The position numbers were made by a program, and so were the translations under genes. The notes under the pieces are model-generated. The model did not search any database. It was not told the DNA's origin and was given only the letters and a program-made list of their open reading frames with translations. From contig PDTB01000021.1 of the NCBI GenBank assembly GCA_002748665.1, positions 1 to 64,000 of the forward strand: a stretch of DNA of 64,000 nt, written 5' to 3'. The stretch is from Dethiosulfovibrio peptidovorans. GTDB lineage: Bacteria; Synergistota; Synergistia; Synergistales; Dethiosulfovibrionaceae. How positions within the stretch are numbered: the first letter of the stretch is position 1; each line of letters opens with the position of its first letter. This document shows positions 1 to 64,000 of this stretch, piece after piece.

Positions 1-82
1 TGCCATCATGATCACCATTCTGGCGCTGAATTTTCTGGGAGACGGCCTTCGGGACGCCCTGGATCCCAAACTGAAAAACTAG
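1..82 (+). CDS. Dipeptide ABC transporter permease, C-terminal end (partial)
   Basis: Only the last 26 codons and the TAG stop are inside the window. The reading ends in a hydrophobic segment followed by NFLGDGLRDALDPKLKN. This is the typical C-terminus of DppC/OppC-type inner-membrane permeases, where the last helix is followed by a G-D-x-L-R-D-x-L-D-P tail. It lies 18 bp before the dppD-like gene on the same strand, so it is the expected permease of the same operon. The rest of the gene is outside the window. Confidence 0.85.
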   Translation, partial: AIMITILALNFLGDGLRDALDPKLKN

Positions 83-100
83 CGGACGGGGAGGATCGAG

Positions 101-1072
101 ATGAACGACAATATACTTTTGGATATTCGCGACCTCACCGTTCACTATACGACAGAGGAGGGCATCGTTCGGGCAGTGGAGGGGCTTAACCTTCGACTGG
201 AGCCCGGCGACTCCCTGGGGTTCGTGGGCGAAACTGGCGCAGGGAAGACGACCACGGCCCTATCTGTGATGGGTCTCATCCCCAGTCCTCCGGGGCGAAT
301 CGTCGGCGGCGAGATAGAATTTCAGGGCCGGAATCTGCTGGAAGCCTCCGAGGACGAGATGCGCTCTGTCCGGGGTGGAAAAATCTCCATGATCTTTCAG
401 GATCCCATGACGTCGCTCAACCCCGTGATCACGGTTGACGAACAGATCGCCGAGATGATTCTGCTTCACAACGACGTGGACAAAAAGAAGGCTCTGGAGA
501 TGGCTGTCGACATGCTGGAGGTCGTGGGTATCCGGGCCGAGCGGGCTCACGAATACCCACATCAGTTTTCCGGCGGAATGAAGCAGCGGGTCGTCATTGC
601 CATCGCACTGGCCTGCAATCCGGCGTTGCTCATCGCCGATGAGCCCACGACGGCTTTGGACGTCACGATTCAGGCTCAGGTTCTGGAGCTCATGAAAGAC
701 CTCAAGAGAAAATTCAACACGGCGCTTATCATGATCACTCACGACCTGGGGGTTGTGGCCGATATCTGCGAGAAGGTCGCCATCATGTACGCCGGCTCCG
801 TGGTGGAATACGCTCACAAACGCCCCCTGTACACGACGCCCCTGCATCCGTATACAGTGGGTCTCTTCAACTCCATACCGGACGTTGACGACGACGAAGA
901 ATACCTCAAGGTCATACCGGGGCTCACGCCGGATCCCACGTCCCTGCCGTCGGGCTGTCCCTTTCATCCACGTTGCGAAAAAGTCATGGATCGATGCCGA
1001 AGCGAACGTCCCCGGTGGACGGAAGCCGAATCAGGGCACTTTGTGGCCTGTTTCCTGCATCAGAAAGACTAG
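101..1072 (+). CDS. dppD: Dipeptide/oligopeptide ABC transporter ATP-binding protein (DppD family)
   Basis: A 323-residue cytoplasmic ATPase that would power a peptide importer of the Dpp/Opp type. Visible motifs are Walker A GETGAGKTT near residue 43, Q-loop FQDPMTSLNP near 100, signature SGGMKQR near 158, Walker B LLIADEPTTALD near 178, and the switch His in ITHDLGVV near 213. The C-terminus carries the family's Cys cluster (CPFHPRCEKVMDRC). The ATG follows GGGGAGGATCGAG. The gene lies 18 bp after a permease and 12 bp before the DppF partner, so the three form one operon with further genes to the left of the window. The substrate cannot be told from the ATPase. Confidence 0.93.
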   Translation: MNDNILLDIRDLTVHYTTEEGIVRAVEGLNLRLEPGDSLGFVGETGAGKTTTALSVMGLIPSPPGRIVGGEIEFQGRNLLEASEDEMRSVRGGKISMIFQDPMTSLNPVITVDEQIAEMILLHNDVDKKKALEMAVDMLEVVGIRAERAHEYPHQFSGGMKQRVVIAIALACNPALLIADEPTTALDVTIQAQVLELMKDLKRKFNTALIMITHDLGVVADICEKVAIMYAGSVVEYAHKRPLYTTPLHPYTVGLFNSIPDVDDDEEYLKVIPGLTPDPTSLPSGCPFHPRCEKVMDRCRSERPRWTEAESGHFVACFLHQKD

Positions 1073-1084
1073 GAGGATCCCGTC

Positions 1085-2065
1085 ATGGCTGAAACCGGAA
1101 CCAAACTCATCGAAGTGACGAACCTCAAAAAATACTTTAAAACCAAAAAAGGCATGCTCCACGCCGTCGACAACCTCAGCTTCTACATCGACAAGGGCGA
1201 AACCCTTGGCCTTGTGGGTGAATCCGGTTGTGGCAAATCCACAACCGGTCGGGTTCTCATCCGTCTGCTGGAGGCTACGGGAGGACAGGTGATCATGGAT
1301 GGTCAGGATGTCCTCGCGGCGTCTCCCCGTGAGATGGCCGAATTGCGGACGAGAATGCAGATGGTCTTTCAGGATCCGTATTCGTGTCTTAACCCCAGAA
1401 TGTCCGTCTCGGAACTGATTGCTGAGCCTCTGGAAGTGAACCATCGTTACACCGGCCGAAGCGAACGTCAGGCCCGGATCAGGGAACTTATGGATATCGT
1501 CGGCCTTGCCGTCAGACTCACCAACGCCTACCCTCACGAGCTGGACGGCGGGCGACGTCAGAGAGTTGGTATCGCCCGTGCTCTGGCATTGAATCCCGAC
1601 TTCATCGTCCAGGACGAACCGGTATCGGCGTTGGACGTCTGCATTCAGGCTCAGATACTTAACCTCATGAAGCAACTGCAAAAAGACCTGGGGCTCACCT
1701 ACCTGTTTATCTCCCACGACCTCTCGGTGGTCAAACACGTCTCCGACAGAATCGCCGTCATGTACCTGGGTGCCATGGTCGAACTTTCGGACTATCGGTC
1801 CATCTTTAAAGATCCGCTTCATCCGTACACTCAGGCGCTTCTCTCCGCGATCCCCATCGCAAAGGTTGACGTGGACCGGACACGAATCCTTCTGGAAGGC
1901 GATGTCCCCAGCCCCATAGAGCCGCCACCCGGCTGCCGATTTGCCGGTCGATGTCGCTTCAGGCAGGAGCGATGTTCAACTGAAACGCCTGTTCTCAACG
2001 AACTCGAGGCTGGCCGATGGGTTGCCTGCCACTACGCACGAAAACTCGAACCACACAGTGCATAA
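1085..2065 (+). CDS. dppF: Dipeptide/oligopeptide ABC transporter ATP-binding protein (DppF family)
   Basis: A 326-residue partner ATPase of the preceding DppD. Walker [10 protein letters not shown] lies near residue 45, the Q-loop reads [10 protein letters not shown], Walker [13 protein letters not shown] lies near 180, and the switch region is ISHDLSVV. The C-terminal Cys-rich tail ([14 protein letters not shown]) is typical of Opp/Dpp ATPases. The ABC signature reads LDGGRRQR rather than LSGGQ: the usual Ser is Asp, and the Gln is Arg. I believe this variant occurs in some OppF-type proteins, so it is not by itself a sign of inactivation. An AGGAGG site precedes the ATG. A strong terminator begins at the stop codon and closes the operon. 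Confidence 0.93.
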
Positions 2066-2102
2066 AAAGGCCCCCGAGCCTTACAAGCTCGGGGGCCTTT
2101 TT
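2066..2102 (+). terminator. Rho-independent terminator of the dpp operon
   Basis: A perfect 14-bp stem runs from AAAGGCCCCCGAGC to GCTCGGGGGCCTTT with the 7-nt loop CTTACAA, followed by T residues. It starts immediately after the dppF stop codon. The A-rich 5' side may also let it work on the opposite strand. Confidence 0.93.
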
Positions 2103-2104
2103 CG

Positions 2105-2517
2105 TTCGTATATGTGGCATGAAGTAAGGTAGCAGCCTACAGTATCTTTTGAACGTTTGTGTCAGCTGAAAGCAGAGAATAGACTTTCACGGGGGGTATG
2201 TTTGAGGCGACGAAGCCACAAACATTGATTTTGAGGGAGGCATACCACAGAATACAATTTGCAACAAATATTTAATAAATATTGCTGAATAAATATTGAA
2301 AGGGTGAATGAGAATCTCGATAATGTTAATAACTTAAAATTAGTTATGATTTTTAAAAATACAAGCAGTTTTCTCTTCCTCTCTGGATACTGAAAAAAGT
2401 TTCGAATCAACAACCTCGTGGATTGATTCAATTGAGGAAGCCAACGTAAAGCTTGAATTATCGATCATTCTCTTGATAGCGAATCGGTCGTGAGGCACTT
2501 ATCGCGGCTGCTGGCCT
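2105..2517. other. AT-rich intergenic region without a recognisable gene
   Basis: About 410 bp between the dpp terminator and the 3' end of the IclR-type gene. It is clearly more AT-rich than its flanks, especially 2250-2420. The only long open frame, on the minus strand (2162-2431), is hydrophobic, low in complexity and has no recognisable domain, so it is not called. No hairpin with a U-tract, riboswitch or repeat was recognised. Confidence 0.5.
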
Positions 2518-3312
2518 TTACTGAGAGTTTCCTGTATACCCCAGATCGAGGGAGAAGCGGTGGGCGACGTCCCGTAAACAACGAACGACGGTATCGATTT
2601 TCTTCTGCTTTCCTGCACTTCGAAACGCCAAGAGAGCTACACTGACAGCCGCGACGGCTGCGCCATTATAGCCCCGTATAGGCACGGCGAAACAGAGAAG
2701 TCCATCGACGAATTCACCTCTGTCCACAGCGTAGCCACGCTCTCTGGTTTCCCTCAAATCAGCCAGGAGGGATTCCATATCGGAAATTGTGTTCTCCGTG
2801 TGTTGCACAAAAGGGTCTTGGGCCAGAAGATCGACGACGGCAGAATCATCCATACAGGCGAGCAAGGCCTTTCCCAGTCCGGTGCAGTAGGCGGGCATCT
2901 TTCTCCCTATGGTCAGGTCAATCTTGAAGGTGGAGACACTGTCGATCTTGTCTATGTAGACCACGTGCTTCCCGTCCATGATGGCCAGGTTAATGGCTTC
3001 CCCTGTCTTTTCCGAGAGTTCTCTCATAAAGGGCTGTGCCTGTTTCCGAAGCCCCAGCCGCTTGACCACGTTGTTCCCGATCTCAAACAGCTTAAAGCTG
3101 TTGGCATAGGTATGGCTTGATCTGTTCTGAGTGACGTATCCCAGGTGTTTCAGCGTGTAGACCAGACGATACGCTGTGCTGCGCTCCAGACGGAGAGCCC
3201 GGGCGATGTCGTTGATCGCCAACTCGCCTCTTCCGTCTAAAAGCTCCAAGATCGCTAAAGCTCGTTCAACAGACTGGACAGTACCGGAAACGTTCTTTCC
3301 CACACCAATCAT
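2518..3312 (-). CDS. IclR-family transcriptional regulator
   Basis: About 264 residues. The N-terminal winged helix-turn-helix contains TVQSVERALAILELL and IARALRLERSTAYRLVYTL. The C-terminal IclR effector domain contains MPAYCTGLGKALLA and the usual VDRGEFVDGLLCFAVPI stretch. Dimeric IclR proteins bind a small organic acid and usually control a nearby catabolic operon. The frame is open up to 3381, but the ATG at 3312 has a good site (GAGAGGACTG) and gives the normal family length, so I chose it. The gene lies downstream of panE-dctPQM on the same strand. It is the best candidate for the factor that reads the two matching operator elements at 7.5 and 13.4 kb. That assignment is inferred. Confidence 0.9.
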   Translation of the reverse strand: MIGVGKNVSGTVQSVERALAILELLDGRGELAINDIARALRLERSTAYRLVYTLKHLGYVTQNRSSHTYANSFKLFEIGNNVVKRLGLRKQAQPFMRELSEKTGEAINLAIMDGKHVVYIDKIDSVSTFKIDLTIGRKMPAYCTGLGKALLACMDDSAVVDLLAQDPFVQHTENTISDMESLLADLRETRERGYAVDRGEFVDGLLCFAVPIRGYNGAAVAAVSVALLAFRSAGKQKKIDTVVRCLRDVAHRFSLDLGYTGNSQ

Positions 3313-3464
3313 CAGTCCTCTCATGGCATCAAAGCCCTGGATTGAGGCATCGACTAGTTTGCCTCTCTTATTCGGATGCATAGGTATAGACGATACTTGG
3401 AGCTCGTGTTGAATTCGACCGATCGATCCGATTCAAGGTCGTTCATAGCAGCGGCAGACGGTTG

Positions 3465-4748
3465 TCAATACAGACCAGCCAGATGGGGAAGAAGAGTAGA
3501 CAGAGCCGGGATATAGGTGAGGATGAGAATATCCAGGATCATGATCAGTATGAAAGGCCAGATGGCCCGTGTAATCTCCTCCAAGGTAACCCCGGAGATA
3601 CTGCACCCTACAAACAGGCAGACACCCAGGGGAGGAGTTACCATACCTACAGCTAGGTTCACCACCATGACGATGCCAAAATGAAGAGGATCCACGCCAA
3701 TCTGTCCTAAGACGGGGAGGAGTACGGGAACAAGGATGATGATGGCTGCGACAGTCTCCATAAAGGTCCCGACGATCAGAAGAAGGACGTTGATCAAGGT
3801 GAAAATAATCACGGGGTTTGATGATACAGACAAAAGACTTTTGGCAACCGCAAGGGGAATTTCCTCAGCCGTTAATATCCAGCTGAAGACCGAGCAGGTT
3901 GATATGATGAACATGACAATGGAGGTCCCGACCACGGATGTGATGAGGATCTCCCGAATGACCACAAACTTCAAGGCTTTGTAGACCCAGGTTCCCACGA
4001 CGAAGCCATAGACGACAGCTATGACGGCTGCCTCGGTAGGGGTGAAGATACCGCCGTAAATACCCCCCAGGATGATAATGGGCATGAGCAGGGCCGGCAT
4101 GGCGTCCTTGAAGGCCTCCCGCCTCTCTTCTCTGGACATTTTCTCGTCGCCTCTATAGCCTTTTCGGCGTGAGATTTTCCAGGCGACGAACATAAGAGAC
4201 AGTCCCACTAAAATGCCGGGGATAATACCACCCATGAAGAGAGCTCCGATAGAGACCCCAGTGAGGGTCCCGTACAGAATCATGGGTATACTGGGGGGGA
4301 TCATCACGCCTAAGGTTCCGGCGCTGGCCTCCACAGCAGCGGCGAAGGGGCTAGCGTACCCCTTTCGGACCATCGCGGGGATGAGAAGCGATCCGATCGC
4401 GGCAACCGTCGGAACAGCGGCTCCAGAGATAGCTCCAAAAAACAGACTGGCAACGATGGCCACAAATGCCAACCCTCCGGAGAATTGACCGACGAAGGCG
4501 TTAGCGAGGTCGACGAGCCTTTTTGAGATCCCCCCGTACTCCATGAGAGATCCTGCAAGAAGAAAAAAGGGCACGGCCATAAGCGGGAAGGAGTCTGTGG
4601 CGGTGATCATCTTCTGGACGACCAGGACGGGCGGCACTGAGCCGGAGACGAGGACGGCCACCAAGGACGATAGACCGATAGCCACGGCGATGGGGACGTT
4701 GATCCCGAAGAGGATAACCAAAGATGAAAAAAGAACCGCCGCCGTCAT
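3465..4748 (-). CDS. dctM: TRAP transporter large permease (DctM family)
   Basis: A 427-residue, very hydrophobic protein with about 12 membrane segments, the usual size for DctM, the ion-coupled transport subunit of tripartite TRAP importers. It shows typical DctM stretches: MAVPFFLLAGSLM, SGAAVPTVAAIGSLLIPAM, the IPPSIPMILYG turn and TPTEAAVIAVVYG. Its ATG overlaps the dctQ stop codon by 4 bp (ATGA), so the two are translationally coupled. It is the last transporter gene of the leftward operon panE-dctP-dctQ-dctM. Substrates of such systems are organic acids. The operon partner suggests a hydroxy or keto acid such as pantoate or ketopantoate, which is inference. Confidence 0.95.
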   Translation of the reverse strand: MTAAVLFSSLVILFGINVPIAVAIGLSSLVAVLVSGSVPPVLVVQKMITATDSFPLMAVPFFLLAGSLMEYGGISKRLVDLANAFVGQFSGGLAFVAIVASLFFGAISGAAVPTVAAIGSLLIPAMVRKGYASPFAAAVEASAGTLGVMIPPSIPMILYGTLTGVSIGALFMGGIIPGILVGLSLMFVAWKISRRKGYRGDEKMSREERREAFKDAMPALLMPIIILGGIYGGIFTPTEAAVIAVVYGFVVGTWVYKALKFVVIREILITSVVGTSIVMFIISTCSVFSWILTAEEIPLAVAKSLLSVSSNPVIIFTLINVLLLIVGTFMETVAAIIILVPVLLPVLGQIGVDPLHFGIVMVVNLAVGMVTPPLGVCLFVGCSISGVTLEEITRAIWPFILIMILDILILTYIPALSTLLPHLAGLY

Positions 4749-5233
4749 AGGGTATCACCGCCTCGATCAAACAGTACACTTAACAGGTCGAAGGTGGTAT
4801 AGATGGTCATCAAGATCGCTCCTCCGAAGAGAGCTGAGTACGGAATGGCCATGGATATTTCCATCGCGGGGGAACTCTGGTAGAAGACCATGCCTAGAAT
4901 CTTAAAGCCGTAGACTGCCAGAAATCCGAAGAATAGCAGGGCCATGAAAAGAGCCACCATGGAGACCATACGCCGAGGGGTTGCCCCGAGCAGCTTGACC
5001 AGCGCCTCGACACCCACGTGTCCGTGCCTCCGAACGGCGATGCTGGCCCCAAGAAACGAGAGCCAGACCAGAATATATCTGGCTGCCTCCTCAGACCAGG
5101 GTAGGGACGACCTGATGACAAATCGAAAGAGAACCTGCAAAAAGACGATAACCACCATAGCGACCAAAAGAGCGCTGGCACACCCCTCAACAAATCGGTT
5201 GAGGGCTCGGACGACAATCTCAAAATACTTCAT
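4745..5233 (-). CDS. dctQ: TRAP transporter small permease (DctQ family)
   Basis: A 162-residue membrane protein with four predicted helices, the size and layout of DctQ. It shows the family segment FVIRSSLPWSEEAARYILVWLSFLGA, quoted in parts as RSSLPWSEEAARY and VWLSFLGA, and then VRRHGHVGVEAL. DctQ pairs with DctM to form the membrane part of a TRAP importer. The ATG follows GGAGGCTCCCA. The 3' end overlaps dctM by 4 bp, and dctP lies 75 bp upstream. Confidence 0.93.
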   Translation of the reverse strand: MKYFEIVVRALNRFVEGCASALLVAMVVIVFLQVLFRFVIRSSLPWSEEAARYILVWLSFLGASIAVRRHGHVGVEALVKLLGATPRRMVSMVALFMALLFFGFLAVYGFKILGMVFYQSSPAMEISMAIPYSALFGGAILMTIYTTFDLLSVLFDRGGDTL

Positions 5234-5308
5234 TGGGAGCCTCCAATAAACGGTAAACGAGGGCCGACGAGGAATCTATCAGTCCCTCGCCGGCCTCATC
5301 GGATGGGG

Positions 5309-6304
5309 TTACTCCGACAGGATCTGGTCTAAGAGCTTCCCGTCATCGCCGAGTTGCTCCCTGAACTGGTCGTAGACTACCTTAGTCTTCTTCAGGAAAG
5401 GCTCCTTATCGGGGTACGTAACGGTCATACCTAACTCCTTCAGTTTAGCCACCTGCTCGTCCTCCATCCTGGTGATCTCTGATCGCTCGAAAACAGCTGA
5501 CTCCTGGGCGGCTTGCAGAAGGACATCCCGATATTCCTCGGGCATCTTGTCCCATACTCGCTTGCTGATCAGGAGCATGGATGGTGAAAACACGTGTCCG
5601 GTTAGAGCAAAATGACCTTGTACCTCGTATAGTTTGGATGTGTAGACGACAGGAACAGGGTTTTCCTGACCATCGACCACGCCCTGTTGAAGGGCGGTGA
5701 AAAGCTCCCCCCATGCCATGGGAGTGGGGTCGGCACCCAAGGCCTTCCATATGGCCATATGGACCTTGTTCTCCATCGTCCGAAGCTTCAGTCCCTCAGC
5801 ATCCTCGGGGGTTTTGACGGCCCGTTTGGAGTTGGTGAGGTGGCGGAAGCCATTCTCGTACCAGGCCAGGCCTTTGATGCCTTTTTTCTCTAAAAGGCCC
5901 ATCACGTACTGACCGATAGGACCGTCCAAGGTCTTGTATGCGTGATTTTTGTCTCGGAAGAGGAAGGGGAAATCGAAAAGCATGAACTTCTTCTCGAAAC
6001 CACTCATCGGCCCTGTGGATGATACGACGAGGTCGACCGTCCCCAGCTGCATCCCCTCGAGTAGGTCCCGTTCGCCTGAACCCAGTTGGTTATTGGGAAA
6101 GATCCGAATTGAGACGGCTCCGTTTGTTTCCTTCTCAACCATTTCCTTGAACTTCTCAGCTCCCAGATGATACGGGTGAGTCATCGGTACGGAATGACCA
6201 AGCTTTAGAGAGAAGCTCTTATCAGCAGCGAGGGCAGAACAACAGAAGATAAGCGTAAGCGACAGAACGGCTAGAATGACAACTTGCAAGAAAGATTTTT
6301 TCAT
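5309..6304 (-). CDS. dctP: TRAP transporter substrate-binding protein (DctP family)
   Basis: A periplasmic binding protein of about 331 residues. The signal peptide (MKKSFLQVVILAVLSLTLIF then CCSALAADK) is followed by LKLGHSVPMTHPYHLGAEKF. The family hallmark Arg is in GLKLRTMENKVH and binds the substrate carboxylate. The region GELFTALQQGVVDGQENP is also diagnostic. The frame is open 12 codons further upstream, but the ATG at 6304 has AGGAGG at the right distance and starts the signal peptide exactly. Position between panE and dctQM makes it the first transporter gene of the operon. The ligand is unknown. A 2-hydroxy or 2-keto acid is the best guess from the neighbouring reductase. Confidence 0.93.
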   Translation of the reverse strand: MKKSFLQVVILAVLSLTLIFCCSALAADKSFSLKLGHSVPMTHPYHLGAEKFKEMVEKETNGAVSIRIFPNNQLGSGERDLLEGMQLGTVDLVVSSTGPMSGFEKKFMLFDFPFLFRDKNHAYKTLDGPIGQYVMGLLEKKGIKGLAWYENGFRHLTNSKRAVKTPEDAEGLKLRTMENKVHMAIWKALGADPTPMAWGELFTALQQGVVDGQENPVPVVYTSKLYEVQGHFALTGHVFSPSMLLISKRVWDKMPEEYRDVLLQAAQESAVFERSEITRMEDEQVAKLKELGMTVTYPDKEPFLKKTKVVYDQFREQLGDDGKLLDQILSE

Positions 6305-6340
6305 AATGTATAACCTCCTCGTTTTAATCGAATGGCACAA

Positions 6341-7267
6341 TCAATTAGAACCATATCTCATCTCTTTGACTTTGATGAGGTTATAGAGAACTCGGTTCAC
6401 CGGCGTGATGACGCCCAGCCCCTCACCCTCTCGAACGATGGCTCCGTTAATGACGTCGATCTCGGTTTTCCTGCTGTTACCCACGTCCTGAAGCATGGAC
6501 GACAGGTTCGCTGAGGTTTTCCTGCACACCTCTTTCACGTGTTCTGCCGGGTCGGACGATATGAAACGCACCCCCTTGGCCTTTCCCACGTCTAAGGCCT
6601 CCGCAACGGCCTTCTCGAGCAGCTCTTCTGTTTCCTTATATTCCAAAAGAGCCCCGTTGGTCAGACCAGTCAAAGCCGTGAGGGCGTTGATGCCTACATT
6701 GACGACCAACTTGTCCCAAAGGACCCCTTGGATGTTAGAGGATAGCTGAGTAGCAAAGCCAGCCTGTTCAAGGCAGGAGGCCAATTCGTCCAGAGAATCT
6801 CGATTGCTTCCATTCAGGGTACCGATAATGGTATCGCCTTGACCGGCGTGTCGAATTCGCCCGGGGCCGAGAAGGGTAGCTCCGTGGGCAGTCGTTCCGG
6901 CAATAATCCGATCCTGACCAACCAATGAGCTTAAAACATCCACGTTCCCCAAGCCGTTTTGAAGTGTCAGGATCTTCGTCTTCTGCCCCATAAGACATCG
7001 GGCGCTTTCCATGGCTTCGGCAGTATACGAAGATTTTACGAAGACGAAAACGATGTCTGCCTCTCCAGCAAGAAGAGGGTCCGTGCAGGCTCTGATCCCG
7101 TCTATAACCCGATTGCCTCCGATACCTTCTATCTTCAGCCCGTTGTCGTTTATGGCTTCGACGTGATCCTTCCAGACATCGAGGAGAACCACATCGTATC
7201 CAGCCTCAGATAGCTTACCTCCGTACAGACATCCCATGGCGCCTGCACCAAGGATGACAAACTTCAT
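6341..7267 (-). CDS. panE: 2-dehydropantoate 2-reductase family protein (PanE/ApbA)
   Basis: About 308 residues, the normal length for PanE. The N-terminal Rossmann fold begins KFVILGAGAMGCLYGGKL (GxGxxG). It is followed by FVKSSYT and LQNGLGN, and then by the C-terminal catalytic domain with the conserved Lys/Asn segment LWDKLVVNVGINALTALTGL and the substrate loop SSMLQDV. PanE interconverts ketopantoate and D-pantoate with NADP(H). The ATG at 7267 has an ideal AGGAGGG site; a TTG sits one codon earlier. It is the first gene of an operon with a TRAP importer, and its promoter carries the same operator as the panB operon. In this setting the enzyme may oxidise pantoate rather than make it. 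A reductase for a related branched 2-keto acid is possible. Confidence 0.88.
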   Translation of the reverse strand: MKFVILGAGAMGCLYGGKLSEAGYDVVLLDVWKDHVEAINDNGLKIEGIGGNRVIDGIRACTDPLLAGEADIVFVFVKSSYTAEAMESARCLMGQKTKILTLQNGLGNVDVLSSLVGQDRIIAGTTAHGATLLGPGRIRHAGQGDTIIGTLNGSNRDSLDELASCLEQAGFATQLSSNIQGVLWDKLVVNVGINALTALTGLTNGALLEYKETEELLEKAVAEALDVGKAKGVRFISSDPAEHVKEVCRKTSANLSSMLQDVGNSRKTEIDVINGAIVREGEGLGVITPVNRVLYNLIKVKEMRYGSN

Positions 7268-7477
7268 CAAAAGCCCTCCTCTCGCCTGTTGCAGACGAAC
7301 AGATCACAACTATCAAGTTTTTTACCCCTATCCTCTGTGCTTCCCAAGTGCTCTATTGTGGTTTTTCTCATTAGGCACCCCTTTTTTGCTCCGTCTCCAG
7401 CACTACGAAGAACGTATCAAGAGAATTCGAGCCTCCAGGCCTGCTTTCACATAGGAACTCCTCGCAGTTTAGCAGAG

Positions 7478-7544
7478 AATCTCACAATATGAACAAGGAG
7501 TCTCATGTAAAGTAATTATCACTATACACCCTTTAGAGAATCAA
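7478..7544 (-). promoter_or_regulatory. Promoter and operator of the panE-dctPQM operon (element A)
   Basis: Read on the minus strand: a -35-like TTGATT (7539-7544), an 18-bp spacer, a -10-like GATAAT (7515-7520), and then an operator-like block at 7478-7506. The block starts ATGAGACTCCTTGTTC and ends ATATTGTGAGATT, so it contains two direct ATGAGA/GTGAGA half-sites 21 bp apart. Almost the same arrangement occurs at 13364-13429 in front of the amidohydrolase-panB operon. The operator lies over the expected start of transcription, a position suited to repression. The leader to panE is about 210 bp. Confidence 0.7.
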
Positions 7545-7650
7545 CGCAATAGGACAAGGGGCCTTACTTTTTGCTGATCGGTTAATTTAAAAGCCTATCG
7601 TATTTCGGCGTCTCGTCGCCTCTGGAGGAATATGATATAAAAGATTTAAA

Positions 7651-7674
7651 GGGCACCTCTAAAAATGCCTACGC
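7651..7674 (+). repeat. Possible solitary end of a MITE/IS5-type element
   Basis: GGGCACCTCTAAAAA followed by a CCTAC motif matches the left terminal repeat of the MITE at 36656. It also resembles the end of the half copy at 40142 and of the IS5 relic at 44721. No second end is seen nearby. It lies in the leader of the EamA-type gene and is short enough to be chance. Confidence 0.3.
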
Positions 7675-7695
7675 AGGATATTCAGGAGGAAGATC

Positions 7696-8619
7696 ATGAG
7701 CGGAGAGCAGAATCGATTTGTCAGAAGAGGTGTTGTTGTGATGCTTCTGGCTGGTTTGGCCTGGGGAACAACTGGAACTATTCAGAGTCAGGCTCCGTCA
7801 GGAACAGTTCCCCTGGCCCTGGGGTGGGCCCGATTGGCCTTCGGTGGGGGATTTCTTCTCTTGACCCTCATCGTTCGTGGTAAGGCTCGCCTTGAATGCT
7901 GCCTTATTCCGTGGGCTATCCTTCCAGGTCTTGCCATGGCTGGATTTCACGTATTTTTCTTTCTCACCCTTGCTCGATGTGGTGTGGCGATGGGAACCAT
8001 GCTGGGTATAGGATCCTCTTTGATTGCAGCCGGACTTTTTGGATGGATTATCGGGGAACGACCGTCAGGCCTTTGGTGGGGTGCCGTTTGTCTGGCTCTT
8101 GCAGGGCTCTTCTTTTTAGTCTCTCTAGGAGAGGGAATGAGTCTCGATTTTATGGGCCTTGCACTGGGTTTCGCCAGTGGAGGATTCTACGCTATGATAG
8201 GTGTTGAGTTAAAGGCTCTTGCCCGTCGAGGCCTTTCTGCGCTTGAGCGACCTGCTGTGGCCCTCATTTCTGGGGCGCTTTGTCTGCTTCCCGCAACGTT
8301 CTTCGTCGATCTCTCGTGGCTCGTAACCCCTAGAGGATTAGCGGTTGCCTTGGGCTTGGGTGGACTCTCAGCAGCTCTCCCTTACGGCCTGTTTTCCGTG
8401 GCTTTGGCCTACATCACTGTGGGACAGGCCTATACCCTGGGCCTTATGGAGCCGCTAACGGCAACCTGCTTAGGTATTTTTCTTCTGGGAGAGCGCCCTC
8501 CTCTCCCGGCTTACCTGGGTATGGTTTTGATACTTCTCTCCCTGGCGCTCTCTGGCTGGGATGCTGGGCGACGGGATGCGAAAGACAATTCCTCCATGAG
8601 ACAAGTCCGACAAGCATGA
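7696..8619 (+). CDS. EamA/DMT-superfamily membrane exporter
   Basis: A 307-residue protein with ten hydrophobic segments built as two EamA repeats. The first begins with AGLAWGTTGTIQSQ; the second carries GFASGGFYAMIGVEL and ends GQAYTLGLMEPLTATCLGIFLLGERP, both typical of drug/metabolite exporters. The ATG follows CAGGAGGAAGATC. It lies between the two leftward pan operons and diverges from panE, so the element at 7478-7544 could also affect it. Family members export amino acids and metabolites. An end product of the neighbouring pathway is a possible cargo, but nothing in the sequence fixes it. Confidence 0.88.
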   Translation: MSGEQNRFVRRGVVVMLLAGLAWGTTGTIQSQAPSGTVPLALGWARLAFGGGFLLLTLIVRGKARLECCLIPWAILPGLAMAGFHVFFFLTLARCGVAMGTMLGIGSSLIAAGLFGWIIGERPSGLWWGAVCLALAGLFFLVSLGEGMSLDFMGLALGFASGGFYAMIGVELKALARRGLSALERPAVALISGALCLLPATFFVDLSWLVTPRGLAVALGLGGLSAALPYGLFSVALAYITVGQAYTLGLMEPLTATCLGIFLLGERPPLPAYLGMVLILLSLALSGWDAGRRDAKDNSSMRQVRQA

Positions 8620-8642
8620 GGCGCCATGCTAAGAGATTTTCT

Positions 8643-8682
8643 AACAAAAAGACCTCTGCTATATGCCAGAGATCTTTTTGTT
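8643..8682. terminator. Bidirectional terminator between the EamA gene and panF
   Basis: A 16-bp stem with one mismatch: AACAAAAAGACCTCTG pairs with CAGAGATCTTTTTGTT around the loop CTATATGC. It is A-rich on one side and T-rich on the other, so it can end transcripts from both the rightward EamA gene and the leftward panF gene that converge here. Confidence 0.88.
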
Positions 8683-8736
8683 ACAGCAACTTAAAACAGG
8701 TAAGGCTGGAAGGCTTTGCCTCCTAAATTCCCTGCA

Positions 8737-10233
8737 TTACAATCCCCAGAAGAGGCGGATGACCTTCTCTGAGGGTTTTTTAGTGCATTTAGCAACGGTG
8801 ATGAAGGCCAATAGGGAAAGCAAGAGTGATGGCACGATAGGATGGAGTCCGAGAGGCCTCGAGATAAAATTGTTGAAGTACAGGTAGGTTCCGATACCGG
8901 TCACCATACTGGCTATCGCTCCCGGCGCGTTAGCCCCCTTCCAGTAGAGCCCGAGAATGGTGGGCCAGAGGAAGGTCGAAAGCTGTCCTGCCGTAGCGAA
9001 GAGGTTCAACCATACCATGAGCTCAGGTGGGTTAAAAGCCAAAGCTACGATGATCAACCCGACGATGCCACAGGTGCCCATGGTAATGATGCGAAGCGTT
9101 TTAAACTTACCCTTCAGATCTGGATTAATATAGTTCACCAACAAGTCGTTGATGATGGCAGCGACAACCACCAAAAGTTGCGAATCCACTGTGGACATCA
9201 CTGCTGCCAAGGGACCAGCGAGGATAAGCCCGGCAATCACAGGATGGAATAGAGTGCTTATAAGCGTTGGGACGACCAGGTCTCCGGAGGCAATACCGGA
9301 TACCTGAGTCATTCCGAAGGCACCGACGAGATGCATGCCCATCAACAGCAAAAGGGATGTTATGGTTCCGTAGACGATCCCCGAGTGGAGACTCTTCGAG
9401 TCCTTATAGCTCATTGCCCGCTGTGCGATTGCAGGTAGCCCTATGACAGCAAAACCGACGAGAACCCAGAAGCTTGAGACCCATGGGACTGTCATGAACC
9501 CTTCTTTCGCCCCATAAGGGGAGATCATGCCAGGGTTAATGGCTTTCATTTCCTGCACGATGTTGGGGATGCCTCCCCCTTTCACCACGATAGCGATGAA
9601 GAGGCTTATTGTGGATATAGTCATCACAACTCCCTGGAGGGTATCGTTGAAAACGACGCCACGAAAACCACCGATGGCCGTATGGACCACCATTGTCACC
9701 GCAAAAAAGATGAGTGCCGTTTTGTATTCGAGCCCTGTAGAGCCTTGGAGCAGTCGAGATGCGCCTATAAGTTGGGCGGCCATGGCAGCGGTGAGGAAGA
9801 AGATGATGGACATAGATACGATGATCAGGACTGCGTTACTTTCGTAGCGGGCACGCAGGAAATCACTGATGGAGTTAGCCCCTGTCTTTCGCGAGATAAT
9901 AGCGAACTTTTTGCCTAGGGCCATCAAGGTGTAGTACCCGGTTGGGATTTGAGACATGGCCAGGAAAACCCAGGCGAGTCCGTGGGTATAGGCTGCTCCT
10001 GGGCCCCCTGTGAAGCTCCCAGCGCTCAGGTAAGTGGCGACGAGGGTCATAGCAAGAACGAAGCCTCCAGTGTTGCGTCCCCCGGTCATATACTCTTCCA
10101 TGTACGCTGAGCCGCTCGCTCCCTTGCACAGGCTGGCCCTGTTCACGAGCTTGAGAGCGTAGACGCCGATGAGGTAGATGAGCCCGAAATAGCAAATGAT
10201 TGGCAGAAGTGTGGCCCACTGTATCGTATTCAT
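8737..10233 (-). CDS. panF: Sodium/pantothenate symporter (PanF, SSS family)
   Basis: A 498-residue SSS-family symporter with about 13 helices. Segments strongly resemble PanF rather than generic SSS proteins: FVLAMTLVATYLSAGSF, TGGPGAAYTHGLAWVFLAMS, FWVLVGFAVIGLPAIAQRAM, SYKDSKSLHSGIVYG, AGPLAAVMSTVDSQLL and HPIVPSLLLSLLAF. PanF imports pantothenate with sodium. The start codon overlaps the stop of the YhdT-like gene by 4 bp, matching the known yhdT-panF pairing. It is the last gene of the amidohydrolase-panB-yhdT-panF operon. Having an uptake system next to panB suggests that the operon deals with external pantothenate. Confidence 0.92.
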   Translation of the reverse strand: MNTIQWATLLPIICYFGLIYLIGVYALKLVNRASLCKGASGSAYMEEYMTGGRNTGGFVLAMTLVATYLSAGSFTGGPGAAYTHGLAWVFLAMSQIPTGYYTLMALGKKFAIISRKTGANSISDFLRARYESNAVLIIVSMSIIFFLTAAMAAQLIGASRLLQGSTGLEYKTALIFFAVTMVVHTAIGGFRGVVFNDTLQGVVMTISTISLFIAIVVKGGGIPNIVQEMKAINPGMISPYGAKEGFMTVPWVSSFWVLVGFAVIGLPAIAQRAMSYKDSKSLHSGIVYGTITSLLLLMGMHLVGAFGMTQVSGIASGDLVVPTLISTLFHPVIAGLILAGPLAAVMSTVDSQLLVVVAAIINDLLVNYINPDLKGKFKTLRIITMGTCGIVGLIIVALAFNPPELMVWLNLFATAGQLSTFLWPTILGLYWKGANAPGAIASMVTGIGTYLYFNNFISRPLGLHPIVPSLLLSLLAFITVAKCTKKPSEKVIRLFWGL

Positions 10234-10580
10234 ACCCGTTCCCCTCCGTCTCGTATGAAAGCTTCTGCCTCTCCCTCTGTCATGGGATCGAGGGGCATCT
10301 CCCGCATTTTCTTTTTGACGATATATATCGTCATCACGATAGCAAATACAGAGTTAGCGATGCAGCTGATGAAGAACCATGCTGGAAAACCCAGGATGTA
10401 GGAGTAGTTCTCCACAGGCCCGCCCCCGAGGCCATATCCCCCCACGATCCATATCACGAGGTTAACTATGCCGAGGATGACCCCATACAGGGCCTCTCTT
10501 TCACATATTTTATAGCGGGGATCTTCGATAAACCCGTACTCGTTTTTCTTAAGAACTTGGGGTTGTCTCTCTTCTGTCAT
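10230..10580 (-). CDS. yhdT: YhdT family protein (DUF997), small partner of PanF
   Basis: A 116-residue protein with two membrane helices (about residues 30-50 and 64-88). The segment LGFPAWFFISCIANSVFAI and the following basic stretch ending MREMPLDP match YhdT, a small membrane protein encoded directly before panF in enterobacteria. The N-terminus here is about 30 residues longer than in E. coli. Its function is unknown; a role in PanF assembly or activity is usually assumed from gene order. It overlaps panF by 4 bp and follows panB by 23 bp. Confidence 0.85.
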   Translation of the reverse strand: MTEERQPQVLKKNEYGFIEDPRYKICEREALYGVILGIVNLVIWIVGGYGLGGGPVENYSYILGFPAWFFISCIANSVFAIVMTIYIVKKKMREMPLDPMTEGEAEAFIRDGGERV

Positions 10581-10603
10581 GATCTCCCGATCCTCCCTTC
10601 AGA

Positions 10604-11434
10604 CTAATAAAGCTTGTCGAGCTCTACCTCTTTGTTGAAGGAATATTCGTCAGTCGGAAATTCTCCACTTAATGCCTCTTTGTGGAACTGGTTCAGCCCA
10701 TTTACCATGACCTCACGAACATTGGCGAAGAGTTTCACAAATTTCGGTTTGAAGTCGCCGTACATGCCCAAAAGATCTTGGGTTACTAGTACCTGGCAGT
10801 CTACGAAGGGACCGGCTCCGATGCCAAGAATGGGGACGCTCACGGCTTCGCTAATGGCTTTGCCCACTGTTTTTGGAACGCACTCCAAAACTATGGAAAA
10901 GGCTCCTGCCTGCTCAAGTTCTTGTGCATCTTTGATAAGCTGGCGAGCGCTCTCTGGCGTTCCTCCTTGGACCTTGAAACCGCCGAGCTGCGTGGCATTC
11001 TGGGGTGTGAGGCCAATGTGCCCCATAACCGGGATCCCGCCATTCACGATGGCCTCTACCAAGTCAGCGTATTTGGCTCCCCCCTCCAGCTTAACGCAGT
11101 CGCATCCAGTTTCTTTGATCATTCTCGTAGCATTGTGTATCCCCTGCTGGATGCTCTCGTTATAGGCCCCAAAGGGCATATCTCCGACGATGAACGTATC
11201 CGGTGCGCCTTTTACTACAGGACGGATATGGTGGATCATGTCTTCCATGGTCACAGATACGGTATCTTTGTATCCGAGCATGATCATACCGAGGGAGTCC
11301 CCTACGAGGATGACTTCTACCTCACTATCGTTAACTATTGATGCCGTGGTGTAGTCGTAGGCTGTTACGTAGGCGAACTTTCTGCCCTCCTCTTTGTACC
11401 TCTTAAAATCAAGGATCGACATTTTCTTCTTCAT
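10604..11434 (-). CDS. panB: 3-methyl-2-oxobutanoate hydroxymethyltransferase (PanB)
   Basis: A 276-residue TIM-barrel enzyme of normal PanB length. Recognised segments are FAYVTAYDYTTASIV, VILVGDSLGMIMLGY (metal-binding Asp), the VKLEGG Lys/Glu motif, MGHIGLTPQ, LECVPKTV and ILGIGAGPFVDCQVLV. PanB joins 2-ketoisovalerate and methylene-THF to ketopantoate, and the reaction is reversible. The ATG follows AAGGAAGGAG at a 10-nt spacing. No panC or panD is nearby, which is unusual for a biosynthetic panB locus. The neighbours are an amidohydrolase and pantothenate uptake genes, so the enzyme may work in the cleavage direction here. Confidence 0.95.
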   Translation of the reverse strand: MKKKMSILDFKRYKEEGRKFAYVTAYDYTTASIVNDSEVEVILVGDSLGMIMLGYKDTVSVTMEDMIHHIRPVVKGAPDTFIVGDMPFGAYNESIQQGIHNATRMIKETGCDCVKLEGGAKYADLVEAIVNGGIPVMGHIGLTPQNATQLGGFKVQGGTPESARQLIKDAQELEQAGAFSIVLECVPKTVGKAISEAVSVPILGIGAGPFVDCQVLVTQDLLGMYGDFKPKFVKLFANVREVMVNGLNQFHKEALSGEFPTDEYSFNKEVELDKLY

Positions 11435-11605
11435 CTTTTTCTGGCTCCTTCCTTTTATCCTATGTCACGTTCTCTTAAAGAAACTTCAGATCCTCTTCCT
11501 GTTTATCGAAGTATCCTCGAGCCTTGCTGTTTCCTGCATTTCGTTGTCGCATAAAGAAGATGTTTTATGTCTTGGGAGTTCATCTGAATCCGTTATATCA
11601 GCCCC

Positions 11606-13267
11606 CTATCGATGTCGGAGCTTTCGATCATACTCCACGACACCATCGATGACGGTACAGTCCACCCGAAGTGTGTGAATGTCCATGGAGTTCACAGACA
11701 AAATGTCCCCCGAGAGAACGATCATATCCGCTAACTTTCCTACCTCAAGACTTCCTTTGATGTTCTCCTCAAAGGAAGAGTAAGCTCCGTTGTATGTGGC
11801 TATCCGAATAGCCTCCGTGACCGATATCCTCTGAGTTGCATCGCACTGGACGTTTTGGCTTCGATCATAACGGTTAACCGCCCCATCTATAGTGTGAATG
11901 CCCTTGGGCCCCGATGGCCCATCGCTTGACAGAGAACACATGATTCCTGCATCAAGCATGCTGCGCAAGGCAATCAGGCAGGAATTACGATCTCCATAGA
12001 ACTTCATGTAGTTGGCACCGATCATTTGGATCATTCCTGCATTAACGGAGGGACAGATATTCATGGAGGCCATGCAGTCAATCAAATCCTGGTCTGCCAG
12101 GGTACAGTGCTCGATGCGGTGGCGCATATTTTTGAATTTTTCGGGGTTTTCCTGAAAGCAGTCTTTGTATCCTTCCACCATAAACTCCACTGCAAGGTCG
12201 CCGATAGCATGGGCAGTACACTGGCACTCTGCGTCAACGATTTGCTTGATATACTTTCGAACCTCATCTTGCTCCCAACCTCGCTCTCGTACCAACGAAG
12301 GGTCATGAGAATAGGGGGCGCGAGTCGCACAGGAAGGGCCTCCCGATCCTCCATCGATCATAAACTTGCAGGGGCCAACCCGGAAACGCTCGTCTCCAAG
12401 GCCTGACATGAAACCCAGAGCCAGCCAATGTCCGTTCTGCTCCAGGGAATACTCTTTGCCGAAAATGCTGTGGAGAGCCATATTGACCCGAATCTTGAAG
12501 ATGTTGTCTCGACAAAGTTTGTGCATAATATGATACGACGTGGGGCCGCATTCTCCCATGTCACCAATAGACGTAATGCCTGCCTCTAAGGCTTGCTGAT
12601 GGGATTTCATGGCTGCTCGAACCTGCTGTTCCTCCGTATACTCTACCATTCCCCACAGCTTAAAGTGGGTGTGACCGCGCACCATGCCGGTGAGCCGCGC
12701 GTTTATCACTTCAACTTCGTTCTCTGGGTACTTTGCAGCATCCTGTGGGGTATACACATTGAGGTAAGTCAGGGCCTGCGTATTGTACATACATATGTGT
12801 CCGCCGCCGTGCATGCAATGTACAGGGTTGTCCGGGGCAATGGCATCCAGCTCATCTATAGTGGGATGGCGCTGTTCGTCGGAGAAGAGCTCCGGTTCGT
12901 ATCCCATCATGGAGATCCACTCGCCTTGCTTTTTTCGTGTGACGGCTTTCCGAAGATTGTTAAGCATTTCTTCCAGGGAGTCACAGTTTTTCTTGGTAGT
13001 GTCGATAATCCCGGAGTCGAGATCTGAGTCCAGAAGGCCATTCAGAATGGGGTGGAAGTGGGTATCGTTGATGCCTGGCATAAGGGTGCGTCCTTGAATA
13101 TCCCAAACTGTTGTCTCCTTCGATAGATATGGGGTTATGCCTTGGGAACTCCCTACGTAAGCGATACGGTTTCCCTTAATACCGACTGCTTCGACAATCT
13201 CATCCCTTGCGTTTACAGTGATAACCCTACCGTTTACGAAAGCCATGTCAAGCTTATTGCTCAGCAT
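11606..13267 (-). CDS. YtcJ-type metal-dependent amidohydrolase (amidohydrolase_3 family)
   Basis: About 553 residues. Metal-site motifs are all present: the first HxH in DTHFHP, the bridging Lys in CKFMIDGG, His in HAIGDLA, His in RIEHCTL, and the catalytic Asp in SSDGPSG. The C-terminal GSLEVGKLADMIVLSGD is typical of the family's small beta-domain. These enzymes hydrolyse amide bonds, often of N-acyl amino acids. The frame is open to a GTG at 13282, but the ATG at 13267 follows AAGGAGGACCCC and is preferred. It is the first gene of the operon with panB, yhdT and panF and lies behind operator element B. Pantothenate is itself an N-acyl beta-alanine, so pantothenate hydrolysis is a natural but untested proposal. 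Confidence 0.9.
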   Translation of the reverse strand: MLSNKLDMAFVNGRVITVNARDEIVEAVGIKGNRIAYVGSSQGITPYLSKETTVWDIQGRTLMPGINDTHFHPILNGLLDSDLDSGIIDTTKKNCDSLEEMLNNLRKAVTRKKQGEWISMMGYEPELFSDEQRHPTIDELDAIAPDNPVHCMHGGGHICMYNTQALTYLNVYTPQDAAKYPENEVEVINARLTGMVRGHTHFKLWGMVEYTEEQQVRAAMKSHQQALEAGITSIGDMGECGPTSYHIMHKLCRDNIFKIRVNMALHSIFGKEYSLEQNGHWLALGFMSGLGDERFRVGPCKFMIDGGSGGPSCATRAPYSHDPSLVRERGWEQDEVRKYIKQIVDAECQCTAHAIGDLAVEFMVEGYKDCFQENPEKFKNMRHRIEHCTLADQDLIDCMASMNICPSVNAGMIQMIGANYMKFYGDRNSCLIALRSMLDAGIMCSLSSDGPSGPKGIHTIDGAVNRYDRSQNVQCDATQRISVTEAIRIATYNGAYSSFEENIKGSLEVGKLADMIVLSGDILSVNSMDIHTLRVDCTVIDGVVEYDRKLRHR

Positions 13268-13363
13268 GGGGTCCTCCTTCACAAGAGTGCCTCCTTTCTT
13301 TCCCTTTTATACTTTTGAAATGTCCCAACGCAGCCTTGATACGAACTATATTATGGCTAGCGT

Positions 13364-13429
13364 AATCTCATAATACGAACAAGGGTCTCATTTAAATCCA
13401 TTAATAGCATACTCCCTTTAGTCAGCCAA
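13364..13429 (-). promoter_or_regulatory. Promoter and operator of the amidohydrolase-panB-yhdT-panF operon (element B)
   Basis: Read on the minus strand: a -35-like TTGGCT (13424-13429), a 17-bp spacer containing CTAAAGGG, a -10-like TATTAA (13401-13406), and then the block at 13364-13391, which begins ATGAGACCCTTGTTC and ends GTATTATGAGATT. The two ATGAGA half-sites are 20 bp apart, about two helical turns. It matches element A at 7478-7544 nearly base for base in the operator and in part of the spacer. Confidence 0.7.
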
Positions 13430-13532
13430 TGCAACATTATAGAGACACCTCTTGGCGTTGAACTGTCACCCCATAACTGAATCAGAGAAAAAGTCACCCC
13501 TCCGACAGGAGTTTCCTGGATACTACATGGGT

Positions 13533-14108
13533 ATGAGACAGGAGCGAGTGACAGTGTCATACAGGGAAATCAAGCGGATCAAGGTCATGGAGCTGCTGGT
13601 CAACGGGGGGATGAGCAATCATGAGGCAGCGGAGTCCCTGAGCCTCTGTCGGAGGCGGATTATCAGCCTCAGGAAGAAGTACAAAGCTCACGGTGAAATG
13701 GCCCTCATTCACGGCAACAGGGGCAAACATCCCAGGCAGAGGAAGGGCTGTACTGCTCTTCACGCTTATATCGACGACGCTACGGGTATCGTCGTCGGTG
13801 CGTACTTGACTGAGAATGAGAGTACCGCAGGCTATGTGTCCGCATTGGCTCTGGGGAAGGAACGACGTTTGAGCACGTTTGGACAGGGGGTGAAGGGCCT
13901 CGGTACAGGCAAGATCTTCGCCCTCTCTCCTGAGGCAAAGGGACGTGTTGAATGTTTGTGGAATGTTCTGCAGGACAGACTGCCTGGAAAGCTAAGGCTC
14001 CCTGATGTTTCTGATATTGAGGGATTTCCTGTTTGCACGCAGAGAGATGCGCAAGTTAGTCCATCAATTTATGACGGGAGCCGATGCGTACAAATGCTGA
14101 TCCCCTGA
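13533..14108 (+). pseudogene. Decayed ISNCY/IS1202-type transposase fragment
   Basis: The N-terminal part shows the family's helix-turn-helix (KVMELLVNGGMSNHEAAESL, then LSLCRRRIISLRKKY and HGNRGKHPR). It then jumps to short pieces of the catalytic domain (YIDDATGIVVGAYLTENES, then SPEAKGRVECLWNVLQDRLP). The middle of the DDE domain is missing and the C-terminus is out of register, so the gene carries several deletions. Together with the next fragment it marks an old insertion site between the pan region and the histidase-like operon. Confidence 0.8.
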
Positions 14109-14329
14109 ATGCTCTATACCAAAATGTTAAGGAGCGCTCATCATGCCCCGAGTATCCTTCTGTGAGGAATTGCCTGCCGAGTCAACGAACGAAGGCTCAT
14201 GATTACTCCAAAACAGTTTTATTATCTTCTGATCGCTAAGAGGTTCTTGGGAACCTCTAGGAATCCCATATATAACATTTTGCCTGAATAACTCGGCTTT
14301 TGTCGTGATTTGGGTACAACAAATATCGC

Positions 14330-14735
14330 CCCTGACTTCATCATCAGGAGCGAGTATCGAGTAATGAATGGTATAGGCCAAGTTCCTCAGTTCTATGACG
14401 GTTGAGGTTCTGGCTTTCCCAATAGTTCGAATGATCAGGGTACCAGCCTTCATGACCTGAGCTCCGAATATGTGCTCCACCCGGCTTCGGACTTTGGACC
14501 TTGTTCTGTTGCCCTGTCTTTCCCACAATGTGATGGGTTCGCCTCTGTATCCTTTGCGTTGGGTCTTCGGTCTGTATCCTCGTTCCTCAAGCCAGGAGAG
14601 GCTCTCTCGACTTCGACAGGCTGAATCGGCATAGATGTCCTTACTGGTTTTGCTGGTATCTATGAGGGTCTCGAAATAACAACACCATGAAGGAGATGAT
14701 GGTGTCAAACTACGGCCAATTGAGAGATCAGGCAC
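14330..14735 (-). pseudogene. IS5-family transposase remnant, C-terminal part
   Basis: The reading contains TSKDIYADSACRSRESLSWL, ERGYRPKTQRKGYRG, KVRSRVEHIFGAQVMKAGTL and IIRTIGKARTSTVIELRNLAY. This is the C-terminal third of an IS5-group transposase, including the catalytic Glu of RVEHIFG. The N-terminal two thirds and any terminal repeats are absent, and the frame runs on into unrelated DNA towards 14127. A stretch near 14331-14385 is closely similar to 44899-44950, so both relics come from related elements. Confidence 0.8.
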
Positions 14736-14879
14736 GACATGTTCCCTATGATAGGAGCTCTCTTTGGGTAACCTTCAAAAAGGTTTCAAATTCAAGTGTT
14801 TTGTTAATATAGAATCTAGCAAGATACCCTCATCCTGGGGTGAAGGGCGATCATTGCGTAGCGTTGTTTTTTAATAATA

Positions 14880-15872
14880 TCAAGCAATGCGCCGAAGAGT
14901 TAAGGCTTGTCTTGGGCAAACCTCTAGACAGAGTCCACATCCCCAGCATTGAGAAGAGTCAAAAACCATGAAATTTTTTCTCTTCATTGTATTTATATTA
15001 AAGACATTCATGTGGCATCGTCGCATACAGGCCCCGCAACGAATACAGACCTCCTCGTTCCATTCGACTCGATATGGTGTCCCGGGCCAGATACCCTTAC
15101 TCATGAGTTTCGTTGAACTTCGCATTGGGTAGCAGCAGCAGCTGTCACAGTTACAGATGGCTTCCTCGCCGACAGTATGCATAAGCCCAGTTTTATGGGC
15201 AGATACCATGACTTCCTGTGCTTCGATGATAGAAATTTTTCGACCCCATCCTCGATGGATTGGGGAGTTGATTCGGTCGGGAGGGGAATATTGGATACAT
15301 GTTTCTACTGGAAAATCACAGTTCATAGCAATAGAGCGACAGTTACAGGGTAACACATAGAGATTTTTTTCTGGCACTGTCTGTAAGAAGCGGAGTGCTT
15401 CATCGTGGGGTAGAACCATGTCATTGCCTAAAGAAGACGCTGGGATTGTCTTAATTCCATAATTTTTTCTAGCTCGATTCTCAAATTTAGCGACAATTCC
15501 ATGAATACATCGTTTGCCATATTCATCGAGATACCATTGATCTAAGTTTTTTCGGATTGTTACTGGAAGCTTAGCCCATCGTTCATGTTCAAACTGAGCG
15601 AACAGGTCCAAGCGAGAGTAGAGATTTCCGGCGATATATCGGTTTTCTCCGTTTAATGAAACGATCCCTCGGTGATAGAATTCGTCAATGGAAAGGCGGG
15701 CCTCATGTTCGGATATCTCCATAATGGAGGCCAGTTCTGAAAGGGTCAGTGGTTTTCTTCCAGATAGATCCAGAATAAGGCGTCGTTCTAGTGGGGTTGT
15801 CATAGATTTCAGAGCCTGTTCTATTCCTTCTGGGGCACCGAAAGCTTTGGCAAATTGGCCGATATTTTCCAT
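14880..15872 (-). CDS. Winged-helix and 4Fe-4S cluster protein
   Basis: A 330-residue cytoplasmic protein of unknown function. Residues about 25-85 resemble a winged helix (LTLSELASIMEISEHEARLS). The C-terminal half is rich in cysteine: CNCRSIAMNCDF with a further Cys near residue 190, CNCDSCCCYP near 242, and two ferredoxin-type motifs, CIRCGACMRRC and CWGCGLCLEVCP, near 275 and 310. Together these suggest two [4Fe-4S] clusters plus an extra metal or cluster site. It starts 2 bp after the stop of the histidase-like gene and is certainly cotranscribed with it. It could be an electron carrier, a redox sensor or an activase-like partner for that enzyme. I do not recognise a named family. Confidence 0.8.
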   Translation of the reverse strand: MENIGQFAKAFGAPEGIEQALKSMTTPLERRLILDLSGRKPLTLSELASIMEISEHEARLSIDEFYHRGIVSLNGENRYIAGNLYSRLDLFAQFEHERWAKLPVTIRKNLDQWYLDEYGKRCIHGIVAKFENRARKNYGIKTIPASSLGNDMVLPHDEALRFLQTVPEKNLYVLPCNCRSIAMNCDFPVETCIQYSPPDRINSPIHRGWGRKISIIEAQEVMVSAHKTGLMHTVGEEAICNCDSCCCYPMRSSTKLMSKGIWPGTPYRVEWNEEVCIRCGACMRRCHMNVFNINTMKRKNFMVFDSSQCWGCGLCLEVCPRQALTLRRIA

Positions 15873-15874
15873 GG

Positions 15875-17440
15875 TTAGAACTCCAGTTGACCAGTAACCG
15901 TTTCGGCTGCTTTAAGAATCTTACCCTCTCGTACCATTGTGGCGATAGCTTCGATGAGGGGTTGCATAAATTGATCTTGATGAATCATAGGTACTTCCCG
16001 TCGAACTCGGTCATAAACGGATTGTGTCGCAGGAGAGGGAGAGAGTTCCTCGTAGAAGTCTTGAGCCTGACAGGCGTTTAGAATTTCAATGGCGAGAATA
16101 TACTGAAATAGCGGAGTAGAACGATATAATTTCATAGCAGCATTCCCTCCCATGCTGGTGTAATCTTCTTGATTAGCGCAGGTGAATCCATTATCTATTG
16201 TAGCAGGGTGACTCATTAGTTTCATCTCTCCCAAAAGTCCGGCTGCAGCATATTGGGGGATCATGAGGCCGTTGTTAAGCCCTGGGTTGCTGTTCAAAAA
16301 GGCAGGCAGTTCGCTGACGTGGTGGTTAACCATCCGCTCAAGACGTCGTTCTGAAATTTTCGCTAGGCCTGTTATAGCGATAGCTGCGCAGTCTGCAGCG
16401 ATCCCGACATAGGAGCCATCTGCATTACAGGCCATAATTGCTTCGGCTCCCTCGTTGCTTTCAAAAACAAGAGGGTTATCGACAGATGAGTTCAATTCAG
16501 TGATCAAGGTTGTGAGTCCGTCGATTAAAATCTTTTTTGTTGCTCCGTGAAGTTGTGGGATGCAACGCAGCGAAAGTGCGTCTTGGACTCTGTAGTCTTT
16601 GTACCTTTCTGCGATTTTGCTGTTTTTGAGCAAGGTTCTGATATTCTTTGCTGTGTGACCTTGATGGACATGAGGACGGACATCGTGGATTCGAGGATCC
16701 ATAGCTTTTAGAGTGCCTTTTAAGACTTCCAGGGACATTGCTGCTGCAATATCCGCTGTTTGGGCCGCTATGAGAGAATCATAGAGGCCGAGACATGTAA
16801 GGGCGGTTACAGATGTAGTCCCCGAAACAATGGTTAGCCCTTCCTTGCTCCTAAGTGTTATCGGTTTAAGTCCAGCGGCCTCTAAAGCACGATCGGCAGG
16901 CATGACTTCCCCTTGGTATGTTACATAGGCCTCACCGATCATGGCAGCCCCAATGTGCCCTTCGTGACAGATATAGCCCACACTACCGTGGCTTGGAACG
17001 ATGGGAGTTACTCCAGCATTGAGCATATCAGCCAGCATCTTGAGCGTCGGTAGGCTCATTCCTGCATGACCTGTACCAAAATGTTGAAGCATGACGAACA
17101 TCATTGCTCGGACACACTCTTCCTTAAGGGGTTCCCCTACCGAGCAGGCGTGGGAGAGAACGTGATTCCTTTGGACAATTTTGCGATCTTCCGGAGATAT
17201 GTAACGATTCCAATTTTCTCCAAGTCCGGTTGTGATACCGTAGATCGGTTTTTCTTCTTCTGAAAATCTATCGATATGGCGTCTGAACCGTTCGACCCTC
17301 TCGATATAAGGCTCGCTAAATGACACCTTTGCCTGATAGCGGGCGACAGCGACGACATCCTCTATGTTGATTGGAGGTCCTAGAAGAACGTTTTCGATTT
17401 TCGGAGCCTTTCTCCAATGGAGAGTGCTGAAATCATGCAT
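15875..17440 (-). CDS. Histidine/phenylalanine ammonia-lyase homologue lacking the MIO triad
   Basis: A 521-residue protein with the fold-defining segments of the HAL/PAL family: KPIYGITTGLGE near residue 65 (catalytic Tyr67), NHVLSHACSVGEPL near 92, QDALSLRCIPQLHG near 286, LNSSVDNPLVF near 316, FLNSNPGLNNGLMIPQY and NQEDYTSMGGNAA. In normal members an Ala-Ser-Gly in GSVGASGDLAPL cyclises to the MIO electrophile. Here the same place reads GSVGYICHEGHIG (residues 152-164), so the triad is Tyr156-Ile157-Cys158. The Asn of the INGTQ motif is also replaced (VSGTT, Ser206). The codons were read directly and the frame is intact. The ATG follows AAGGAGCGCAAGCT. It lies in an operon with an SSS symporter, so it probably acts on the imported compound. 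Confidence 0.88.
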   Translation of the reverse strand: MHDFSTLHWRKAPKIENVLLGPPINIEDVVAVARYQAKVSFSEPYIERVERFRRHIDRFSEEEKPIYGITTGLGENWNRYISPEDRKIVQRNHVLSHACSVGEPLKEECVRAMMFVMLQHFGTGHAGMSLPTLKMLADMLNAGVTPIVPSHGSVGYICHEGHIGAAMIGEAYVTYQGEVMPADRALEAAGLKPITLRSKEGLTIVSGTTSVTALTCLGLYDSLIAAQTADIAAAMSLEVLKGTLKAMDPRIHDVRPHVHQGHTAKNIRTLLKNSKIAERYKDYRVQDALSLRCIPQLHGATKKILIDGLTTLITELNSSVDNPLVFESNEGAEAIMACNADGSYVGIAADCAAIAITGLAKISERRLERMVNHHVSELPAFLNSNPGLNNGLMIPQYAAAGLLGEMKLMSHPATIDNGFTCANQEDYTSMGGNAAMKLYRSTPLFQYILAIEILNACQAQDFYEELSPSPATQSVYDRVRREVPMIHQDQFMQPLIEAIATMVREGKILKAAETVTGQLEF

Positions 17441-17460
17441 AGCTTGCGCTCCTTACAATT

Positions 17461-18015
17461 TTAAAATGTGCGATGTGTTCCCCACCCATCTGCAGCGATA
17501 GGGATATATCGCTGCTTTTTCCCTTCTATAGCTTGCCCGTACAGAGCAACATAAAAAGGTCTGTATACGGATTCAGTTTTTTTGAGTGTGACTTGTGGCA
17601 TGCCCCCAATGCGTCTTCTCAACACACGTAAAACGAGAGATTTACCTCGAGAAGTCATGTGCTCCAATGAGAATTGACTTGTTTGGATGTTCGCCTCCGG
17701 TAGCATGTGCTCCTCTATCGTATCGGGGAGTTCTTCAGCCCAAGCGGCTCCCCCCGTACTTCCATTAGCGAGAACACGACAATACTGGGTTTTTTGTCCC
17801 CTCTCTCCAAAAAAAGTACGAGAGATAAAATTAGGTGTATGAACGACCTCGAATGTGAGAATAAAATATTCGACGAAGTGGAGTCTGAGCTCATAAACTG
17901 ACTGTCCCCGGAGGAAAAGGCGACCTAGAGGTCCCCCTTTCCTCCGGGCTTGTTGCATAGCGTCTTCTTTCTCAATGACGATGGGGAAAGAGTGCACCGT
18001 AACAGTGTCGGTCAT
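17461..18015 (-). CDS. Hypothetical protein in the histidase-like operon
   Basis: 184 residues with no recognised domain, signal peptide or membrane helix. The middle contains a Gly/Ala-rich stretch (LANGSTGGAAWAEELPD), and the C-terminal part is basic and beta-rich (RRRIGGMPQVTLKKTESVYR). It starts 2 bp after the stop of the small membrane protein and ends 20 bp before the histidase-like gene, so it is clearly part of the same operon. An enzyme subunit or binding protein for the imported substrate is possible. Confidence 0.75.
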   Translation of the reverse strand: MTDTVTVHSFPIVIEKEDAMQQARRKGGPLGRLFLRGQSVYELRLHFVEYFILTFEVVHTPNFISRTFFGERGQKTQYCRVLANGSTGGAAWAEELPDTIEEHMLPEANIQTSQFSLEHMTSRGKSLVLRVLRRRIGGMPQVTLKKTESVYRPFYVALYGQAIEGKKQRYIPIAADGWGTHRTF

Positions 18016-18017
18016 GG

Positions 18018-18266
18018 TTAGCTATCGGTTCCTTTGCGACTGTGTCTCATAAAGGAGAGGATACTGCCGATGTACGTAAAAAAGATGACCGTGACTGTGA
18101 TCATTATCACCGCAGGAATCAGCTTGCCAATGATAAAATTGTTGGATGTCTTGAGGGCATAGAAGATGCTTCCTACGATGGTTCCGTAGAGCAGTATCAG
18201 GAAACCATCTATACCGATCCATTCGATTTTTAAACCTTTGGGTTTTTCCTCTATGTGACTACTCAT
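18018..18266 (-). CDS. Small membrane protein paired with an SSS symporter
   Basis: 82 residues with two hydrophobic helices (about 19-38 and 47-69), the second rich in Ile/Thr/Val. The ATG follows GGAGGAGGTTTTATT. It is encoded 50 bp after the symporter gene and 2 bp before the next gene. The arrangement parallels small two-helix proteins that accompany sodium symporters, such as YhdT with PanF, and suggests a symporter subunit. No sequence family was recognised. Confidence 0.75.
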   Translation of the reverse strand: MSSHIEEKPKGLKIEWIGIDGFLILLYGTIVGSIFYALKTSNNFIIGKLIPAVIMITVTVIFFTYIGSILSFMRHSRKGTDS

Positions 18267-18316
18267 AATAAAACCTCCTCCAATAATTCAGATCGGCTTA
18301 GCTGTTTATAGTGTCT

Positions 18317-19690
18317 TTACTGTTTCCCGAAGCGATTGCCTATTGACCAGGCTAAGAAGGATGCGGGGAGCGAAAGTATGAGCGGCTCTATCGTGGTTAT
18401 CTGTGGGAATGCTTTCAGAATACCAAATGCAGTTCCCCCGACAATCATACCCAAGAGACCGCCGAGCTCTGTTTTACGTCCCTTTCCAACCAACCCCCCC
18501 ACGATGGGGATGAAAGCAGCCGACATCCAAATACTTCCTACGAATAGGAATGCATCGTACACGAGTTTAAACTTAAACGCTAATGAAAGGCCAATAATTC
18601 CGAGCATGACGACGGCGATTCTGGTGTAGGTAACGATCGTCTTTTGGGGTAGAGTGTCGATGCCTTTAAAGCGTGCGTAGATATCGTTAGCCAGTGTGGT
18701 TCCGCCCACCAGATAATAACTGTCCAAAGTGGAGATGATCGCTCCAACGAGGCCTACGATAAAGAGAGCCCGAATTCCAATGGGCAAGTTTTCAAGGATA
18801 ATCTGAACATAGGCGACTTCTGGCTGAGCATCAGGGTGAAGTGCTCGTACGATAACTCCAGTGGTGCAGATGACGATATCAAAAGCGATCCAGATGCAAA
18901 AACAAGTGAGAAGAGCTCGACGGCCAATCCGGGGCGAGTTCGATGCAGAAAAGCGCTGGTAAAAGGTGGGATCTGCGTAAGGGCTGAAACAAAAGATGAG
19001 CAACATGACGGCTTTCCAAAAGCCCATTCCTCCGGTAGGGTCTGCCAATTTTGCATTTTCACCTAATGCTTGGCGCAGACCTACCCAGCCACCAATGTTT
19101 TCGAAAAGGGAGGGAAAGCACATGGTAACGCCGACGACCATACAGAAAAACATGATCATGTCTGTGACAGCGACCCCCATCAATCCTCCTAATACTGTCA
19201 ACAAGACTACGATTATTACCATGATTGTTCCTGCTAGGACGTTGCTTACATCCCAAGCAGCTTGTCCTATATAGCCAACAGCTGTGATCTCACCGATCTG
19301 GGCACAGACAAAGAACATCATGATAGCACCGATAATGGCGACTTTTTTCCCATAGAGGCTCTCAAGAAGGTCAGGAACGGTTATGTCTGTCCGAATTTGA
19401 ATTCTCGGTCCGACCCAGAGGGCTAAAGGCATCCGAACCAAGTGAGCGCCGATGGACCATATGGTCCATGTAGATATGCCATAGACCGCTGCGTATCCTA
19501 CGGTACCTACGACTCCAATGCCTCCGTACCATGAAGCGGCCAAAGTCCCTACAACCAATGACCACGGGAGACTTCTGTTCGCTAGATAGTAGCTTTCCAT
19601 ATCTTTAGCTGTTTTAGAAAAATAGTATCCGATTCCTAAAACAACAACGACAAAGAACAGAATGATCGCATTATCAACAAATCCAAGCAT
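18317..19690 (-). CDS. Sodium:solute symporter (SSS family)
   Basis: A 457-residue symporter with about 12-13 helices. Family marks include YYLANRSLPWSLVVGTLAAS, WYGGIGVVGTVGYAAVYGIS, MGVAVTDMIMFFCMVVGV, the FSPYADPTFYQRFSAS loop and VGAIISTLDSYYLVGGTTLA. It is not close to PanF or PutP by eye, so its substrate is unknown. The ATG follows AAGGAGGGAAAACT. It is the first gene of the leftward operon ending in the histidase-like and Fe-S genes and diverges from a GntR regulator. It presumably imports the compound that the histidase-like protein acts on. Confidence 0.92.
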   Translation of the reverse strand: MLGFVDNAIILFFVVVVLGIGYYFSKTAKDMESYYLANRSLPWSLVVGTLAASWYGGIGVVGTVGYAAVYGISTWTIWSIGAHLVRMPLALWVGPRIQIRTDITVPDLLESLYGKKVAIIGAIMMFFVCAQIGEITAVGYIGQAAWDVSNVLAGTIMVIIVVLLTVLGGLMGVAVTDMIMFFCMVVGVTMCFPSLFENIGGWVGLRQALGENAKLADPTGGMGFWKAVMLLIFCFSPYADPTFYQRFSASNSPRIGRRALLTCFCIWIAFDIVICTTGVIVRALHPDAQPEVAYVQIILENLPIGIRALFIVGLVGAIISTLDSYYLVGGTTLANDIYARFKGIDTLPQKTIVTYTRIAVVMLGIIGLSLAFKFKLVYDAFLFVGSIWMSAAFIPIVGGLVGKGRKTELGGLLGMIVGGTAFGILKAFPQITTIEPLILSLPASFLAWSIGNRFGKQ

Positions 19691-19773
19691 AGTTTTCCCT
19701 CCTTACCTTAACCCTCAAAAAGCTTGCGATACAGGCCCTCAGGGACAATACTATTTTCTCTCCATGCTGAGAT

Positions 19774-19821
19774 GGAATATCATGCTTATATGTAAAATAT
19801 CATATAGTAAGCTGATATTCC
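19774..19821. promoter_or_regulatory. 48-bp imperfect palindrome, probable GntR operator
   Basis: The outer arms GGAATATCA (19774-19782) and TGATATTCC (19813-19821) are a perfect inverted pair. The symmetry continues inward with a TGCTTA/TAAGC pair and TATG/CATA, interrupted by one- or two-base offsets. It lies between the divergent symporter gene and the gntR-type gene, where an autoregulated FadR-type repressor would bind. Confidence 0.6.
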
Positions 19822-19929
19822 AAGGCTCAAAAAGACTTACTTTTTTAAATATAGCCAAAGAGTCTATTTAGGTTGTTTTTCTTGCAAAAAATTTTTAATT
19901 CTCATATGATGTTTGATGATAAGACAAAC

Positions 19930-19938
19930 TGCTATAAT
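19930..19938 (+). promoter_or_regulatory. Extended -10 promoter of the gntR-type gene
   Basis: TGCTATAAT is a perfect extended -10 element. The -35 region is weak. Transcription would begin near 19945, inside the longest possible reading frame (19913), which supports translation from the TTG at 19976. Confidence 0.55.
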
Positions 19939-19975
19939 ACGATTATGGTTTGCTGGGGTAAAAGGAGAGGATCTG

Positions 19976-20656
19976 TTGAGAAAGAACGGAGTACTCCTGA
20001 GGGAGAAAGTCTACAATTATTTACGGGAAGAGCTTGCCGCTGGCAATTTGGAGCCAGGATGTTACATCAATGTAGGGCAACTGGCTGAGTCGTTGCGCAT
20101 TAGTAAAACGCCCTTGAGGGATGCCTTGATCCTTTTAGAGGCTGACGGTGTTGTTACCATATATCCTCGAAAAGGATTTATGGTCAATCCTGTCTCGGTG
20201 GAAATGATTCGCCACATTTATCAGATTGGTTCTGGGCTTGAATCAGCTTTGCTTATGTCTGTTTTCGATTACATCGCTCCCATTCACCTCAACAGGATGA
20301 GAGAGATTGTTCAAAAAGCGCAGAGTGATTTTACTGCAGATGATTTTTCTAATGCACATCGACTCAACAAAGCATTCCACGGTGTCTTTCACTCTCTTTC
20401 GGATAATGCTATGTTGGTTCGTCAGCTCAATGGGCTTTATAGTCGGCTTTATAATTTCCCAGCGAGAGATTTTAGTTCAGCTGAAGTGAAGAAAGATGAA
20501 TGGGATTATTGGAATGAGCATGAGACTATAATCGACCTTATAGGGCATGGCTCTAAAAAAGAAGTGGCTGATTTTATAAGAGATGTTCATTGGACTTTGA
20601 AGGAAAGGTATACAGAAACTTTGCATGTTCTGTTGCCAAGCAAAGGCGATTTTTAA
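19976..20656 (+). CDS. GntR-family transcriptional regulator (FadR/FCD subfamily)
   Basis: About 226 residues. The N-terminal winged helix contains LREKVYNYLREELAAGNLEP, VGQLAESLRISKTPLRDAL and LLEADGVVTIYPRKGFMV. The all-helical FCD effector domain follows, with the metal/ligand His of AHRLNKAFHGVFHSL. I chose the TTG at 19976 because AAAGGAGAGGATCTG precedes it and the promoter lies inside any longer frame. Divergent orientation from the symporter-histidase operon and the 48-bp palindrome between them indicate that it controls that operon in response to a small acid or the imported substrate. Confidence 0.9.
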   Translation: MRKNGVLLREKVYNYLREELAAGNLEPGCYINVGQLAESLRISKTPLRDALILLEADGVVTIYPRKGFMVNPVSVEMIRHIYQIGSGLESALLMSVFDYIAPIHLNRMREIVQKAQSDFTADDFSNAHRLNKAFHGVFHSLSDNAMLVRQLNGLYSRLYNFPARDFSSAEVKKDEWDYWNEHETIIDLIGHGSKKEVADFIRDVHWTLKERYTETLHVLLPSKGDF

Positions 20657-20669
20657 AACCTGAACTGTG

Positions 20670-20708
20670 AAACGCCGTCTCCTTGCCATTCAAGAGACGG
20701 CGTTTTTG
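20670..20708 (+). terminator. Rho-independent terminator after the gntR-type gene
   Basis: AAACGCCGTCTC pairs with GAGACGGCGTTT around a 12-nt loop and is followed by a T-run. It begins 13 bp after the stop codon. Confidence 0.92.
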
Positions 20709-20784
20709 TTGGGCTATATGAGAAGTTTTGGTTATTTCAAGATTAGCCGAATTCGTACGATAGTTGGTATCGGTTGGATACGTA

Positions 20785-22686
20785 TCAGTTTTTTGCGTCC
20801 AGCTTAAGGTTCTTCGTTAGAAATTCTTCCATGGCTCGGTAGAAGTCAAAGCGGTTTTCCTGGTTGTGGAATCCGTGGCCCTCGTTGTCTTTGACCATAT
20901 ACTGAACCTCAATGCCTCGCTTGTTCATCGCTTCTACCATCTGGTCCGATTCAGCTTTGTTCACCCGAGGGTCGTTAGCTCCCTGAGCTATGAAAAGAGG
21001 GGCTTTAATGGCGTCGGCATGGAAGACGGGCGATACTTCCCGAAGAAGTTCCTTGTCTTTTTCGGGATCTCCGATAGTCTGATACATCTCGGCTCGGGCC
21101 AGCTCCCAGTAGGGCGGTATGGAGTCCATCAGGGTGAAGAGGTTGGAGACTCCCACGTAGTCGATTCCGCAGGTGTAGAGGTCCGGTGTCCTGATCAAGC
21201 CCATGAGAGTGGCGTAGCCCCCGTAAGAGCCGCCATAAATGGCGATCCGTTTTGGATCGGCGATACCTTGATCGATGAGCCAGTGGACGCCAGCTGTGAT
21301 GTCATCTTGTTGCTTTCGCCCCCATTGTTTAAAGCCGGCCATCCAGAATTTTTTACCGTAGCCTGTAGAAATTCTATAGTTTACCTGAAGGACTGCAATG
21401 CCGCGGTTGGCAAGGAACTGGACGTCTGATCGATATCCCCAGTAGTCTCGAGCCTCCGGTCCGCCGTGGGGGAGGACCACCACCGGCAGGTTCTTGGCCT
21501 CAAGGCCCAGAGGAACGGTCAGGTATCCGTTTATAGTAAGGCCATCGTCGGTGGTGTATTGGATAGGTTTCATGGAGGCCATATATTGCTCATCGATCCA
21601 AGGGTACAGGTCGGCAACCAAGGTGTATTTTCCCGGGTGGTCCAGATCGTAGTAGTAGAGTCTGCCGGGCATGCGGTCGCTGGCTATGGAGACGATCATT
21701 TTTTGCTCGTCCTTGCTCATGCTCGAGATACCCACGGAGTAGTCGGGAAACTGAGTCTTAAACTGGTCGAAGAGCTCTTTGGTCTCGTCGTCGAAGAAAT
21801 GACGGTGACGTTTATCTGTATAGTATGTCACCGCCAGGAGCTTTTTGCGGGCTCGGGACCAGGCGATGCCCGCGAGGTCCACGTCGTGCCTCTCGTAAAG
21901 AGGGGCACTCAAAGTTTTTGTCTCGGGGTCAAAGACGTAGAGGGCCGTCGTGTCTCGGTCCAGGTCGGACATGACGTAGAGCTTTGCGTTGTCGGCGGTG
22001 AAGCCTACGGGAGCAACTGTATCAGTGAAATCGGTGGAGAAAATGGGCTTGAAGGGGGACTGTTGGTCCTCCCGATAGAGGATGGTTCGTTTCAGCCCTT
22101 CCATGGCGTAGGCAATTCTGATCTCTCCGTTGTGGTCCGTCATCCATCCGGCCACACTGCCGGGGTTCTCGGCGACCATGTCCATGACTCCTGTCGTGAC
22201 GTCCACCTTGTAGACGTCGAAGATCTCGGGATTCCGACGGTTCATCTCGATCAGGACGTGAGTCTCGTCGTCTTCGAGGTCATCCAAGAGACCAGCCTTG
22301 ACCTGATCAAAGGGCGTCAGGTCACGGACACCGTCTCCTTCAATGGAGACAGCGTACAGGTGATAGTTCTCGTCGCCGCCCTTGTCCTGCAGGTAGACCA
22401 GGGTTTCGTCACTGACCCACGTGTATGCCCGGATGTCTCTCTCGGTGGAAGCTGTGATTCGTTTGGGTTCTCCACCGATGGGAGCCACAAATATATTAAG
22501 GCGATTCTGCCATGGCTGGAGAAGGGCATAGTGACTGCCATCGGGAGAAAGGTGGTAGGAAGTCTGAGTGGGGAGGCGAAAGAAGTCCTCAAGGGGAAGT
22601 CTTGGTGCTTGGCCTTGTGCCCACAGGGGGGAGGCCCAGAGAAACGATGTAGCTGAGGCAAGAGCTATAGCGAGTGTCCCTTTCAA
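20785..22686 (-). CDS. Exported prolyl oligopeptidase-family serine peptidase (S9)
   Basis: 633 residues, with an N-terminal signal peptide (hydrophobic core, cleavage likely after WASPLWA). A seven-bladed propeller-like region follows to about residue 370, with blades such as YHLSPDGSHYALLQP. The C-terminal alpha/beta hydrolase has VVVLPHGGPEARDYWGY, the nucleophile in GGSYGGYAT near residue 486, the acid in GANDPRVN near 572 and the His in EGHGF near 605. It is closest in layout to acylaminoacyl-peptidase/S9C enzymes and would trim short peptides outside the cytoplasm. Translation starts at a TTG after AAGGAGGATACCACA. It stands alone between convergent and divergent neighbours. Confidence 0.93.
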   Translation of the reverse strand: MKGTLAIALASATSFLWASPLWAQGQAPRLPLEDFFRLPTQTSYHLSPDGSHYALLQPWQNRLNIFVAPIGGEPKRITASTERDIRAYTWVSDETLVYLQDKGGDENYHLYAVSIEGDGVRDLTPFDQVKAGLLDDLEDDETHVLIEMNRRNPEIFDVYKVDVTTGVMDMVAENPGSVAGWMTDHNGEIRIAYAMEGLKRTILYREDQQSPFKPIFSTDFTDTVAPVGFTADNAKLYVMSDLDRDTTALYVFDPETKTLSAPLYERHDVDLAGIAWSRARKKLLAVTYYTDKRHRHFFDDETKELFDQFKTQFPDYSVGISSMSKDEQKMIVSIASDRMPGRLYYYDLDHPGKYTLVADLYPWIDEQYMASMKPIQYTTDDGLTINGYLTVPLGLEAKNLPVVVLPHGGPEARDYWGYRSDVQFLANRGIAVLQVNYRISTGYGKKFWMAGFKQWGRKQQDDITAGVHWLIDQGIADPKRIAIYGGSYGGYATLMGLIRTPDLYTCGIDYVGVSNLFTLMDSIPPYWELARAEMYQTIGDPEKDKELLREVSPVFHADAIKAPLFIAQGANDPRVNKAESDQMVEAMNKRGIEVQYMVKDNEGHGFHNQENRFDFYRAMEEFLTKNLKLDAKN

Positions 22687-22828
22687 TGTGGTATCCTCCT
22701 TAGTATAGATATAAACTCATTATAAGGTGTATTGTTGTCTGGATACCCGGTGAAATTGCCGATTTTTTTATCGAGTCTATTCTGTGCATCGTGAGTTTTA
22801 AGCACGATGTCGGGGGAGGTTTTTCTGA

Positions 22829-23350
22829 ATGTATTCGTTTGAAAAGGGACAGCGCCCTCTCAATCCGTACGTTGCAGGTGTTTTGACCGGGCTTCTGGGG
22901 GTGGCCTCCGTTGCCCTCAGCGGAAAATTTTTCGGTGCCTCCACATCCTTTGCCCGCATCGGGGCTGCCGTTACGGGGTGGCTGTCACCCGATCACGCTC
23001 AAGCCCTTATGTATTTTAGGAAGTACTCTTTTGTCGTTGATTGGCAGCTCCTTTTTCTCGGAGGAATTTTGATCGGAGCTCTGCTCTCGTCGACATTGAA
23101 TGGGACGTTTTTCATTGAGGGAATTCCTGATCTTTGGCGAGAGCGTTTTGGCGGTCGCCCTTTTGTTCGGCTTCTCGTGGCCTTCTTCGGTGGTGTGCTG
23201 GTGGCTTTTGGTGCCAGAATGGCAGGGGGGTGTCCCTCCGGTCACGGGCTCAGCGGTATCATGCAGCTCTCCCTCAGCGGGGTTGTGGCGCTTGGGGCTT
23301 TTGCCCTTGGCGGTGTCGTCACGGCCCGGATCCTCTACGGCAGGAGCTGA
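22829..23350 (+). CDS. YeeE/YedE family membrane protein, first half
   Basis: A 173-residue membrane protein with about four helices. GGCPSGHGLSGIMQLSLSG carries the conserved Cys of YeeE/YedE proteins, which take part in thiosulfate or other sulfur-compound transport. E. coli YeeE (TsuA) has both halves in one chain; here the second half follows 5 bp downstream as a separate gene. The ATG follows GGGGGAGGTTTTTCTGA. A role in thiosulfate or sulfur uptake is inferred from the family. Confidence 0.9.
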   Translation: MYSFEKGQRPLNPYVAGVLTGLLGVASVALSGKFFGASTSFARIGAAVTGWLSPDHAQALMYFRKYSFVVDWQLLFLGGILIGALLSSTLNGTFFIEGIPDLWRERFGGRPFVRLLVAFFGGVLVAFGARMAGGCPSGHGLSGIMQLSLSGVVALGAFALGGVVTARILYGRS

Positions 23351-23355
23351 TAGTC

Positions 23356-23883
23356 ATGTTCCAGTCTTTGATGGGAGTGGGAACTGGTTTTCTTTTCGGT
23401 ATTCTGATGCATCGTTCCGAGGTCTTGCGGTACGATCGCCAGCTTGGAGCTCTCCTTCTGGAAGACATGACGATTATAAAGTTTCTTCTCTCAGCTATTA
23501 TGACAGGGATGATCGGAATCCAAATTCTGAACTACTTCGGCTGGGTAACCCTGTCGGTCAAGCCCACTGTGATGGGAACGAACCTGGTTGGTGGTGTTAT
23601 CTTTGGTATTGGTTGGGCCCTTTTAGGGTACTGTCCTGCCACGGCCGTGGGGGCTCTGGGTGAGGGGCGTTTTGATGCCTTGGCTGGTCTGATCGGCATG
23701 GTCTGTGGAGCAATGCTGTTCGCCGAGTTTTACCCCTTTATCAGGATTTCGGCTCTTTCATGGGGGGCTCTGGGGCCTGTTACTCTGCCGGGATTGAGCG
23801 GTACGTCACCCTGGCCCTGGGTTGTTGGTTTCGGAGCGCTGTCACTCCTGCTTATGTACCTTTTCGAGCGTTATGATCTGTGA
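23356..23883 (+). CDS. YeeE/YedE family membrane protein, second half
   Basis: 175 residues, four helices. The conserved Cys lies in GWALLGYCPATAVGALGEG, the counterpart of the motif in the first gene. The frame is open much further upstream inside the first gene, but the ATG at 23356 follows CAGGAGCTGATAGTC and gives a clean MFQSLMGVGTGFLFG start, so I chose it. The two genes are coupled and should form one sulfur-compound channel with two Cys motifs. Confidence 0.88.
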   Translation: MFQSLMGVGTGFLFGILMHRSEVLRYDRQLGALLLEDMTIIKFLLSAIMTGMIGIQILNYFGWVTLSVKPTVMGTNLVGGVIFGIGWALLGYCPATAVGALGEGRFDALAGLIGMVCGAMLFAEFYPFIRISALSWGALGPVTLPGLSGTSPWPWVVGFGALSLLLMYLFERYDL

Positions 23884-24009
23884 TACTGTGAAGTGCTCCT
23901 GTCCGTTTTTTCCGAAAAGGACAAATGGTACAATGGAGGGAAAGATGATAGGCTGGACTATAAATTCATTCTGCTACGTGGAAATGGAATATAAGGAGGA
24001 GAGTTCTCA

Positions 24010-25767
24010 GTGAAAAATAACGAGCGGGAGGAACACAGAGAGGATCGGGAAAATCTCCGGTCAGGGGTGAAGGACGGTATGCCATCCAGCGGAGACTTCC
24101 GAGAGGAAGTCTGGGAGGACCAGGATGAAGTTCGGGAAGGCGTCAGGAAAACCGATGTATCGGAGGAGGAAGGGGGAGCCTTGTCGTTTTTGACCAATTG
24201 GTTCAGCGGCTTAAAATGGCTCAGCGGCGATGACGAACAATTCTCTGAGGATGAGCGGGAAGCAGACGAATCAAAGGAGAGCATGATGCCTGATTTCAAA
24301 AAAAACTGGAAAAAATATGCTATTGCAGCTCTTGTGCTGCTCGTCTTTTTTAACGTCATCTGGACTTTGATGGACAAGCGGATAGGCTCTACCTCCGGTA
24401 GTCTTGCTCAGCAAGAAAAGGTGATCGCATCCCTAAAGAAGGAAGTTGCTGAGTTAAAGTCCTCCCTAGCGGCCTCCGTCGATGTTGCCCTGAAAGAGGC
24501 GAATCAGACGGTTCAGAGCTCTCTGAAGGGATTTGATAAGGATCTTGCTGGGCTGAAAGATACGGTCAGCAGCGATAGGCTTGTTTTGGCTCGTCACGAG
24601 GAGTATCTTCGTCGGTCCGTGGCGGATCGAAAGTCCGAGCTTCGGACATACGCTCGATCTTTGCGTTCCTGTGAACAGCTTCTGACCGAGGGAGGCTCTT
24701 TGCCTTTGCCTGCTGTTCGTCGATCCAAGCTTGTCCAGAAGGATGAGAAAGCTCAAGGGCCGATCAAGAGCACGCTTCAGCTTACACAGGATAGCCTGTC
24801 TATCACCAAAGAAACTCTGGCCATCACCAGAGATGCGCTTGACAAGGCTCGAGCTGATATCGTCAAGAGGGAAAAGGATAACGCTGCCTTAGTATCTCAG
24901 CTTGAGAGTGCCAAACGTGATCTCCTGGCAGCGAAGGATAAAGCCGCTCAGGCCGAGCGGAGCTTCAAGGAGCAGGCTGTAACGCTGTCCACAGTCAAGG
25001 CCGATCTGGCTGTGAGCCAAAAAGGGCTCTCGGACCTGAAACTCAACGCATCCAAAGCGAAAGATATTCTGAACGAGCAGAAAAAAAGTGCCGAGCGGGC
25101 TCTGGCTATCAAGGATGCCGATATCAAAAAGCTCAAGGCTGTCATCGCCAGTCGAGACCAGGAGCTTAAGGGGCTGGAAGCGGCTTCTGCCAAACTTCGC
25201 TCTTTAGCCGAAGAGTCTAAAGGACAATTGGTCTCTCTCAAGGAAGAGTTGACGGCACTGAAGGCTGATGTCGTGAAGAAGGCCAAGGAGCTTTCTGAGA
25301 AGAGTGCTCTCCTGGAGAGCGCTCGCAAGGTCGCCGACCAAATGACTCAGGCCAGTGCCGCTGCCAAAGAAGCGCTTGCAAAAGCTACGGCGGAGAAGGA
25401 CAAGCTTCTCTCTCAGGCCCAGTCGAAAGTTGACGGTTTTGTGGCTCAATTGAAAGACGCCGAGCTCTTTTCCAGTAAAGCTCAGGAAGAAATTGAGGCC
25501 CTGAAACAGCAGCTTCAGGCAAAAACCGCACAGCTGACGGAGGCTCTTCAAAGCATCTCGGCTCACGAGGAGCGTCAGCGGGCTCTGGAGGAGAAGATAT
25601 CTGTCTTGGAAAAAAGCTCTGTCTCTCCTGAGAATGAAGAAGTAGAGGCTCCGCAGGAAGCCCAGCAGAGTCAGGTAGACAGTGACGTTATCAAAAAGAT
25701 TATCCAATCCCAGCTTGCAGAGACATCCTCAGAAGATCACGTTCAGTCAGAAGACATTTCCAACTAG
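24010..25767 (+). CDS. Membrane-anchored coiled-coil protein of unknown function
   Basis: 585 residues starting at a GTG behind ATAAGGAGGAG. Residues 1-95 are strongly acidic and polar. A single membrane helix (YAIAALVLLVFFNVIWTLM, about 107-125) follows a basic patch, so the N-terminus is probably cytoplasmic. The remaining about 450 residues are Ala/Lys/Glu/Leu-rich heptad repeats (for example LKKEVAELKSSL, KAKELSEKSALLESARKVAD), predicting a long coiled coil in the periplasm. The end is acidic. No catalytic domain is seen. The layout recalls envelope scaffold or tether proteins. Coiled coils attract false matches, so I assign no function. Confidence 0.8.
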   Translation: MKNNEREEHREDRENLRSGVKDGMPSSGDFREEVWEDQDEVREGVRKTDVSEEEGGALSFLTNWFSGLKWLSGDDEQFSEDEREADESKESMMPDFKKNWKKYAIAALVLLVFFNVIWTLMDKRIGSTSGSLAQQEKVIASLKKEVAELKSSLAASVDVALKEANQTVQSSLKGFDKDLAGLKDTVSSDRLVLARHEEYLRRSVADRKSELRTYARSLRSCEQLLTEGGSLPLPAVRRSKLVQKDEKAQGPIKSTLQLTQDSLSITKETLAITRDALDKARADIVKREKDNAALVSQLESAKRDLLAAKDKAAQAERSFKEQAVTLSTVKADLAVSQKGLSDLKLNASKAKDILNEQKKSAERALAIKDADIKKLKAVIASRDQELKGLEAASAKLRSLAEESKGQLVSLKEELTALKADVVKKAKELSEKSALLESARKVADQMTQASAAAKEALAKATAEKDKLLSQAQSKVDGFVAQLKDAELFSSKAQEEIEALKQQLQAKTAQLTEALQSISAHEERQRALEEKISVLEKSSVSPENEEVEAPQEAQQSQVDSDVIKKIIQSQLAETSSEDHVQSEDISN

Positions 25768-25775
25768 AAGATTGA

Positions 25776-25856
25776 GAAGGGCTTTATGAAGCCTTCTTCA
25801 GGTTGCTGCTAGATCCGCCCCCGAGGTTTTTTTTTAGATAAACCTTGGGGGCGGAT
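25776..25856. terminator. Two tandem hairpins after the coiled-coil gene
   Basis: The first hairpin is AGAAGGGCTT against AAGCCTTCT with one bulged base (about 25776-25798). The second, 25813-25856, pairs ATCCGCCCCCGAGGTTT with AAACCTTGGGGGCGGAT, one mismatch, and has a run of nine T in its loop. Neither is followed by a classical U-tract, so terminator activity is likely but not certain. Confidence 0.55.
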
Positions 25857-25909
25857 TGTATGTTGATCATGAACAATCGGCGTCCAGGTTTAGATTTAAA
25901 AACCGTTAA

Positions 25910-26119
25910 ATGGCAACTGTTGCGGCGCTCACATCTTTAGGGCATTGTCTTCCACAGCTCAAAATTCATATAAATGGGGCGTTAAATGTGGGTTGCAAGC
26001 CTGAAGAAATAGTCGAGATAATAATACAAATGTCCGTATATGCGGGATTCCCAACTGCTTTAAACGCTATGTTTGCAGTAAAAGAAATCTTTCAGGAAAG
26101 GGGTATTATAAAAACATAA
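25910..26119 (+). pseudogene. Carboxymuconolactone decarboxylase family fragment
   Basis: 69 codons that match only the C-terminal half of a CMD/AhpD-type protein: [40 protein letters not shown] and [18 protein letters not shown]. The N-terminal half with the catalytic CxxC-type region is absent, there is no good ribosome binding site, and the DNA upstream is a terminator region. It looks like the end of a deleted gene. Confidence 0.7.
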
Positions 26120-26429
26120 CCTTTTATTTCACCGGTCTCGCTCCAGTTATCGATGAGCTCACCATTAGCGTAGTACTAGAATCTATTGCTTATTATGTCT
26201 CATGTCCACTGAGTTTTTTTGAATAACTCCAATGAAGGGTGAACGGAGCGACCTTGTCGGTGGATCAGAACGTGAGAGTCAACGGCCTTTATAAGCCTTC
26301 CATGGTAACATCCATGGGTCGTGACAGCACGGTAATTCTGGACGGGGTTACCGTCTGCGCAGGTTCTGGTGATTTTGGCGGCGGGGTTTTCTTAGATTTT
26401 TTAGTTTTTATTCGGGCCTGGTGATATGT
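26120..26429. other. Intergenic region upstream of the TAXI operon
   Basis: About 300 bp. An open frame at 26239-26424 (GTG start, 61 codons) reads like one strand of a repeat protein but has no ribosome binding site and no partner sequence, so it is not called. Nothing else is recognised apart from the promoter that follows. Confidence 0.4.
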
Positions 26430-26459
26430 TTGACAGATAGTCGTTCGAACTTGTAAGAT
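26430..26459 (+). promoter_or_regulatory. Promoter of the TAXI TRAP operon
   Basis: A consensus -35 TTGACA (26430-26435) is followed after 18 bp by TAAGAT (26454-26459), 4 of 6 matches to the -10 consensus. It lies about 50 bp before the first gene. Confidence 0.5.
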
Positions 26460-26507
26460 AATTGAGGCAGCTACGTAAAGCCAAATTTTTTGGGGAGGTC
26501 GATGCGA

Positions 26508-27509
26508 ATGAGCAGAAAAACCATATGGGGAATTGTCATAGCCGGTATGTTGATCGTGGCTATGGTGGGAACGGCTTTGGCCGTTGATTTTGTAACCATC
26601 GTTACAGGGTCTACCGGTGGAACATACTACCCCGTGGGAACTATCATCGCCAACAGCATGAACAAAGCACTCATGGCTAAGGGGGTCAAGGCTTCTGCCC
26701 AGAGCTCCGGTGGCACCGTTGAAAACCTGAAAATGCTCAAAAACGGTGAGGCTGAGATGGCCATCGCCATGTCAAACCTCACGGGCTTTGCCTATAAGGG
26801 TATCAAGAAATATGAGGGGAATGCGATTCCCAGCCTTCGGTATGTCATGGGTTTGTGGCCTGACGTCACCCAGATCGTCATTCGCAAAGAGGCCGACATC
26901 AACACCTGGGGAGACCTCAAGGGCAAGCGGATGGCCGTGGGACCGCCGGCATCGGGAACCGAGTTCACCAGCCGTTTGGTTCTTCAGGCAGTAGCGGGGC
27001 TGACTTTTGACGACATCACGCCCGAATACATTGGGTACAGCGAGGCAGCGCAGGCTCTCCAGAACGGTCGTCTTGATGCCTTCAACGCTGAGACGGGATA
27101 TCCGGTCTCGGCCGTCTCCGAACTTTATGCCGGTCGGACGTCGGTTGGTATGCTGGAGTTCTCCGATGACGAGGTTAAGGCTCTTCAGACTGAGGCTCCG
27201 TACTACGCTCGGGTCGTGATCCCGGCTGACGTCTATCCCAAGCAAACGAAACCACTGAAACTGGTGGGCGTCAAATCGGCTCTTATCGTCAGCGACAAGG
27301 TGTCCGAGGAGATCGTCTACGAGACTCTCAAGGTTATCTACGGTGATCGAAAGGCCATGGGGCAGGCCCATGCCGCTTTTTCGAAGGTGGACTATGAGCA
27401 TCCTCTTGCTGGTTTGTACGGTGCACCGCTCCATCCCGGAGCCGTTCGTTTCTTCCGGGAGAAGGGATTCAAGATCCCCGAGGGGCTTCTTCCGCCTGGA
27501 ACCAAGTAG
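26508..27509 (+). CDS. TRAP transporter substrate-binding protein (TAXI family)
   Basis: About 333 residues with a signal peptide ending GTALAVDF. The mature start VTIVTGSTGGTYYPVGTIIA and the later GKRMAVGPPASGTEFTSRLV are characteristic of TAXI solute receptors, which often bind glutamate, glutamine or related acids. Three starts are in frame (TTG 26490, ATG 26502, ATG 26508). The last has GGGGAGG at the best spacing and is preferred. The gene is followed by its fused permease and then by a dipeptide epimerase, which points to a glutamate-containing or similar substrate. Confidence 0.93.
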   Translation: MSRKTIWGIVIAGMLIVAMVGTALAVDFVTIVTGSTGGTYYPVGTIIANSMNKALMAKGVKASAQSSGGTVENLKMLKNGEAEMAIAMSNLTGFAYKGIKKYEGNAIPSLRYVMGLWPDVTQIVIRKEADINTWGDLKGKRMAVGPPASGTEFTSRLVLQAVAGLTFDDITPEYIGYSEAAQALQNGRLDAFNAETGYPVSAVSELYAGRTSVGMLEFSDDEVKALQTEAPYYARVVIPADVYPKQTKPLKLVGVKSALIVSDKVSEEIVYETLKVIYGDRKAMGQAHAAFSKVDYEHPLAGLYGAPLHPGAVRFFREKGFKIPEGLLPPGTK

Positions 27510-27579
27510 GCTATACGATATACTCATACACCATGCGGTGCCGGCCCAGGCCAGCACCGCATTTTAGATTCTGGAGGGA

Positions 27580-29493
27580 GTGGTGTCTGTGTTTTCGAAT
27601 ATTCTGAAGATACTTGCCCCTGGGGAGCATGTTCCCAACAGGGAGTTCTCTGGAGTTGTCCATACCTTTGCCGTAACCCTGGCTGTAGGGATATCCCTGC
27701 TTCATTGCTGGATGAACAGTATCGGCTTGATGATAACCATCAAGATGAACGCTATTCATCTGGCCACCATGATGGCCCTGATCTACCTCTATGTCCCGGC
27801 CTCGGCTGGAGCCCGCCGTGACCGCCCGAGCAACGTGGATTGGCTCTGTACCGCCTTGGCTTTGGCAGGAGGTCTCTACGTGGTACTCTGTTATGATCGG
27901 CTTCTTGCCACCAACCTGGAGGTTACCCAATGGGATCTGATCATCTCGGTGATGACCATGCTGCTCCTGGTTGAAGCCTCCAGACGGGCCGTGGGCCTTC
28001 CCCTTACGTGTCTGTGTGTCTTCTTTTTGGTCTATACCAAATATGGTCCTTGTTTCCCAGGGCTCTTTGCCCACAGGGGATTTGACTGGGCCCGAGTCAT
28101 CACCAGGATGGCTCTTACAGACCAGGGAATATACGGGGTCACCTTGATGGTCTCGTCCTCCTACGTCTTTATGTTTATTCTCTTTGGGTCCTTTTTGGCG
28201 GCTACGAAGACCAGCGAGTTCTTCAACGATTTTGCTCTGGCCCTTGCCGGTCGGTATCGAGGGGGGCCCGCCAAGGTAGCGGTCGTGGCCTCGGCTCTTA
28301 TGGGAAGTATCTCGGGCAGCTCTCAGGCTAACGTAGCTACCACTGGGGCCTTCACCATCCCCCTGATGAAAAAGGTCGGGTATAAACCCTTCTTCGCCGG
28401 AGCTGTGGAAGCTGCGGCCAGTACAGGCGGTATCCTTATGCCTCCCATCATGGGAGCCTCGGCCTTTATCATGAGTACCTTTCTGGGTATCCCCTATGTG
28501 AAGATCATGCTGGCCGGTGTTGTCCCTGCTCTGCTGTACTATGGGGCCATTATGACCATGGTGGATCTTCGAGCCAAGAGTAACGGTCTGGAAGGCCTGG
28601 AAAAAGAGGATATCCCCTCCCTCAAGGCCACTCTTATGGACAAGGGGCATATGGTGATCCCATTGGTCCTGATCGTCTATTTCCTGGTGACGGGGTATAC
28701 GCCCCTCTTTTCAGCTTTTCTGGGGCTTATCGCTATAGTCGTTCTCTCTTCCTGTCGGGCATCGACCAGGATGGGCATAAAGGACTTTATCGGAGCCCTG
28801 GACGGCGGGGCCCGAAGTGCGGCTCCGGTAGGCATCGCATGCGGAATCGTGGGGTTCATCGTGGGGGCTGTGGGCATGACCGGAGTCGGACAGGTCATCG
28901 CTATGAACATCATCATGTTCGCAGGTGGTAAGCTCTGGGCTGCCCTTATTTTATGCATGCTGGCGGCCATCGTTTTGGGTATGGGGCTTCCAGCGTCGGC
29001 CTGCTATATCATCACGGCTACTATTGCCGCTCCGGCTCTTCAGCAAATGGGAGTTCCTCCCTTGGCGGCACACTTTTTTGCCTTTTATTACGGCACCATG
29101 TCTGCAGTCGTTCCACCAGTCGCTCTCACGAGCTACACGGCGGCCGGTTTGGCCCACGCCAAACCCATGAAGGTAGCCGTGGTGGGGTTTGGTTTGGCTA
29201 TGTCGGGTCTTCTCCTACCCTACCTGTTTGTCTACAACCCCGTGCTTTTGTTCATCGACTTCACTTGGGCTCGCTTCTTGCCTACTTTGCTGTGTGCCGT
29301 TGTCGGTGTTTTCGCTCTGTCCGCCGGGCTTATAGGCATGTTACGAGGCCAGATGCCCTTGTGGGAACGGGGACTGTTCGCCATCAACGGTATTGCCCTG
29401 GTGAACCCTCTTCGAACGGTTCGTCTGATTAGTCTGGCCGTGTTCACCCTGCTCTTCCTCCAGCATTGGATTCGTCATAGACGGGGACTGTAG
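27580..29493 (+). CDS. TRAP transporter fused permease (TAXI-associated)
   Basis: A 637-residue membrane protein in which the 4-helix DctQ-like part (to about residue 140) is joined to a DctM-like part. The large domain shows ALMGSISGSSQANVATTGAF, the TGGILMPPIMGASAFIM motif, GMGLPASACYIITATIAAPA and VPPVALTSYTAAGLA, all typical of fused TAXI permeases. The start is a GTG (27580; further GTG codons at 27583 and 27589) just after CTGGAGGGA. It forms a complete importer with the preceding binding protein. Confidence 0.93.
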   Translation: MVSVFSNILKILAPGEHVPNREFSGVVHTFAVTLAVGISLLHCWMNSIGLMITIKMNAIHLATMMALIYLYVPASAGARRDRPSNVDWLCTALALAGGLYVVLCYDRLLATNLEVTQWDLIISVMTMLLLVEASRRAVGLPLTCLCVFFLVYTKYGPCFPGLFAHRGFDWARVITRMALTDQGIYGVTLMVSSSYVFMFILFGSFLAATKTSEFFNDFALALAGRYRGGPAKVAVVASALMGSISGSSQANVATTGAFTIPLMKKVGYKPFFAGAVEAAASTGGILMPPIMGASAFIMSTFLGIPYVKIMLAGVVPALLYYGAIMTMVDLRAKSNGLEGLEKEDIPSLKATLMDKGHMVIPLVLIVYFLVTGYTPLFSAFLGLIAIVVLSSCRASTRMGIKDFIGALDGGARSAAPVGIACGIVGFIVGAVGMTGVGQVIAMNIIMFAGGKLWAALILCMLAAIVLGMGLPASACYIITATIAAPALQQMGVPPLAAHFFAFYYGTMSAVVPPVALTSYTAAGLAHAKPMKVAVVGFGLAMSGLLLPYLFVYNPVLLFIDFTWARFLPTLLCAVVGVFALSAGLIGMLRGQMPLWERGLFAINGIALVNPLRTVRLISLAVFTLLFLQHWIRHRRGL

Positions 29494-29557
29494 CCTATAT
29501 ATGTGTGTTTAAGACGTTTCTGTTGGAATCTTCGTTTTTTAGAGGGATGTTGAGCTC

Positions 29558-29944
29558 ATGGATGGAGTGCGGTATACTGATGTAGCAAAGGGCATGCGTG
29601 ACGAGAGGATTTTCCCGGTAGATACGATCTGTGTTATCGGGAACGCAAAGAGCGGCAGTGATAACCCCATCACTCATACCTACGCTCATTTTTTTATTAC
29701 ATTTGTAGTCAAAATTGACTCCGGTGAGATCGTTGATCTTGAGGCCTCTTTTACCCTGCCTTTGACCAACAGATTCGTTCGAGGTCTGTTTCTGGGCAGA
29801 TCATTGGCAGTGGTCGACGAAGACCTGCTGTGTTCGATTCGTTGTCGTTATTTGGGGTCTTCTCAAAAAGCGATCGCTGTGGCCTATAAAGATGCGGTCA
29901 AAAAATTTTGTAAAGCTCAGAGGAAGAGCTCAACAACTGAATAG
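29558..29944 (+). CDS. DUF3870 family protein
   Basis: 128 residues. FPVDTICVIGNAKSGSDNPI, FFITFVVKIDSGEIVDLEAS, RFVRGLFLGRSL and RYLGSSQKAIAVAYKDAVKK match the DUF3870 family, whose members lie beside carboxylate transporters and dipeptide epimerase-type enzymes. The function is unknown. It is 64 bp after the TAXI permease on the same strand. The ATG has only a moderate GAGGGATGTTGAGCTC site. Confidence 0.82.
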   Translation: MDGVRYTDVAKGMRDERIFPVDTICVIGNAKSGSDNPITHTYAHFFITFVVKIDSGEIVDLEASFTLPLTNRFVRGLFLGRSLAVVDEDLLCSIRCRYLGSSQKAIAVAYKDAVKKFCKAQRKSSTTE

Positions 29945-30069
29945 GCTGCTTTGTCCATCGGCCTGATCAGTGGCCCTGAACAGCGGGGATGGCAAAATCC
30001 AGCAGATATGGTCTCCTTGTCGGGAGGTCTGTATCTGCTGTTTTGTATTTGAGGGGAGGCGATGGAGAC

Positions 30070-31158
30070 GTGAGAATCACAGCTGTGCGAACGGGGATTC
30101 TTTCTGTGCCGTTGAAGAAACCTTTCAAAACGGCGGTCCGGTCGGTCGATGCGGTGAACGATGTCATCGTGGCGGTTGAAACCGACGGTGAGTTTATTGG
30201 CTACGGGGAGGCGCCGCCTACAGGCGTCATCACCGGGGACACGACAGGGGCTATCCTTGGGGCTGTTCAGGATCATCTGTGTCATGCTCTTGTGGGGAGA
30301 GATGCTGAAGATCTGGACGGTAATGTCAAGGCAGTGGAGGGGGCTTTGGTCGGTAATACAAGTGCTAAAGCAGCTCTGGATATAGCCCTTCACGATCTTT
30401 GGGCCCAATCTTTGGGGGCTCCTCTGTATCGACTGTTCGGAGGTGTCTCAACAGCTATTGAGACCGACATGACCATCAGTGTCAACGAGCCTGATGAAAT
30501 GGTTCAGGATGCTCTTGACGCTGTTCAGCAGGGGTATAGGGTGCTCAAGATCAAGGTTGGCAAGAACTCGGCAAAGGATTTTGAGCGACTTAAAGCGATT
30601 CGAGATGCCGTGGGCTATGAGGTGACCATAAGGATTGACGCCAACCAGGGCTGGAAACCCGACGAGGCCGTTCGCATTCTGGATCAGTTGGAGAATGCCG
30701 GAATAGCGCTCGAGCTGGTAGAACAGCCGGTTCACAGCAAAGATCTGGATGGCATGGCCTATGTAACGGCACGAACGAGCGTTCCCGTGGTGGCCGACGA
30801 GAGCATCTGGTATGCTGCCGATGCGATGGAGATCTTCCGTCGGAAAGCGGCCGATATCGTGAACATCAAGCTCATGAAGTGCGGTGGACTGGCGGAGGCC
30901 CGGAGGATCGTGGCGCTCTCACAGGTCTGGGGTGCCCAGGTGATGGTCGGTAGCATGTTGGAGGGAAAGGTGAGCGTTACGGCAGCCGCCCATCTCGCAG
31001 CAGCATACGGTGTCGTGACAAAAATTGACCTGGATGGCCCGCTGCTCTGTTCCTCCGATCCGGTGGATGGAGGCGCTGAATTTATCGGTCCTGGGATTCG
31101 TCTCAACAGGGATGCTGGTTTGGGCGTTCGGTCTTTAGAGGGAGTTCGGTGGTTTTAG
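30070..31158 (+). CDS. Dipeptide epimerase (L-Ala-D/L-Glu epimerase, enolase superfamily)
   Basis: About 362 residues. The N-terminal capping domain contains KKPFKTAVRSVDAVNDVIVA. The barrel has the catalytic Lys pair in VLKIKVG, metal ligands in RIDANQGW, LVEQPV and VADES, and the second catalytic Lys in VNIKLMKCGG. This is the L-Ala-D/L-Glu epimerase-type arrangement, which converts D-Glu in murein dipeptides to L-Glu. A longer frame exists from 29989, but GTG at 30070 follows GGGGAGGCGATGGAGAC and matches the family's start (VRITAVRTGILSVPL). Neighbours are a TAXI importer, a DUF819 transporter and an NlpC/P60 endopeptidase, which fit cell-wall peptide use. The exact dipeptide is unproven. 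Confidence 0.92.
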   Translation: MRITAVRTGILSVPLKKPFKTAVRSVDAVNDVIVAVETDGEFIGYGEAPPTGVITGDTTGAILGAVQDHLCHALVGRDAEDLDGNVKAVEGALVGNTSAKAALDIALHDLWAQSLGAPLYRLFGGVSTAIETDMTISVNEPDEMVQDALDAVQQGYRVLKIKVGKNSAKDFERLKAIRDAVGYEVTIRIDANQGWKPDEAVRILDQLENAGIALELVEQPVHSKDLDGMAYVTARTSVPVVADESIWYAADAMEIFRRKAADIVNIKLMKCGGLAEARRIVALSQVWGAQVMVGSMLEGKVSVTAAAHLAAAYGVVTKIDLDGPLLCSSDPVDGGAEFIGPGIRLNRDAGLGVRSLEGVRWF

Positions 31159-31197
31159 GCCATTACCGTCGAATACGGATATAAGGAGGGTGTAAGC

Positions 31198-32358
31198 ATG
31201 ATTACTGATGGCTTTTCGTATCTTGCGTTTATCGCTTTCTTTGCAGGTCTCGTCGTTTTGACCGAGCGTCATTATCGTGGAAAGTTTTTTGAGTACGTTC
31301 CTGCTGTGGTGGTAATCTATTTCATATGCATGCTTTTTTCCACGTTTGGTTTCTGGAGCAAGACCGATAGCGTCAACGCCATCTACAAAGGAGTTAAGGG
31401 AAACCTGTTGTCCGCCATGATTTTCCTTTTGTTGCTTCGGTGTGACCTCAGGAAAATTATGAAGTTAGGTTCTAAAATGCTCCTTGGTTTCTTCGCTGCG
31501 GCCTTCAGCATCGCGTTTGGATTCGTCGTTATGTTCCTGATCTTCAAAAGCAACCTCTCTCCAGACAGCTGGAAGGCCTTTGCTGCACTGTGCGGCAGCT
31601 GGATGGGCGGAACGGGCAATATGGTGGCCATCCAGGGGGCTTTGAACATCGCCGATGCGGACATGGGATACACCCTGCTCATCGACTCGATCGACTATTC
31701 GATCTGGGTCATGATCCTTTTGGGAATGGTGCCGTTTGCCATGAAATTCAATCGGTGGACGAAATCCGACACCAGCGTTATCGATAGAGTTGGGGCCGAG
31801 CTTTCGGAGCACTATGAATCCATGAGGAAAGAGACGACTTTCAGCGACATGCTCTTTCTTTTGGGGGCTGCTTTGGCTGTATCCGCTCTCTGTCAGTCGG
31901 CAGCGGGCTTTTTGCCCCGGACGGCGTTTATGTCCGGCACGACTTGGACCGTTCTTCTCGCTACGGTGGCGGGTGTTCTCTGCGCGATGACTCCTATGTC
32001 CAAGCTTCCCGGTGCCTCTCAGATGGCGAACGTCATCCTCTATCTCATCGTCGGGCTGATTGCCTCCCGTGCCAACTTTGCCGAGCTTACCGAGGCCCCG
32101 ATGTATATTCTGGCTGGCTTCGTTATCCTGGCGGTTCATGCCGTAACTTTGGCAATCATCGCCAAAATATGCAAGCTTGATCTGTTCACCTGCGGTGTTG
32201 CCAGCCTTGCGAACATCGGCGGGGTGGCGTCTGCCCCGATCCTGGCGGCAGCGTACAGTGAGGCCCTGGTTCCCATCGGTGTCCTTATGGCTATGATGGG
32301 GTACATCATCGGTACCGGCGGCGGACTCCTTGTAGGTAAAATCCTATCGATCCTGTAG
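31198..32358 (+). CDS. DUF819 family membrane protein, putative transporter
   Basis: 386 residues with about 10-11 helices. VPAVVVIYFICMLFSTFGFW, LLLLRCDLRKIMKLGSKML, CGSWMGGTGNMVAIQGAL and the C-terminal NIGGVASAPILAAAYSEAL are typical of DUF819 (YjcL-like) proteins, which often lie next to dipeptide epimerases and are thought to move amino acids or peptides. The ATG follows AAGGAGGGTGTAAGC, 39 bp after the epimerase stop. Confidence 0.88.
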   Translation: MITDGFSYLAFIAFFAGLVVLTERHYRGKFFEYVPAVVVIYFICMLFSTFGFWSKTDSVNAIYKGVKGNLLSAMIFLLLLRCDLRKIMKLGSKMLLGFFAAAFSIAFGFVVMFLIFKSNLSPDSWKAFAALCGSWMGGTGNMVAIQGALNIADADMGYTLLIDSIDYSIWVMILLGMVPFAMKFNRWTKSDTSVIDRVGAELSEHYESMRKETTFSDMLFLLGAALAVSALCQSAAGFLPRTAFMSGTTWTVLLATVAGVLCAMTPMSKLPGASQMANVILYLIVGLIASRANFAELTEAPMYILAGFVILAVHAVTLAIIAKICKLDLFTCGVASLANIGGVASAPILAAAYSEALVPIGVLMAMMGYIIGTGGGLLVGKILSIL

Positions 32359-32369
32359 GAGGTGCTGTG

Positions 32370-33728
32370 ATGCGTATGTTTCTTCAAGCAACTCTGATCG
32401 TTGCCTTGTCGTTGTTGCTGTTCTCTCCCGTTGTCGAAGCTGCTCCTGTGAACGATCTGGTTGGAACCATACAGGACCTTACGGACTTCCCTCAGGATGT
32501 ATCGGCCTATCTTCCCAAGTCAGGGGCCGACGTTCCCTATCTGACGACCAGGCAACAGGAAGAATTGTTCAAAAGCTATCTCAAAGAGTTCTTCTCCCCC
32601 TGGGATTCTGACGATGACGGTGAGCTCTCAAAAGGATGGAGCCTTTCAATAACGAAAAAGGACAGGTGGGGAGAGAACCTCCTACCTATCACCCAAAAGA
32701 TAAAGGACGGATTGGTTCAAGATGTCTCCATGGAAAGCTTCCCTGCCATGGACAAGAAGGCTATTGTCGTGTTCAATACCTCGGCGCGTTTCCTGCCGAC
32801 GATGCGTCCTTTCTTTGCGAATCCTGAAGAGGCCGGCGAAGGCTACCCGTTTGATTATCTCCAGAACACGGCTCTTTGGGTTGGCGTTCCCGTCAGAGCT
32901 CGACATGTTAACGGTAAAGGTGATTGGCTGCTCTGCCGTACCGGCACTATCCCCGGTTGGGTGCCTGCCAGAGACGTCGCTTTTGTGGACGATGCGTTTA
33001 TAAAGAAGTACCGTACTGGGCGCTATATGGCAGTCGTCGAAGACGATGTGTCGATTTGCGACGAAAAGTCCTCTTTCCTTGTGAGGACTCATATAGGTGC
33101 GGTTCTTCCGATATGTGAAGAGCGAGAGGAGACCTTCGTCGTCTACGTTCCTTTGCGTACAGTTGATGGAACTGTCGCTCTCTGCAAAGGGATCGTCCGT
33201 AAAGGTGATGGAGCCGAAATGCCCGTGCCCTTCAGCGCAGAGGGCGTAGCTCGTTTGGCTTCGAAGTTGATGGGAAAAACCTACGGATGGGGCGGTATGT
33301 ACGAGAACAGAGACTGTTCTGCCACAGTACGAGATCTGGTGAGTCCCTTCGGCCTTTGGCTTCCCCGGGATTCTGGGCCTCAGTCGAAAAGCAACACCTA
33401 TATTGACGTGGAGAAGGAGCCGTGGAAGCGCAAGCTTGAGCTTATAGCGGAGAAGGGGCTCCCGTTCAGAACGATTATCGGGTTGAGAGGACACGTAGGC
33501 TTGTACCTGGGGTTATGGAAAGGCCGTCCGGCTCTCCTTCACAACACCTGGGGTGTTCGTCTTCTGACGTCCGATCCCGATGTCACCGGTCGGGCTATCT
33601 TGGGGCGTACCGTGATAACCTCGCTTCGGCCCGGCATAGAGAGGAAGGATGTCGCTAAAGAGGGACTTTTACCCAAGGTCAGGACGATAACTTTTCTTCC
33701 CGGGTTTGATGGGACGGAGAAAAAGTAA
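32370..33728 (+). CDS. Exported NlpC/P60 murein endopeptidase with SH3 domain
   Basis: 452 residues with a signal peptide (cleavage near SPVVEAAP). Order of domains: an N-terminal stabilising region with DVSAYLPKSGADVPYLTTRQ, an SH3-like region containing TALWVGVPVRARHVNGKGDW and GWVPARDVAFVDD, and a C-terminal NlpC/P60 domain. The catalytic Cys is in YGWGGMYENRDCSA and the His in RGHVGLYLG. Such enzymes cut D-Glu-diamino acid bonds in murein stem peptides and release L-Ala-D-Glu, the substrate of the epimerase two genes upstream. The ATG at 32370 follows TAGGAGGTGCTGTG. It is 11 bp after the DUF819 gene. Confidence 0.93.
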   Translation: MRMFLQATLIVALSLLLFSPVVEAAPVNDLVGTIQDLTDFPQDVSAYLPKSGADVPYLTTRQQEELFKSYLKEFFSPWDSDDDGELSKGWSLSITKKDRWGENLLPITQKIKDGLVQDVSMESFPAMDKKAIVVFNTSARFLPTMRPFFANPEEAGEGYPFDYLQNTALWVGVPVRARHVNGKGDWLLCRTGTIPGWVPARDVAFVDDAFIKKYRTGRYMAVVEDDVSICDEKSSFLVRTHIGAVLPICEEREETFVVYVPLRTVDGTVALCKGIVRKGDGAEMPVPFSAEGVARLASKLMGKTYGWGGMYENRDCSATVRDLVSPFGLWLPRDSGPQSKSNTYIDVEKEPWKRKLELIAEKGLPFRTIIGLRGHVGLYLGLWKGRPALLHNTWGVRLLTSDPDVTGRAILGRTVITSLRPGIERKDVAKEGLLPKVRTITFLPGFDGTEKK

Positions 33729-33748
33729 TTAAGCTCAGTGAGCTTGAG

Positions 33749-33847
33749 TTCCGTCTCGATAAGGATGCTGGTTGGGGTTCAGGCTTTAGCAGGGCTGTGG
33801 TGGCTCTAGGCCGTTACCGTTGAATACGGACATAAGGAGAAGATAAG
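33749..33847 (+). repeat. Ghost 3' end of a second dipeptide epimerase gene
   Basis: These 99 bp are a diverged copy of 31096-31196, the last 20 codons of the epimerase gene plus its intergenic spacer up to the next ribosome binding site. In frame it still reads RLDKDAGWGSGFSRAVVAL and stops, against RLNRDAGLGVRSLEGVRWF in the intact gene. The spacer motif CCGTTGAATACGGACATAAGG is shared, quoted here as CCGTTGAATACGG plus ATAAGGAG. It marks a lost epimerase copy directly before the next transporter gene. Confidence 0.8.
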
Positions 33848-33945
33848 GGTACAGCAAAAATATGGGTTTTTTGCTGTGGCTTTACTTGTGAAGGATGTTT
33901 GAAGGAATGCGTTGGCTGCGTTTATGAGAATAGGAGGTATTCAAG

Positions 33946-35247
33946 ATGGGAAGTGGAAGCCTTTTAGGTCTTATACCGTTGTTGGTCTATATCATTCTTT
34001 GTTTTACCAAGTTTGGTCAAATTTTTGCCGTTATAGTAGGAATGTTAGTGGCTGCGGCTATAGGGCACCATGGTATTATGGATATAGCTTCTGCGGTTAG
34101 GGGTGGTTTGGGGTCATTTTTAGGTTATATAGGCATGATCATTCTGCTTGGAGCTGGTTTAGGGCAGGTGTTGAAGCGAACTGGTGTTGTCAGGTATCTT
34201 GTTTTTATGGTGACCGAAAGGTGGAACGTCAACTCCCAAAACAAGGCCTTTCTTGTGGTTATGTTCTGTTCTGTTATTATCGTGAGTCTTCTCGGAACCA
34301 TGGCAGGTGGCAATGCTATACTTGCTCCTATCCTTATTCCGATTGCTGCCGCAGTTGGTGTTACCCCGAATACTATGGCGGTCCTTCTTCATGGGGCGGG
34401 AGCTTCTGGACTCTTCCTTGGACCTTTTACCCCGCCAATGGTGGCTTTGATGGAATTTACGGGTTTATCGTATCCTCAGGTTTTGCTGCACGCAGGCTTG
34501 CCTGTTTCTGTAATAATGTGGCTGGTAACGTTCTTTTGGGCACGAAGAGTTCAGAAAAATTCTGTAGGGAAGAACCATTATTCTGAGGAGGATATCGCCA
34601 AAGAAAGTGCCCATTGGAAGCCCGATTCTTCCGTTCGCAGAGCTACTCTGGTTTTTCTCATCACTATGTTCGTTATGGTTGGCTACGGTATAGTTATGGA
34701 GGGTGGATCGACTTTTGTCGTTGCCATAATGCTCGTAACTGCGGCATTGACTGGAATAGCTGCAAAACTCGGGCCAGTAGAGATTATAGATTCTATCTGT
34801 AATGGAGCTAAAAACTTTATATGGCTTTTCTTTTTCTTTGTTTTGCTAGATCCCTTTATAAACTTTATTTCGGAAACAGGTGCTTTCCAAGCTCTTGCCG
34901 GAATACTGGAACCTATGGTTCAGGATGGTGGTGTGGTGGGTTTCATTGCTTTCTCTACCATGGTCGGTATATTTGGCGTTCCAGGGGCTGCTGTTGCTCA
35001 GGCTGAGGTCCTTAATAAAATGTTCTTGCCTTTGGTGCAAAGCCTGAATATTCCTATGACCCTTTGGGTTGCCGTCCTCCTCATAGGCTCTCAGATGACG
35101 TCTTTTGCCATCCCCGAAGGAGATATGCAGGGGCAGATGGGGTTGGCCAGATCCAATGATCTGAAATCGGTTCTCTGTAACGGATGGCTAATTGTCCTTT
35201 GCACCATCATGTATGTTATAGCAAGAGCTATTATAATGGTGATGTAA
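33946..35247 (+). CDS. Membrane transporter of the ion/carboxylate transporter type
   Basis: 433 residues with about 11-12 helices and two inverted-repeat-like halves, as in ion-transporter superfamily proteins (GntP, NhaC, DcuC and similar). LGTMAGGNAILAPILIPIAA and GAGASGLFLGPFTPPMVALM in the first half and GIFGVPGAAVAQAEVLNKM in the second are probable substrate-site hairpins. I do not recognise the exact family. The ATG follows AATAGGAGGTATTCAAG. The remnant epimerase end just upstream shows that this transporter once had its own epimerase, so its substrate may be a dipeptide or amino acid. Confidence 0.8.
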   Translation: MGSGSLLGLIPLLVYIILCFTKFGQIFAVIVGMLVAAAIGHHGIMDIASAVRGGLGSFLGYIGMIILLGAGLGQVLKRTGVVRYLVFMVTERWNVNSQNKAFLVVMFCSVIIVSLLGTMAGGNAILAPILIPIAAAVGVTPNTMAVLLHGAGASGLFLGPFTPPMVALMEFTGLSYPQVLLHAGLPVSVIMWLVTFFWARRVQKNSVGKNHYSEEDIAKESAHWKPDSSVRRATLVFLITMFVMVGYGIVMEGGSTFVVAIMLVTAALTGIAAKLGPVEIIDSICNGAKNFIWLFFFFVLLDPFINFISETGAFQALAGILEPMVQDGGVVGFIAFSTMVGIFGVPGAAVAQAEVLNKMFLPLVQSLNIPMTLWVAVLLIGSQMTSFAIPEGDMQGQMGLARSNDLKSVLCNGWLIVLCTIMYVIARAIIMVM

Positions 35248-36045
35248 TTGGATATTTTTGATAATTTAACCTCCTTGGTCTCTTCTTTTGAGGCCTTTGG
35301 TGCTACTGCTGGGCTTGTGGTATCTGTTCATGGATCGAATTTCAGATGGAGCCATAATGATTCTCGTGTATTTCCCTCTGCAAGTCTAATAAAATTAGCG
35401 GTCTTGTGGTCTCTTTTTAAGGGGAGCGATAGAGGTCTTTGGTCTCTTGAGGATGAGATCGATATACTCGGAGATCAGATTGTTGAAGGGGGGCTTTTAC
35501 ACCGAAGGGCTCCAGGTGGGAGTCTTCGCCTTGATGATATAGCTCTTCTCATGATAGCGGTAAGCGATAACACTGCCGCAAATCTTTTGATAGACCATAT
35601 TGGATTGGAGAGAATAAATGAGGATATAGGTTTATTAGGGTTAAAAGAGACAGTCATAGGCCGTAAGATGATGGATTTTGAATCAAAAAAGATAGGCAAG
35701 GATAATTATACATCCCCTAGAGATATGGAAAAACTAATAAGGTCCTTGACCTTAGAAGACATGTTCCCTTTGCGAGAAAGAGCCTTAGATATGCTGTCTT
35801 GTCAAAAGCTTAATTCCAAACTTGCAGGAGAGATTCCCGTATCAGATGTGGATGAGCTGGAAGGATTTTTAGCTCATAAGACCGGAGAGCTTCCTGGTTC
35901 GGAACACGATTGTGGTGTGTTTTTTCATAAAGAGAACAATCCAATCATAGTTACAGTGCTTACTGAGGGGTTGGCTAATCCTTGCCTTGGAATTGAGCTC
36001 TGTCGTGATGTCGGAAGGGTGGTTTATAATACTTTTAAGTCCTAA
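35248..36045 (+). CDS. Cytoplasmic class A beta-lactamase-like serine hydrolase
   Basis: 265 residues. The serine active-site triplets are present: SASLIK (SxxK) near residue 45, SDN in MIAVSDNTAANLLI near 108, and HKTGELPG (KTG) near 210. There is no signal peptide, and the omega-loop Glu motif of true beta-lactamases is not evident, so antibiotic resistance is unlikely. A peptidase or amidase acting on imported D-amino-acid peptides is more plausible. The start is a TTG placed directly after the transporter's TAA, so translation depends on coupling. A terminator follows. Confidence 0.87.
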   Translation: MDIFDNLTSLVSSFEAFGATAGLVVSVHGSNFRWSHNDSRVFPSASLIKLAVLWSLFKGSDRGLWSLEDEIDILGDQIVEGGLLHRRAPGGSLRLDDIALLMIAVSDNTAANLLIDHIGLERINEDIGLLGLKETVIGRKMMDFESKKIGKDNYTSPRDMEKLIRSLTLEDMFPLRERALDMLSCQKLNSKLAGEIPVSDVDELEGFLAHKTGELPGSEHDCGVFFHKENNPIIVTVLTEGLANPCLGIELCRDVGRVVYNTFKS

Positions 36046-36060
36046 GTTGTGATCGTCAAT

Positions 36061-36095
36061 AACAAAGAGAGCCCCATGAAGAAGCTCTCTTTGTT
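36061..36095. terminator. Rho-independent terminator after the serine hydrolase gene
   Basis: A perfect 12-bp stem, AACAAAGAGAGC against GCTCTCTTTGTT, with an 11-nt loop and a T-rich end. It closes the rightward scavenging operon and faces the leftward csaA gene. Confidence 0.88.
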
Positions 36096-36184
36096 GTTAG
36101 ATATTTGATTTAAGTATTTCAGTATAGGTCTTTTTTGTCAAAGTTATTGTTGTGCTATCAGGACGAAGATATCCGAGGAATAAC

Positions 36185-36520
36185 TCAGTACAGACGGCTC
36201 CCCGGGGGGACCGGTCGCTCTGTTGACAGGAGGACCACCTTGCCCTGATCGTCGTTGGCTCCGAGAACCAGAACCTCCGACTTGAACCCGGCGATGCGTT
36301 TGGGAGGAAAATTTACGACGCAGACCACCAAGCGCCCCAGAAGGTCCTCCTGGCTGTACAGATCCGTACATTGAGCGCTGCTCTGCCGGACTCCGAGTTC
36401 CTGCCCCATGTCGATCCATAACTTGTAGGCGGGATGTCTGGCCTTCTCGTTAACCTCGACCCGGAGGATCTTGCCAATGCGCATGTCGATATTTTCGAAG
36501 TCGTCCTGTGATATGGTCAT
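36185..36520 (-). CDS. csaA: tRNA-binding protein CsaA
   Basis: 111 residues forming a single tRNA-binding OB-fold. DFENIDMRIGKILRVEVNEK, HPAYKLWIDMGQELGVRQSS, VVCVVNFPPKRIAGFKSEVL and LSTERPVPPGSRLY match CsaA proteins along their full length. CsaA binds tRNA-like structures as a dimer and was described as a secretion-related chaperone. The ATG follows AAAGGAGACCCCTT. It is monocistronic. Confidence 0.95.
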   Translation of the reverse strand: MTISQDDFENIDMRIGKILRVEVNEKARHPAYKLWIDMGQELGVRQSSAQCTDLYSQEDLLGRLVVCVVNFPPKRIAGFKSEVLVLGANDDQGKVVLLSTERPVPPGSRLY

Positions 36521-36655
36521 AAGGGGTCTCCTTTTTGTCTTAGCGTTATTTCATGTTGGACATGTCCTATTCGTGACCTGTACAACATAGTTTATTCTTA
36601 AAGTTTCTCTCTGACAACTGTCGTCATGGTATGGGGCGTTTATGCCGTTCATTAG

Positions 36656-36910
36656 AGGGTACCTCTAAAAAACCTACATCCGAGTCTCCCAGCCTTAGGT
36701 CGTTCCGCCGTAGCCCTGTCTCGCTCAAACGTATTTTGACCTGCCTGCTCCGTACCGTCGCCTCGAAAGGCTCTTCCTGTGCCCTCTCGGCTTTGGGCGA
36801 CAGGATGTCGCCCCAGTCGATACTTCACGATGGCAGGTCAAAAATACGAACCTCAAATGGGCTCCGTCGAAACGACCTGAGGCGGGTTTCTGAGTTTTTA
36901 GAGATCCCCT
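36656..36910. mobile_element. 255-bp foldback MITE
   Basis: The ends are AGGGTACCTCTAAAAA and, inverted, AGGGGATCTCTAAAAA (14 of 16 identical). The palindrome continues inwards: GTATTTTGACCTGCC at about 36731-36745 matches GGCAGGTCAAAAATAC at 36832-36847, and CTTAGGTCGTTCCGCCG near 36694 pairs with CGTCGAAACGACCTGAG near 36864. It has no coding capacity. The ends match those of the IS5 relic at 44721-45437, so an IS5-type transposase probably moved it. Confidence 0.78.
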
Positions 36911-36968
36911 AGTATTGATACACCCCTGCATGTAAATATAACGTTGAATTGAAAGGAGAGGTGTTCCC

Positions 36969-37601
36969 ATGAAAGATAAGGGGCGAACGTTCACCGGTGC
37001 CTTGGGTGGAGCCAACTACGAACGATGGGCTGCTCTGTTTGGTATGGGACAGTCTTTCTATCGTCGGGCCCTGGGTACCGTGGTTCTGGAGCCCGGGATG
37101 AAGGCCGTAGATCTGGGGTGTGGCCCCGGTGCCTTGAGTTTTGCCTTAGCCGAGCGATCGTCTCCGAGCGGGCAGATCGTTGGGGTGGATTTATCGGAAG
37201 ATCAGCTGAATCGAGCCAGGGAAGGCTGTTCCCACTATGGCTGTGACCTGTCTTTTTCCCGATGTTCTATGGATGAGCTCCCTATGAAGAGCTGTTCGAT
37301 CGATCTGGTCATGACCTCCATGGCCCTTCATGTGACGCCGCCCTCGGTTCGGAGGTCGACCATCGCTGAAGTCGCCCGGGTCCTGAAGCCGGGAGGACGA
37401 TTTCTTCTGATCGACTGGAGTCGCCCCAAGTTCGGTCTCCAGGGTATCATTTGGTACCCTTTTTGTCGGTGGGGCGAAAGGAACCGTGATAACTGGAACA
37501 ACGTTTACCCTGAGATCTGCAGGAGACAGGGATTGGTCTTGACGAGTGATCGATACGTCAACTCCATCGTACGTCGCCAGATGTTTCGTAAGAAATCCTG
37601 A
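36969..37601 (+). CDS. SAM-dependent methyltransferase (class I)
   Basis: 210 residues with a Rossmann methyltransferase core: motif I MKAVDLGCGPGALSF near residue 42, the acidic loop GVDLSED, motif IV near SIDLVMTSMALH and the post-core VLKPGGRFLLIDWSRP. Substrate unknown; the layout resembles UbiE/Methyltransf_11 proteins. The ATG follows AAAGGAGAGGTGTTCCC, 58 bp beyond the MITE end, and a MITE end may supply part of its upstream region. Confidence 0.9.
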   Translation: MKDKGRTFTGALGGANYERWAALFGMGQSFYRRALGTVVLEPGMKAVDLGCGPGALSFALAERSSPSGQIVGVDLSEDQLNRAREGCSHYGCDLSFSRCSMDELPMKSCSIDLVMTSMALHVTPPSVRRSTIAEVARVLKPGGRFLLIDWSRPKFGLQGIIWYPFCRWGERNRDNWNNVYPEICRRQGLVLTSDRYVNSIVRRQMFRKKS

Positions 37602-37664
37602 CAACATTAGGGCGTAAGCCCTGACATTGATTAAGAAGCTCGGGAGACGTTTTTGCCAACTGAG

Positions 37665-37707
37665 CTGCCAGTGCCCCTTCAGATCAGGGCAGGAGGGGCA
37701 CTGGCAG
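37665..37707. terminator. Strong hairpin between convergent genes
   Basis: A perfect 14-bp stem, CTGCCAGTGCCCCT against AGGGGCACTGGCAG, with a 15-nt loop. It lies between the methyltransferase gene and the convergent lemA gene. No long T-run follows directly, so it may act as a weak or Rho-assisted terminator for both. Confidence 0.6.
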
Positions 37708-37717
37708 TGTATGCCTG

Positions 37718-38269
37718 TCAGAAGTTGACGTGAGGCAGAGCCGTCTCGCTCTCCTCTGCCTCGAAATACTCGGCTTTGGTGTAGCCGGCGGGTTTTGCTA
37801 TGAGCAGCGCAGGGAAGCTGGCGATTGCGATGTTGAAATTTCGGGCGGTGCCGTTGTAGTACCGGCGTGCCATCTGAATCTCGTCTTCTATTGTCGAGAG
37901 CGTCTCCTGAAGCTGCAAAAAGTTGGTGTTGGCCTTCAACTCCGGGTAATTCTCCGCTACGGCGAAAAGGCTCTTCAGCGCTCCGCTCAGCATGTTCTCC
38001 GACTGGGCCCGTTGGGCCACGGTCTGAGCCTGGCCTATTGCGGCTCTGGCCTGGGTAATCTGTTGGAACGTCTCCTTCTCGTGAGACGCATACCCCTGAA
38101 CTGTGGAGACCAGATTGGGGATCAGGTCGAAGCGACGCTTGAGCTGAACGTCTATGCCGCTCCAGCCTTCCTGCCGGAGATTGTCCATTTTGACCAGTTT
38201 GTTATAGGTGCTAATAGCCCATAAGATGACCACCGCTACGACTCCAAGAAGTACGTACAAAACACGCAT
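37718..38269 (-). CDS. lemA: LemA family protein
   Basis: 183 residues. An N-terminal membrane helix is followed by YNKLVKMDNLRQEGWSGIDV, QLKRRFDLIPNLVSTVQGYA and RRYYNGTARNFNIAIASFPA, the LemA hallmarks. LemA proteins are helical envelope proteins of unclear function, with the N-terminus in the membrane. The ATG follows AGGAGGAATAGACG. It is 83 bp from the 3' end... of no partner gene; the usual neighbour (a TPM-domain protein) is absent. Confidence 0.94.
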   Translation of the reverse strand: MRVLYVLLGVVAVVILWAISTYNKLVKMDNLRQEGWSGIDVQLKRRFDLIPNLVSTVQGYASHEKETFQQITQARAAIGQAQTVAQRAQSENMLSGALKSLFAVAENYPELKANTNFLQLQETLSTIEDEIQMARRYYNGTARNFNIAIASFPALLIAKPAGYTKAEYFEAEESETALPHVNF

Positions 38270-38351
38270 CGTCTATTCCTCCTGATAATATCCGTATTGT
38301 AATCTCATATTCCTCTGTTCGAAGCCCTCTGTCAAGGTCTGCTAAACGAGA

Positions 38352-39956
38352 TTATCGATGCTCACAGGTACTGAGGAAAGCCACCTCGGGCCAGTGATTC
38401 TCGACATATTTCAGGTCCCAGGCGTTAGCTGCCAGGTAGACTAGCTGGTCGGCACTGTCCCTGGCGAGGTTGGCCTGATGTTTTTTCTCGAACTCCTCCA
38501 GCTTATGAGGATCGTTGCAGCGGATCCAGCGAGCCACCGAGTAGGGAGAGCTCTCGTATCCGGCTTCCACCGAGTATTCATCCTTCAAACGGGCCACGGC
38601 TACGTCAAACTGGAGAACGCCCACGGCCCCGAGAATGAAGATATTCTCCTGAATAGGTCGGAAGACTTGGATAGCTCCCTCTTCAGAGAGTTGAAGGAGC
38701 CCCTTCTGGAGTTGCTTCGACTTCATGGGCGACTCCAGGCGAACTCTGCGGAAGTGCTCTGGAGCGAAACTGGGTATGCCTGTGAACTGAAGAGGCTCCT
38801 TGTCGGTGAAGGTGTCGCCGATCTTGATCGTTCCGTGGTTGTGGATTCCCACGATGTCACCGGGCCATGCCTCTTCCACGAGAGCCCGGTCCTGAGCCAT
38901 GAATATGGTTGGATTGGACATGGCCACGTCTTTACCAATTCTATGGTGCCGGACCTTCATACCCCGGTAGAATCGACCGGAGCAGACCCGCATGAAGGCC
39001 AGACGATCCCGGTGAGCCAGGTCCATGTTCGCCTGAATCTTGAAGACAAAGCCTGAGAAAGCGTCCTCAAAAGGGGATACATCCCGGGTAGTGGTGCTCC
39101 GTGGGCCTGGGCAGGGGGCGATCTCCACGAAGCTTTCCAGCATCTCCCGGACGCCGAAGTTGTTCACGGCGCTGCCAAAAAACACCGGTGTCTGGCTTCC
39201 ATTGAGATAGTCGTCCAGGTCGAAGGGGTTAGCCGCTCCTTCCAGGAGAGCCACGTCGTCCCGGAGGTCTTGGGCCTGAGATCCCAGAAGCCTGTCCAGA
39301 CGGGAGTCCGACAGATCCGAGATGACCGCCACCAGATCCTGATCCCTTAGGGACTCAAAACCGGGACGAAAGAGGGTCAATGCCTTTTTGATCAGATCGT
39401 AGGTACCCTTAAACCCCTTCCCCATGCCGATGGGCCACGTCATAGGGGCACACTCGATCTGGAGGGTCTCCTCGATGTCAGCCATGATATCAAGAGGGGA
39501 GAGCCCCTCTCGGTCCAGCTTGTTCACGAAGGTGATGATGGGGGTGTTTCTCATGCGGCAGACCTCCATCAGACGCCTCGTCTGTTCCTCCACGCCTTTG
39601 ACGCTGTCGATAACCATGACGGCACTGTCCACGGCGGTAAGAACCCGATAGGTGTCCTCGGAGAAATCCTGGTGTCCCGGGGTGTCCAGGAGGTTGATTT
39701 CGTAGCCTTTGTACTCGAATTTCATCACCGAGCTGGTCACTGAGATCCCACGCTCCCGTTCGATGGCCATCCAGTCGCTGGTGGCGTGTCGGGCGGACTT
39801 TCGGGCCTTGACGGCTCCGGCCATGGTGATGGCCCCTCCGAAGAGGAGAAGTTTTTCCGTGAGGGTGGTCTTCCCAGCGTCGGGGTGGCTGATGATGCCA
39901 AAGGTGCGGCGCCGTTCGATCTCCTTTTGGAGCTGAGGGGGCTGTATGTCGGTCAT
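38352..39956 (-). CDS. prfC: Peptide chain release factor 3 (RF3)
   Basis: 534 residues, the normal RF3 length. The GTPase domain has [19 protein letters not shown] (G1), the switch with [27 protein letters not shown] (G3) and NKLDREG (G4). The RF3-specific C-terminal region contains [22 protein letters not shown]3 recycles RF1/RF2 after termination. A longer frame reaches 39998, but the ATG at 39956 follows AGGAGGCATCACC and begins MTDIQPPQL, so it is preferred. Confidence 0.97.
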
Positions 39957-40141
39957 GGTGATGCCTCCTGCCGTGAGATGGGCGAATGTCGGTCTCAATG
40001 CAAAAAAACATTATACATTATCGAGCTGGGATCGGCTTTTCCTGAGATACCTTGAGGACGGTACATGTCTCTCAGATGCTGCCTGTTGAGCAGTTCATTC
40101 GCGTTGGTCTATTGCGCATTCGTTTGCTTGAGCATCTCTTG

Positions 40142-40258
40142 AAGGCACCTCTAAAAAACTGCATCCGAGCCTCCCAGCCTCAGGTCGTTCCGCCAGACCC
40201 CTGTCTCGCCCAAACGTCTTTTTGACCTGCCTGCTTCGTACCGTTGCCTCGAAGGGCA
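40142..40258 (+). repeat. Half copy of the foldback MITE
   Basis: AGGCACCTCTAAAAAACTGC and the following 100 bp match the left half of the MITE at 36656-36770 closely (shared blocks include CAGGTCGTTCCGCC, CCCTGTCTCGC and TTTTTGACCTGCCTGCT). The right half is missing. The sequence ends 5 bp before the stop codon of the gamma-glutamyltransferase gene. It occupies most of the 306-bp gap between prfC and that gene. Confidence 0.8.
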
Positions 40259-40262
40259 TCTT

Positions 40263-41876
40263 TCACCACGTTGCTATGGTCCCGTCCGCTCGGGGCTCGG
40301 TGGCTCCGACCAGGCTGCCAGCATCCGTTCTCAGTATAATCTGCCCTCTGCCGAAGGAGTCAGGCTCCAGGAGCACGGTAATTTCGTGTCCCATCCGGGA
40401 AAGGGTCTTGGCGATATCGGAGGGAAAGGATTGCTCCACCGAGATCTTCAGCCCACCGGTCCACTGCCATCTGGGAGCATCCAGGGCTTCCTGGAGGTTC
40501 ATTCCCCTATCCACCAGGTTGGTTATCACCTGGAGATGTCCCTGAGGTTGCATGTAGCCTCCCATAACGCCGAAAGGTCCCAGCGGCTTGCCCTTTTTGT
40601 CGGTGAGAAAGCCGGGGATTATGGTGTGATAGGGCCTCTTTCCCGGTGCGAGCTCGTTAGGATGGTCCGATTCCATGGAGAAGCCCAGTCCTCTGTTATT
40701 CAGGGCAATTCCCGTTCCAGGGACGACCACGCCGGATCCGAAACCGGTGTAGTTGCTCTGTATCATGGAAACCATGTTTCCGAAACCGTCGGCCGTAGCC
40801 AGGTACACTGTGCCTCCCGAGTAGGGATCGCCGGGCTTGGGACGAAGTGCGCTATCCCTCACGAGTTTACGTCGTTCTGAGAGGTAGCCTTCGGAGAGGA
40901 GCTCATCTATCGGTATTTCGGCTCTCTCGGGGTCGCATATATAACGGTGTCCATCGGCAAAGGCCAGCTTCATGGCCTCTATGGAGCGGTGGAGCGCATC
41001 GGGCGAGTTCGGATCGGCAGAGTCCATACCTTTCAATATTCCAAGGGCCATCAGTGCGACTATGCCCTGACCGTTCGGCGGCAATTCCCATACGGTGATG
41101 TCTCGATAATCCATGGAGAGGGGATCCACCCACTGGGGAGAGTACTCCTCAAGGTCATCGGCGGTAATCAGACCTCCGGTTTTGGTGGCAAATGCGATAA
41201 TCCGCTCCGCCAGCTCTCCCCGATAAAAGTCCTCCCCCTCGGAACGAGCTATGAGCTCTAAGGATCTGCCGTGGTGTATCAGGCGGATTATTTCTCCAGG
41301 ATCGGGGGTTCCCCCGTCGAAAACGAAGGTGTCTTTCCACGAGGACAGAGCAGGATCATGGGAGGTCCCATATTTCGCCAGGGCTGTCCCCCAGCTTTTA
41401 GATACCGTAGGAGGTACTGCCACCCCCTCCTTTGCTAGGGCCACAGCCGGGGCCAGAATCTCCAGGAAGGACAGACGTCCCATCCTTTGGGACATGGTGC
41501 TCCAGGTTGCCACCGCGCCGGGAACGCATACAGGAAGCCAGCCCATAGAGGGCAGTCGAGAAAGTCCCTTCTTGTTTAGCATGTGCCTCGTCAGAGCCTT
41601 GGGAGAAGGGCCGCTGCCGTTGATGCCGTAAAGCTTTCCGTCTTTGCATATTATGGCGAAGGCGTCGCTTCCGAGACCGTTGCTAGTTGGCTCCACCACC
41701 GTCAAGGCTGCTGCCGTCGCTATCGCTGCGTCCACTGCGTTTCCGCCTTTTTTAAGTATCTCCAGACCGGCTTGGGCAGCCTGAGGGTGGGAGGTGGCCA
41801 CCATTCCACGGGAACCGTAGACCAGAGCCCGTCTGGACGGATATCTGTAACGTTGGGGATCGAACGCTTTCATCAT
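40263..41876 (-). CDS. ggt: Gamma-glutamyltransferase family protein, cytoplasmic
   Basis: 537 residues. The large-subunit side has GMVATSHPQAAQAGLEILKK and GGNAVDAAIATAAALTVVEP. The autoprocessing site is the Thr in SGGTVYLATADGFGNMVS near residue 365, and the small subunit has FGSGVVVPGTGIALNNRGLG and GPFGVMGGYMQPQGH. No signal peptide is present, so unlike E. coli Ggt it should be cytoplasmic. The second residue after the nucleophile is Val rather than Thr, as in YwrD/HpxW-like members. The ATG at 41876 follows AAGGAGGCGAAAAAT; the frame is open to 41918. It may cleave gamma-glutamyl peptides or a related N-acyl substrate. Confidence 0.92.
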   Translation of the reverse strand: MMKAFDPQRYRYPSRRALVYGSRGMVATSHPQAAQAGLEILKKGGNAVDAAIATAAALTVVEPTSNGLGSDAFAIICKDGKLYGINGSGPSPKALTRHMLNKKGLSRLPSMGWLPVCVPGAVATWSTMSQRMGRLSFLEILAPAVALAKEGVAVPPTVSKSWGTALAKYGTSHDPALSSWKDTFVFDGGTPDPGEIIRLIHHGRSLELIARSEGEDFYRGELAERIIAFATKTGGLITADDLEEYSPQWVDPLSMDYRDITVWELPPNGQGIVALMALGILKGMDSADPNSPDALHRSIEAMKLAFADGHRYICDPERAEIPIDELLSEGYLSERRKLVRDSALRPKPGDPYSGGTVYLATADGFGNMVSMIQSNYTGFGSGVVVPGTGIALNNRGLGFSMESDHPNELAPGKRPYHTIIPGFLTDKKGKPLGPFGVMGGYMQPQGHLQVITNLVDRGMNLQEALDAPRWQWTGGLKISVEQSFPSDIAKTLSRMGHEITVLLEPDSFGRGQIILRTDAGSLVGATEPRADGTIATW

Positions 41877-41999
41877 ATTTTTCGCCTCCTTGTTACAGTC
41901 TCTAATCTTATCTGTCATTATACGATAGAGCTCAAATGTAGAAAATCGTAGGGGTTTGTTCTGAGATGGTGCAAAGAAGTGATGGGCATGAGCAAATGA

Positions 42000-42290
42000 T
42001 GTCTTTCGTCGGTGACGTTGAAAAAACTGACAGCCTTTATATCCGTTACCGGCCTTTTCCTGCCTGGCCTGAACGTGTAGATTGTGTATGCCTCTGGCGG
42101 ATGAACAGGGCGTCTGGTACAGGCCGGTTTATCTTGGAACGGCCCCAGCAGCAGGGCGTTTTCTTTCTCTCAATCAGAGAGAACCCTGCCCAGTTCAGAT
42201 CGTCCAGAAGCAAAGAGAGCAGAACTGCGACGTTGGTGAGATTTGCCAGGGGGCAGGCTCTTCACAGATCAAATCGATAAGTTTCGCATT
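42000..42290 (-). pseudogene. Decayed GAF-domain free methionine-(R)-sulfoxide reductase
   Basis: Reading the minus strand, one frame gives ANLTNVAVLLSLLLDDLNWA then GFSLIERKK, and after a frame change LLLGPFQDKPACTR. This is the signature order of fRMsr proteins (NLSNxxALL, INWxGFYL, LxLGPFQGKPAC). An earlier LIDLICEEPAP stretch needs another shift. The C-terminal part with the catalytic Cys loop is unrecognisable. At least two frameshifts are needed, so the gene is dead. It fills much of the gap between the gamma-glutamyltransferase and NhaC-like genes. Confidence 0.7.
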
Positions 42291-42425
42291 TACGCAGTTG
42301 TAAAGCTGTGCTGCCATTGCTGTTTTTATCTTCAGGATTTTTTGGACGTGAACAAACACCCCTTTTTACTGTGTTAAGCTAGTTGGAGTTCAACAGACAG
42401 ATCCTACAGAATCGGCGGTCATAAT

Positions 42426-43742
42426 ATGGACATTATAACTCTGCTACTGTTCATAACAGCTCTTACAATCTGTATAACCCTGAACATTCCCATTCTGCTG
42501 GCCCTTTCGACAGGATACTGTATATTTTTCGTCCACGCACAGCTCAGAGGCTATTCTACGGGAGCTATCCTCAAAATGTCTCTCGAAGGCATCTATACAG
42601 TCAGGAAAGTCGTTGTGATCCTTCTCCTGATAGGGGTGCTTACGGCCCTGTGGCGAGCTTCCGGTACCATCCCGGCTATAGTCAGCTACTCGTCCAGAAT
42701 GGTTAAGCCCTCTCTTATGGTGTTGATGACCTTTCTGCTTAACTGCCTGGTCTCCTTTCTGACAGGAACGGCTTTCGGAACCGCTGCCACTATGGGGGGC
42801 GTATGCATGACAATGTCCTCCTCCATGGGAATGAACCCGGTAATAACCGGAGGTGCCGTATTATCCGGAGTCTACTTCGGCGACCGCTGTTCCCCCGTCT
42901 CCATGAGTGCGTCACTGGTGGCGGGACTGACCTCGACGGACATATACAAAAACATCGGGGCCATGATGAGATCGTCGTTGGTCCCCTTTGGCATGACTTG
43001 TCTGATCTACACGGCAGTGGGGCTACTTATGCCCCATCAGGCTGCGATGGACGAAACCGTACAGGTTCTTTTCGGGAGAAGCTTCAACCTCGGATGGGTG
43101 GTACTGCTGCCGGCGGCGGTCATCTTACTGATGGCTTCGCTGAAGATCGACGTCAAATACACCATGGTGCTCAGCATTCTATGCGCCTCGATCATATGTG
43201 TCATGTATCAAAACCTGGATCTGACGTCGATGCCGGAGCTGATAATCTACGGCTACAGGGCTACGGATAGCAGACTATCGGCTCTGATGGACGGTGGGGG
43301 GATTCTATCAATGGTGAAGGTGACGGCGATAATCTTCATTTCCTCCTCCTACGCCGGCATTTTCGAGAAAACCGGTTTACTGAACTCGCTGAAAAAGAAG
43401 GTGGACGGCCTGGCCGGCAGGATCTCGCCCTTCGGCGCCATACTCGTTACCTCAATAGTTTCCGGTGCCATAGCCTGCAATCAGACCCTTACCATAATGC
43501 TCACCCATCATATATGCCGAGGGCTGAAAGTGAGGGAAAGCCGGCTGGCCTTAAGTCTCGAGGATACAGCCGTGGTGACGTCCCCCCTGATCCCATGGTC
43601 CATAGCGGGAGCGGTCCCTTTGGTCTCCATATCTGCCCCGACGGAAAGCGTCCTAGCGGCCTGCTATTTGTATCTGATACCGCTTTGGGGGCTGGTCGGT
43701 AGGGTGACGTTCGTAAAAAAAGGTGATGGCCTGGGAACTTGA
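42426..43742 (+). CDS. NhaC-family Na+/H+ antiporter-like transporter
   Basis: 438 residues with about 11 helices. SFLTGTAFGTAATMGGVCMT, GAVLSGVYFGDRCSPVSMSA and LVAGLTSTDIYKNIGAMM are typical NhaC signatures. NhaC-type carriers exchange sodium for protons, and some couple this to organic solutes. The ATG has no clear ribosome binding site. The gene diverges from the gamma-glutamyltransferase gene with a pseudogene between. Confidence 0.88.
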   Translation: MDIITLLLFITALTICITLNIPILLALSTGYCIFFVHAQLRGYSTGAILKMSLEGIYTVRKVVVILLLIGVLTALWRASGTIPAIVSYSSRMVKPSLMVLMTFLLNCLVSFLTGTAFGTAATMGGVCMTMSSSMGMNPVITGGAVLSGVYFGDRCSPVSMSASLVAGLTSTDIYKNIGAMMRSSLVPFGMTCLIYTAVGLLMPHQAAMDETVQVLFGRSFNLGWVVLLPAAVILLMASLKIDVKYTMVLSILCASIICVMYQNLDLTSMPELIIYGYRATDSRLSALMDGGGILSMVKVTAIIFISSSYAGIFEKTGLLNSLKKKVDGLAGRISPFGAILVTSIVSGAIACNQTLTIMLTHHICRGLKVRESRLALSLEDTAVVTSPLIPWSIAGAVPLVSISAPTESVLAACYLYLIPLWGLVGRVTFVKKGDGLGT

Positions 43743-43789
43743 TCTGTCCGTTATTTTGCCGTACGTTATTGTTGTAGGAGGTGAGATAG

Positions 43790-44062
43790 ATGGGTGCCGT
43801 TGCAAGTGAAGGGCTTGAGGCTAGGTTGACTTCGAGACAGGACAAACTGATACGATGTGCTGCCGAGATAATGGGGACTCCTGTATCGAGGTTTCTCATA
43901 GAAGCAGCACAGGAAAAGGCTGATAAAGTGATCCGTGAAAACATGATTTTAGATCTATCTATCGAGGCAGAACAGAAAATACTCCATGCGATAGAAACTC
44001 CTCCTACACCAAACGAAGCCCTAAAGGCACTTTTCAAAAGGCATGAAGGAATTCCTCTGTAG
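43790..44062 (+). CDS. TacA-type antitoxin (DUF1778 family)
   Basis: 90 residues. An N-terminal ribbon-helix-helix region (LEARLTSRQDKLIRCAAEIM, VSRFLIEAAQEKAD) is followed by a helical toxin-neutralising tail (ALKALFKRHEGIPL). This is the DUF1778/TacA antitoxin layout. It should bind its own promoter and neutralise the acetyltransferase toxin encoded next. The ATG follows GTAGGAGGTGAGATAG. Its last 20 bp overlap the original start of the toxin gene. Confidence 0.88.
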   Translation: MGAVASEGLEARLTSRQDKLIRCAAEIMGTPVSRFLIEAAQEKADKVIRENMILDLSIEAEQKILHAIETPPTPNEALKALFKRHEGIPL

Positions 44063-44544
44063 AGTCGTCCCTTTCAACAAAGAGGTGGACAGAACCGTCT
44101 TTTTCATGTGGTGTGGAAGAACTGGACAGATACATAAAAAAACAGGTCTCTCAGGACGTAAGGCGGAATATCACGAAATGCCATATGGCGGTAAACTCCG
44201 ATAACGATCTTATCGGATACTACACCCTGAGTGCTTTTAGCATCCCGTTAAGATCCCTACCGGAGGATCCTGCCAAAAGATATTCTTATTCCCTGTTACC
44301 GGCTGTATGGCTTGGCCGTCTTGCGGTGGATCAATTCATGCAAGGCAAGGGGTTAGGTGTTTTTTTGCTTCGAAATGTGTTGCTAAGAATCCTGAGCCTG
44401 GATATCGGGGTTTTTGCCGTCTTCGTGGAATCAAAGGACGAGACCGAAAAGCGTTTTTATGGCAAATACGGGTTTGAGTTCATTTCACAGAACGATCTTC
44501 ATCTTTTTCTTCCGGTGGGTACCTTTAAATCCTGCCTTACCTAA
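44043..44544 (+). pseudogene. TacT-type GNAT acetyltransferase toxin, frameshifted near the 5' end
   Basis: The natural start is ATG 44043, giving MKEFLCRVVPFNKEVDRTVF. At a run of five T (44100-44104) the frame breaks. Reading four T instead restores FSCGVEELDRYIKKQVSQDV, the normal toxin start region, and continues to the stop at 44544 with the acetyl-CoA segment RLAVDQFMQGKGLGVFLLRN and the terminal FYGKYGFEF motif. TacT toxins acetylate aminoacyl-tRNA. A product initiated at GTG 44113 would lack the first beta-strand. The single-base change could be a sequencing error, a real inactivation or a slippery site. Confidence 0.75.
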
Positions 44545-44572
44545 TGACCTCAAGGCTGGAAAAAACAGACGA

Positions 44573-44614
44573 GAGGCCCTCTCCGATATCCCTAGAGAGG
44601 GCCTCGTAGTTTTC
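44573..44614 (+). terminator. Rho-independent terminator after the toxin-antitoxin pair
   Basis: GAGGCCCTCTC pairs perfectly with GAGAGGGCCTC around an 11-nt loop, followed by GTAGTTTTC. It lies 29 bp after the toxin stop. Confidence 0.85.
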
Positions 44615-44720
44615 TCGTGACTCATCGCCTGAAGGGAGGCGCTATGCTAGTGTTACAATATCTTAGAAACACACATCAAGATATGAATCACTTCGTCTAT
44701 AATACATTTAGAGGACATAT

Positions 44721-45437
44721 GGGCACCTTTAAAACCCTCCAACCCCCTCTGGAGATTTGAGACACAAAAAAGCACCAGATAAGCTTTGGGTGAAAGCGAG
44801 AGTGGAAGTGGTCAAAAAAGAGCCACAAAAGTCCTGCTGAGCTGTTGTTTTTGCTCTTTTCAGTAAGTGCTTGACGGTATCTTTATACGGGACATAATGC
44901 CCCTGATGTCATCATTCGGAGCGAGTATCGAGTGATGGTACAGGCCAGTTTTCTCAGGCCGATTGTGGTGGAGGCTCGCGCTTTCCCGATGCTTCGAACT
45001 ATCAGGTGGCATCGATGTCTTTTTGGTATCTTTTATGTTCGGCCCCGTCCTCAGGTACTCCTCCGTCTTTGATCCTGTTGTTTTCATCCCTACGTGTTTC
45101 TCTGAACAGGGCTTTTGGGACATGGGCTTTGACGATAGTGGTATCTACTATCTGATCTTTTTTGCATCGAATCTGCTTTTTCGGATGTGCTTGTCTGACG
45201 CGCTGTAGCATCAGCCGATATGGAGTCTTTTTTAGAAGTGTCCTTAAAAAGTGAACGATCCACTGGATGCGATAGAGAAACTGTGGATTGGTCCACATTC
45301 GAAAAACTACTGAGAGATTTGCTCTATAGGGCTTAGCTAGAGAAGTATTTATTTTTAATTTAATCTATCTTGTCGTTTTTTATGATATTTAGGTTTTTAT
45401 TTTGGTAATCCAAAAAACGGAGGCTTAGAGGTCCCCT
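44721..45437 (-). mobile_element. Internally deleted IS5-family element with both ends
   Basis: Left end GGGCACCTTTAAAA and right end (inverted) AGGGGACCTCTAA resemble each other and the MITE ends. On the minus strand, 45002-45298 reads QIRCKKDQIVDTTIVKAHVP and GGVPEDGAEHKRYQKDIDA, the N-terminal catalytic region of IS5 transposases. A jump then leads to YHHSILAPNDDIRGIM near 44900, the C-terminal end. The middle third, with the remaining catalytic residues, is lost, so the element cannot move itself. It is surrounded by AT-rich DNA. Confidence 0.75.
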
Positions 45438-45545
45438 TAGGGTATATAAACAGAGCAGAGGGGGTGACTATCAAATCTAAACTGGATAGATATTGATTAT
45501 TTTACATTGTCGGGAGTTGGTAAGAGCTAATAAGGGGGGCTTTGT

Positions 45546-46718
45546 ATGAACGGTTTACTTGCTATAACGGTTATTCTTGTCGCATTTGCTATTGGTGATT
45601 ATGTATCTTTCAAAACCAAGGCACTGTTTTCAATGCTATTTGTAACATCGGTTATATTTCTTATAGCCTTCTGGATGGGCCTGCCTGCAACAATTTTTAG
45701 TGACTCAGGTCTATTAACTATTGGAATAATTACAATGGCGCCTTTGCTAGTAAATATGGGGACGCTTATGAATTTTAAAGAATTGGTGGCGCAGTGGAAA
45801 ACGGTTTTAACGGCAACTGCAGGGGTTACTGGCATAGGAATATTTGTATATTTCATCGGAAGCCTTATTTTTGGCAGACAAATGGCAGCAGCGGCAGCTC
45901 CTCCAATTTCCGGCGGGGTTGTTGCTGCACTATTAGTCAGTGAAGCTGCCAGGGCCCAAGCACTCGATGCCATAGCTGTATTTGCTACGATGCTTCTTGT
46001 AATACAGACGTTCTTTGGTACACCGATTGCATCGTATTGTCTAAAAAAGGAGGCAATAAAAGTCTTAGCTTCTAAAGAGACATATCGGGTTTCAGAAAAA
46101 GAAATAGAAGAAACTGCTACTACAGAGCCTATAAAACGGCTTATTCCAGAAACCAGAAGAGAACTTCAAACTGCTTCGATAATGTTGGCAAAACTGTCTA
46201 TCGTTGCATTTTTATCTGCTAAAGTGGCAGCTTTGACAAATGGCACTGTAAATACGCTGATTATATGCCTTATATTCGGTATAATTGCAAGAGAAATAGG
46301 TTTTCTTGAAAAAGACACGATGAATATAGGAAAATCTTTTGGTTTTGTAATGATAGCTTTGTTGGCGGTCGTGTTTAATAATTTGTCCAGTGCTACTCCT
46401 CAGATGCTTTTATCTTTGATATGGCCCATAATTGGATCTTTGGTTTTGGGGGTTTTGGGATTAAGTATTTTTTCAATGATTGTGGGGAAGATAGTAGGCT
46501 ACAGCAAAGAAATGTCGATAGCTATAGGAGCTTCAGCACTTTTTGGTTTTCCAGGTACATATATAATTCCTAATGAAGTTGCTGATGCGGTAGCTAAAAA
46601 CGAAGAGGAGCGAAAGGTTGTATTGGAGGCAATCTTGCCTAAAATGATTATTGCAGGCTTTGTTACGGTTTCAATAGCTTCGGTCGTTCTTGGGGGTATC
46701 ATGTCAAAAATGATATAA
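45546..46718 (+). CDS. Membrane permease paired with an M20 amidohydrolase
   Basis: 390 residues with about 11 helices and a charged central loop (about 180-210). AAAAAPPISGGVVAALLVSE and ASALFGFPGTYIIPNEVADA are probable re-entrant segments in two related halves. I do not recognise a named family. The gene is noticeably more AT-rich than most of the window and follows an IS relic. The ATG has an AAGGGGGGCTTTGT site. The amidohydrolase begins 61 bp after its stop, suggesting that it imports an N-acyl or amide-type amino acid derivative. Confidence 0.82.
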   Translation: MNGLLAITVILVAFAIGDYVSFKTKALFSMLFVTSVIFLIAFWMGLPATIFSDSGLLTIGIITMAPLLVNMGTLMNFKELVAQWKTVLTATAGVTGIGIFVYFIGSLIFGRQMAAAAAPPISGGVVAALLVSEAARAQALDAIAVFATMLLVIQTFFGTPIASYCLKKEAIKVLASKETYRVSEKEIEETATTEPIKRLIPETRRELQTASIMLAKLSIVAFLSAKVAALTNGTVNTLIICLIFGIIAREIGFLEKDTMNIGKSFGFVMIALLAVVFNNLSSATPQMLLSLIWPIIGSLVLGVLGLSIFSMIVGKIVGYSKEMSIAIGASALFGFPGTYIIPNEVADAVAKNEEERKVVLEAILPKMIIAGFVTVSIASVVLGGIMSKMI

Positions 46719-46779
46719 GGAGCTTGGTTTTAAGTGGATATTTGCCTTATTGTTTATAGTTTAAAATGGAGGGTTCGTA

Positions 46780-47943
46780 ATGAATATTAAAGAATTAGCT
46801 CATAAATACGAGAAATATATTATAGACATGAGAAGAGAGTTTCATATGTATCCTGAGTTGAGTTGGCATGAAGAAAGAACTTCTCGGAGAGTAAAAGAAG
46901 AGCTGGATAATATGGGTATCCCGTTTGTATCCATTGCTAAAACAGGGGTGTTAGCAACTATAAGAGGCAAGCAAGAAGGAAAGATTATCGCGCTAAGAGC
47001 TGATATGGATGCACTTGAGATAACTGAGCGTAACGATGTGCCTTACAAATCTCAGAATGAAGATGTTATGCACGCATGTGGACATGATTCGCATACAGCG
47101 ATGCTTTTAGGAGCAGCTAGGGTTTTAAGTGAAATTAAAGATAAATTCAATGGATCAGTCAGGCTATTATTCCAGCCTGCTGAAGAAACTGCCAATGGAG
47201 CAAGAAAAATGATTGAAGAAGGTGCTATGGATGATGTAGATGAAGTTTTTGGTTTGCATGTTATGGCCTTTCTTCCAACAGGTACTATAGCTATAGGAGC
47301 AGGTCCACGTATGGCATCGGCAGACATGTTCAAAATTATTGTGGATGGTAAGGGTGGACATGGTTCTATGCCACATCTGGGAGTGGATGCGATAGTAGCT
47401 GCTTCAGCTATTGTGATGAATTTACAATCTATTGCAAGCAGAGAGGTATCTCCAATGGATTCAATTGTTGTGAGTGTGGGGTCGTTTAAATCTGGCACAA
47501 GGTTTAATATCATTGCTGATGAGGCCTTATTAGAGGGGACTACGAGATGTTTTAATCCTGAAGTCAGAAACAGTCTGCCCACTATAATGGAAAGGGTTGT
47601 TAAATCTACGGCTAGCAGCTACAGGGCCGAAGCCAAGCTTGAATATATTTGGGGGACACCTGCAACGATTAATAATGAAGCATCTACAGAAATGGCCCGA
47701 AAATCTATAGGAAAAATCCTGTCGGAAGATGTCATTATTGATTTTCCCAAAATGACAGGAGCAGAGGATTTTGCAGAGTATCTGGCTAAAGCTCCTGGCA
47801 CTTTCGCTTTGCTGGGCACGGCCAATAAACAAAAAGACACCTGTTATTCAAATCATCATGCAAAGTTCAATATAGATGAAGATGTGTTGGAGAACGGAAC
47901 TGCTCTTCATGTTCAGTATGCACTGGATTTTCTCAACAAGTAG
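46780..47943 (+). CDS. M20-family amidohydrolase (aminoacylase/carboxypeptidase type)
   Basis: 387 residues. Di-metal site motifs of the M20D/amidohydrolase group are complete: RREFHMYPELSWHEERTSRR at the N-terminus, LRADMDALEI, HACGHDSHTAMLLGAA near residue 105, the general-base Glu in FQPAEETANGARKMIEEGA, HVMAFLPTGT and a C-terminal TGAEDFAEYL. The dimerisation lid includes GKGGHGSMPHLGVDA. Such enzymes release amino acids from N-acyl, indole-acetyl or hippurate-like conjugates. It forms a two-gene unit with the upstream permease and shares its AT-rich codon use, a sign of common transfer. Confidence 0.93.
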   Translation: MNIKELAHKYEKYIIDMRREFHMYPELSWHEERTSRRVKEELDNMGIPFVSIAKTGVLATIRGKQEGKIIALRADMDALEITERNDVPYKSQNEDVMHACGHDSHTAMLLGAARVLSEIKDKFNGSVRLLFQPAEETANGARKMIEEGAMDDVDEVFGLHVMAFLPTGTIAIGAGPRMASADMFKIIVDGKGGHGSMPHLGVDAIVAASAIVMNLQSIASREVSPMDSIVVSVGSFKSGTRFNIIADEALLEGTTRCFNPEVRNSLPTIMERVVKSTASSYRAEAKLEYIWGTPATINNEASTEMARKSIGKILSEDVIIDFPKMTGAEDFAEYLAKAPGTFALLGTANKQKDTCYSNHHAKFNIDEDVLENGTALHVQYALDFLNK

Positions 47944-48829
47944 AATTAATACAAGAACGCAAAGAGGTCATAAGTGGCAACCTAGTTGCTTAGCGGCTAC
48001 ATCTTTATTGTGTGAGATATTTAATATTTCTGTTTGACATACACCTTTTCTAGCAGAGACCTGTCGTCCTTGTGCTCTGGATATTCTTTGGTATCAGAGA
48101 AATCAATAAGCTACACGTTGTCGATATATTGGTTAAATGATAAATTTCTGGTGGAGGTTAGCCGTAAAAGTTACGGCTTTGGAGCTTCGATATTGGTGTA
48201 CGGGGCTCTGTGTCTTGGATTGTACAAGCTACATGGAAAAGATGAAGAACCTCGTTCAGGACATCATGTGGCTTGCATTAAGCGATCCGTCTTAACAGGT
48301 ATTTCGACACTCACGGGGGGCGTACCTGCTGATCGAGATCTTTTTATGAAAAATTTGTTAGTAATCAAAAACTCGGCGCTTCGTTCTCGTCTGTCTTTAG
48401 GGTCTCGAGAGTTCGTCCTCGAGGTTGAAGAGCTCTCTGACGTAAGGATGTCTGTTCGTTTTCCGGAGATTCGAGGTGATGAGGATATCGCAGAGGAGCC
48501 CGTCTTTCATGACAGCGATCCTGTGACACACGTTTTTAAGGACGCCCATGACTGAACAGCCTTACTCCCAGTTGGATATGTCAGTTCTTTCCACCTATAA
48601 TAGTGCATGGAATAAAAAGACTTGAAACCCTCTGATTTGAGCAGATTTCGAGGGGTATTTGTGTATATCTTATGCTAACCCTCTGGGAGGCTACAGGTTT
48701 TTGTTAAAAATAATTATTTTCTAAATCTAAAAAGATTGTATAAATTTATAGAAGGGGAGCAAATTTATTACCCATGTCTTTATCTAGAGCGTTGTATTAA
48801 TTGAAATATTTTTTCATCGGGGTCTGATA
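47944..48829. other. 886-bp region without an intact gene
   Basis: AT-rich and disorganised. It contains the 178-bp repeat listed separately at 48371-48548. A rightward open frame over 48034-48555 is an artefact in its second half (antisense of ABC ATPase sequence), and its first half has no recognised homology and no ribosome binding site. Upstream of the PucR-type gene a TATAAA-like box near 48736 could be its promoter. Confidence 0.5.
48371..48548 (-). repeat. Left 178-bp direct repeat: copy of the ABC ATPase 3' end
   Basis: By direct base comparison it differs from 53513-53690 at only 4 of 178 positions. On the minus strand it encodes about the last 50 residues of the fused ABC ATPase (ending DLEDELSRP in the intact copy) plus 26 bp beyond the stop. 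Sequence outside the repeat is unrelated on both sides. Confidence 0.93.
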
Positions 48830-49966
48830 ATGATCGCTGTCAAGGACATTTTACGGCTTCCTGTATTTAATCATTCTGAGGTAATAGCAGGTAACGAAGG
48901 ACTTGACCGTCTTGTTCGTTATGTCGATGTAGCTGAAGTTCCTGATGTCTCATCATGGATTGCTTCTGATAGCATATTTTTTATGACAACTGCATATGCC
49001 TTTCGTGAGAACGTGAAAGCTCTCAAAAAATTTCTTCAAACGCTTGTTGAATACAAAGCAGCCGGTCTTGGAATTAAGTTTGGCCGATTTTTACATGTTT
49101 TTCCTGAAGAACTTTGCAACTATGCAGAGCAGCATGCTTTTCCTCTCATACAGCTCCCTTTGGAGCTTCACTATTCGGATGCCATTCGTTCTCTTACACG
49201 AGCCATTCTTGAGGATGAATGCAGTAATTCACTTCTTGCAAGGAGGGAAAATGCTCTTGTGCAGCTTTGTTACGGTAACTCTGAAGAGCAGGCACTTTTG
49301 CGTTTTGAAGCAAGCGGCGTCTCCCGTTTTTCCAAGATAAATTTTGTTGTGCTTGAGGCAAAAGCATCAGTAAGAGAGAGTCTTGCCGTTGTATTGGAAG
49401 GTCTGGCAGAGAAAGAAGGCGTACTTCTTTGTGTAACGAGGAATACACCTCAAGTCCTTTTTCTTATGAACAGCCGTGCTGCATCTGTCATAGAGACTTT
49501 TCGAGAAAAGACCTCATTAATTGCACATGCATACATTGTTTTTATTGAACAAAGTCCCTTGCATGAGATGGCCTTCTTTTTTGACGAGGCCATACAAACC
49601 TTGCGAATACTCCAGCTTTTTCACTATCCAGGAGGAGTTTATACACCTTCGGATGTTCGCCTTTTTATGCCAGTGCTCTCAAGAAAAGAAGGTGAGCAAG
49701 ATGTTTTAAAAGAATCATATCTTCTTCTGCAACCTCTTATAGAATATGATGCGGAACATGGGACCTCCTTCCTTGAGACCCTTTGGATATTTATGCTTTG
49801 CGATAAAAACCATGCAAAGACAGCTGAAACTCTTTACCTTCACCGCAATTCATTGCGGTATCGCCTTTCAAAAATAGAAAGTCTTTTACCAGAAGGGAGC
49901 CTTAGTGGTGTTCTCTTTCATAGGCTCTTTTTGGCCCTCTCTGTTTATTTCAACTCTCGTTCATAA
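48830..49966 (+). CDS. PucR-family transcriptional regulator
   Basis: 378 residues. The N-terminal PucR domain begins VKDILRLPVFNHSEVIAGNE and contains GIKFGRFLHVFPEELCNYAE and FPLIQLPLELHYSDAIRSLT. The C-terminal PucR-type HTH has LWIFMLCDKNHAKTAETLYL and HRNSLRYRLSKIESLL. Such proteins activate purine, allantoin or other nitrogen-compound pathways. It precedes an NCS1 permease, a nitrilase-fold enzyme and a DUF1177 protein on the same strand and is their likely activator. The ATG has only a weak GGGGTCTGATA site. Confidence 0.9.
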   Translation: MIAVKDILRLPVFNHSEVIAGNEGLDRLVRYVDVAEVPDVSSWIASDSIFFMTTAYAFRENVKALKKFLQTLVEYKAAGLGIKFGRFLHVFPEELCNYAEQHAFPLIQLPLELHYSDAIRSLTRAILEDECSNSLLARRENALVQLCYGNSEEQALLRFEASGVSRFSKINFVVLEAKASVRESLAVVLEGLAEKEGVLLCVTRNTPQVLFLMNSRAASVIETFREKTSLIAHAYIVFIEQSPLHEMAFFFDEAIQTLRILQLFHYPGGVYTPSDVRLFMPVLSRKEGEQDVLKESYLLLQPLIEYDAEHGTSFLETLWIFMLCDKNHAKTAETLYLHRNSLRYRLSKIESLLPEGSLSGVLFHRLFLALSVYFNSRS

Positions 49967-50035
49967 AGCACAACAAATCGTCCCCTTTTTGTTCTATAGG
50001 CCCTTGTCTCTTTTTTGAAAAATTTGCTATTCTTC

Positions 50036-50053
50036 TAATAGAACAGTCTATTA
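50036..50053. promoter_or_regulatory. 18-bp palindrome between pucR-type and permease genes
   Basis: TAATAGAACAGTCTATTA has perfect 7-bp arms around ACAG. It lies 264 bp before the permease gene in a 350-bp intergenic region that otherwise shows nothing recognisable. It is a candidate binding site for the PucR-type regulator. Confidence 0.45.
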
Positions 50054-50316
50054 CTTCCAGCTTCCAGCGGCGAATATATCTCTCTGATCGGCTGAAAGAA
50101 CATGTTTTATGCTGGTTGAGGGAACGGGGTTTTTGTGCGATCGATCTTTATAAGTTAATTTTTAGAGCTAGTGTTTTAAATAATATTTTTAAAAAATGTG
50201 TTTGGCTCTATGTTCCCTTATGGAGTGTAACGGATTCAGTGGCCTTGTGTTTTGTGTCAAGATAACCTCAAACATAATTATTTGCTCATAACATTAATGA
50301 AGGGAGTAAGATTATT

Positions 50317-51558
50317 ATGGCTGAGAAAGAAGAACTGATTTTGAACCCAATTCCCCCTGAGGGGCGCACGGGCTGGAAGGCCCCACTTTTCAATATCCTG
50401 GGATGTAATGTTGCGATATCAGAGCTGATGGTTGGTGGAGCCTTGATAGCCGGTTTGTCGTTGAAAAGCCTTATTGGGGTCTCAGTTGCAGGTAATGTGT
50501 TATTGGTGTTGATTCTATTTTTTCAGGGGTACATTGGCTGCCGTGAGGGACTGAACACATATGTCTTAGCTCAAAGTGCTTTCGGGTGCAAGGGCGGCAG
50601 GATGATTATCGCTCTTATTTTGGGGATCACCAGTTTTGGGTGGTTTGGGATTCAGGCTGGGGTGGCAGGGCTCTCTGTACAGAAGGTCTTCCCCTCTATA
50701 AATCTAACTCTCACAGTGGTTGTCCTGGGTTTGCTTATGATGACTTTTGCGGCTATGGGCTTTAAGACGATGGCCGTCTTTAACTATGTTGCCGTCCCCC
50801 CTCTAATTATCTTGATGATATGGGGGGTAGGACGTATTGTGGCTGGTGGAAACTTGGAGGCGTTGTGGCAGTACACCCCGTCTAATCCTATCTCTTTTAC
50901 AGAGGGGATTAACAGTGTTGTGGGGCTTATCATTGTGGGGGCGATTATTTCCCCGGATTATCTGCGTTATACACGGGGGGCGAAAGATATCCTCTACATC
51001 GGTTTCTGGGGGGTTGCTGTTATCTCAATTTTTCAGCAAGTAGCAGCGGGGCTTATCGCAATGAACGCTCCATCCTGGAATATCACGGAGGTTTTGGCGA
51101 CTCAGGGCTTTCCCATGATTGCTTTCCTTATTCTTCTTTTGGCTGCATGGTCTACTAATCTCTCCAATGCCTATTCTGGAGGTTTGGCGCTTAAGACTTT
51201 GCTTCCAAACGTCAGTCGAATGACTTTAACTATCATTGCTGGTCTTATTGGAACGGCGATTGCCGCATCAGGAATTATTTTTAAATTTATTGATTTTTTA
51301 AGTTTTCTCAGTATGCTGGTTCCCGGTATAGCAGGTGTTATGTGGGCAGATTATTATATTATCAATAAAAGTCGCCTTGCTTTGAGAGAGGGGATTCACT
51401 TTATAGCTATTGTAGCTTGGTTGCTTGGAGCTCTGGTGTCTTGGTATTCTTCTCGTATACCCCTAGGTCTTCCTCCAATCAACAGCATTGTCGCAGCAGC
51501 TTTTTCCTATCTTGTTCTTCACTTGATTTTTGGAGTAGCTCGAACGAGCAAGAGCTAG
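50317..51558 (+). CDS. NCS1-family permease (cytosine/nucleobase type)
   Basis: 413 residues with about 12 helices. NILGCNVAISELMVGGALIA, GYIGCREGLNTYVLAQSAFG and GITSFGWFGIQAGVAGLSVQ correspond in place and character to CodB-type cytosine permeases, with the substrate-site Trp/Phe of FGWFG. NCS1 carriers import cytosine, uracil, allantoin or hydantoins with Na+ or H+. The ATG follows GAAGGGAGTAAGATTATT. The amidase gene starts 15 bp after its stop, so import is coupled to C-N bond hydrolysis. Confidence 0.9.
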   Translation: MAEKEELILNPIPPEGRTGWKAPLFNILGCNVAISELMVGGALIAGLSLKSLIGVSVAGNVLLVLILFFQGYIGCREGLNTYVLAQSAFGCKGGRMIIALILGITSFGWFGIQAGVAGLSVQKVFPSINLTLTVVVLGLLMMTFAAMGFKTMAVFNYVAVPPLIILMIWGVGRIVAGGNLEALWQYTPSNPISFTEGINSVVGLIIVGAIISPDYLRYTRGAKDILYIGFWGVAVISIFQQVAAGLIAMNAPSWNITEVLATQGFPMIAFLILLLAAWSTNLSNAYSGGLALKTLLPNVSRMTLTIIAGLIGTAIAASGIIFKFIDFLSFLSMLVPGIAGVMWADYYIINKSRLALREGIHFIAIVAWLLGALVSWYSSRIPLGLPPINSIVAAAFSYLVLHLIFGVARTSKS

Positions 51559-51573
51559 AGGGGAGGGGAGATT

Positions 51574-52407
51574 ATGGACAGGAAAATAAAAATAGGTCTT
51601 GTGCAATTTGAAGGAAGGCTTGGGGAGGTTCAAGAGAACGTGTTTCATGCCCGGAAACTAATTGCTGAAGGGAAGTTAAAAGGGGCTGATATCCTTTGTT
51701 TTCCCGAGCTTTTTGCCACAGGGTATAATCTATCGGTTCTTGGGGAAAAAACCATTTCTCTAGGAAACGAATATTATGATTTTATTGTGTCTGAGATGTC
51801 AGAGTCAGCGCATGAAAACCAGATCCATCTTATTGTCCCGATAGGGCGTAAAACGTCTGCTTCCGGGATATTGGCTAATTCTGCTTTGATTTTTGATAAC
51901 AAAGGCAAGCTGGCTGGCTATTTTGACAAGACTCATTTATGGGCTCTGGAGGCCATGTATTATAAAGAAGGCAATAGTTACCCTGTTTTTGAACTGAACT
52001 TTTCAGGAGGGCCTGTCAAGGTAGGGCTTATGATCTGCTATGATGCTGGTTTTCCAGAAGCCTGTCGTAGCTTGAGCTTAAACGGAGCAGAACTTGTATT
52101 TTGTCCCTCGGCTTGGCGGATTCAGGATATGGATATGTGGGACTTGAATGTCGCCCAGAGAGCATTGGAAAACCTTTTGTTTGTGGCAGGGGTGAACCGT
52201 TTCGGACATGAGGAAGACTTGTATCTCTTTGGAAAGAGTAAGGTCTGTAACCCTAGAGGGACGGTGATTGCAGAGCTTCCCATGGATAGAGAAGCTGTTG
52301 AGGTGGTAGAGATTGACTTGGGGGATATTGAGCGTTTTAGGACGGAAATTCCTTATCTGAGAGATCGAAAACCTTATATTTATGAGTCTATAACTAATTT
52401 TAGTTGA
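51574..52407 (+). CDS. Carbon-nitrogen hydrolase (nitrilase superfamily)
   Basis: 277 residues with the full Glu-Lys-Cys triad of the nitrilase fold: Glu in LCFPELFATGYN near 47, Lys in YFDKTHLW near 114, and Cys in VGLMICYDAGFPE near 151. These enzymes hydrolyse amides or N-carbamoyl groups. With an NCS1 permease before it and a PucR regulator, an N-carbamoyl amino acid or another ring-opening product is a reasonable substrate. The ATG follows GGGGAGGGGAGATT. Confidence 0.93.
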   Translation: MDRKIKIGLVQFEGRLGEVQENVFHARKLIAEGKLKGADILCFPELFATGYNLSVLGEKTISLGNEYYDFIVSEMSESAHENQIHLIVPIGRKTSASGILANSALIFDNKGKLAGYFDKTHLWALEAMYYKEGNSYPVFELNFSGGPVKVGLMICYDAGFPEACRSLSLNGAELVFCPSAWRIQDMDMWDLNVAQRALENLLFVAGVNRFGHEEDLYLFGKSKVCNPRGTVIAELPMDREAVEVVEIDLGDIERFRTEIPYLRDRKPYIYESITNFS

Positions 52408-52452
52408 ATCAATAAATTATGTAGTTTAAAAATATAAAAGGGAGACTCTGTC

Positions 52453-53403
52453 GTGTCTATGAAATATGTCATGGAAGCCTACGAATTGCTGGATAGTCCT
52501 ACGGTCTCAGGTAAGGATGTAGGAGTGGCCCTGATTGAGGTTGGGGTATCTCCTGAAAACATTGAGGTAAAAAAAGTTCAGACTTCTAGGGGGAACACGG
52601 ATTTTGTGAAAGTCTGGTTTTTTGGAACGAGGGGGAAGAAAAACGGCGGTAGTGCTCCGACTCTGGGTGTTGTTGGTCGCCTCGGTGGGATCGGGGCCCG
52701 TCCCGAGGAGATTGGCTTGGTTTCGGACGCCGATGGTGCCATCTCTGCTGTAGCTTTTGCTATGAAGCTGGGACACATGATAAAAATAGGCGACAGGTTG
52801 AAGGGGGATGTGTTCGTATCTACTCATATCTGTCCCAATGCTCTGATCCGACCACATGCTCCAGTTCCTTTTATGGATTCGCCAATCAGCATGACGATTG
52901 CCAACACTGAGGAGATGGCGAAAGAGCTTGATGCCGTGATATCCATCGATACGACCCGCGGCAATCGGATTATCAACTATTGTGGTTTTGCTCTCTCTCC
53001 TACGGTGAAGGAGGGGTATATTTTAAGAGTGAGCGAGGACCTGCTGAGCCTCATGAGCTACGTTACGGGGAAGGCACCGGTTGTTTTTGCCCTCACGACT
53101 CAGGACATCACGCCTTACGGGAATGGCTTGCATCACCTGAATAGTATTCTTCAGCCTTGTACTGCAACGAGTGCACCAGTAGTAGGCGTTGCTTTGACGA
53201 CAGAGATTTCCGTTCCTGGATGCAGTACGGGGGTTTCATCGGTTGTAGATATCGAATCGGTTGTCCGTTTTGTTTTAGAAGTCGCTAAAGCATTCGGGAG
53301 GGGAGATGCAAGCTTTTACGATCCGAAGGAATTCGATCACATACAGAAGCTCTATGGGAGTATGAAGTTCCTTCAAACAATGGGAAAGATGTCAGCTCTC
53401 TGA
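52453..53403 (+). CDS. DUF1177 family protein
   Basis: 316 residues. YELLDSPTVSGKDVGVAL, APTLGVVGRLGGIGARPEEI, STHICPNALIRPHAPVPFMD, SIDTTRGNRIINYCGFALSP and TTQDITPYGNGLHHLNSILQ match DUF1177 proteins along the full length. The conserved His, Cys, Asp and Thr residues in these blocks look like an enzyme active site, but no activity is known to me. The start is GTG 52453 behind GGGAGACTCTGTC; an ATG lies two codons later. It is the last gene of the islet, 46 bp after the amidase, and probably acts on the same compound. Confidence 0.85.
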   Translation: MSMKYVMEAYELLDSPTVSGKDVGVALIEVGVSPENIEVKKVQTSRGNTDFVKVWFFGTRGKKNGGSAPTLGVVGRLGGIGARPEEIGLVSDADGAISAVAFAMKLGHMIKIGDRLKGDVFVSTHICPNALIRPHAPVPFMDSPISMTIANTEEMAKELDAVISIDTTRGNRIINYCGFALSPTVKEGYILRVSEDLLSLMSYVTGKAPVVFALTTQDITPYGNGLHHLNSILQPCTATSAPVVGVALTTEISVPGCSTGVSSVVDIESVVRFVLEVAKAFGRGDASFYDPKEFDHIQKLYGSMKFLQTMGKMSAL

Positions 53404-53512
53404 CTGTCGCGTGATGAAAACGTCTTATCGCTCGTGATTCAACTTGCTTTGAAGAACGGTCTTTTCCCTCTCAAGGGGAACCGATCAACAAGCCGTCTTT
53501 TGTGGTCAGAAC

Positions 53513-53690
53513 ACTCGACGCTTCGTTCTCGTCTGTCTTTAGGGTCTCGAGAGTTCGTCCTCGAGGTCGAAGAGCTCTCTGACGTAAGGATGGCTGTTCG
53601 TTTTCCGGAGATTCGAGGTGGTGAGGATATCGCAGAGGAGCCCGTCTTTCATGACAGCGATCCTGTGACACACGTTTTTAAGGACGCCCA
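53513..53690 (-). repeat. Right 178-bp direct repeat: 3' end of the intact ABC ATPase gene
   Basis: The intact partner of 48371-48548 (174 of 178 identical). It covers the last part of the fused ATPase gene and 26 bp past the stop. The two copies frame the 5-kb PucR/NCS1/amidase/DUF1177 islet in the same orientation. Confidence 0.93.
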
Positions 53691-55140
53691 GGTCGTGGGA
53701 GATCATGAGGATCGAGATACCTTTTCGGATGTGGATGTCCAGGAGGAGCTCCAGTATGTGGTTTCGTGTCCCCACATCCAGAGCCGATACGGCCTCGTCG
53801 CAGATGAGGAGCTTGGGCTGCACCGATATGGCTCGGGCGATGGCGACACGCTGACATTGACCGGTACTGAGCTCGGGGGGTCTGCGGTCATGGAGCTCGG
53901 CTGGTATGCCCGCCTCGATCAGGAACCGCTGGGCAGCGGGGGCTATGGCCGACCTTTGGCACAGTTTGAGGTATCCCAGAGGCTCTCCTGCCAGATCTGT
54001 CGCTTTTCTTCTGGGGTTCAGACACCCCCGGCCGTCCTGGAAGACGAGTTGTATTGCTCGTTTCAGTTCTCGCCTGTCCTTGGCTCGTTTCCCCTGTATC
54101 TCCATTCCGTCCAAGAGGATGGACCCCGACTCGCATCTCTCAAGGCCGACGATGCACCGTGCCAGGGTGGATTTTCCGCATCCGCTTTCTCCCAGAATTC
54201 CCACAATCTCTCCGGTCTGAACTGACAGGGAAAATCCTTTCAGAGCTGGCTTTTTTTGCCCCGGGTATGTCTTCTCGAGTTTTTCGATCCGAAGCAGGGG
54301 GGGCTCATCGCCACCTGGAGGCCGTGTGGTGACATGGGGAAAGATGGCTCCCTTGCCGAGGAGTTCTTTGGTGTAGGGCGACCGTGCTGAGGCTAGGATG
54401 TCGTCCAGTCGGCCTCTGTCCTGGACCTCTCCATCGTCCAGAACCAGAAGGCTGTCCGCTGCCAAGCGGGCTGCCCGGATGTCGTGAGTTATGAAAAGGA
54501 TGGCACTTCCCAGTTTTTTTCTTGTTTTCTCAAGGAGGCGAAGGACCTCCATCTGACTTACGATGTCCAGCGCCGAGGTTACCTCGTCGGCGATGAGCAC
54601 CCTGGGTCTCAGACAGAGGGACAGAGCGATGCATACCCGTTGAGCCATTCCTCCAGAGAGCTCAAAAGAGTGGGCTCTCAGAACCTTCTCCGTGTTCGTG
54701 AAGTTCATGTGAGCCAGATATTGCTGTGCCACGTCGTCCGTCTCTGACTCAGAACAGATTCCGTGGAACAGAAGGGTTTCCTTGAAATGGGACCGAACGG
54801 TTTTCATGGGATTCAGAGCTTGCTGAGCATCCTGGAAGATGTGACCAATTGCTGTCCCTCGGATTTTCAGCCAGGGGGCTGCTTTACCCGATAAGTCCAG
54901 GGTTTTGCCCCCGATATGAAGGAGACCTCGGACCTGTGCCGATGGCGGTAACAGACCGGTGATGGCTTTGAGCACGGTGGATTTTCCCGATCCGCTCTGG
55001 CCTATAATGGACAGACATTCCCCTCTGTTCAGAGAGAAAGACAGATCCTGGACAGCTGGAGTCATCGAACCTCCGTATCGGACATGCAGGTTTTTCAGCC
55101 TCATCACGGGGTCTTGCACATGTGAGATCTCAGCTTTCAT
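53539..55140 (-). CDS. Peptide-type ABC transporter, fused double ATP-binding protein
   Basis: 533 residues with two complete ATPase domains in one chain. Domain 1 (about 10-250, DppD-like): Walker A GQSGSGKST, signature LSGGMAQR, Walker B VLIADEVTSALD. Domain 2 (about 275-525, DppF-like): Walker [10 protein letters not shown], signature LSTGQCQR, Walker B LLICDEAVSALD, switch ISHDLGVL. Most Dpp/Opp systems use two separate proteins. It is the last gene of the ATP-grasp/MFS/ABC operon and overlaps the permease gene by 4 bp. Its 3' end is duplicated 5 kb away. Confidence 0.93.
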   Translation of the reverse strand: MKAEISHVQDPVMRLKNLHVRYGGSMTPAVQDLSFSLNRGECLSIIGQSGSGKSTVLKAITGLLPPSAQVRGLLHIGGKTLDLSGKAAPWLKIRGTAIGHIFQDAQQALNPMKTVRSHFKETLLFHGICSESETDDVAQQYLAHMNFTNTEKVLRAHSFELSGGMAQRVCIALSLCLRPRVLIADEVTSALDIVSQMEVLRLLEKTRKKLGSAILFITHDIRAARLAADSLLVLDDGEVQDRGRLDDILASARSPYTKELLGKGAIFPHVTTRPPGGDEPPLLRIEKLEKTYPGQKKPALKGFSLSVQTGEIVGILGESGCGKSTLARCIVGLERCESGSILLDGMEIQGKRAKDRRELKRAIQLVFQDGRGCLNPRRKATDLAGEPLGYLKLCQRSAIAPAAQRFLIEAGIPAELHDRRPPELSTGQCQRVAIARAISVQPKLLICDEAVSALDVGTRNHILELLLDIHIRKGISILMISHDLGVLKNVCHRIAVMKDGLLCDILTTSNLRKTNSHPYVRELFDLEDELSRP

Positions 55141-56000
55141 GGACGTTGCCTCCCATCTTGTGATCGATTTTCGGGAAGCACGGGGATCTCGAAGGGGTCA
55201 AATCGGTCCCGCATCCCCTCGCCTATGAGGTTAAGGGCCAATACGGTGAGAAAGATACAGAGGGTCGGACCGAGGAGCATGTGAGGAGCCCTGAAAAAAT
55301 AGGCCTTGCTGTCAGCGAGCATGCTCCCCCACTCGGGTGCCGGAGGTTTGGAGCCAAGGCCGAAAAAGGACAGGGCCGAGATGGAAATTATCAGGCTGCC
55401 CAGCTCGAATGTCCCGAGAACTACGGCCTGGCCTACGACACGGGGAAAAATTTCCCGACGGATGATTGTCATGGTAGATGCTCCAAGAATTTTTGCAGCG
55501 GACACGTCGACGTCGTTTTTCGAGTTAAGGGCGATGCTTCTGGCCAGCCTGGCAAAGGGAACCCACCATACCGAAACGATGGTGAGGAGAAGATGAAAAA
55601 ATCCGGTCCCAAATAGGGCCGTCACGATGATCGCCAGTACGATGAACGGAAAGGCCATGAGGGTGTCGACGAGTCGCATAAGAATCGTCTCCACAATACC
55701 TCCGTACATTCCGGCGATCATTCCTACTGAGCAGCCGATGGCCATGGCTACCAGAAGAGCGGATATTGAGGCCGTCAGAGTAGCACGGCCACCGTGAAGT
55801 AAGCGGGACAGGATGTCCCGTCCGAAGGCGTCTGTTCCCAAAAGATGGGCCGTCGACGGTGGCTTGAGCCTGTTCATCGGTTCCTGCTCCACGGGATCGT
55901 AGGGGGACAGAGTGCCTGCCAAAGTCACCGCCAAAAGGACGATGGCGAAAAGGACCAGCCCCGCTTTCAGAGTGTAGGGCATTGCCGTCCAGGATCTCAT
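55137..56000 (-). CDS. Peptide-type ABC transporter permease (DppC family)
   Basis: 287 residues with six helices. The N-terminal extension contains LKPPSTAHLLGTDAFGRDIL, and the cytoplasmic EAA-like loop is in VSAAKILGASTMTIIRREIF. The C-terminus NLIGEGMRDRFDPFEIP resembles the fragment at the window start. Overlaps of 4 bp on both sides show tight coupling with the other permease and with the ATPase. Confidence 0.94.
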   Translation of the reverse strand: MRSWTAMPYTLKAGLVLFAIVLLAVTLAGTLSPYDPVEQEPMNRLKPPSTAHLLGTDAFGRDILSRLLHGGRATLTASISALLVAMAIGCSVGMIAGMYGGIVETILMRLVDTLMAFPFIVLAIIVTALFGTGFFHLLLTIVSVWWVPFARLARSIALNSKNDVDVSAAKILGASTMTIIRREIFPRVVGQAVVLGTFELGSLIISISALSFFGLGSKPPAPEWGSMLADSKAYFFRAPHMLLGPTLCIFLTVLALNLIGEGMRDRFDPFEIPVLPENRSQDGRQRP

Positions 56001-56962
56001 CGTTCGGAGCTCTCCTTTTGTGCGTTGTTCAATCGGGGATCGGCGGCAAAACAGATCACATCCACACCGTAGTTAACGGTAATCACCATGACGAGCATGA
56101 CCAAGCCATATCCCTGGATCACGGGGTAGTCGTGAAGCATGATGCTGTCCAATGCGTATTTACCAACCCCCGGCCAGGAAAAGATGTTCTCCACGATCAC
56201 CGCCCCCCCAAGCTGGCTGGTGAGGGACATGGCGGTCATGGTGATAAGGGGGAGAAGGGTGTTCCTGAAGGCGTTGCGGACAATCTGGCTCCGTCCCATC
56301 CCTCGAGCGATGGTGGAGGCGATATACGTTTTCCCGAACTCCTGAAGCATGTTGGCCCGCATGACTCGGATCAAGGGCGGCGACGAGATCGTTCCCAGGG
56401 TGATCGCCGGAAGCCACAATCTCGTCCATCCAGCGGAGTTGCTGATCTCGTAGATCTGTCGGATTACCCCAAAGTAGTAGAGGAGGAAAAGCCCCAGAGC
56501 GAATGCCGGAATGGCTGCCAGGACGACGCAGAGAATTCGGATTGCCTGGTCCGTCGGTTGTCCTCGATGAGTGGCTGAGGCCGTTCCCAGGGAGACACCC
56601 AGTAAGACCTGGAGAGCCAGAGCGGGAAGAGAGAGGAGCAGTGTGGCCGGGATACGGTCCAGAAGTTCATCGCTCACCGGCCGCTTTGTAAAGATGGAGG
56701 TCCCCAGATCAAGTTGTGAGACCCGTTTCAGCCAGACCCAGTACTGAATCGGCAGCGGTGAGTTAAGGTGAAGCTCCTCTCTCATCTCTTCATAGCGTTT
56801 TTCGTACAGAGTTGTATCGGTCATGGGCACTTCAGGGTCTCCCAGGAGGAGTTTTACCGGGTCGCCTGGAGCGAGGTGGATCAGGAAGAAGAGGAGAAAG
56901 CTCGAAAAAAAGAGCGTGAGACAAAATTCGACGGTTTTTTTCGCCAGAATACCTATCTGCAT
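55997..56962 (-). CDS. Peptide-type ABC transporter permease (DppB family)
   Basis: 321 residues with six helices. FFLIHLAPGDPVKLLLGD, LPIQYWVWLKRVSQLDLGTS and the EAA loop IASTIARGMGRSQIVRNAFR are DppB/NikB-type marks, and FSWPGVGKYALDSIMLHDYP is also typical. The ATG follows GAGAGGAGAAGCTCC, 60 bp after the binding-protein gene. It forms the transmembrane channel with the DppC-like protein. Confidence 0.94.
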   Translation of the reverse strand: MQIGILAKKTVEFCLTLFFSSFLLFFLIHLAPGDPVKLLLGDPEVPMTDTTLYEKRYEEMREELHLNSPLPIQYWVWLKRVSQLDLGTSIFTKRPVSDELLDRIPATLLLSLPALALQVLLGVSLGTASATHRGQPTDQAIRILCVVLAAIPAFALGLFLLYYFGVIRQIYEISNSAGWTRLWLPAITLGTISSPPLIRVMRANMLQEFGKTYIASTIARGMGRSQIVRNAFRNTLLPLITMTAMSLTSQLGGAVIVENIFSWPGVGKYALDSIMLHDYPVIQGYGLVMLVMVITVNYGVDVICFAADPRLNNAQKESSER

Positions 56963-57022
56963 GGAGCTTCTCCTCTCGTTTGATTCATGAGTATTTTCTG
57001 CGTTTCGGAAACGATTTTTTAA

Positions 57023-58546
57023 TTATTCAAAATAAAGGTTGGCATTGATCCCATTTTCAAATTGGCGGAAGTGTTTCACGTACCCCTTGAGATTTCGTCG
57101 AGTTGCTGTGGTCTCAATTCTGCTGCATACGTAAATGGCAGGACATTGCTTCGCTACATGAGCATTGATCTCGACGGCGAGCTCTCGACGCTGCTTTTCA
57201 CTGGAGGCTACCCGAAGTTTTTCGAGCAACGAGTTCGTTCTCATATCGTTATATTTTCCGTAATTGGCTCCTCCGGTAGGGGCGAACTGTCCACATAGAA
57301 GAGAATACTCATCGCCAAAGCTCTGCCAGGCCTCGATGAAAGCGTCCCATTCTCCGGTATCCCGAGCAGCCTGAATAAGACTGTAATCTCCATGTTGCAC
57401 CCGAGCTTTGACGCCAAGCTTTGTCCATTGATGCTGTATTGCCTCTCCCAGAGTCTTATCCTGTCCCCAGGTCATGAGTGTGATGGAAAGATCCTGACCG
57501 TCTTTATGCCGGAATCCATCTTTGCCCATTTTCCATCCTGCTTCATCCAGGAGCTTACCGGATTTTTGGGGGTCAAAGTGTGTATAGACATCGCTTTTAT
57601 GATCTCGGTACCTTGGATTTGAACTGAGCCATGTAGTCAGTGGAAGACCAAGTCCTTCTGTTCCTAAAAGCGATATTTCCTGGCGGTTCAGTCCCCAGGC
57701 AAGAGCCTGACGAACTCGAATATCTTTGAGGATAGGGTTTTGTAAGTTCAGATATATCGTCTGAGTACTGGCAGCAGCAGTTATGTTTAAAACTACATCT
57801 TTGTTATTTTTTAACTGGGCGACGCTTTCATTGGAGATATGGAAGACCATGTCAGCTCGTCCGCTCATAATCGCCAGGGTTCTGGTTTCAGGGTCGGAGA
57901 TCTCCTCGTGAATTATTCTGGGAATGGTGGGCTTTTTGCCGTAATAGTTGGGATTGATCTCCAGAATCATCCGCTGTTTTGGCTCGAAGGCGACGACCTT
58001 GTACATACCGCTCATGTCCATGGTCTCGACCGAATTGTGAGCCGCCTTGCTGTTGAAGATACACAGCTCCATATACGACAGATTGAGCGGAACGAACTGA
58101 TTGGTCCTGGTCGTCGTCACCTGGAGGGTCCAACGATCCAGGGCTTTGAATTTCAGGTCTTTAAGGAATGGCAGGGCTCTTGTGTTTGTTTCTCTGGATC
58201 GCTCCAGAGAACCGATGACGGCCTCTGCATCGATAGCTGCACCGCTCCAGAACTTCCCCTCTGGACGGAGATATATTTCCCACGTATATTCGTCGATTTG
58301 TTTCGAGCCTCTGGCGAGACATGGCTGAATCTGTCCCTCGGGATCGGCCTTGAAAAGGGGTTCTGCGGCTCCGTTTTTGATGTAGTGGTTAGAGCCCGGA
58401 TAATAGGACGGGTCGGGACTGCTCGCGATTTCCCGTTCGACTAACACCAGTTCCTGCTTGCCGCCGTTTTTCCCGGCAATTGCTGGTTGTATCGCTGCTA
58501 AAATGGCGAAGACGGCACACAGGCCTCGTACGGTAAAGCTGTTCAC
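57023..58546 (-). CDS. ABC transporter substrate-binding protein (family 5, peptide/nickel/opine type)
   Basis: 507 residues with a signal peptide (cleavage near IQPAIAG). The SBP_bac_5 fold shows WEIYLRPEGKFWSGAAIDAE near residue 95, FLKDLKFKALDRWTLQV, and the hinge-region YLNLQNPILKDIRVRQALAW near 275. It lacks an N-terminal lipobox, so it should be a soluble periplasmic protein. The start is a GTG behind GGAGGAATCTATA. Family 5 includes dipeptide, nickel and metallophore binders. The operon's ATP-grasp enzyme and MFS exporter make a self-made peptide or metallophore a candidate ligand, which is inference. Confidence 0.92.
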   Translation of the reverse strand: MNSFTVRGLCAVFAILAAIQPAIAGKNGGKQELVLVEREIASSPDPSYYPGSNHYIKNGAAEPLFKADPEGQIQPCLARGSKQIDEYTWEIYLRPEGKFWSGAAIDAEAVIGSLERSRETNTRALPFLKDLKFKALDRWTLQVTTTRTNQFVPLNLSYMELCIFNSKAAHNSVETMDMSGMYKVVAFEPKQRMILEINPNYYGKKPTIPRIIHEEISDPETRTLAIMSGRADMVFHISNESVAQLKNNKDVVLNITAAASTQTIYLNLQNPILKDIRVRQALAWGLNRQEISLLGTEGLGLPLTTWLSSNPRYRDHKSDVYTHFDPQKSGKLLDEAGWKMGKDGFRHKDGQDLSITLMTWGQDKTLGEAIQHQWTKLGVKARVQHGDYSLIQAARDTGEWDAFIEAWQSFGDEYSLLCGQFAPTGGANYGKYNDMRTNSLLEKLRVASSEKQRRELAVEINAHVAKQCPAIYVCSRIETTATRRNLKGYVKHFRQFENGINANLYFE

Positions 58547-58567
58547 TATAGATTCCTCCCTATGTTG

Positions 58568-59767
58568 TCAATTTTCGGAGGGCGTCATGCCTTCCGTTCT
58601 CTCATGATCCAGATCCTTGCTGAGCACAAATCCCACCACTGCCAGGGCCCCGATAATGCAGAAGACGGCCCATGGCAGGAGAGGCGTGTGATGGATCTGT
58701 GCCATGTCGAACAGGAATCCTCCCAGTATCGCCCCTCCGCCGCTGCCCACAGCGAAGCTCATAGCGTTGAATCCCAGGTAGAGCCCTGTCGTTCCCTTTT
58801 CTGCCAGGTTGATGGCCATACTTTGCTGGTTAGGTCGGGCCAGGAGCATCCCCACTGTGTAGACGGCAACCAGGCAGAGAAAAACTCTCGTCGTCGGGAT
58901 GAACGGTGTGATTGCCAGAGCTGCTGAGATGACGACAGTCCCCATGACGATGATCTGACGGGGCGTGTGGGTCCTGAGCAGACGGGAAACCAGAGGATAC
59001 TGCAGTATAGCAGTTACAGCTGCGTATACCGAGTACATCCAGCTTACGCTCTCTGGAGCTCCCGAGATCTGTCGTATCCGCAGGGGAAAGGTGATGTCAA
59101 TCTGGGAAGCGGCGAGCCAGAAAATTGACATCAGAGCGACAAAGCGGATGTATCTCCGATCTCTTTTAAGGATTTTCAGGGATCGCCCTACAGAGAGGGG
59201 GTTCGTCTTGGGCCGTATGGACGGGAGCCACACCAGGGAGATGACGGCATTGACGAAGAAACATCCTGCGGCTCCGAAGCAGACGGCCTTGAAGTCCAGG
59301 ACAAGCAGCAGAGCTCCCAGAAGGGGGCCAACCGTGGATGCCACCCCGACCAGGGTATTGTTCATGGAGAAGTACCGGGAACGGTTCTCCGGCGTCGTCA
59401 GAGCGGCGATGGCTGCCTGGTAGGGGGTCTCGAAGGCGACCCCTCCAAGACCGATGAAGATCATGGCGACCAAAAGGGACGGAAAGCTCTGCGCGAAAGC
59501 GAGAAAGGCAAACCCCACCGTACGCATGAGCATGCCCAGGGTGACGAGGAGCTTCACATCATTCCGATCGGCCAGGATCCCCCCCAGAAGGGCCAGACCC
59601 TGCTGAGAAAATTTACGAAGGGCCAAGGCGCCCCCTACGGCTGTCGCGGCGAAGCCCAGGTCACCAACGTAGTGGCCTATGACCAGGGGCATGATCATCT
59701 CGAAGCCCGTGACCATGAAAAAAGTGAAGGTCAGGAGAACGACGAAACTCCGACGATTTTCGGTCAT
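58568..59767 (-). CDS. MFS transporter
   Basis: 399 residues, 12 helices. The first-half loop GGILADRNDVKLLVTLGMLM, GLGGVAFETPYQAAIAAL and ENRSRYFSMNNTLVGVASTV resemble MdtH-type exporters. The ATG overlaps the stop of the ATP-grasp gene by 4 bp, so the exporter is made together with a peptide-bond-forming enzyme. Export of that enzyme's product is the simplest reading. Confidence 0.92.
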   Translation of the reverse strand: MTENRRSFVVLLTFTFFMVTGFEMIMPLVIGHYVGDLGFAATAVGGALALRKFSQQGLALLGGILADRNDVKLLVTLGMLMRTVGFAFLAFAQSFPSLLVAMIFIGLGGVAFETPYQAAIAALTTPENRSRYFSMNNTLVGVASTVGPLLGALLLVLDFKAVCFGAAGCFFVNAVISLVWLPSIRPKTNPLSVGRSLKILKRDRRYIRFVALMSIFWLAASQIDITFPLRIRQISGAPESVSWMYSVYAAVTAILQYPLVSRLLRTHTPRQIIVMGTVVISAALAITPFIPTTRVFLCLVAVYTVGMLLARPNQQSMAINLAEKGTTGLYLGFNAMSFAVGSGGGAILGGFLFDMAQIHHTPLLPWAVFCIIGALAVVGFVLSKDLDHERTEGMTPSEN

Positions 59768-61011
59768 GGGTGTTCGAAACGGAGATTCACCCTTTTCAGG
59801 GCCGACTCTGCGTGATATCTGGCCTCCATACCCAGAGGGTCCACCGTCAGGACGTGCCCCAGGTATGAAGCGTTGTCCACAGCTTTATGAACGACGGTTC
59901 CTGTCAGATCCTCCATGGACCATCGGTGGACATGGGGTGCCCTGGCCATGACGTCAATGCCGGACATCTCCTTGATGATGCCCCATCCGTTCGGAACGAG
60001 AAAAGCCACAGCCGCACTCGTCGTGCCGGTATTACGTCGTTCGACCACGGGACGCTGTCCCAGGGAGAGATCGACGAAAGCCTTCAGAATGTCCACCCCT
60101 GTGACGATTTCCACCAGCTCGGCGATGTAGTTTCCTGCAGGTCTCACGTTGATCTCTACGATCTTTGGCCCATTTGCCGTCAGTTTAATCTCCGTATGTG
60201 CTACCCCATACTCGAACTGGAGGGCCTGGAGTACCGAGTTGACGTAGTCCATGACTGTTTGCTCTACATTGGGCTCAAGAGGAGCGGGAAACATATGACC
60301 GTCCTCGATAAAACGGGGACTTCCCGTCACCGACTTGTCCGTTATACCCAGGGTCGTTGGTTGTCCTCTGGATATAACGGTTTCCACACTGAATTCAGGG
60401 CCATCCAGGTACTCCTCCAGGAGTATAAGCCTCTCTCGGGGCTGATCCCGAAAGTTGACGGTAAAGGCTTCCAGGGCCGCAAAGGCGTCCTGAAGCTCGC
60501 GCTCGTCGTGAATCAGTCGGACGAAAGCGCTGGAGGCCAGATCGACGGGCTTGATAACCAGCGGGTAGCTGAGACGATTAGCCGACGCTTTCGTCTCGTC
60601 CCAGCAGGAGCACAGGGCATGCTGAACATTGGGAATTCCTGTCCTGTCGAGGGTTGCTCTCAGAATATCCTTTCGCCTGATATTCTTCACTCCCTGGGGA
60701 AAGGGGCAAGGCAGCCCCATGGAGCGGGATACTTCTACAGTCGTTTCGATGTAGTAATCGCAGATGGTTATGACCCCGTCAAAACGACGTCCCCTCACGG
60801 CATCCAGGATCTGACGAACGTCGTTGGTCTCCACAGAGAGAATCTCATCGGCCAGCGCCAGAACGGGGTGAGGAGTTCCGTCATGATCTGTGCCGTAGTG
60901 ATTGGGAGATCGGGTCGCCAGAACGTAGCTGTGTCCCATCTCCTTGATTCTCTGAGGCAGAAGCCTTCCATTGGCACCTACCCAACTCTCGAGCATAAGC
61001 AGACGAGACAC
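59764..61011 (-). CDS. ATP-grasp carboxylate-amine ligase
   Basis: About 415 residues. The pre-ATP-grasp region is at 1-100, then RKDILRATLDRTGIPNVQ, the ATP-binding Lys in YPLVIKPVDLASSAFVRLI, EEYLDGPEFSVETVIS and the Mg2+-binding Glu/Asn of IVEINVRPAGN. Members join a carboxylate to an amine with ATP, for example in dipeptide synthesis by L-amino acid ligases. I chose GTG 61011 because AAGGAGGATTCCCC precedes it. It heads the operon and diverges from a LysR gene. The amino acids used cannot be told. Confidence 0.9.
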   Translation of the reverse strand: MSRLLMLESWVGANGRLLPQRIKEMGHSYVLATRSPNHYGTDHDGTPHPVLALADEILSVETNDVRQILDAVRGRRFDGVITICDYYIETTVEVSRSMGLPCPFPQGVKNIRRKDILRATLDRTGIPNVQHALCSCWDETKASANRLSYPLVIKPVDLASSAFVRLIHDERELQDAFAALEAFTVNFRDQPRERLILLEEYLDGPEFSVETVISRGQPTTLGITDKSVTGSPRFIEDGHMFPAPLEPNVEQTVMDYVNSVLQALQFEYGVAHTEIKLTANGPKIVEINVRPAGNYIAELVEIVTGVDILKAFVDLSLGQRPVVERRNTGTTSAAVAFLVPNGWGIIKEMSGIDVMARAPHVHRWSMEDLTGTVVHKAVDNASYLGHVLTVDPLGMEARYHAESALKRVNLRFEHP

Positions 61012-61093
61012 GGGGAATCCTCCTTCATCACGAATCACGACGAAATCGCTGATATGGCCGCCATGAGATAAGTTCGATAGCTAAAACTTGAGT

Positions 61094-61104
61094 GTTATAA
61101 TAAC
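61094..61104. promoter_or_regulatory. Small palindrome between the divergent lysR and ATP-grasp genes
   Basis: GTTATAATAAC is symmetric about its centre and contains a TATAAT box for the rightward lysR promoter. It has the T-rich/A-rich dyad look of a LysR half-site. The intergenic region is only 165 bp, so it must hold the control sites of both genes. Confidence 0.4.
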
Positions 61105-61176
61105 CGAATTGAGGGGCACGAGTACAACGGAAAAAATCGATGGCCCCAAGGGAAAAAATGATGGGAGAGGTGAGGG

Positions 61177-62016
61177 ATGAACACCGAGGTCTTGGGCACG
61201 TTTCTGGCGGTCATTGAGAGCGGCAGTTTCACCCGAGCGGCCAGGAGGATGAATCTCTCTCAATCGGCGGTGTCGAGCCGGATTGCCGCCCTGGAACATA
61301 AGGTAGGGCAGCCCCTCTTCGTCCGCCGTCACGATAGGGTCGATCTGACCCCTGCGGGGCAGGGCCTGGTCCCCTATGCGAGGCGAATGATCGCTCTGGA
61401 GGAGCAGGCTCTTAAGAGTCTGGATATTGTCTGTCCTCTCGAGCGTCTGGTGGTGGCGTCGGTCCACACGTATTACGATTTTTTTCTGAGGCCGATCCTG
61501 GATGGATATCGGGAGCGCTACCCGGCCAGATCGACACGGGTCGTTCTGAAACACTCCAGAGAGGTCATCAACGGTGTCCTGGATGGTCGGTATGACGTGG
61601 GATACTCCCATCATCCGGTTCGATCACCGGGGATCCTCTGTCGAAAGGTGGCCTCAGACGAGCTCCTTCTCCTGCATCGGGATCCTCGATATGGTCGAGG
61701 AGTCACCGTGGCCGATTTACGCCGTATGCCCCTGGTTTACTCGGAGTTTCTGGATACTCCGGTGGCTGAGGAGCTCTTCGGGAAGCCCTTTCTTTTCGAG
61801 TTGGAGATCGACGTAGGATCCAAGGTGCTCCCCTACATCAGGGAGCAAGACCGGATCAGCATGCTGCCTCGCCGGATGGTGCAGGACCTGCTTGACTCCG
61901 GGGAGCTCTTTTCGATTCCCACTCTCGATTTTCTCCTGCCGCCCCTGGAGTATTTTCTCCTGTATGATGAAGCCAAGGGCTTCGGTGTTCCCGTTCGGGA
62001 TTGGCTTCAGGTCTAG
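61177..62016 (+). CDS. LysR-family transcriptional regulator
   Basis: 279 residues. The N-terminal helix-turn-helix is LAVIESGSFTRAARRMNLSQ followed by SAVSSRIAALEHKVGQPLFV. The rest is a LysR effector domain, slightly short. The ATG follows GAGAGGTGAGGG. It is transcribed divergently from the ATP-grasp/MFS/ABC operon, the normal position for its regulator. Confidence 0.93.
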   Translation: MNTEVLGTFLAVIESGSFTRAARRMNLSQSAVSSRIAALEHKVGQPLFVRRHDRVDLTPAGQGLVPYARRMIALEEQALKSLDIVCPLERLVVASVHTYYDFFLRPILDGYRERYPARSTRVVLKHSREVINGVLDGRYDVGYSHHPVRSPGILCRKVASDELLLLHRDPRYGRGVTVADLRRMPLVYSEFLDTPVAEELFGKPFLFELEIDVGSKVLPYIREQDRISMLPRRMVQDLLDSGELFSIPTLDFLLPPLEYFLLYDEAKGFGVPVRDWLQV

Positions 62017-62184
62017 GATACCCATATCTCAGAACTCGTTTGTGTCTCTTGAGCATGCCTGGGTGATGAGGGGCTTTGATTGCCTCCCCCCCTCCTTCTT
62101 GCGTCCTGTCGCGATAAAGATGTATTATAGTAGCAGCGGAGTGTCTTTGGGATTTGTTTGATATACGAGAGGAGGCCCAGGGGA

Positions 62185-63354
62185 ATGAAGAGAAGAATAT
62201 GGAGTGCAGCAATGATGGTCTGTCTGGTGGTGCTTGGGGGAGCGTTGCCCGCGAGCGCTCGATACATGTTGGTTGGCATCGATGGCAAGGTAACCTGGAA
62301 CGAGCAGGGGGTCATGGAGTCCTTGCCGCCCGGTGCGGACAAGATTCAGATTTTTGACATAGCCAAGGGGGGCACCGAGCCCCAGCAGGTGACCGTTTTG
62401 GAGTTGTCTAACTCTATCTATGGCCCACCGACGAACATGGCCATCACAAAGGACGAACGTCTGGCCTTGGTGGCCAATTCTGTCGAGTGGGTTCAGAAAG
62501 ATGGCAAGTGGACGGCATCTCCCGGAAGGGAGATCTATGTCATTGATATGGAGGCTACCCCGCCGAAACGGATTGCCACGGTTACGGGAGACCTTCAGCC
62601 TTCCGGTATGGCCGTCAATAGAGCTGGAACTCTGGCCCTTGTGGCCAATCGTAAGGGCCATTCAGTAACGGTCTTTTCCATAGAAGGAAAGAGCGTGTCG
62701 TTGGTGGGCACCGTTTCCATGGGAGATGAGGTTGCTGCTGTATCGATCTCTCCAGATGGCAGCAAGGCCTGGGTGGTCAAGAACAAGGCCCATAAGTTGG
62801 CACTGCTTAGCATCGAAGGGACCAAGGTCGCCCCGACCGGTTTTGAGATTCCCGTTCTGTGGCCGTACAACGTGGACATGACCCCCGACGGTGCCCTGGC
62901 GTTTTGCTGTGATATGGGAGGTCCCGGAGGATCGTCGGGCCACGTGGACACCGTCTCGGTCATCGATATGACCCAGAATCCTCCTCGAGTGGTCGATCGT
63001 GTGGTGACCGGTGACGGCCCCGAAGGCTTTGCCGTCTCTCCCGATGGCTCGTATCTCGCTACGGTCAACATTCGGGGAAGCAACGTGGACCATGGCTCCT
63101 GGCTTTACCACAAAAAGGGGACCGTATCCCTTCTCAAGATCGACGGAAAGTCTCTCACCAAGGTGGACGAAGTTGAGGTAGAAGCAATGCCCGAGGGAGT
63201 TGTCTGGAGTCCTGATGGCGTGTGGATGTACGTTGGCAACTTCCTGGACAAGAACATGTCGGTCCTGAAGGTGGAGGAGGGGCGTCTTGTGAACACGGGG
63301 AAAACCATACCCCTGGCGGGAGGCCCCGCCTCCATGTGTGGCCCTGTGAAATAA
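62185..63354 (+). CDS. Exported YncE-like beta-propeller protein
   Basis: 389 residues with a signal peptide (cleavage near LPASAR). Repeated blades are easy to see: LVANSVEWVQ, PSGMAVNRAGTLALVANRKG, VAAVSISPDGSKAWVVKNKA, PYNVDMTPDGALAFCCDMGG, PEGFAVSPDGSYLATVNIRG and PEGVVWSPDGVWMYVGNFLD. This is the seven-bladed YVTN/lactonase-like fold. The function is unknown; binding or a sensor role in the periplasm is likely. A TTG further upstream (62158) is in frame, but ATG 62185 starts the signal peptide and is preferred. Confidence 0.88.
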   Translation: MKRRIWSAAMMVCLVVLGGALPASARYMLVGIDGKVTWNEQGVMESLPPGADKIQIFDIAKGGTEPQQVTVLELSNSIYGPPTNMAITKDERLALVANSVEWVQKDGKWTASPGREIYVIDMEATPPKRIATVTGDLQPSGMAVNRAGTLALVANRKGHSVTVFSIEGKSVSLVGTVSMGDEVAAVSISPDGSKAWVVKNKAHKLALLSIEGTKVAPTGFEIPVLWPYNVDMTPDGALAFCCDMGGPGGSSGHVDTVSVIDMTQNPPRVVDRVVTGDGPEGFAVSPDGSYLATVNIRGSNVDHGSWLYHKKGTVSLLKIDGKSLTKVDEVEVEAMPEGVVWSPDGVWMYVGNFLDKNMSVLKVEEGRLVNTGKTIPLAGGPASMCGPVK

Positions 63355-63397
63355 TCGATCTGATAGTATAGAGGGCTGTAATCCTTTGAGTATGAGG

Positions 63398-63449
63398 GAA
63401 ACAGCGCTTCCACTCAAGGAGAGAAGAAGCGCTGTTTCTCTCTTTTTTC
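63398..63449 (+). terminator. Rho-independent terminator after the beta-propeller gene
   Basis: GAAACAGCGCTTC pairs perfectly with GAAGCGCTGTTTC around a 15-nt loop, followed by TCTCTTTTTT. Confidence 0.93.
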
Positions 63450-63551
63450 GTTTGATTTTTTGTTTTATTCTCCATCAGGGAAAATGAGCTGTCTATAGGC
63501 GGTGATGTCTCTCCTGGCTCTGTCCTGCTCATCTGTGCTTGCGCATTCCTA

Positions 63552-63560
63552 TGCTATACT
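63552..63560 (+). promoter_or_regulatory. Possible extended -10 promoter of the S10-like gene
   Basis: TGCTATACT fits the extended -10 pattern (TGnTATACT). No convincing -35 hexamer lies 17 bp upstream. It is 73 bp before the start codon. Confidence 0.4.
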
Positions 63561-63632
63561 AAATTATCATGGGATGTTAGAAAAACCATCGTATGCAGGA
63601 TGTCCATACGGTCTCGAAGGAGCGTGCTGTGA

Positions 63633-64000
63633 ATGAAGCGTAAAGTTCTCTTGATCTGTTGTGTTTTTATCTGTTTTGTTCTGGGGGACTCTTCGGCGTG
63701 GAGCTCTCCCGTTAATGAAAACTCAGCCCAGGCTGCCCAGAGTGAAAAGCCTGATGTTGACGATTTACGTCCTCTTTCGTCCGACACAGTGGAGGTTTGC
63801 CGTCAGGTGACCATAGGGGGGCAGTCAATTGCCTACGAGGCCCAAAGCGAGCGGATGCCTCTGTTCGACGACGAGGGACGCCTCGTGGCGTGGGTGTTTT
63901 ACGTGGCCTACACGAGGCTTAACCAGGGTTCGGTCCATCGTCCTGTAGCCTTTGTCTTCAACGGAGGACCGGGAGCGTCGTCCCTGTTTCTGCATATGGG
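63633..64000 (+). CDS. Exported serine carboxypeptidase-like protein (S10), N-terminal part
   Basis: The first 122 codons, cut off by the window end. A signal peptide (MKRKVLLICCVFICFVLG) is followed by a polar linker. A propeptide-like region then contains LVAWVFYVAYTR, and the S10 oxyanion-hole motif FVFNGGPGASSLFLHMG is followed by the window end. Carboxypeptidase Y-like S10 proteins remove C-terminal residues from peptides. The ATG follows GAAGGAGCGTGCTGTGA. Together with the S9 peptidase it suggests extracytoplasmic peptide digestion. Confidence 0.85.
   Translation, partial: MKRKVLLICCVFICFVLGDSSAWSSPVNENSAQAAQSEKPDVDDLRPLSSDTVEVCRQVTIGGQSIAYEAQSERMPLFDDEGRLVAWVFYVAYTRLNQGSVHRPVAFVFNGGPGASSLFLHM

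Follow-up and report, generated by a model that had tools for sequence, protein, structure and literature searches.

PanB and PanE, two enzymes of pantothenate biosynthesis, are encoded here together with importers, an amidohydrolase and an IclR-family regulator, and the question raised by this locus is whether the gene set makes vitamin B5 or breaks it down. The locus lies within a 64,000-nucleotide stretch of the Dethiosulfovibrio peptidovorans genome (positions 1 to 64,000 of contig PDTB01000021.1), hereafter the window. On the minus strand, we identified two operons, AmiH-PanB-YhdT-PanF (operon 1) and PanE-DctP-DctQ-DctM-IclR (operon 2), in which all frames are open and full-length (Table 1); the genes named in the initial annotation (PanF, YhdT, amidohydrolase, PanB, PanE, TRAP importer, and IclR at an operon end) are thus all present and intact. 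The promoter/operator that this annotation described as common to both operons is likewise recovered, as a 17-base motif, TTGTTCRTATTRTGAGA, that heads operons 2 and 1 with zero mismatches (7480-7496 and 13366-13382, both on the minus strand), with no third site in the window when up to 2 mismatches were allowed. These two sites compare with 0.02 expected, and none of 100 shuffled sequences contained two. No convincing site for the exact window operator was found in 23 other loci with up to 5 mismatches; an IclR-linked palindrome related to it occurs in 4 of the 5 relatives' loci scanned, and IclR genes are present in 7 of 26 AmiH loci.

Table 1. Features of the two operons and the intervening gene in the window
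Feature	Coordinates	Strand	Basis
IclR-family regulator, last gene of operon 2	2518-3381	-	PF01614 and PF09339 above cut-off
DctM, TRAP large membrane subunit	3465-4748	-	TIGR00786 above cut-off
DctQ, TRAP small membrane subunit	4745-5233	-	PF04290
DctP, TRAP solute-binding protein; proposed ligand pantoate	5309-6340	-	PF03480
PanE, 2-dehydropantoate 2-reductase family	6341-7270	-	TIGR00745, 299.8 bits (cut-off 141.35)
Promoter/operator of operon 2	7480-7505	-	shared motif; promoter-like TTTACA-16-TATTGT at 7511-7484
EamA transporter between both operons	7696-8619	+	PF00892
PanF, sodium/pantothenate symporter	8737-10233	-	TIGR02119 equivalog, 542.8 bits (cut-off 328.05)
YhdT-like DUF997 protein, PanF partner gene	10230-10580	-	PF06196, 89.3 bits
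PanB, ketopantoate hydroxymethyltransferase	10604-11434	-	TIGR00222, 307.1 bits (cut-off 207.55)
AmiH, Amidohydro_3 (YtcJ-type) amidohydrolase, 558 aa; proposed pantothenase	11606-13282	-	PF07969, 212.7 bits
Promoter/operator of operon 1	13366-13390	-	shared motif; promoter hexamers read by eye

We assign a probability of roughly 0.7 to the reading that the two operons constitute a regulon under IclR control that serves to break down pantothenate and pantoate. Pantothenate would enter through PanF/YhdT and pantoate through the TRAP system; cytosolic AmiH would hydrolyze pantothenate to (R)-pantoate and beta-alanine, PanE would use NAD+ to oxidize pantoate to ketopantoate (a direction and a cofactor predicted from sequence and context), and PanB, the reaction of which is reversible, would run backward, from ketopantoate and THF to 2-ketoisovalerate and methylene-THF. 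VOR, which as a family converts ketoisovalerate to isobutyryl-CoA, would do so here with reduction of ferredoxin, and formate-THF ligase (Fhs) would play its family role of releasing formate with ATP; in the D. peptidovorans genome, these enzymes are encoded on contigs C17 and C6, respectively, both unlinked to the window. We see about even odds that the route amounts to an undescribed fermentation of vitamin B5, in which AmiH is encoded by the missing pantothenase gene, PanE is of the NAD type, PanB is reversed, VOR and formate-THF ligase conserve energy, and bacteria that do not make the vitamin eat it. In the open-licence PMC literature, we found no mention of pantothenate catabolism, and none of pantothenate degradation together with ketopantoate.

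If reversed PanE and PanB deliver ketoisovalerate and methylene-THF, enzymes that consume these products can be expected near PanB, and the route should need neither PanC nor PanD; outside the window, both expectations were borne out. Orthologues of AmiH (56-84% identity) were identified in 25 distinct genomes, carriers of the module belonging to Synergistota, Bacillota and, in one case, Thermodesulfobacteriota. In these mostly draft genomes, PanB is present in 25 of 25, PanC above the cut-off in 3 (the D. peptidovorans genome, G162 and G164), and PanD in none; related gene sets outside the window agree with the catabolic reading. The 25 genomes yield 26 AmiH loci, many with short flanks (L099 and L102 come from one genome, and L083, L085 and L088, duplicates of included genomes, were counted once). 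These were compared with 23 control loci, a subset of the matches to distant AmiH paralogues (~24-33% identity), of which L119 and L120 were chosen for holding PanB, a bias that runs against the linkage of AmiH; some neighbor names in relatives' loci were assigned by eye. PanF is encoded near AmiH in 11 of 26 loci vs. 0 of 23 controls, PanB or PanE in 17 of 26 vs. 3 of 23, and any of the three in 21 of 26 vs. 3 of 23 (P = 1.9 × 10−6). Given the frequencies at the paralogue loci, AmiH as a chance neighbor was rejected. TRAP genes are not more common near AmiH (8 of 26) than near the paralogues (5 of 23; P = 0.35), so that TRAP linkage by itself carries no information, and a GltS-like neighbor protein gave no Pfam match.

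The expected consumers of the products were found in the vicinity of PanB in several relatives. One locus (L100) encodes VOR, Fhs, PanB, PanE and AmiH in series on one contig and one strand; VOR adjoins PanB in L168 and L170, and PanB is followed by Fhs and FolD in L166 (the assignments of VorA/VorC in L168, and of FolD/FchA in L122, come from tblastn alone). PanB and Fhs lie within ~5 kb of each other in 5 of 19 genomes vs. 0.28 expected, and PanB and VorB in 3 of 19 vs. 0.26 expected, under a calculation that takes genomes as independent, counts fragments as copies and uses a distance chosen once the data were known. The NCBIfam name of the linked VorB denotes a ketoisovalerate-type enzyme. 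Because VOR and Fhs can both run either way, this linkage alone gives no direction; taken together with the absence of PanC and PanD and the separate enzyme branches described below, it lends comparative support, short of proof, to the earlier proposal that PanE and PanB operate in reverse.

With respect to the known biosynthetic pathway (PanB, PanE, PanC, PanD), the window PanB and PanE are bona fide members of their families. PanB is identical to the E. coli enzyme at D45, S46, D84, K112, E114, H136 and E181, which we take to be the catalytic and metal positions, and PanE at N98, K176, N180, N184, N194, S244 and E256, presumably the catalytic positions of E. coli PanE. The window set differs from that pathway in its linked importers, amidohydrolase and IclR, and its enzymes stand apart: the window PanB falls on a branch separate from the 17 panC-adjacent PanBs tested (SH-aLRT 94, in a quick tree limited to panC-adjacent PanBs with available DNA, without the long-branched L133 and without fragmented or contig-terminal PanBs, such as those of L100 and contig C31), and the window PanE lies apart from the panC-linked enzymes tested. 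The second strand of PanE ends in Asp-Val, vs. Gln-Arg in panC-linked PanE; this pair replaces Leu30-Arg31 of E. coli PanE, so that Arg31, which we assume to be the NADP-type residue, is absent. All 20 module-type PanE sequences aligned carry Asp-Val/Ile, which suggests a cofactor preference of the NAD rather than the NADP type and is still compatible with membership in the PanE family. A plain panBCDE remnant was considered, and the PanB branch, the PanE signature and the losses of PanC and PanD speak against it. A second type of PanB, to which the C31 copy of the D. peptidovorans genome belongs, is widespread in the phylum; it was considered as part of the same route and assigned no role, no family besides PanB recurring in more than 5 of its 26 loci when antisense frames over PanB were set aside.

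The residues H75, H77, H162, K306, H358, H392 and D454 of AmiH are invariant in 26 aligned sequences, 5 of which are distant paralogues. By analogy with the metal-dependent Amidohydro_3 bile salt hydrolases described in a preprint (PMC13081902), from which the roles of the residues were assigned, AmiH appears to keep the full conserved metal center (H75, H77, K306, H358, H392 and D454). Those enzymes are reported there to cleave taurine conjugates; compared by description, they share with AmiH membership in PF07969 and, going by the reaction proposed for AmiH, cleavage of the amide bond between an acyl group and a small amino acid (taurine is the sulfonate analogue of beta-alanine), and differ in an extra C-terminal domain, which the 558-residue AmiH lacks, and in being partly secreted. 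From family, metal site and gene context, we infer that AmiH probably hydrolyzes pantothenate, the reaction of the Pseudomonas fluorescens pantothenase (EC 3.5.1.22). The later steps in Pseudomonas, via aldopantoate and dimethylmalate, differ from the PanE/PanB route.

The closest solved relatives of the window DctP are 4pdd, 4pdh and 4p9k/4pak, of which 4pak presumably holds (R)-pantoate, and R166, R187 and N227 of DctP are placed like the carboxylate residues of 4P47, as judged by spacing rather than alignment. DctP is a candidate relative of the solute-binding proteins for pantoate/D-erythronate, from which it differs in its operon placement with PanE. Six genomes contain PanB-PanE-TRAP operons without AmiH, and two of these (G024 and G118) have PanC. 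Pantoate/D-erythronate is named as a TRAP ligand in PMC5812351, and PMC11668362 cautions that most ligands in crystals of TRAP proteins were co-purified. The AmiH-less operons and the listed ligand strengthen the earlier suggestion that the TRAP system could import pantoate.

Under the opposite explanation, synthesis or salvage, PanB and PanE would run forward and feed PanC, AmiH would yield beta-alanine in place of the lost panD, and PanF and the TRAP system would scavenge vitamin and precursor, hydrolysis being a form of recycling. The D. peptidovorans genome itself leaves some room for this explanation. PanC and PanD are missing from the window, as annotated; the contig carries an intact panC 34 kb further on (C21:98103-98933), and panD has no match anywhere in the assembly and no remnant behind panC (best E 0.92 over C21:64001-124000), which leaves the de novo set (PanC and PanD in one genome) incomplete, whereas both genes occur in each of the 5 sampled relatives of the genus. 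One of this genus, G039, combines panC and panD with PanB and PanE of the module type (L113), which shows that the two enzymes can occur alongside synthesis and may contribute to it. The initial annotation had held against catabolism the case in which these were the only panB and panE, accompanied by panC. This case applies in part, in that the D. peptidovorans genome has panC and, outside the window, neither a further intact panB nor a further strong panE, but 22 of the 25 AmiH carriers lack PanC, which would make forward-produced pantoate useless to them. Since, in addition, the window PanB and PanE are unlike panC-linked enzymes, and IclR control combined with importers and an amidase would seem an odd design for synthesis, we regard synthesis or salvage as unlikely.

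Two further alternatives concern the substrates. The route could be right with AmiH not being the pantothenase, that is, an M20 hydrolase or another enzyme would cleave pantothenate and AmiH would act on a pantothenate-related conjugate. ArgE/DapE-type deacylases hydrolyze N-acyl amino acids, and 5 of 26 loci have an M20 gene next to AmiH (e.g., L087 and L176); the other 21, the window among them, have none near AmiH, although several flanks are short, and AmiH retains its metal site, so we rate this alternative as somewhat improbable. A more remote one is that the true substrate of AmiH, PanE and PanB is a different N-acyl compound or 2-hydroxy acid; PanB would then cleave a hydroxymethyl 2-oxo acid of a related kind. 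The PanE family includes other 2-hydroxyacid dehydrogenases, and a D-W-x-x-H stretch is common to the window PanE, 2ew2 and 8wl3; several AmiH carriers have different transporters where PanF would be, and the wide occurrence of the second PanB type points the same way. Against this stand the match of all catalytic positions checked in PanB and PanE to E. coli, the equivalog-level match of PanF and its presence near AmiH, and the ketoisovalerate-type name of the linked VorB, and we consider action on another compound very unlikely.

If pantothenate breakdown is the correct reading, a gene would be assigned to the pantothenase activity, the protein behind which was unknown as of 2023 according to PMC10393543, and vitamin-consuming bacteria would enter models of B-vitamin exchange. 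The presence of panB and panE alone would then be no marker of vitamin B5 synthesis, as PanC above the cut-off is missing from 39 of the 81 PanB-bearing genomes sampled in the phylum. Each step of the route makes a plain biochemical prediction.

We are unsure whether the EamA transporter encoded between the two operons, a gene absent from the initial annotation, belongs to the system. It shares 39-40% identity with EamA proteins whose genes lie close to panC in three other loci (L112, L173 and L174).

Every frame is open in the two minus-strand operons of the window, and in a profile search PanF and PanB scored above their equivalog cut-offs, PanE above a cut-off at subfamily level. According to the initial annotation, both operons have the same promoter/operator and one ends in an IclR regulator gene. 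Both claims are borne out: a 17-base motif occurs with zero mismatches ahead of each operon and nowhere else in the 64-kb window (2 found vs. 0.02 expected), and IclR is the last gene of operon 2. The motif overlaps a promoter-like TTTACA-16-TATTGT upstream of operon 2, from a promoter scan that as a whole returned 14 sites vs. 10.9 in shuffles, and a similar hexamer pair, read by eye, upstream of operon 1. The palindrome TTTCGnnnnnCGAAA, whose other strand has the core TTCGTATT common to the window sites, lies upstream of PanE or PanB in 4 of the 5 relatives scanned. Because such operator-like palindromes stand ahead of PanE/PanB by IclR genes, the module (the amidohydrolase AmiH, PanB, PanE and importer genes) is likely to be under IclR control.

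Features and gene orders (C, contigs of the window's own genome, GCA_002748665.1; L, loci of compared genomes)
Sequence	Position	Strand	Feature
Window	2518-13390	minus	two operons
Window		minus	operon 1: AmiH (Amidohydro_3, 558 aa), PanB, YhdT (DUF997), PanF
Window		minus	operon 2: PanE, DctP, DctQ, DctM, IclR
Window	7480; 13366		17-base motif
Window	7696-8619	plus	EamA gene, between operons
Window	13452-14735		likely transposase remnants
Window	13452-14108		weak helix-turn-helix matches
Window	14127-14735		DDE_Tnp_1 match over cut-off
Window	14880-17440		histidine ammonia-lyase-like gene (15875-17440), then 4Fe-4S protein, same strand
C21	98103-98933		panC
C31	48770-49530		second PanB, two pieces, stop inside
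L005 (C31)	9741-10612		second PanB type, two pieces
L051; L111	1061; 1911		palindrome directly between PanE/PanB and divergent IclR gene
L048; L049	2190; 17057		palindrome, separated from IclR by IS element
L113	4557-8688		DUF969-DUF979 pair, PanB-PanE
L094; L097	3667-5028; 9614-10972		branched-chain amino acid transporter family gene
L045			AmiH-M20-PanB-YhdT-PanF-IclR-PanE
L176, L177			AmiH-M20-PanB-YhdT-PanF
L048, L049			PanE-PanB-DctP-DctQ-DctM-unnamed membrane protein-AmiH
L051			as L048/L049, plus IS110 element after PanE
L087			PanE-PanB-AmiH-M20-YhdT-PanF
L103, L105, L121, L122, L137, L140			PanB-PanE-DctP-DctQ-DctM, without AmiH
L122			PanB-PanE-TRAP, then Fhs, FolD-like, FchA-like genes
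L100 (Eubacteriales bin)		one strand	7 genes: VorB, beta and gamma subunits, formate-THF ligase, PanB (two pieces), PanE, AmiH
L168 (Ca. Adiutrix)			acetyl-CoA hydrolase/transferase-family gene, VorB, VorA, VorC, PanB
L170			VorB-VorA-VorC-PanB
L166			PanB-Fhs-FolD
L134			Fhs-FolD-PanB; PanB of other tree half

AmiH orthologues (68-84% identity; next match 33%) were found in 8 genomes besides the window's own in a phylum sample of 149, and a named-species scan gave 20 loci (56-81%) in 19 genomes of Synergistaceae, Pyramidobacter, Oscillibacter and other Clostridia, Tissierellia, Chakrabartyella piscis and Candidatus Adiutrix; 3 of these repeat sample genomes, leaving 25 distinct carriers. In this search of related genomes, which had been proposed as a check, PanB is present in 25/25 carriers, PanC over cut-off in 3 (the own genome, G162 and G164; weak sub-cut-off matches in G104 and G158) and PanD in none, although most carriers are drafts or bins in which single absences are weak. 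The complete genome of C. piscis is the cleanest case of PanC/PanD absence. In the phylum sample, PanB occurs in 81 genomes and PanC over cut-off in 45, and among PanB-bearing genomes PanC is missing from 8/9 AmiH carriers vs. 31/72 others (p = 0.011).

Comparison of AmiH neighbourhoods (up to 10 kb, shorter at contig ends) with 23 control loci of distant paralogues shows PanF in 11/26 orthologue loci vs. 0/23 controls, PanB or PanE in 17/26 vs. 3/23, and any of the three in 21/26 vs. 3/23 (p = 1.9 × 10−6). None was found near AmiH in L086, L089, L091, L099 and L102, from 4 genomes, and in three of these PanB is found instead at 1.1-1.5 kb from the gene for formate-THF ligase (Fhs), while the fourth has VorB-VorA-VorC-PanB, the Vor genes encoding ketoisovalerate oxidoreductase (VOR). 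In the six AmiH-free PanB-PanE-TRAP loci, with IclR ahead of the operon in L121 and L137, DctP is 60-68% and DctM 66-75% identical to the window proteins, an arrangement that pantoate import by TRAP would be expected to produce; PanC is present in two of these genomes (G024, G118) and absent from the other 4. In G039 (L113), a DUF969-DUF979 pair, possibly a further carboxylate transporter, stands directly ahead of module-type PanB-PanE in place of TRAP. In two loci AmiH has a branched-chain transporter gene as its neighbour, the family being confirmed in L094 and recognised by tblastn in L097; this might reflect a connection with ketoisovalerate or valine.

If PanE and PanB act catabolically, consumers of ketoisovalerate and methylene-THF are predicted. 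In L100, VorB (NF005507, 481 bits, cut-off 399) and Fhs (929 bits, cut-off 652) share a strand with PanB, PanE and AmiH; the transferase-family gene of L168 scored 512 bits to butyryl-CoA:acetate CoA-transferase, below the 675 cut-off. A rough test on the 19 genomes of the named set, which are related to one another, puts PanB and Fhs no more than about 5 kb apart in 5 of them (0.28 expected, p = 3 × 10−6), and PanB and VorB in 3 (0.26 expected, p = 0.002). VorB matched in all 31 genome entries searched (28 distinct genomes) and Fhs in 30, as fragments only in some and not in G164; the own genome has Fhs on C6 and VorB on C17, unlinked to the window locus. Such linkage leaves the direction unset; what mainly indicates it is that PanC and PanD are missing.

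Every catalytic position checked, with roles as known for the E. coli enzymes, matches E. coli in PanB and PanE. In a quick IQ-TREE phylogeny of 90 PanB rows, one change separates 28 rows whose genes neighbour AmiH, PanE-TRAP, Fhs or VOR from 17 panC-adjacent rows, E. coli included (SH-aLRT 94), with 11 other rows also on the module side; the window PanB, 90% identical to that of L045, falls within a 20-row set (support 99). The Leu30-Arg31 site of E. coli PanE is Gln-Arg in the panC-linked copies of L112 and L162 and in three L132 copies, and Asp-Val or Asp-Ile in 20/20 module-type rows, one of them (L113) from G039, a genome with panC and panD as well. Since Asp at that site indicates NAD by the usual Rossmann rule, the sequences point to an NAD-dependent module-type PanE, as fits oxidation. 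Amidohydro_3 enzymes that cleave taurine-conjugated bile salts are reported in passages of a 2026 preprint (PMC13081902); with taurine being the sulfonate analogue of beta-alanine, pantothenate would be a reasonable AmiH substrate. The AmiH metal site is complete, its N-terminus shows by eye no signal-like stretch, and its full-length solved relatives (3icj, 3igh) are all uncharacterised. The closest solved relatives of DctP are 4pdd, 4pdh and 4p9k/4pak, and we take 4pak to hold (R)-pantoate. DctP R166, R187 and N227 match in spacing the carboxylate residues that a section of PMC11668362 reports for 4P47, and pantoate/D-erythronate are listed as TRAP ligands in an excerpt of PMC5812351.

Breakdown of pantothenate and pantoate via reversed PanE and PanB, as first proposed, is the best-supported mechanism (probability about 0.72), and we somewhat favour AmiH itself as the pantothenase. 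The PanC/PanD losses, VOR and Fhs beside PanB, the separate PanB branch and the NAD-type PanE argue for this mechanism, but the own genome keeps panC, and the chief rival there is mixed use of PanB/PanE together with PanC. The reported absence of panC and panD holds for the window, and panD was not found in the whole assembly (48 contigs, 2.06 Mb, listed 100% complete), but panC is intact on the window's contig. As to separate panB/panE copies, this genome gave only the split second PanB and ApbA-family matches of ≤32.8 bits, and pantothenate synthesis from external or AmiH-derived beta-alanine is possible. All 5 other genomes of the genus in the sample have panC and panD, in the order panC-panD-panB-panE in L112, and lack AmiH at E 1e-30; no panD trace was found behind the own panC, and loss of panD and of panC-linked panB and panE is the likely history. 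Parts of the breakdown route have precedents: PanB reversal was considered as a source of one-carbon units for E. coli, where deletion of panB showed no effect (passages of PMC7073904), and pantothenate splitting is described in the excerpted text of PMC10393543, the protein behind the activity being unidentified there; for the gene set as a whole, we found no description in the open-licence literature searched.

The window EamA transporter, perhaps an exporter tied to the pantothenate pathway, shares 39-40% identity with EamA proteins whose genes lie close to panC in L112, L173 and L174 (same genus). Likely transposase remnants lie beside operon 1, and in L049 and L051 too the module is bordered or interrupted by IS elements, which suggests that it is mobile. 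The second PanB type has kin across the phylum (L104, L106, L107, L109, L116, L118, L119, L120, L123, L125-L129, L141, L142; 74-94% identical) in varied neighbourhoods, many in genomes without PanC. In L107, L119 and L120 it lies near a histidine ammonia-lyase-like gene 41-44% identical to that of the window, which scored 506.7 bits to HutH (under the 539.15 cut-off), and L119 and L120 carry, about 1 kb off, an Amidohydro_3 paralogue (about 29% identity) as well.
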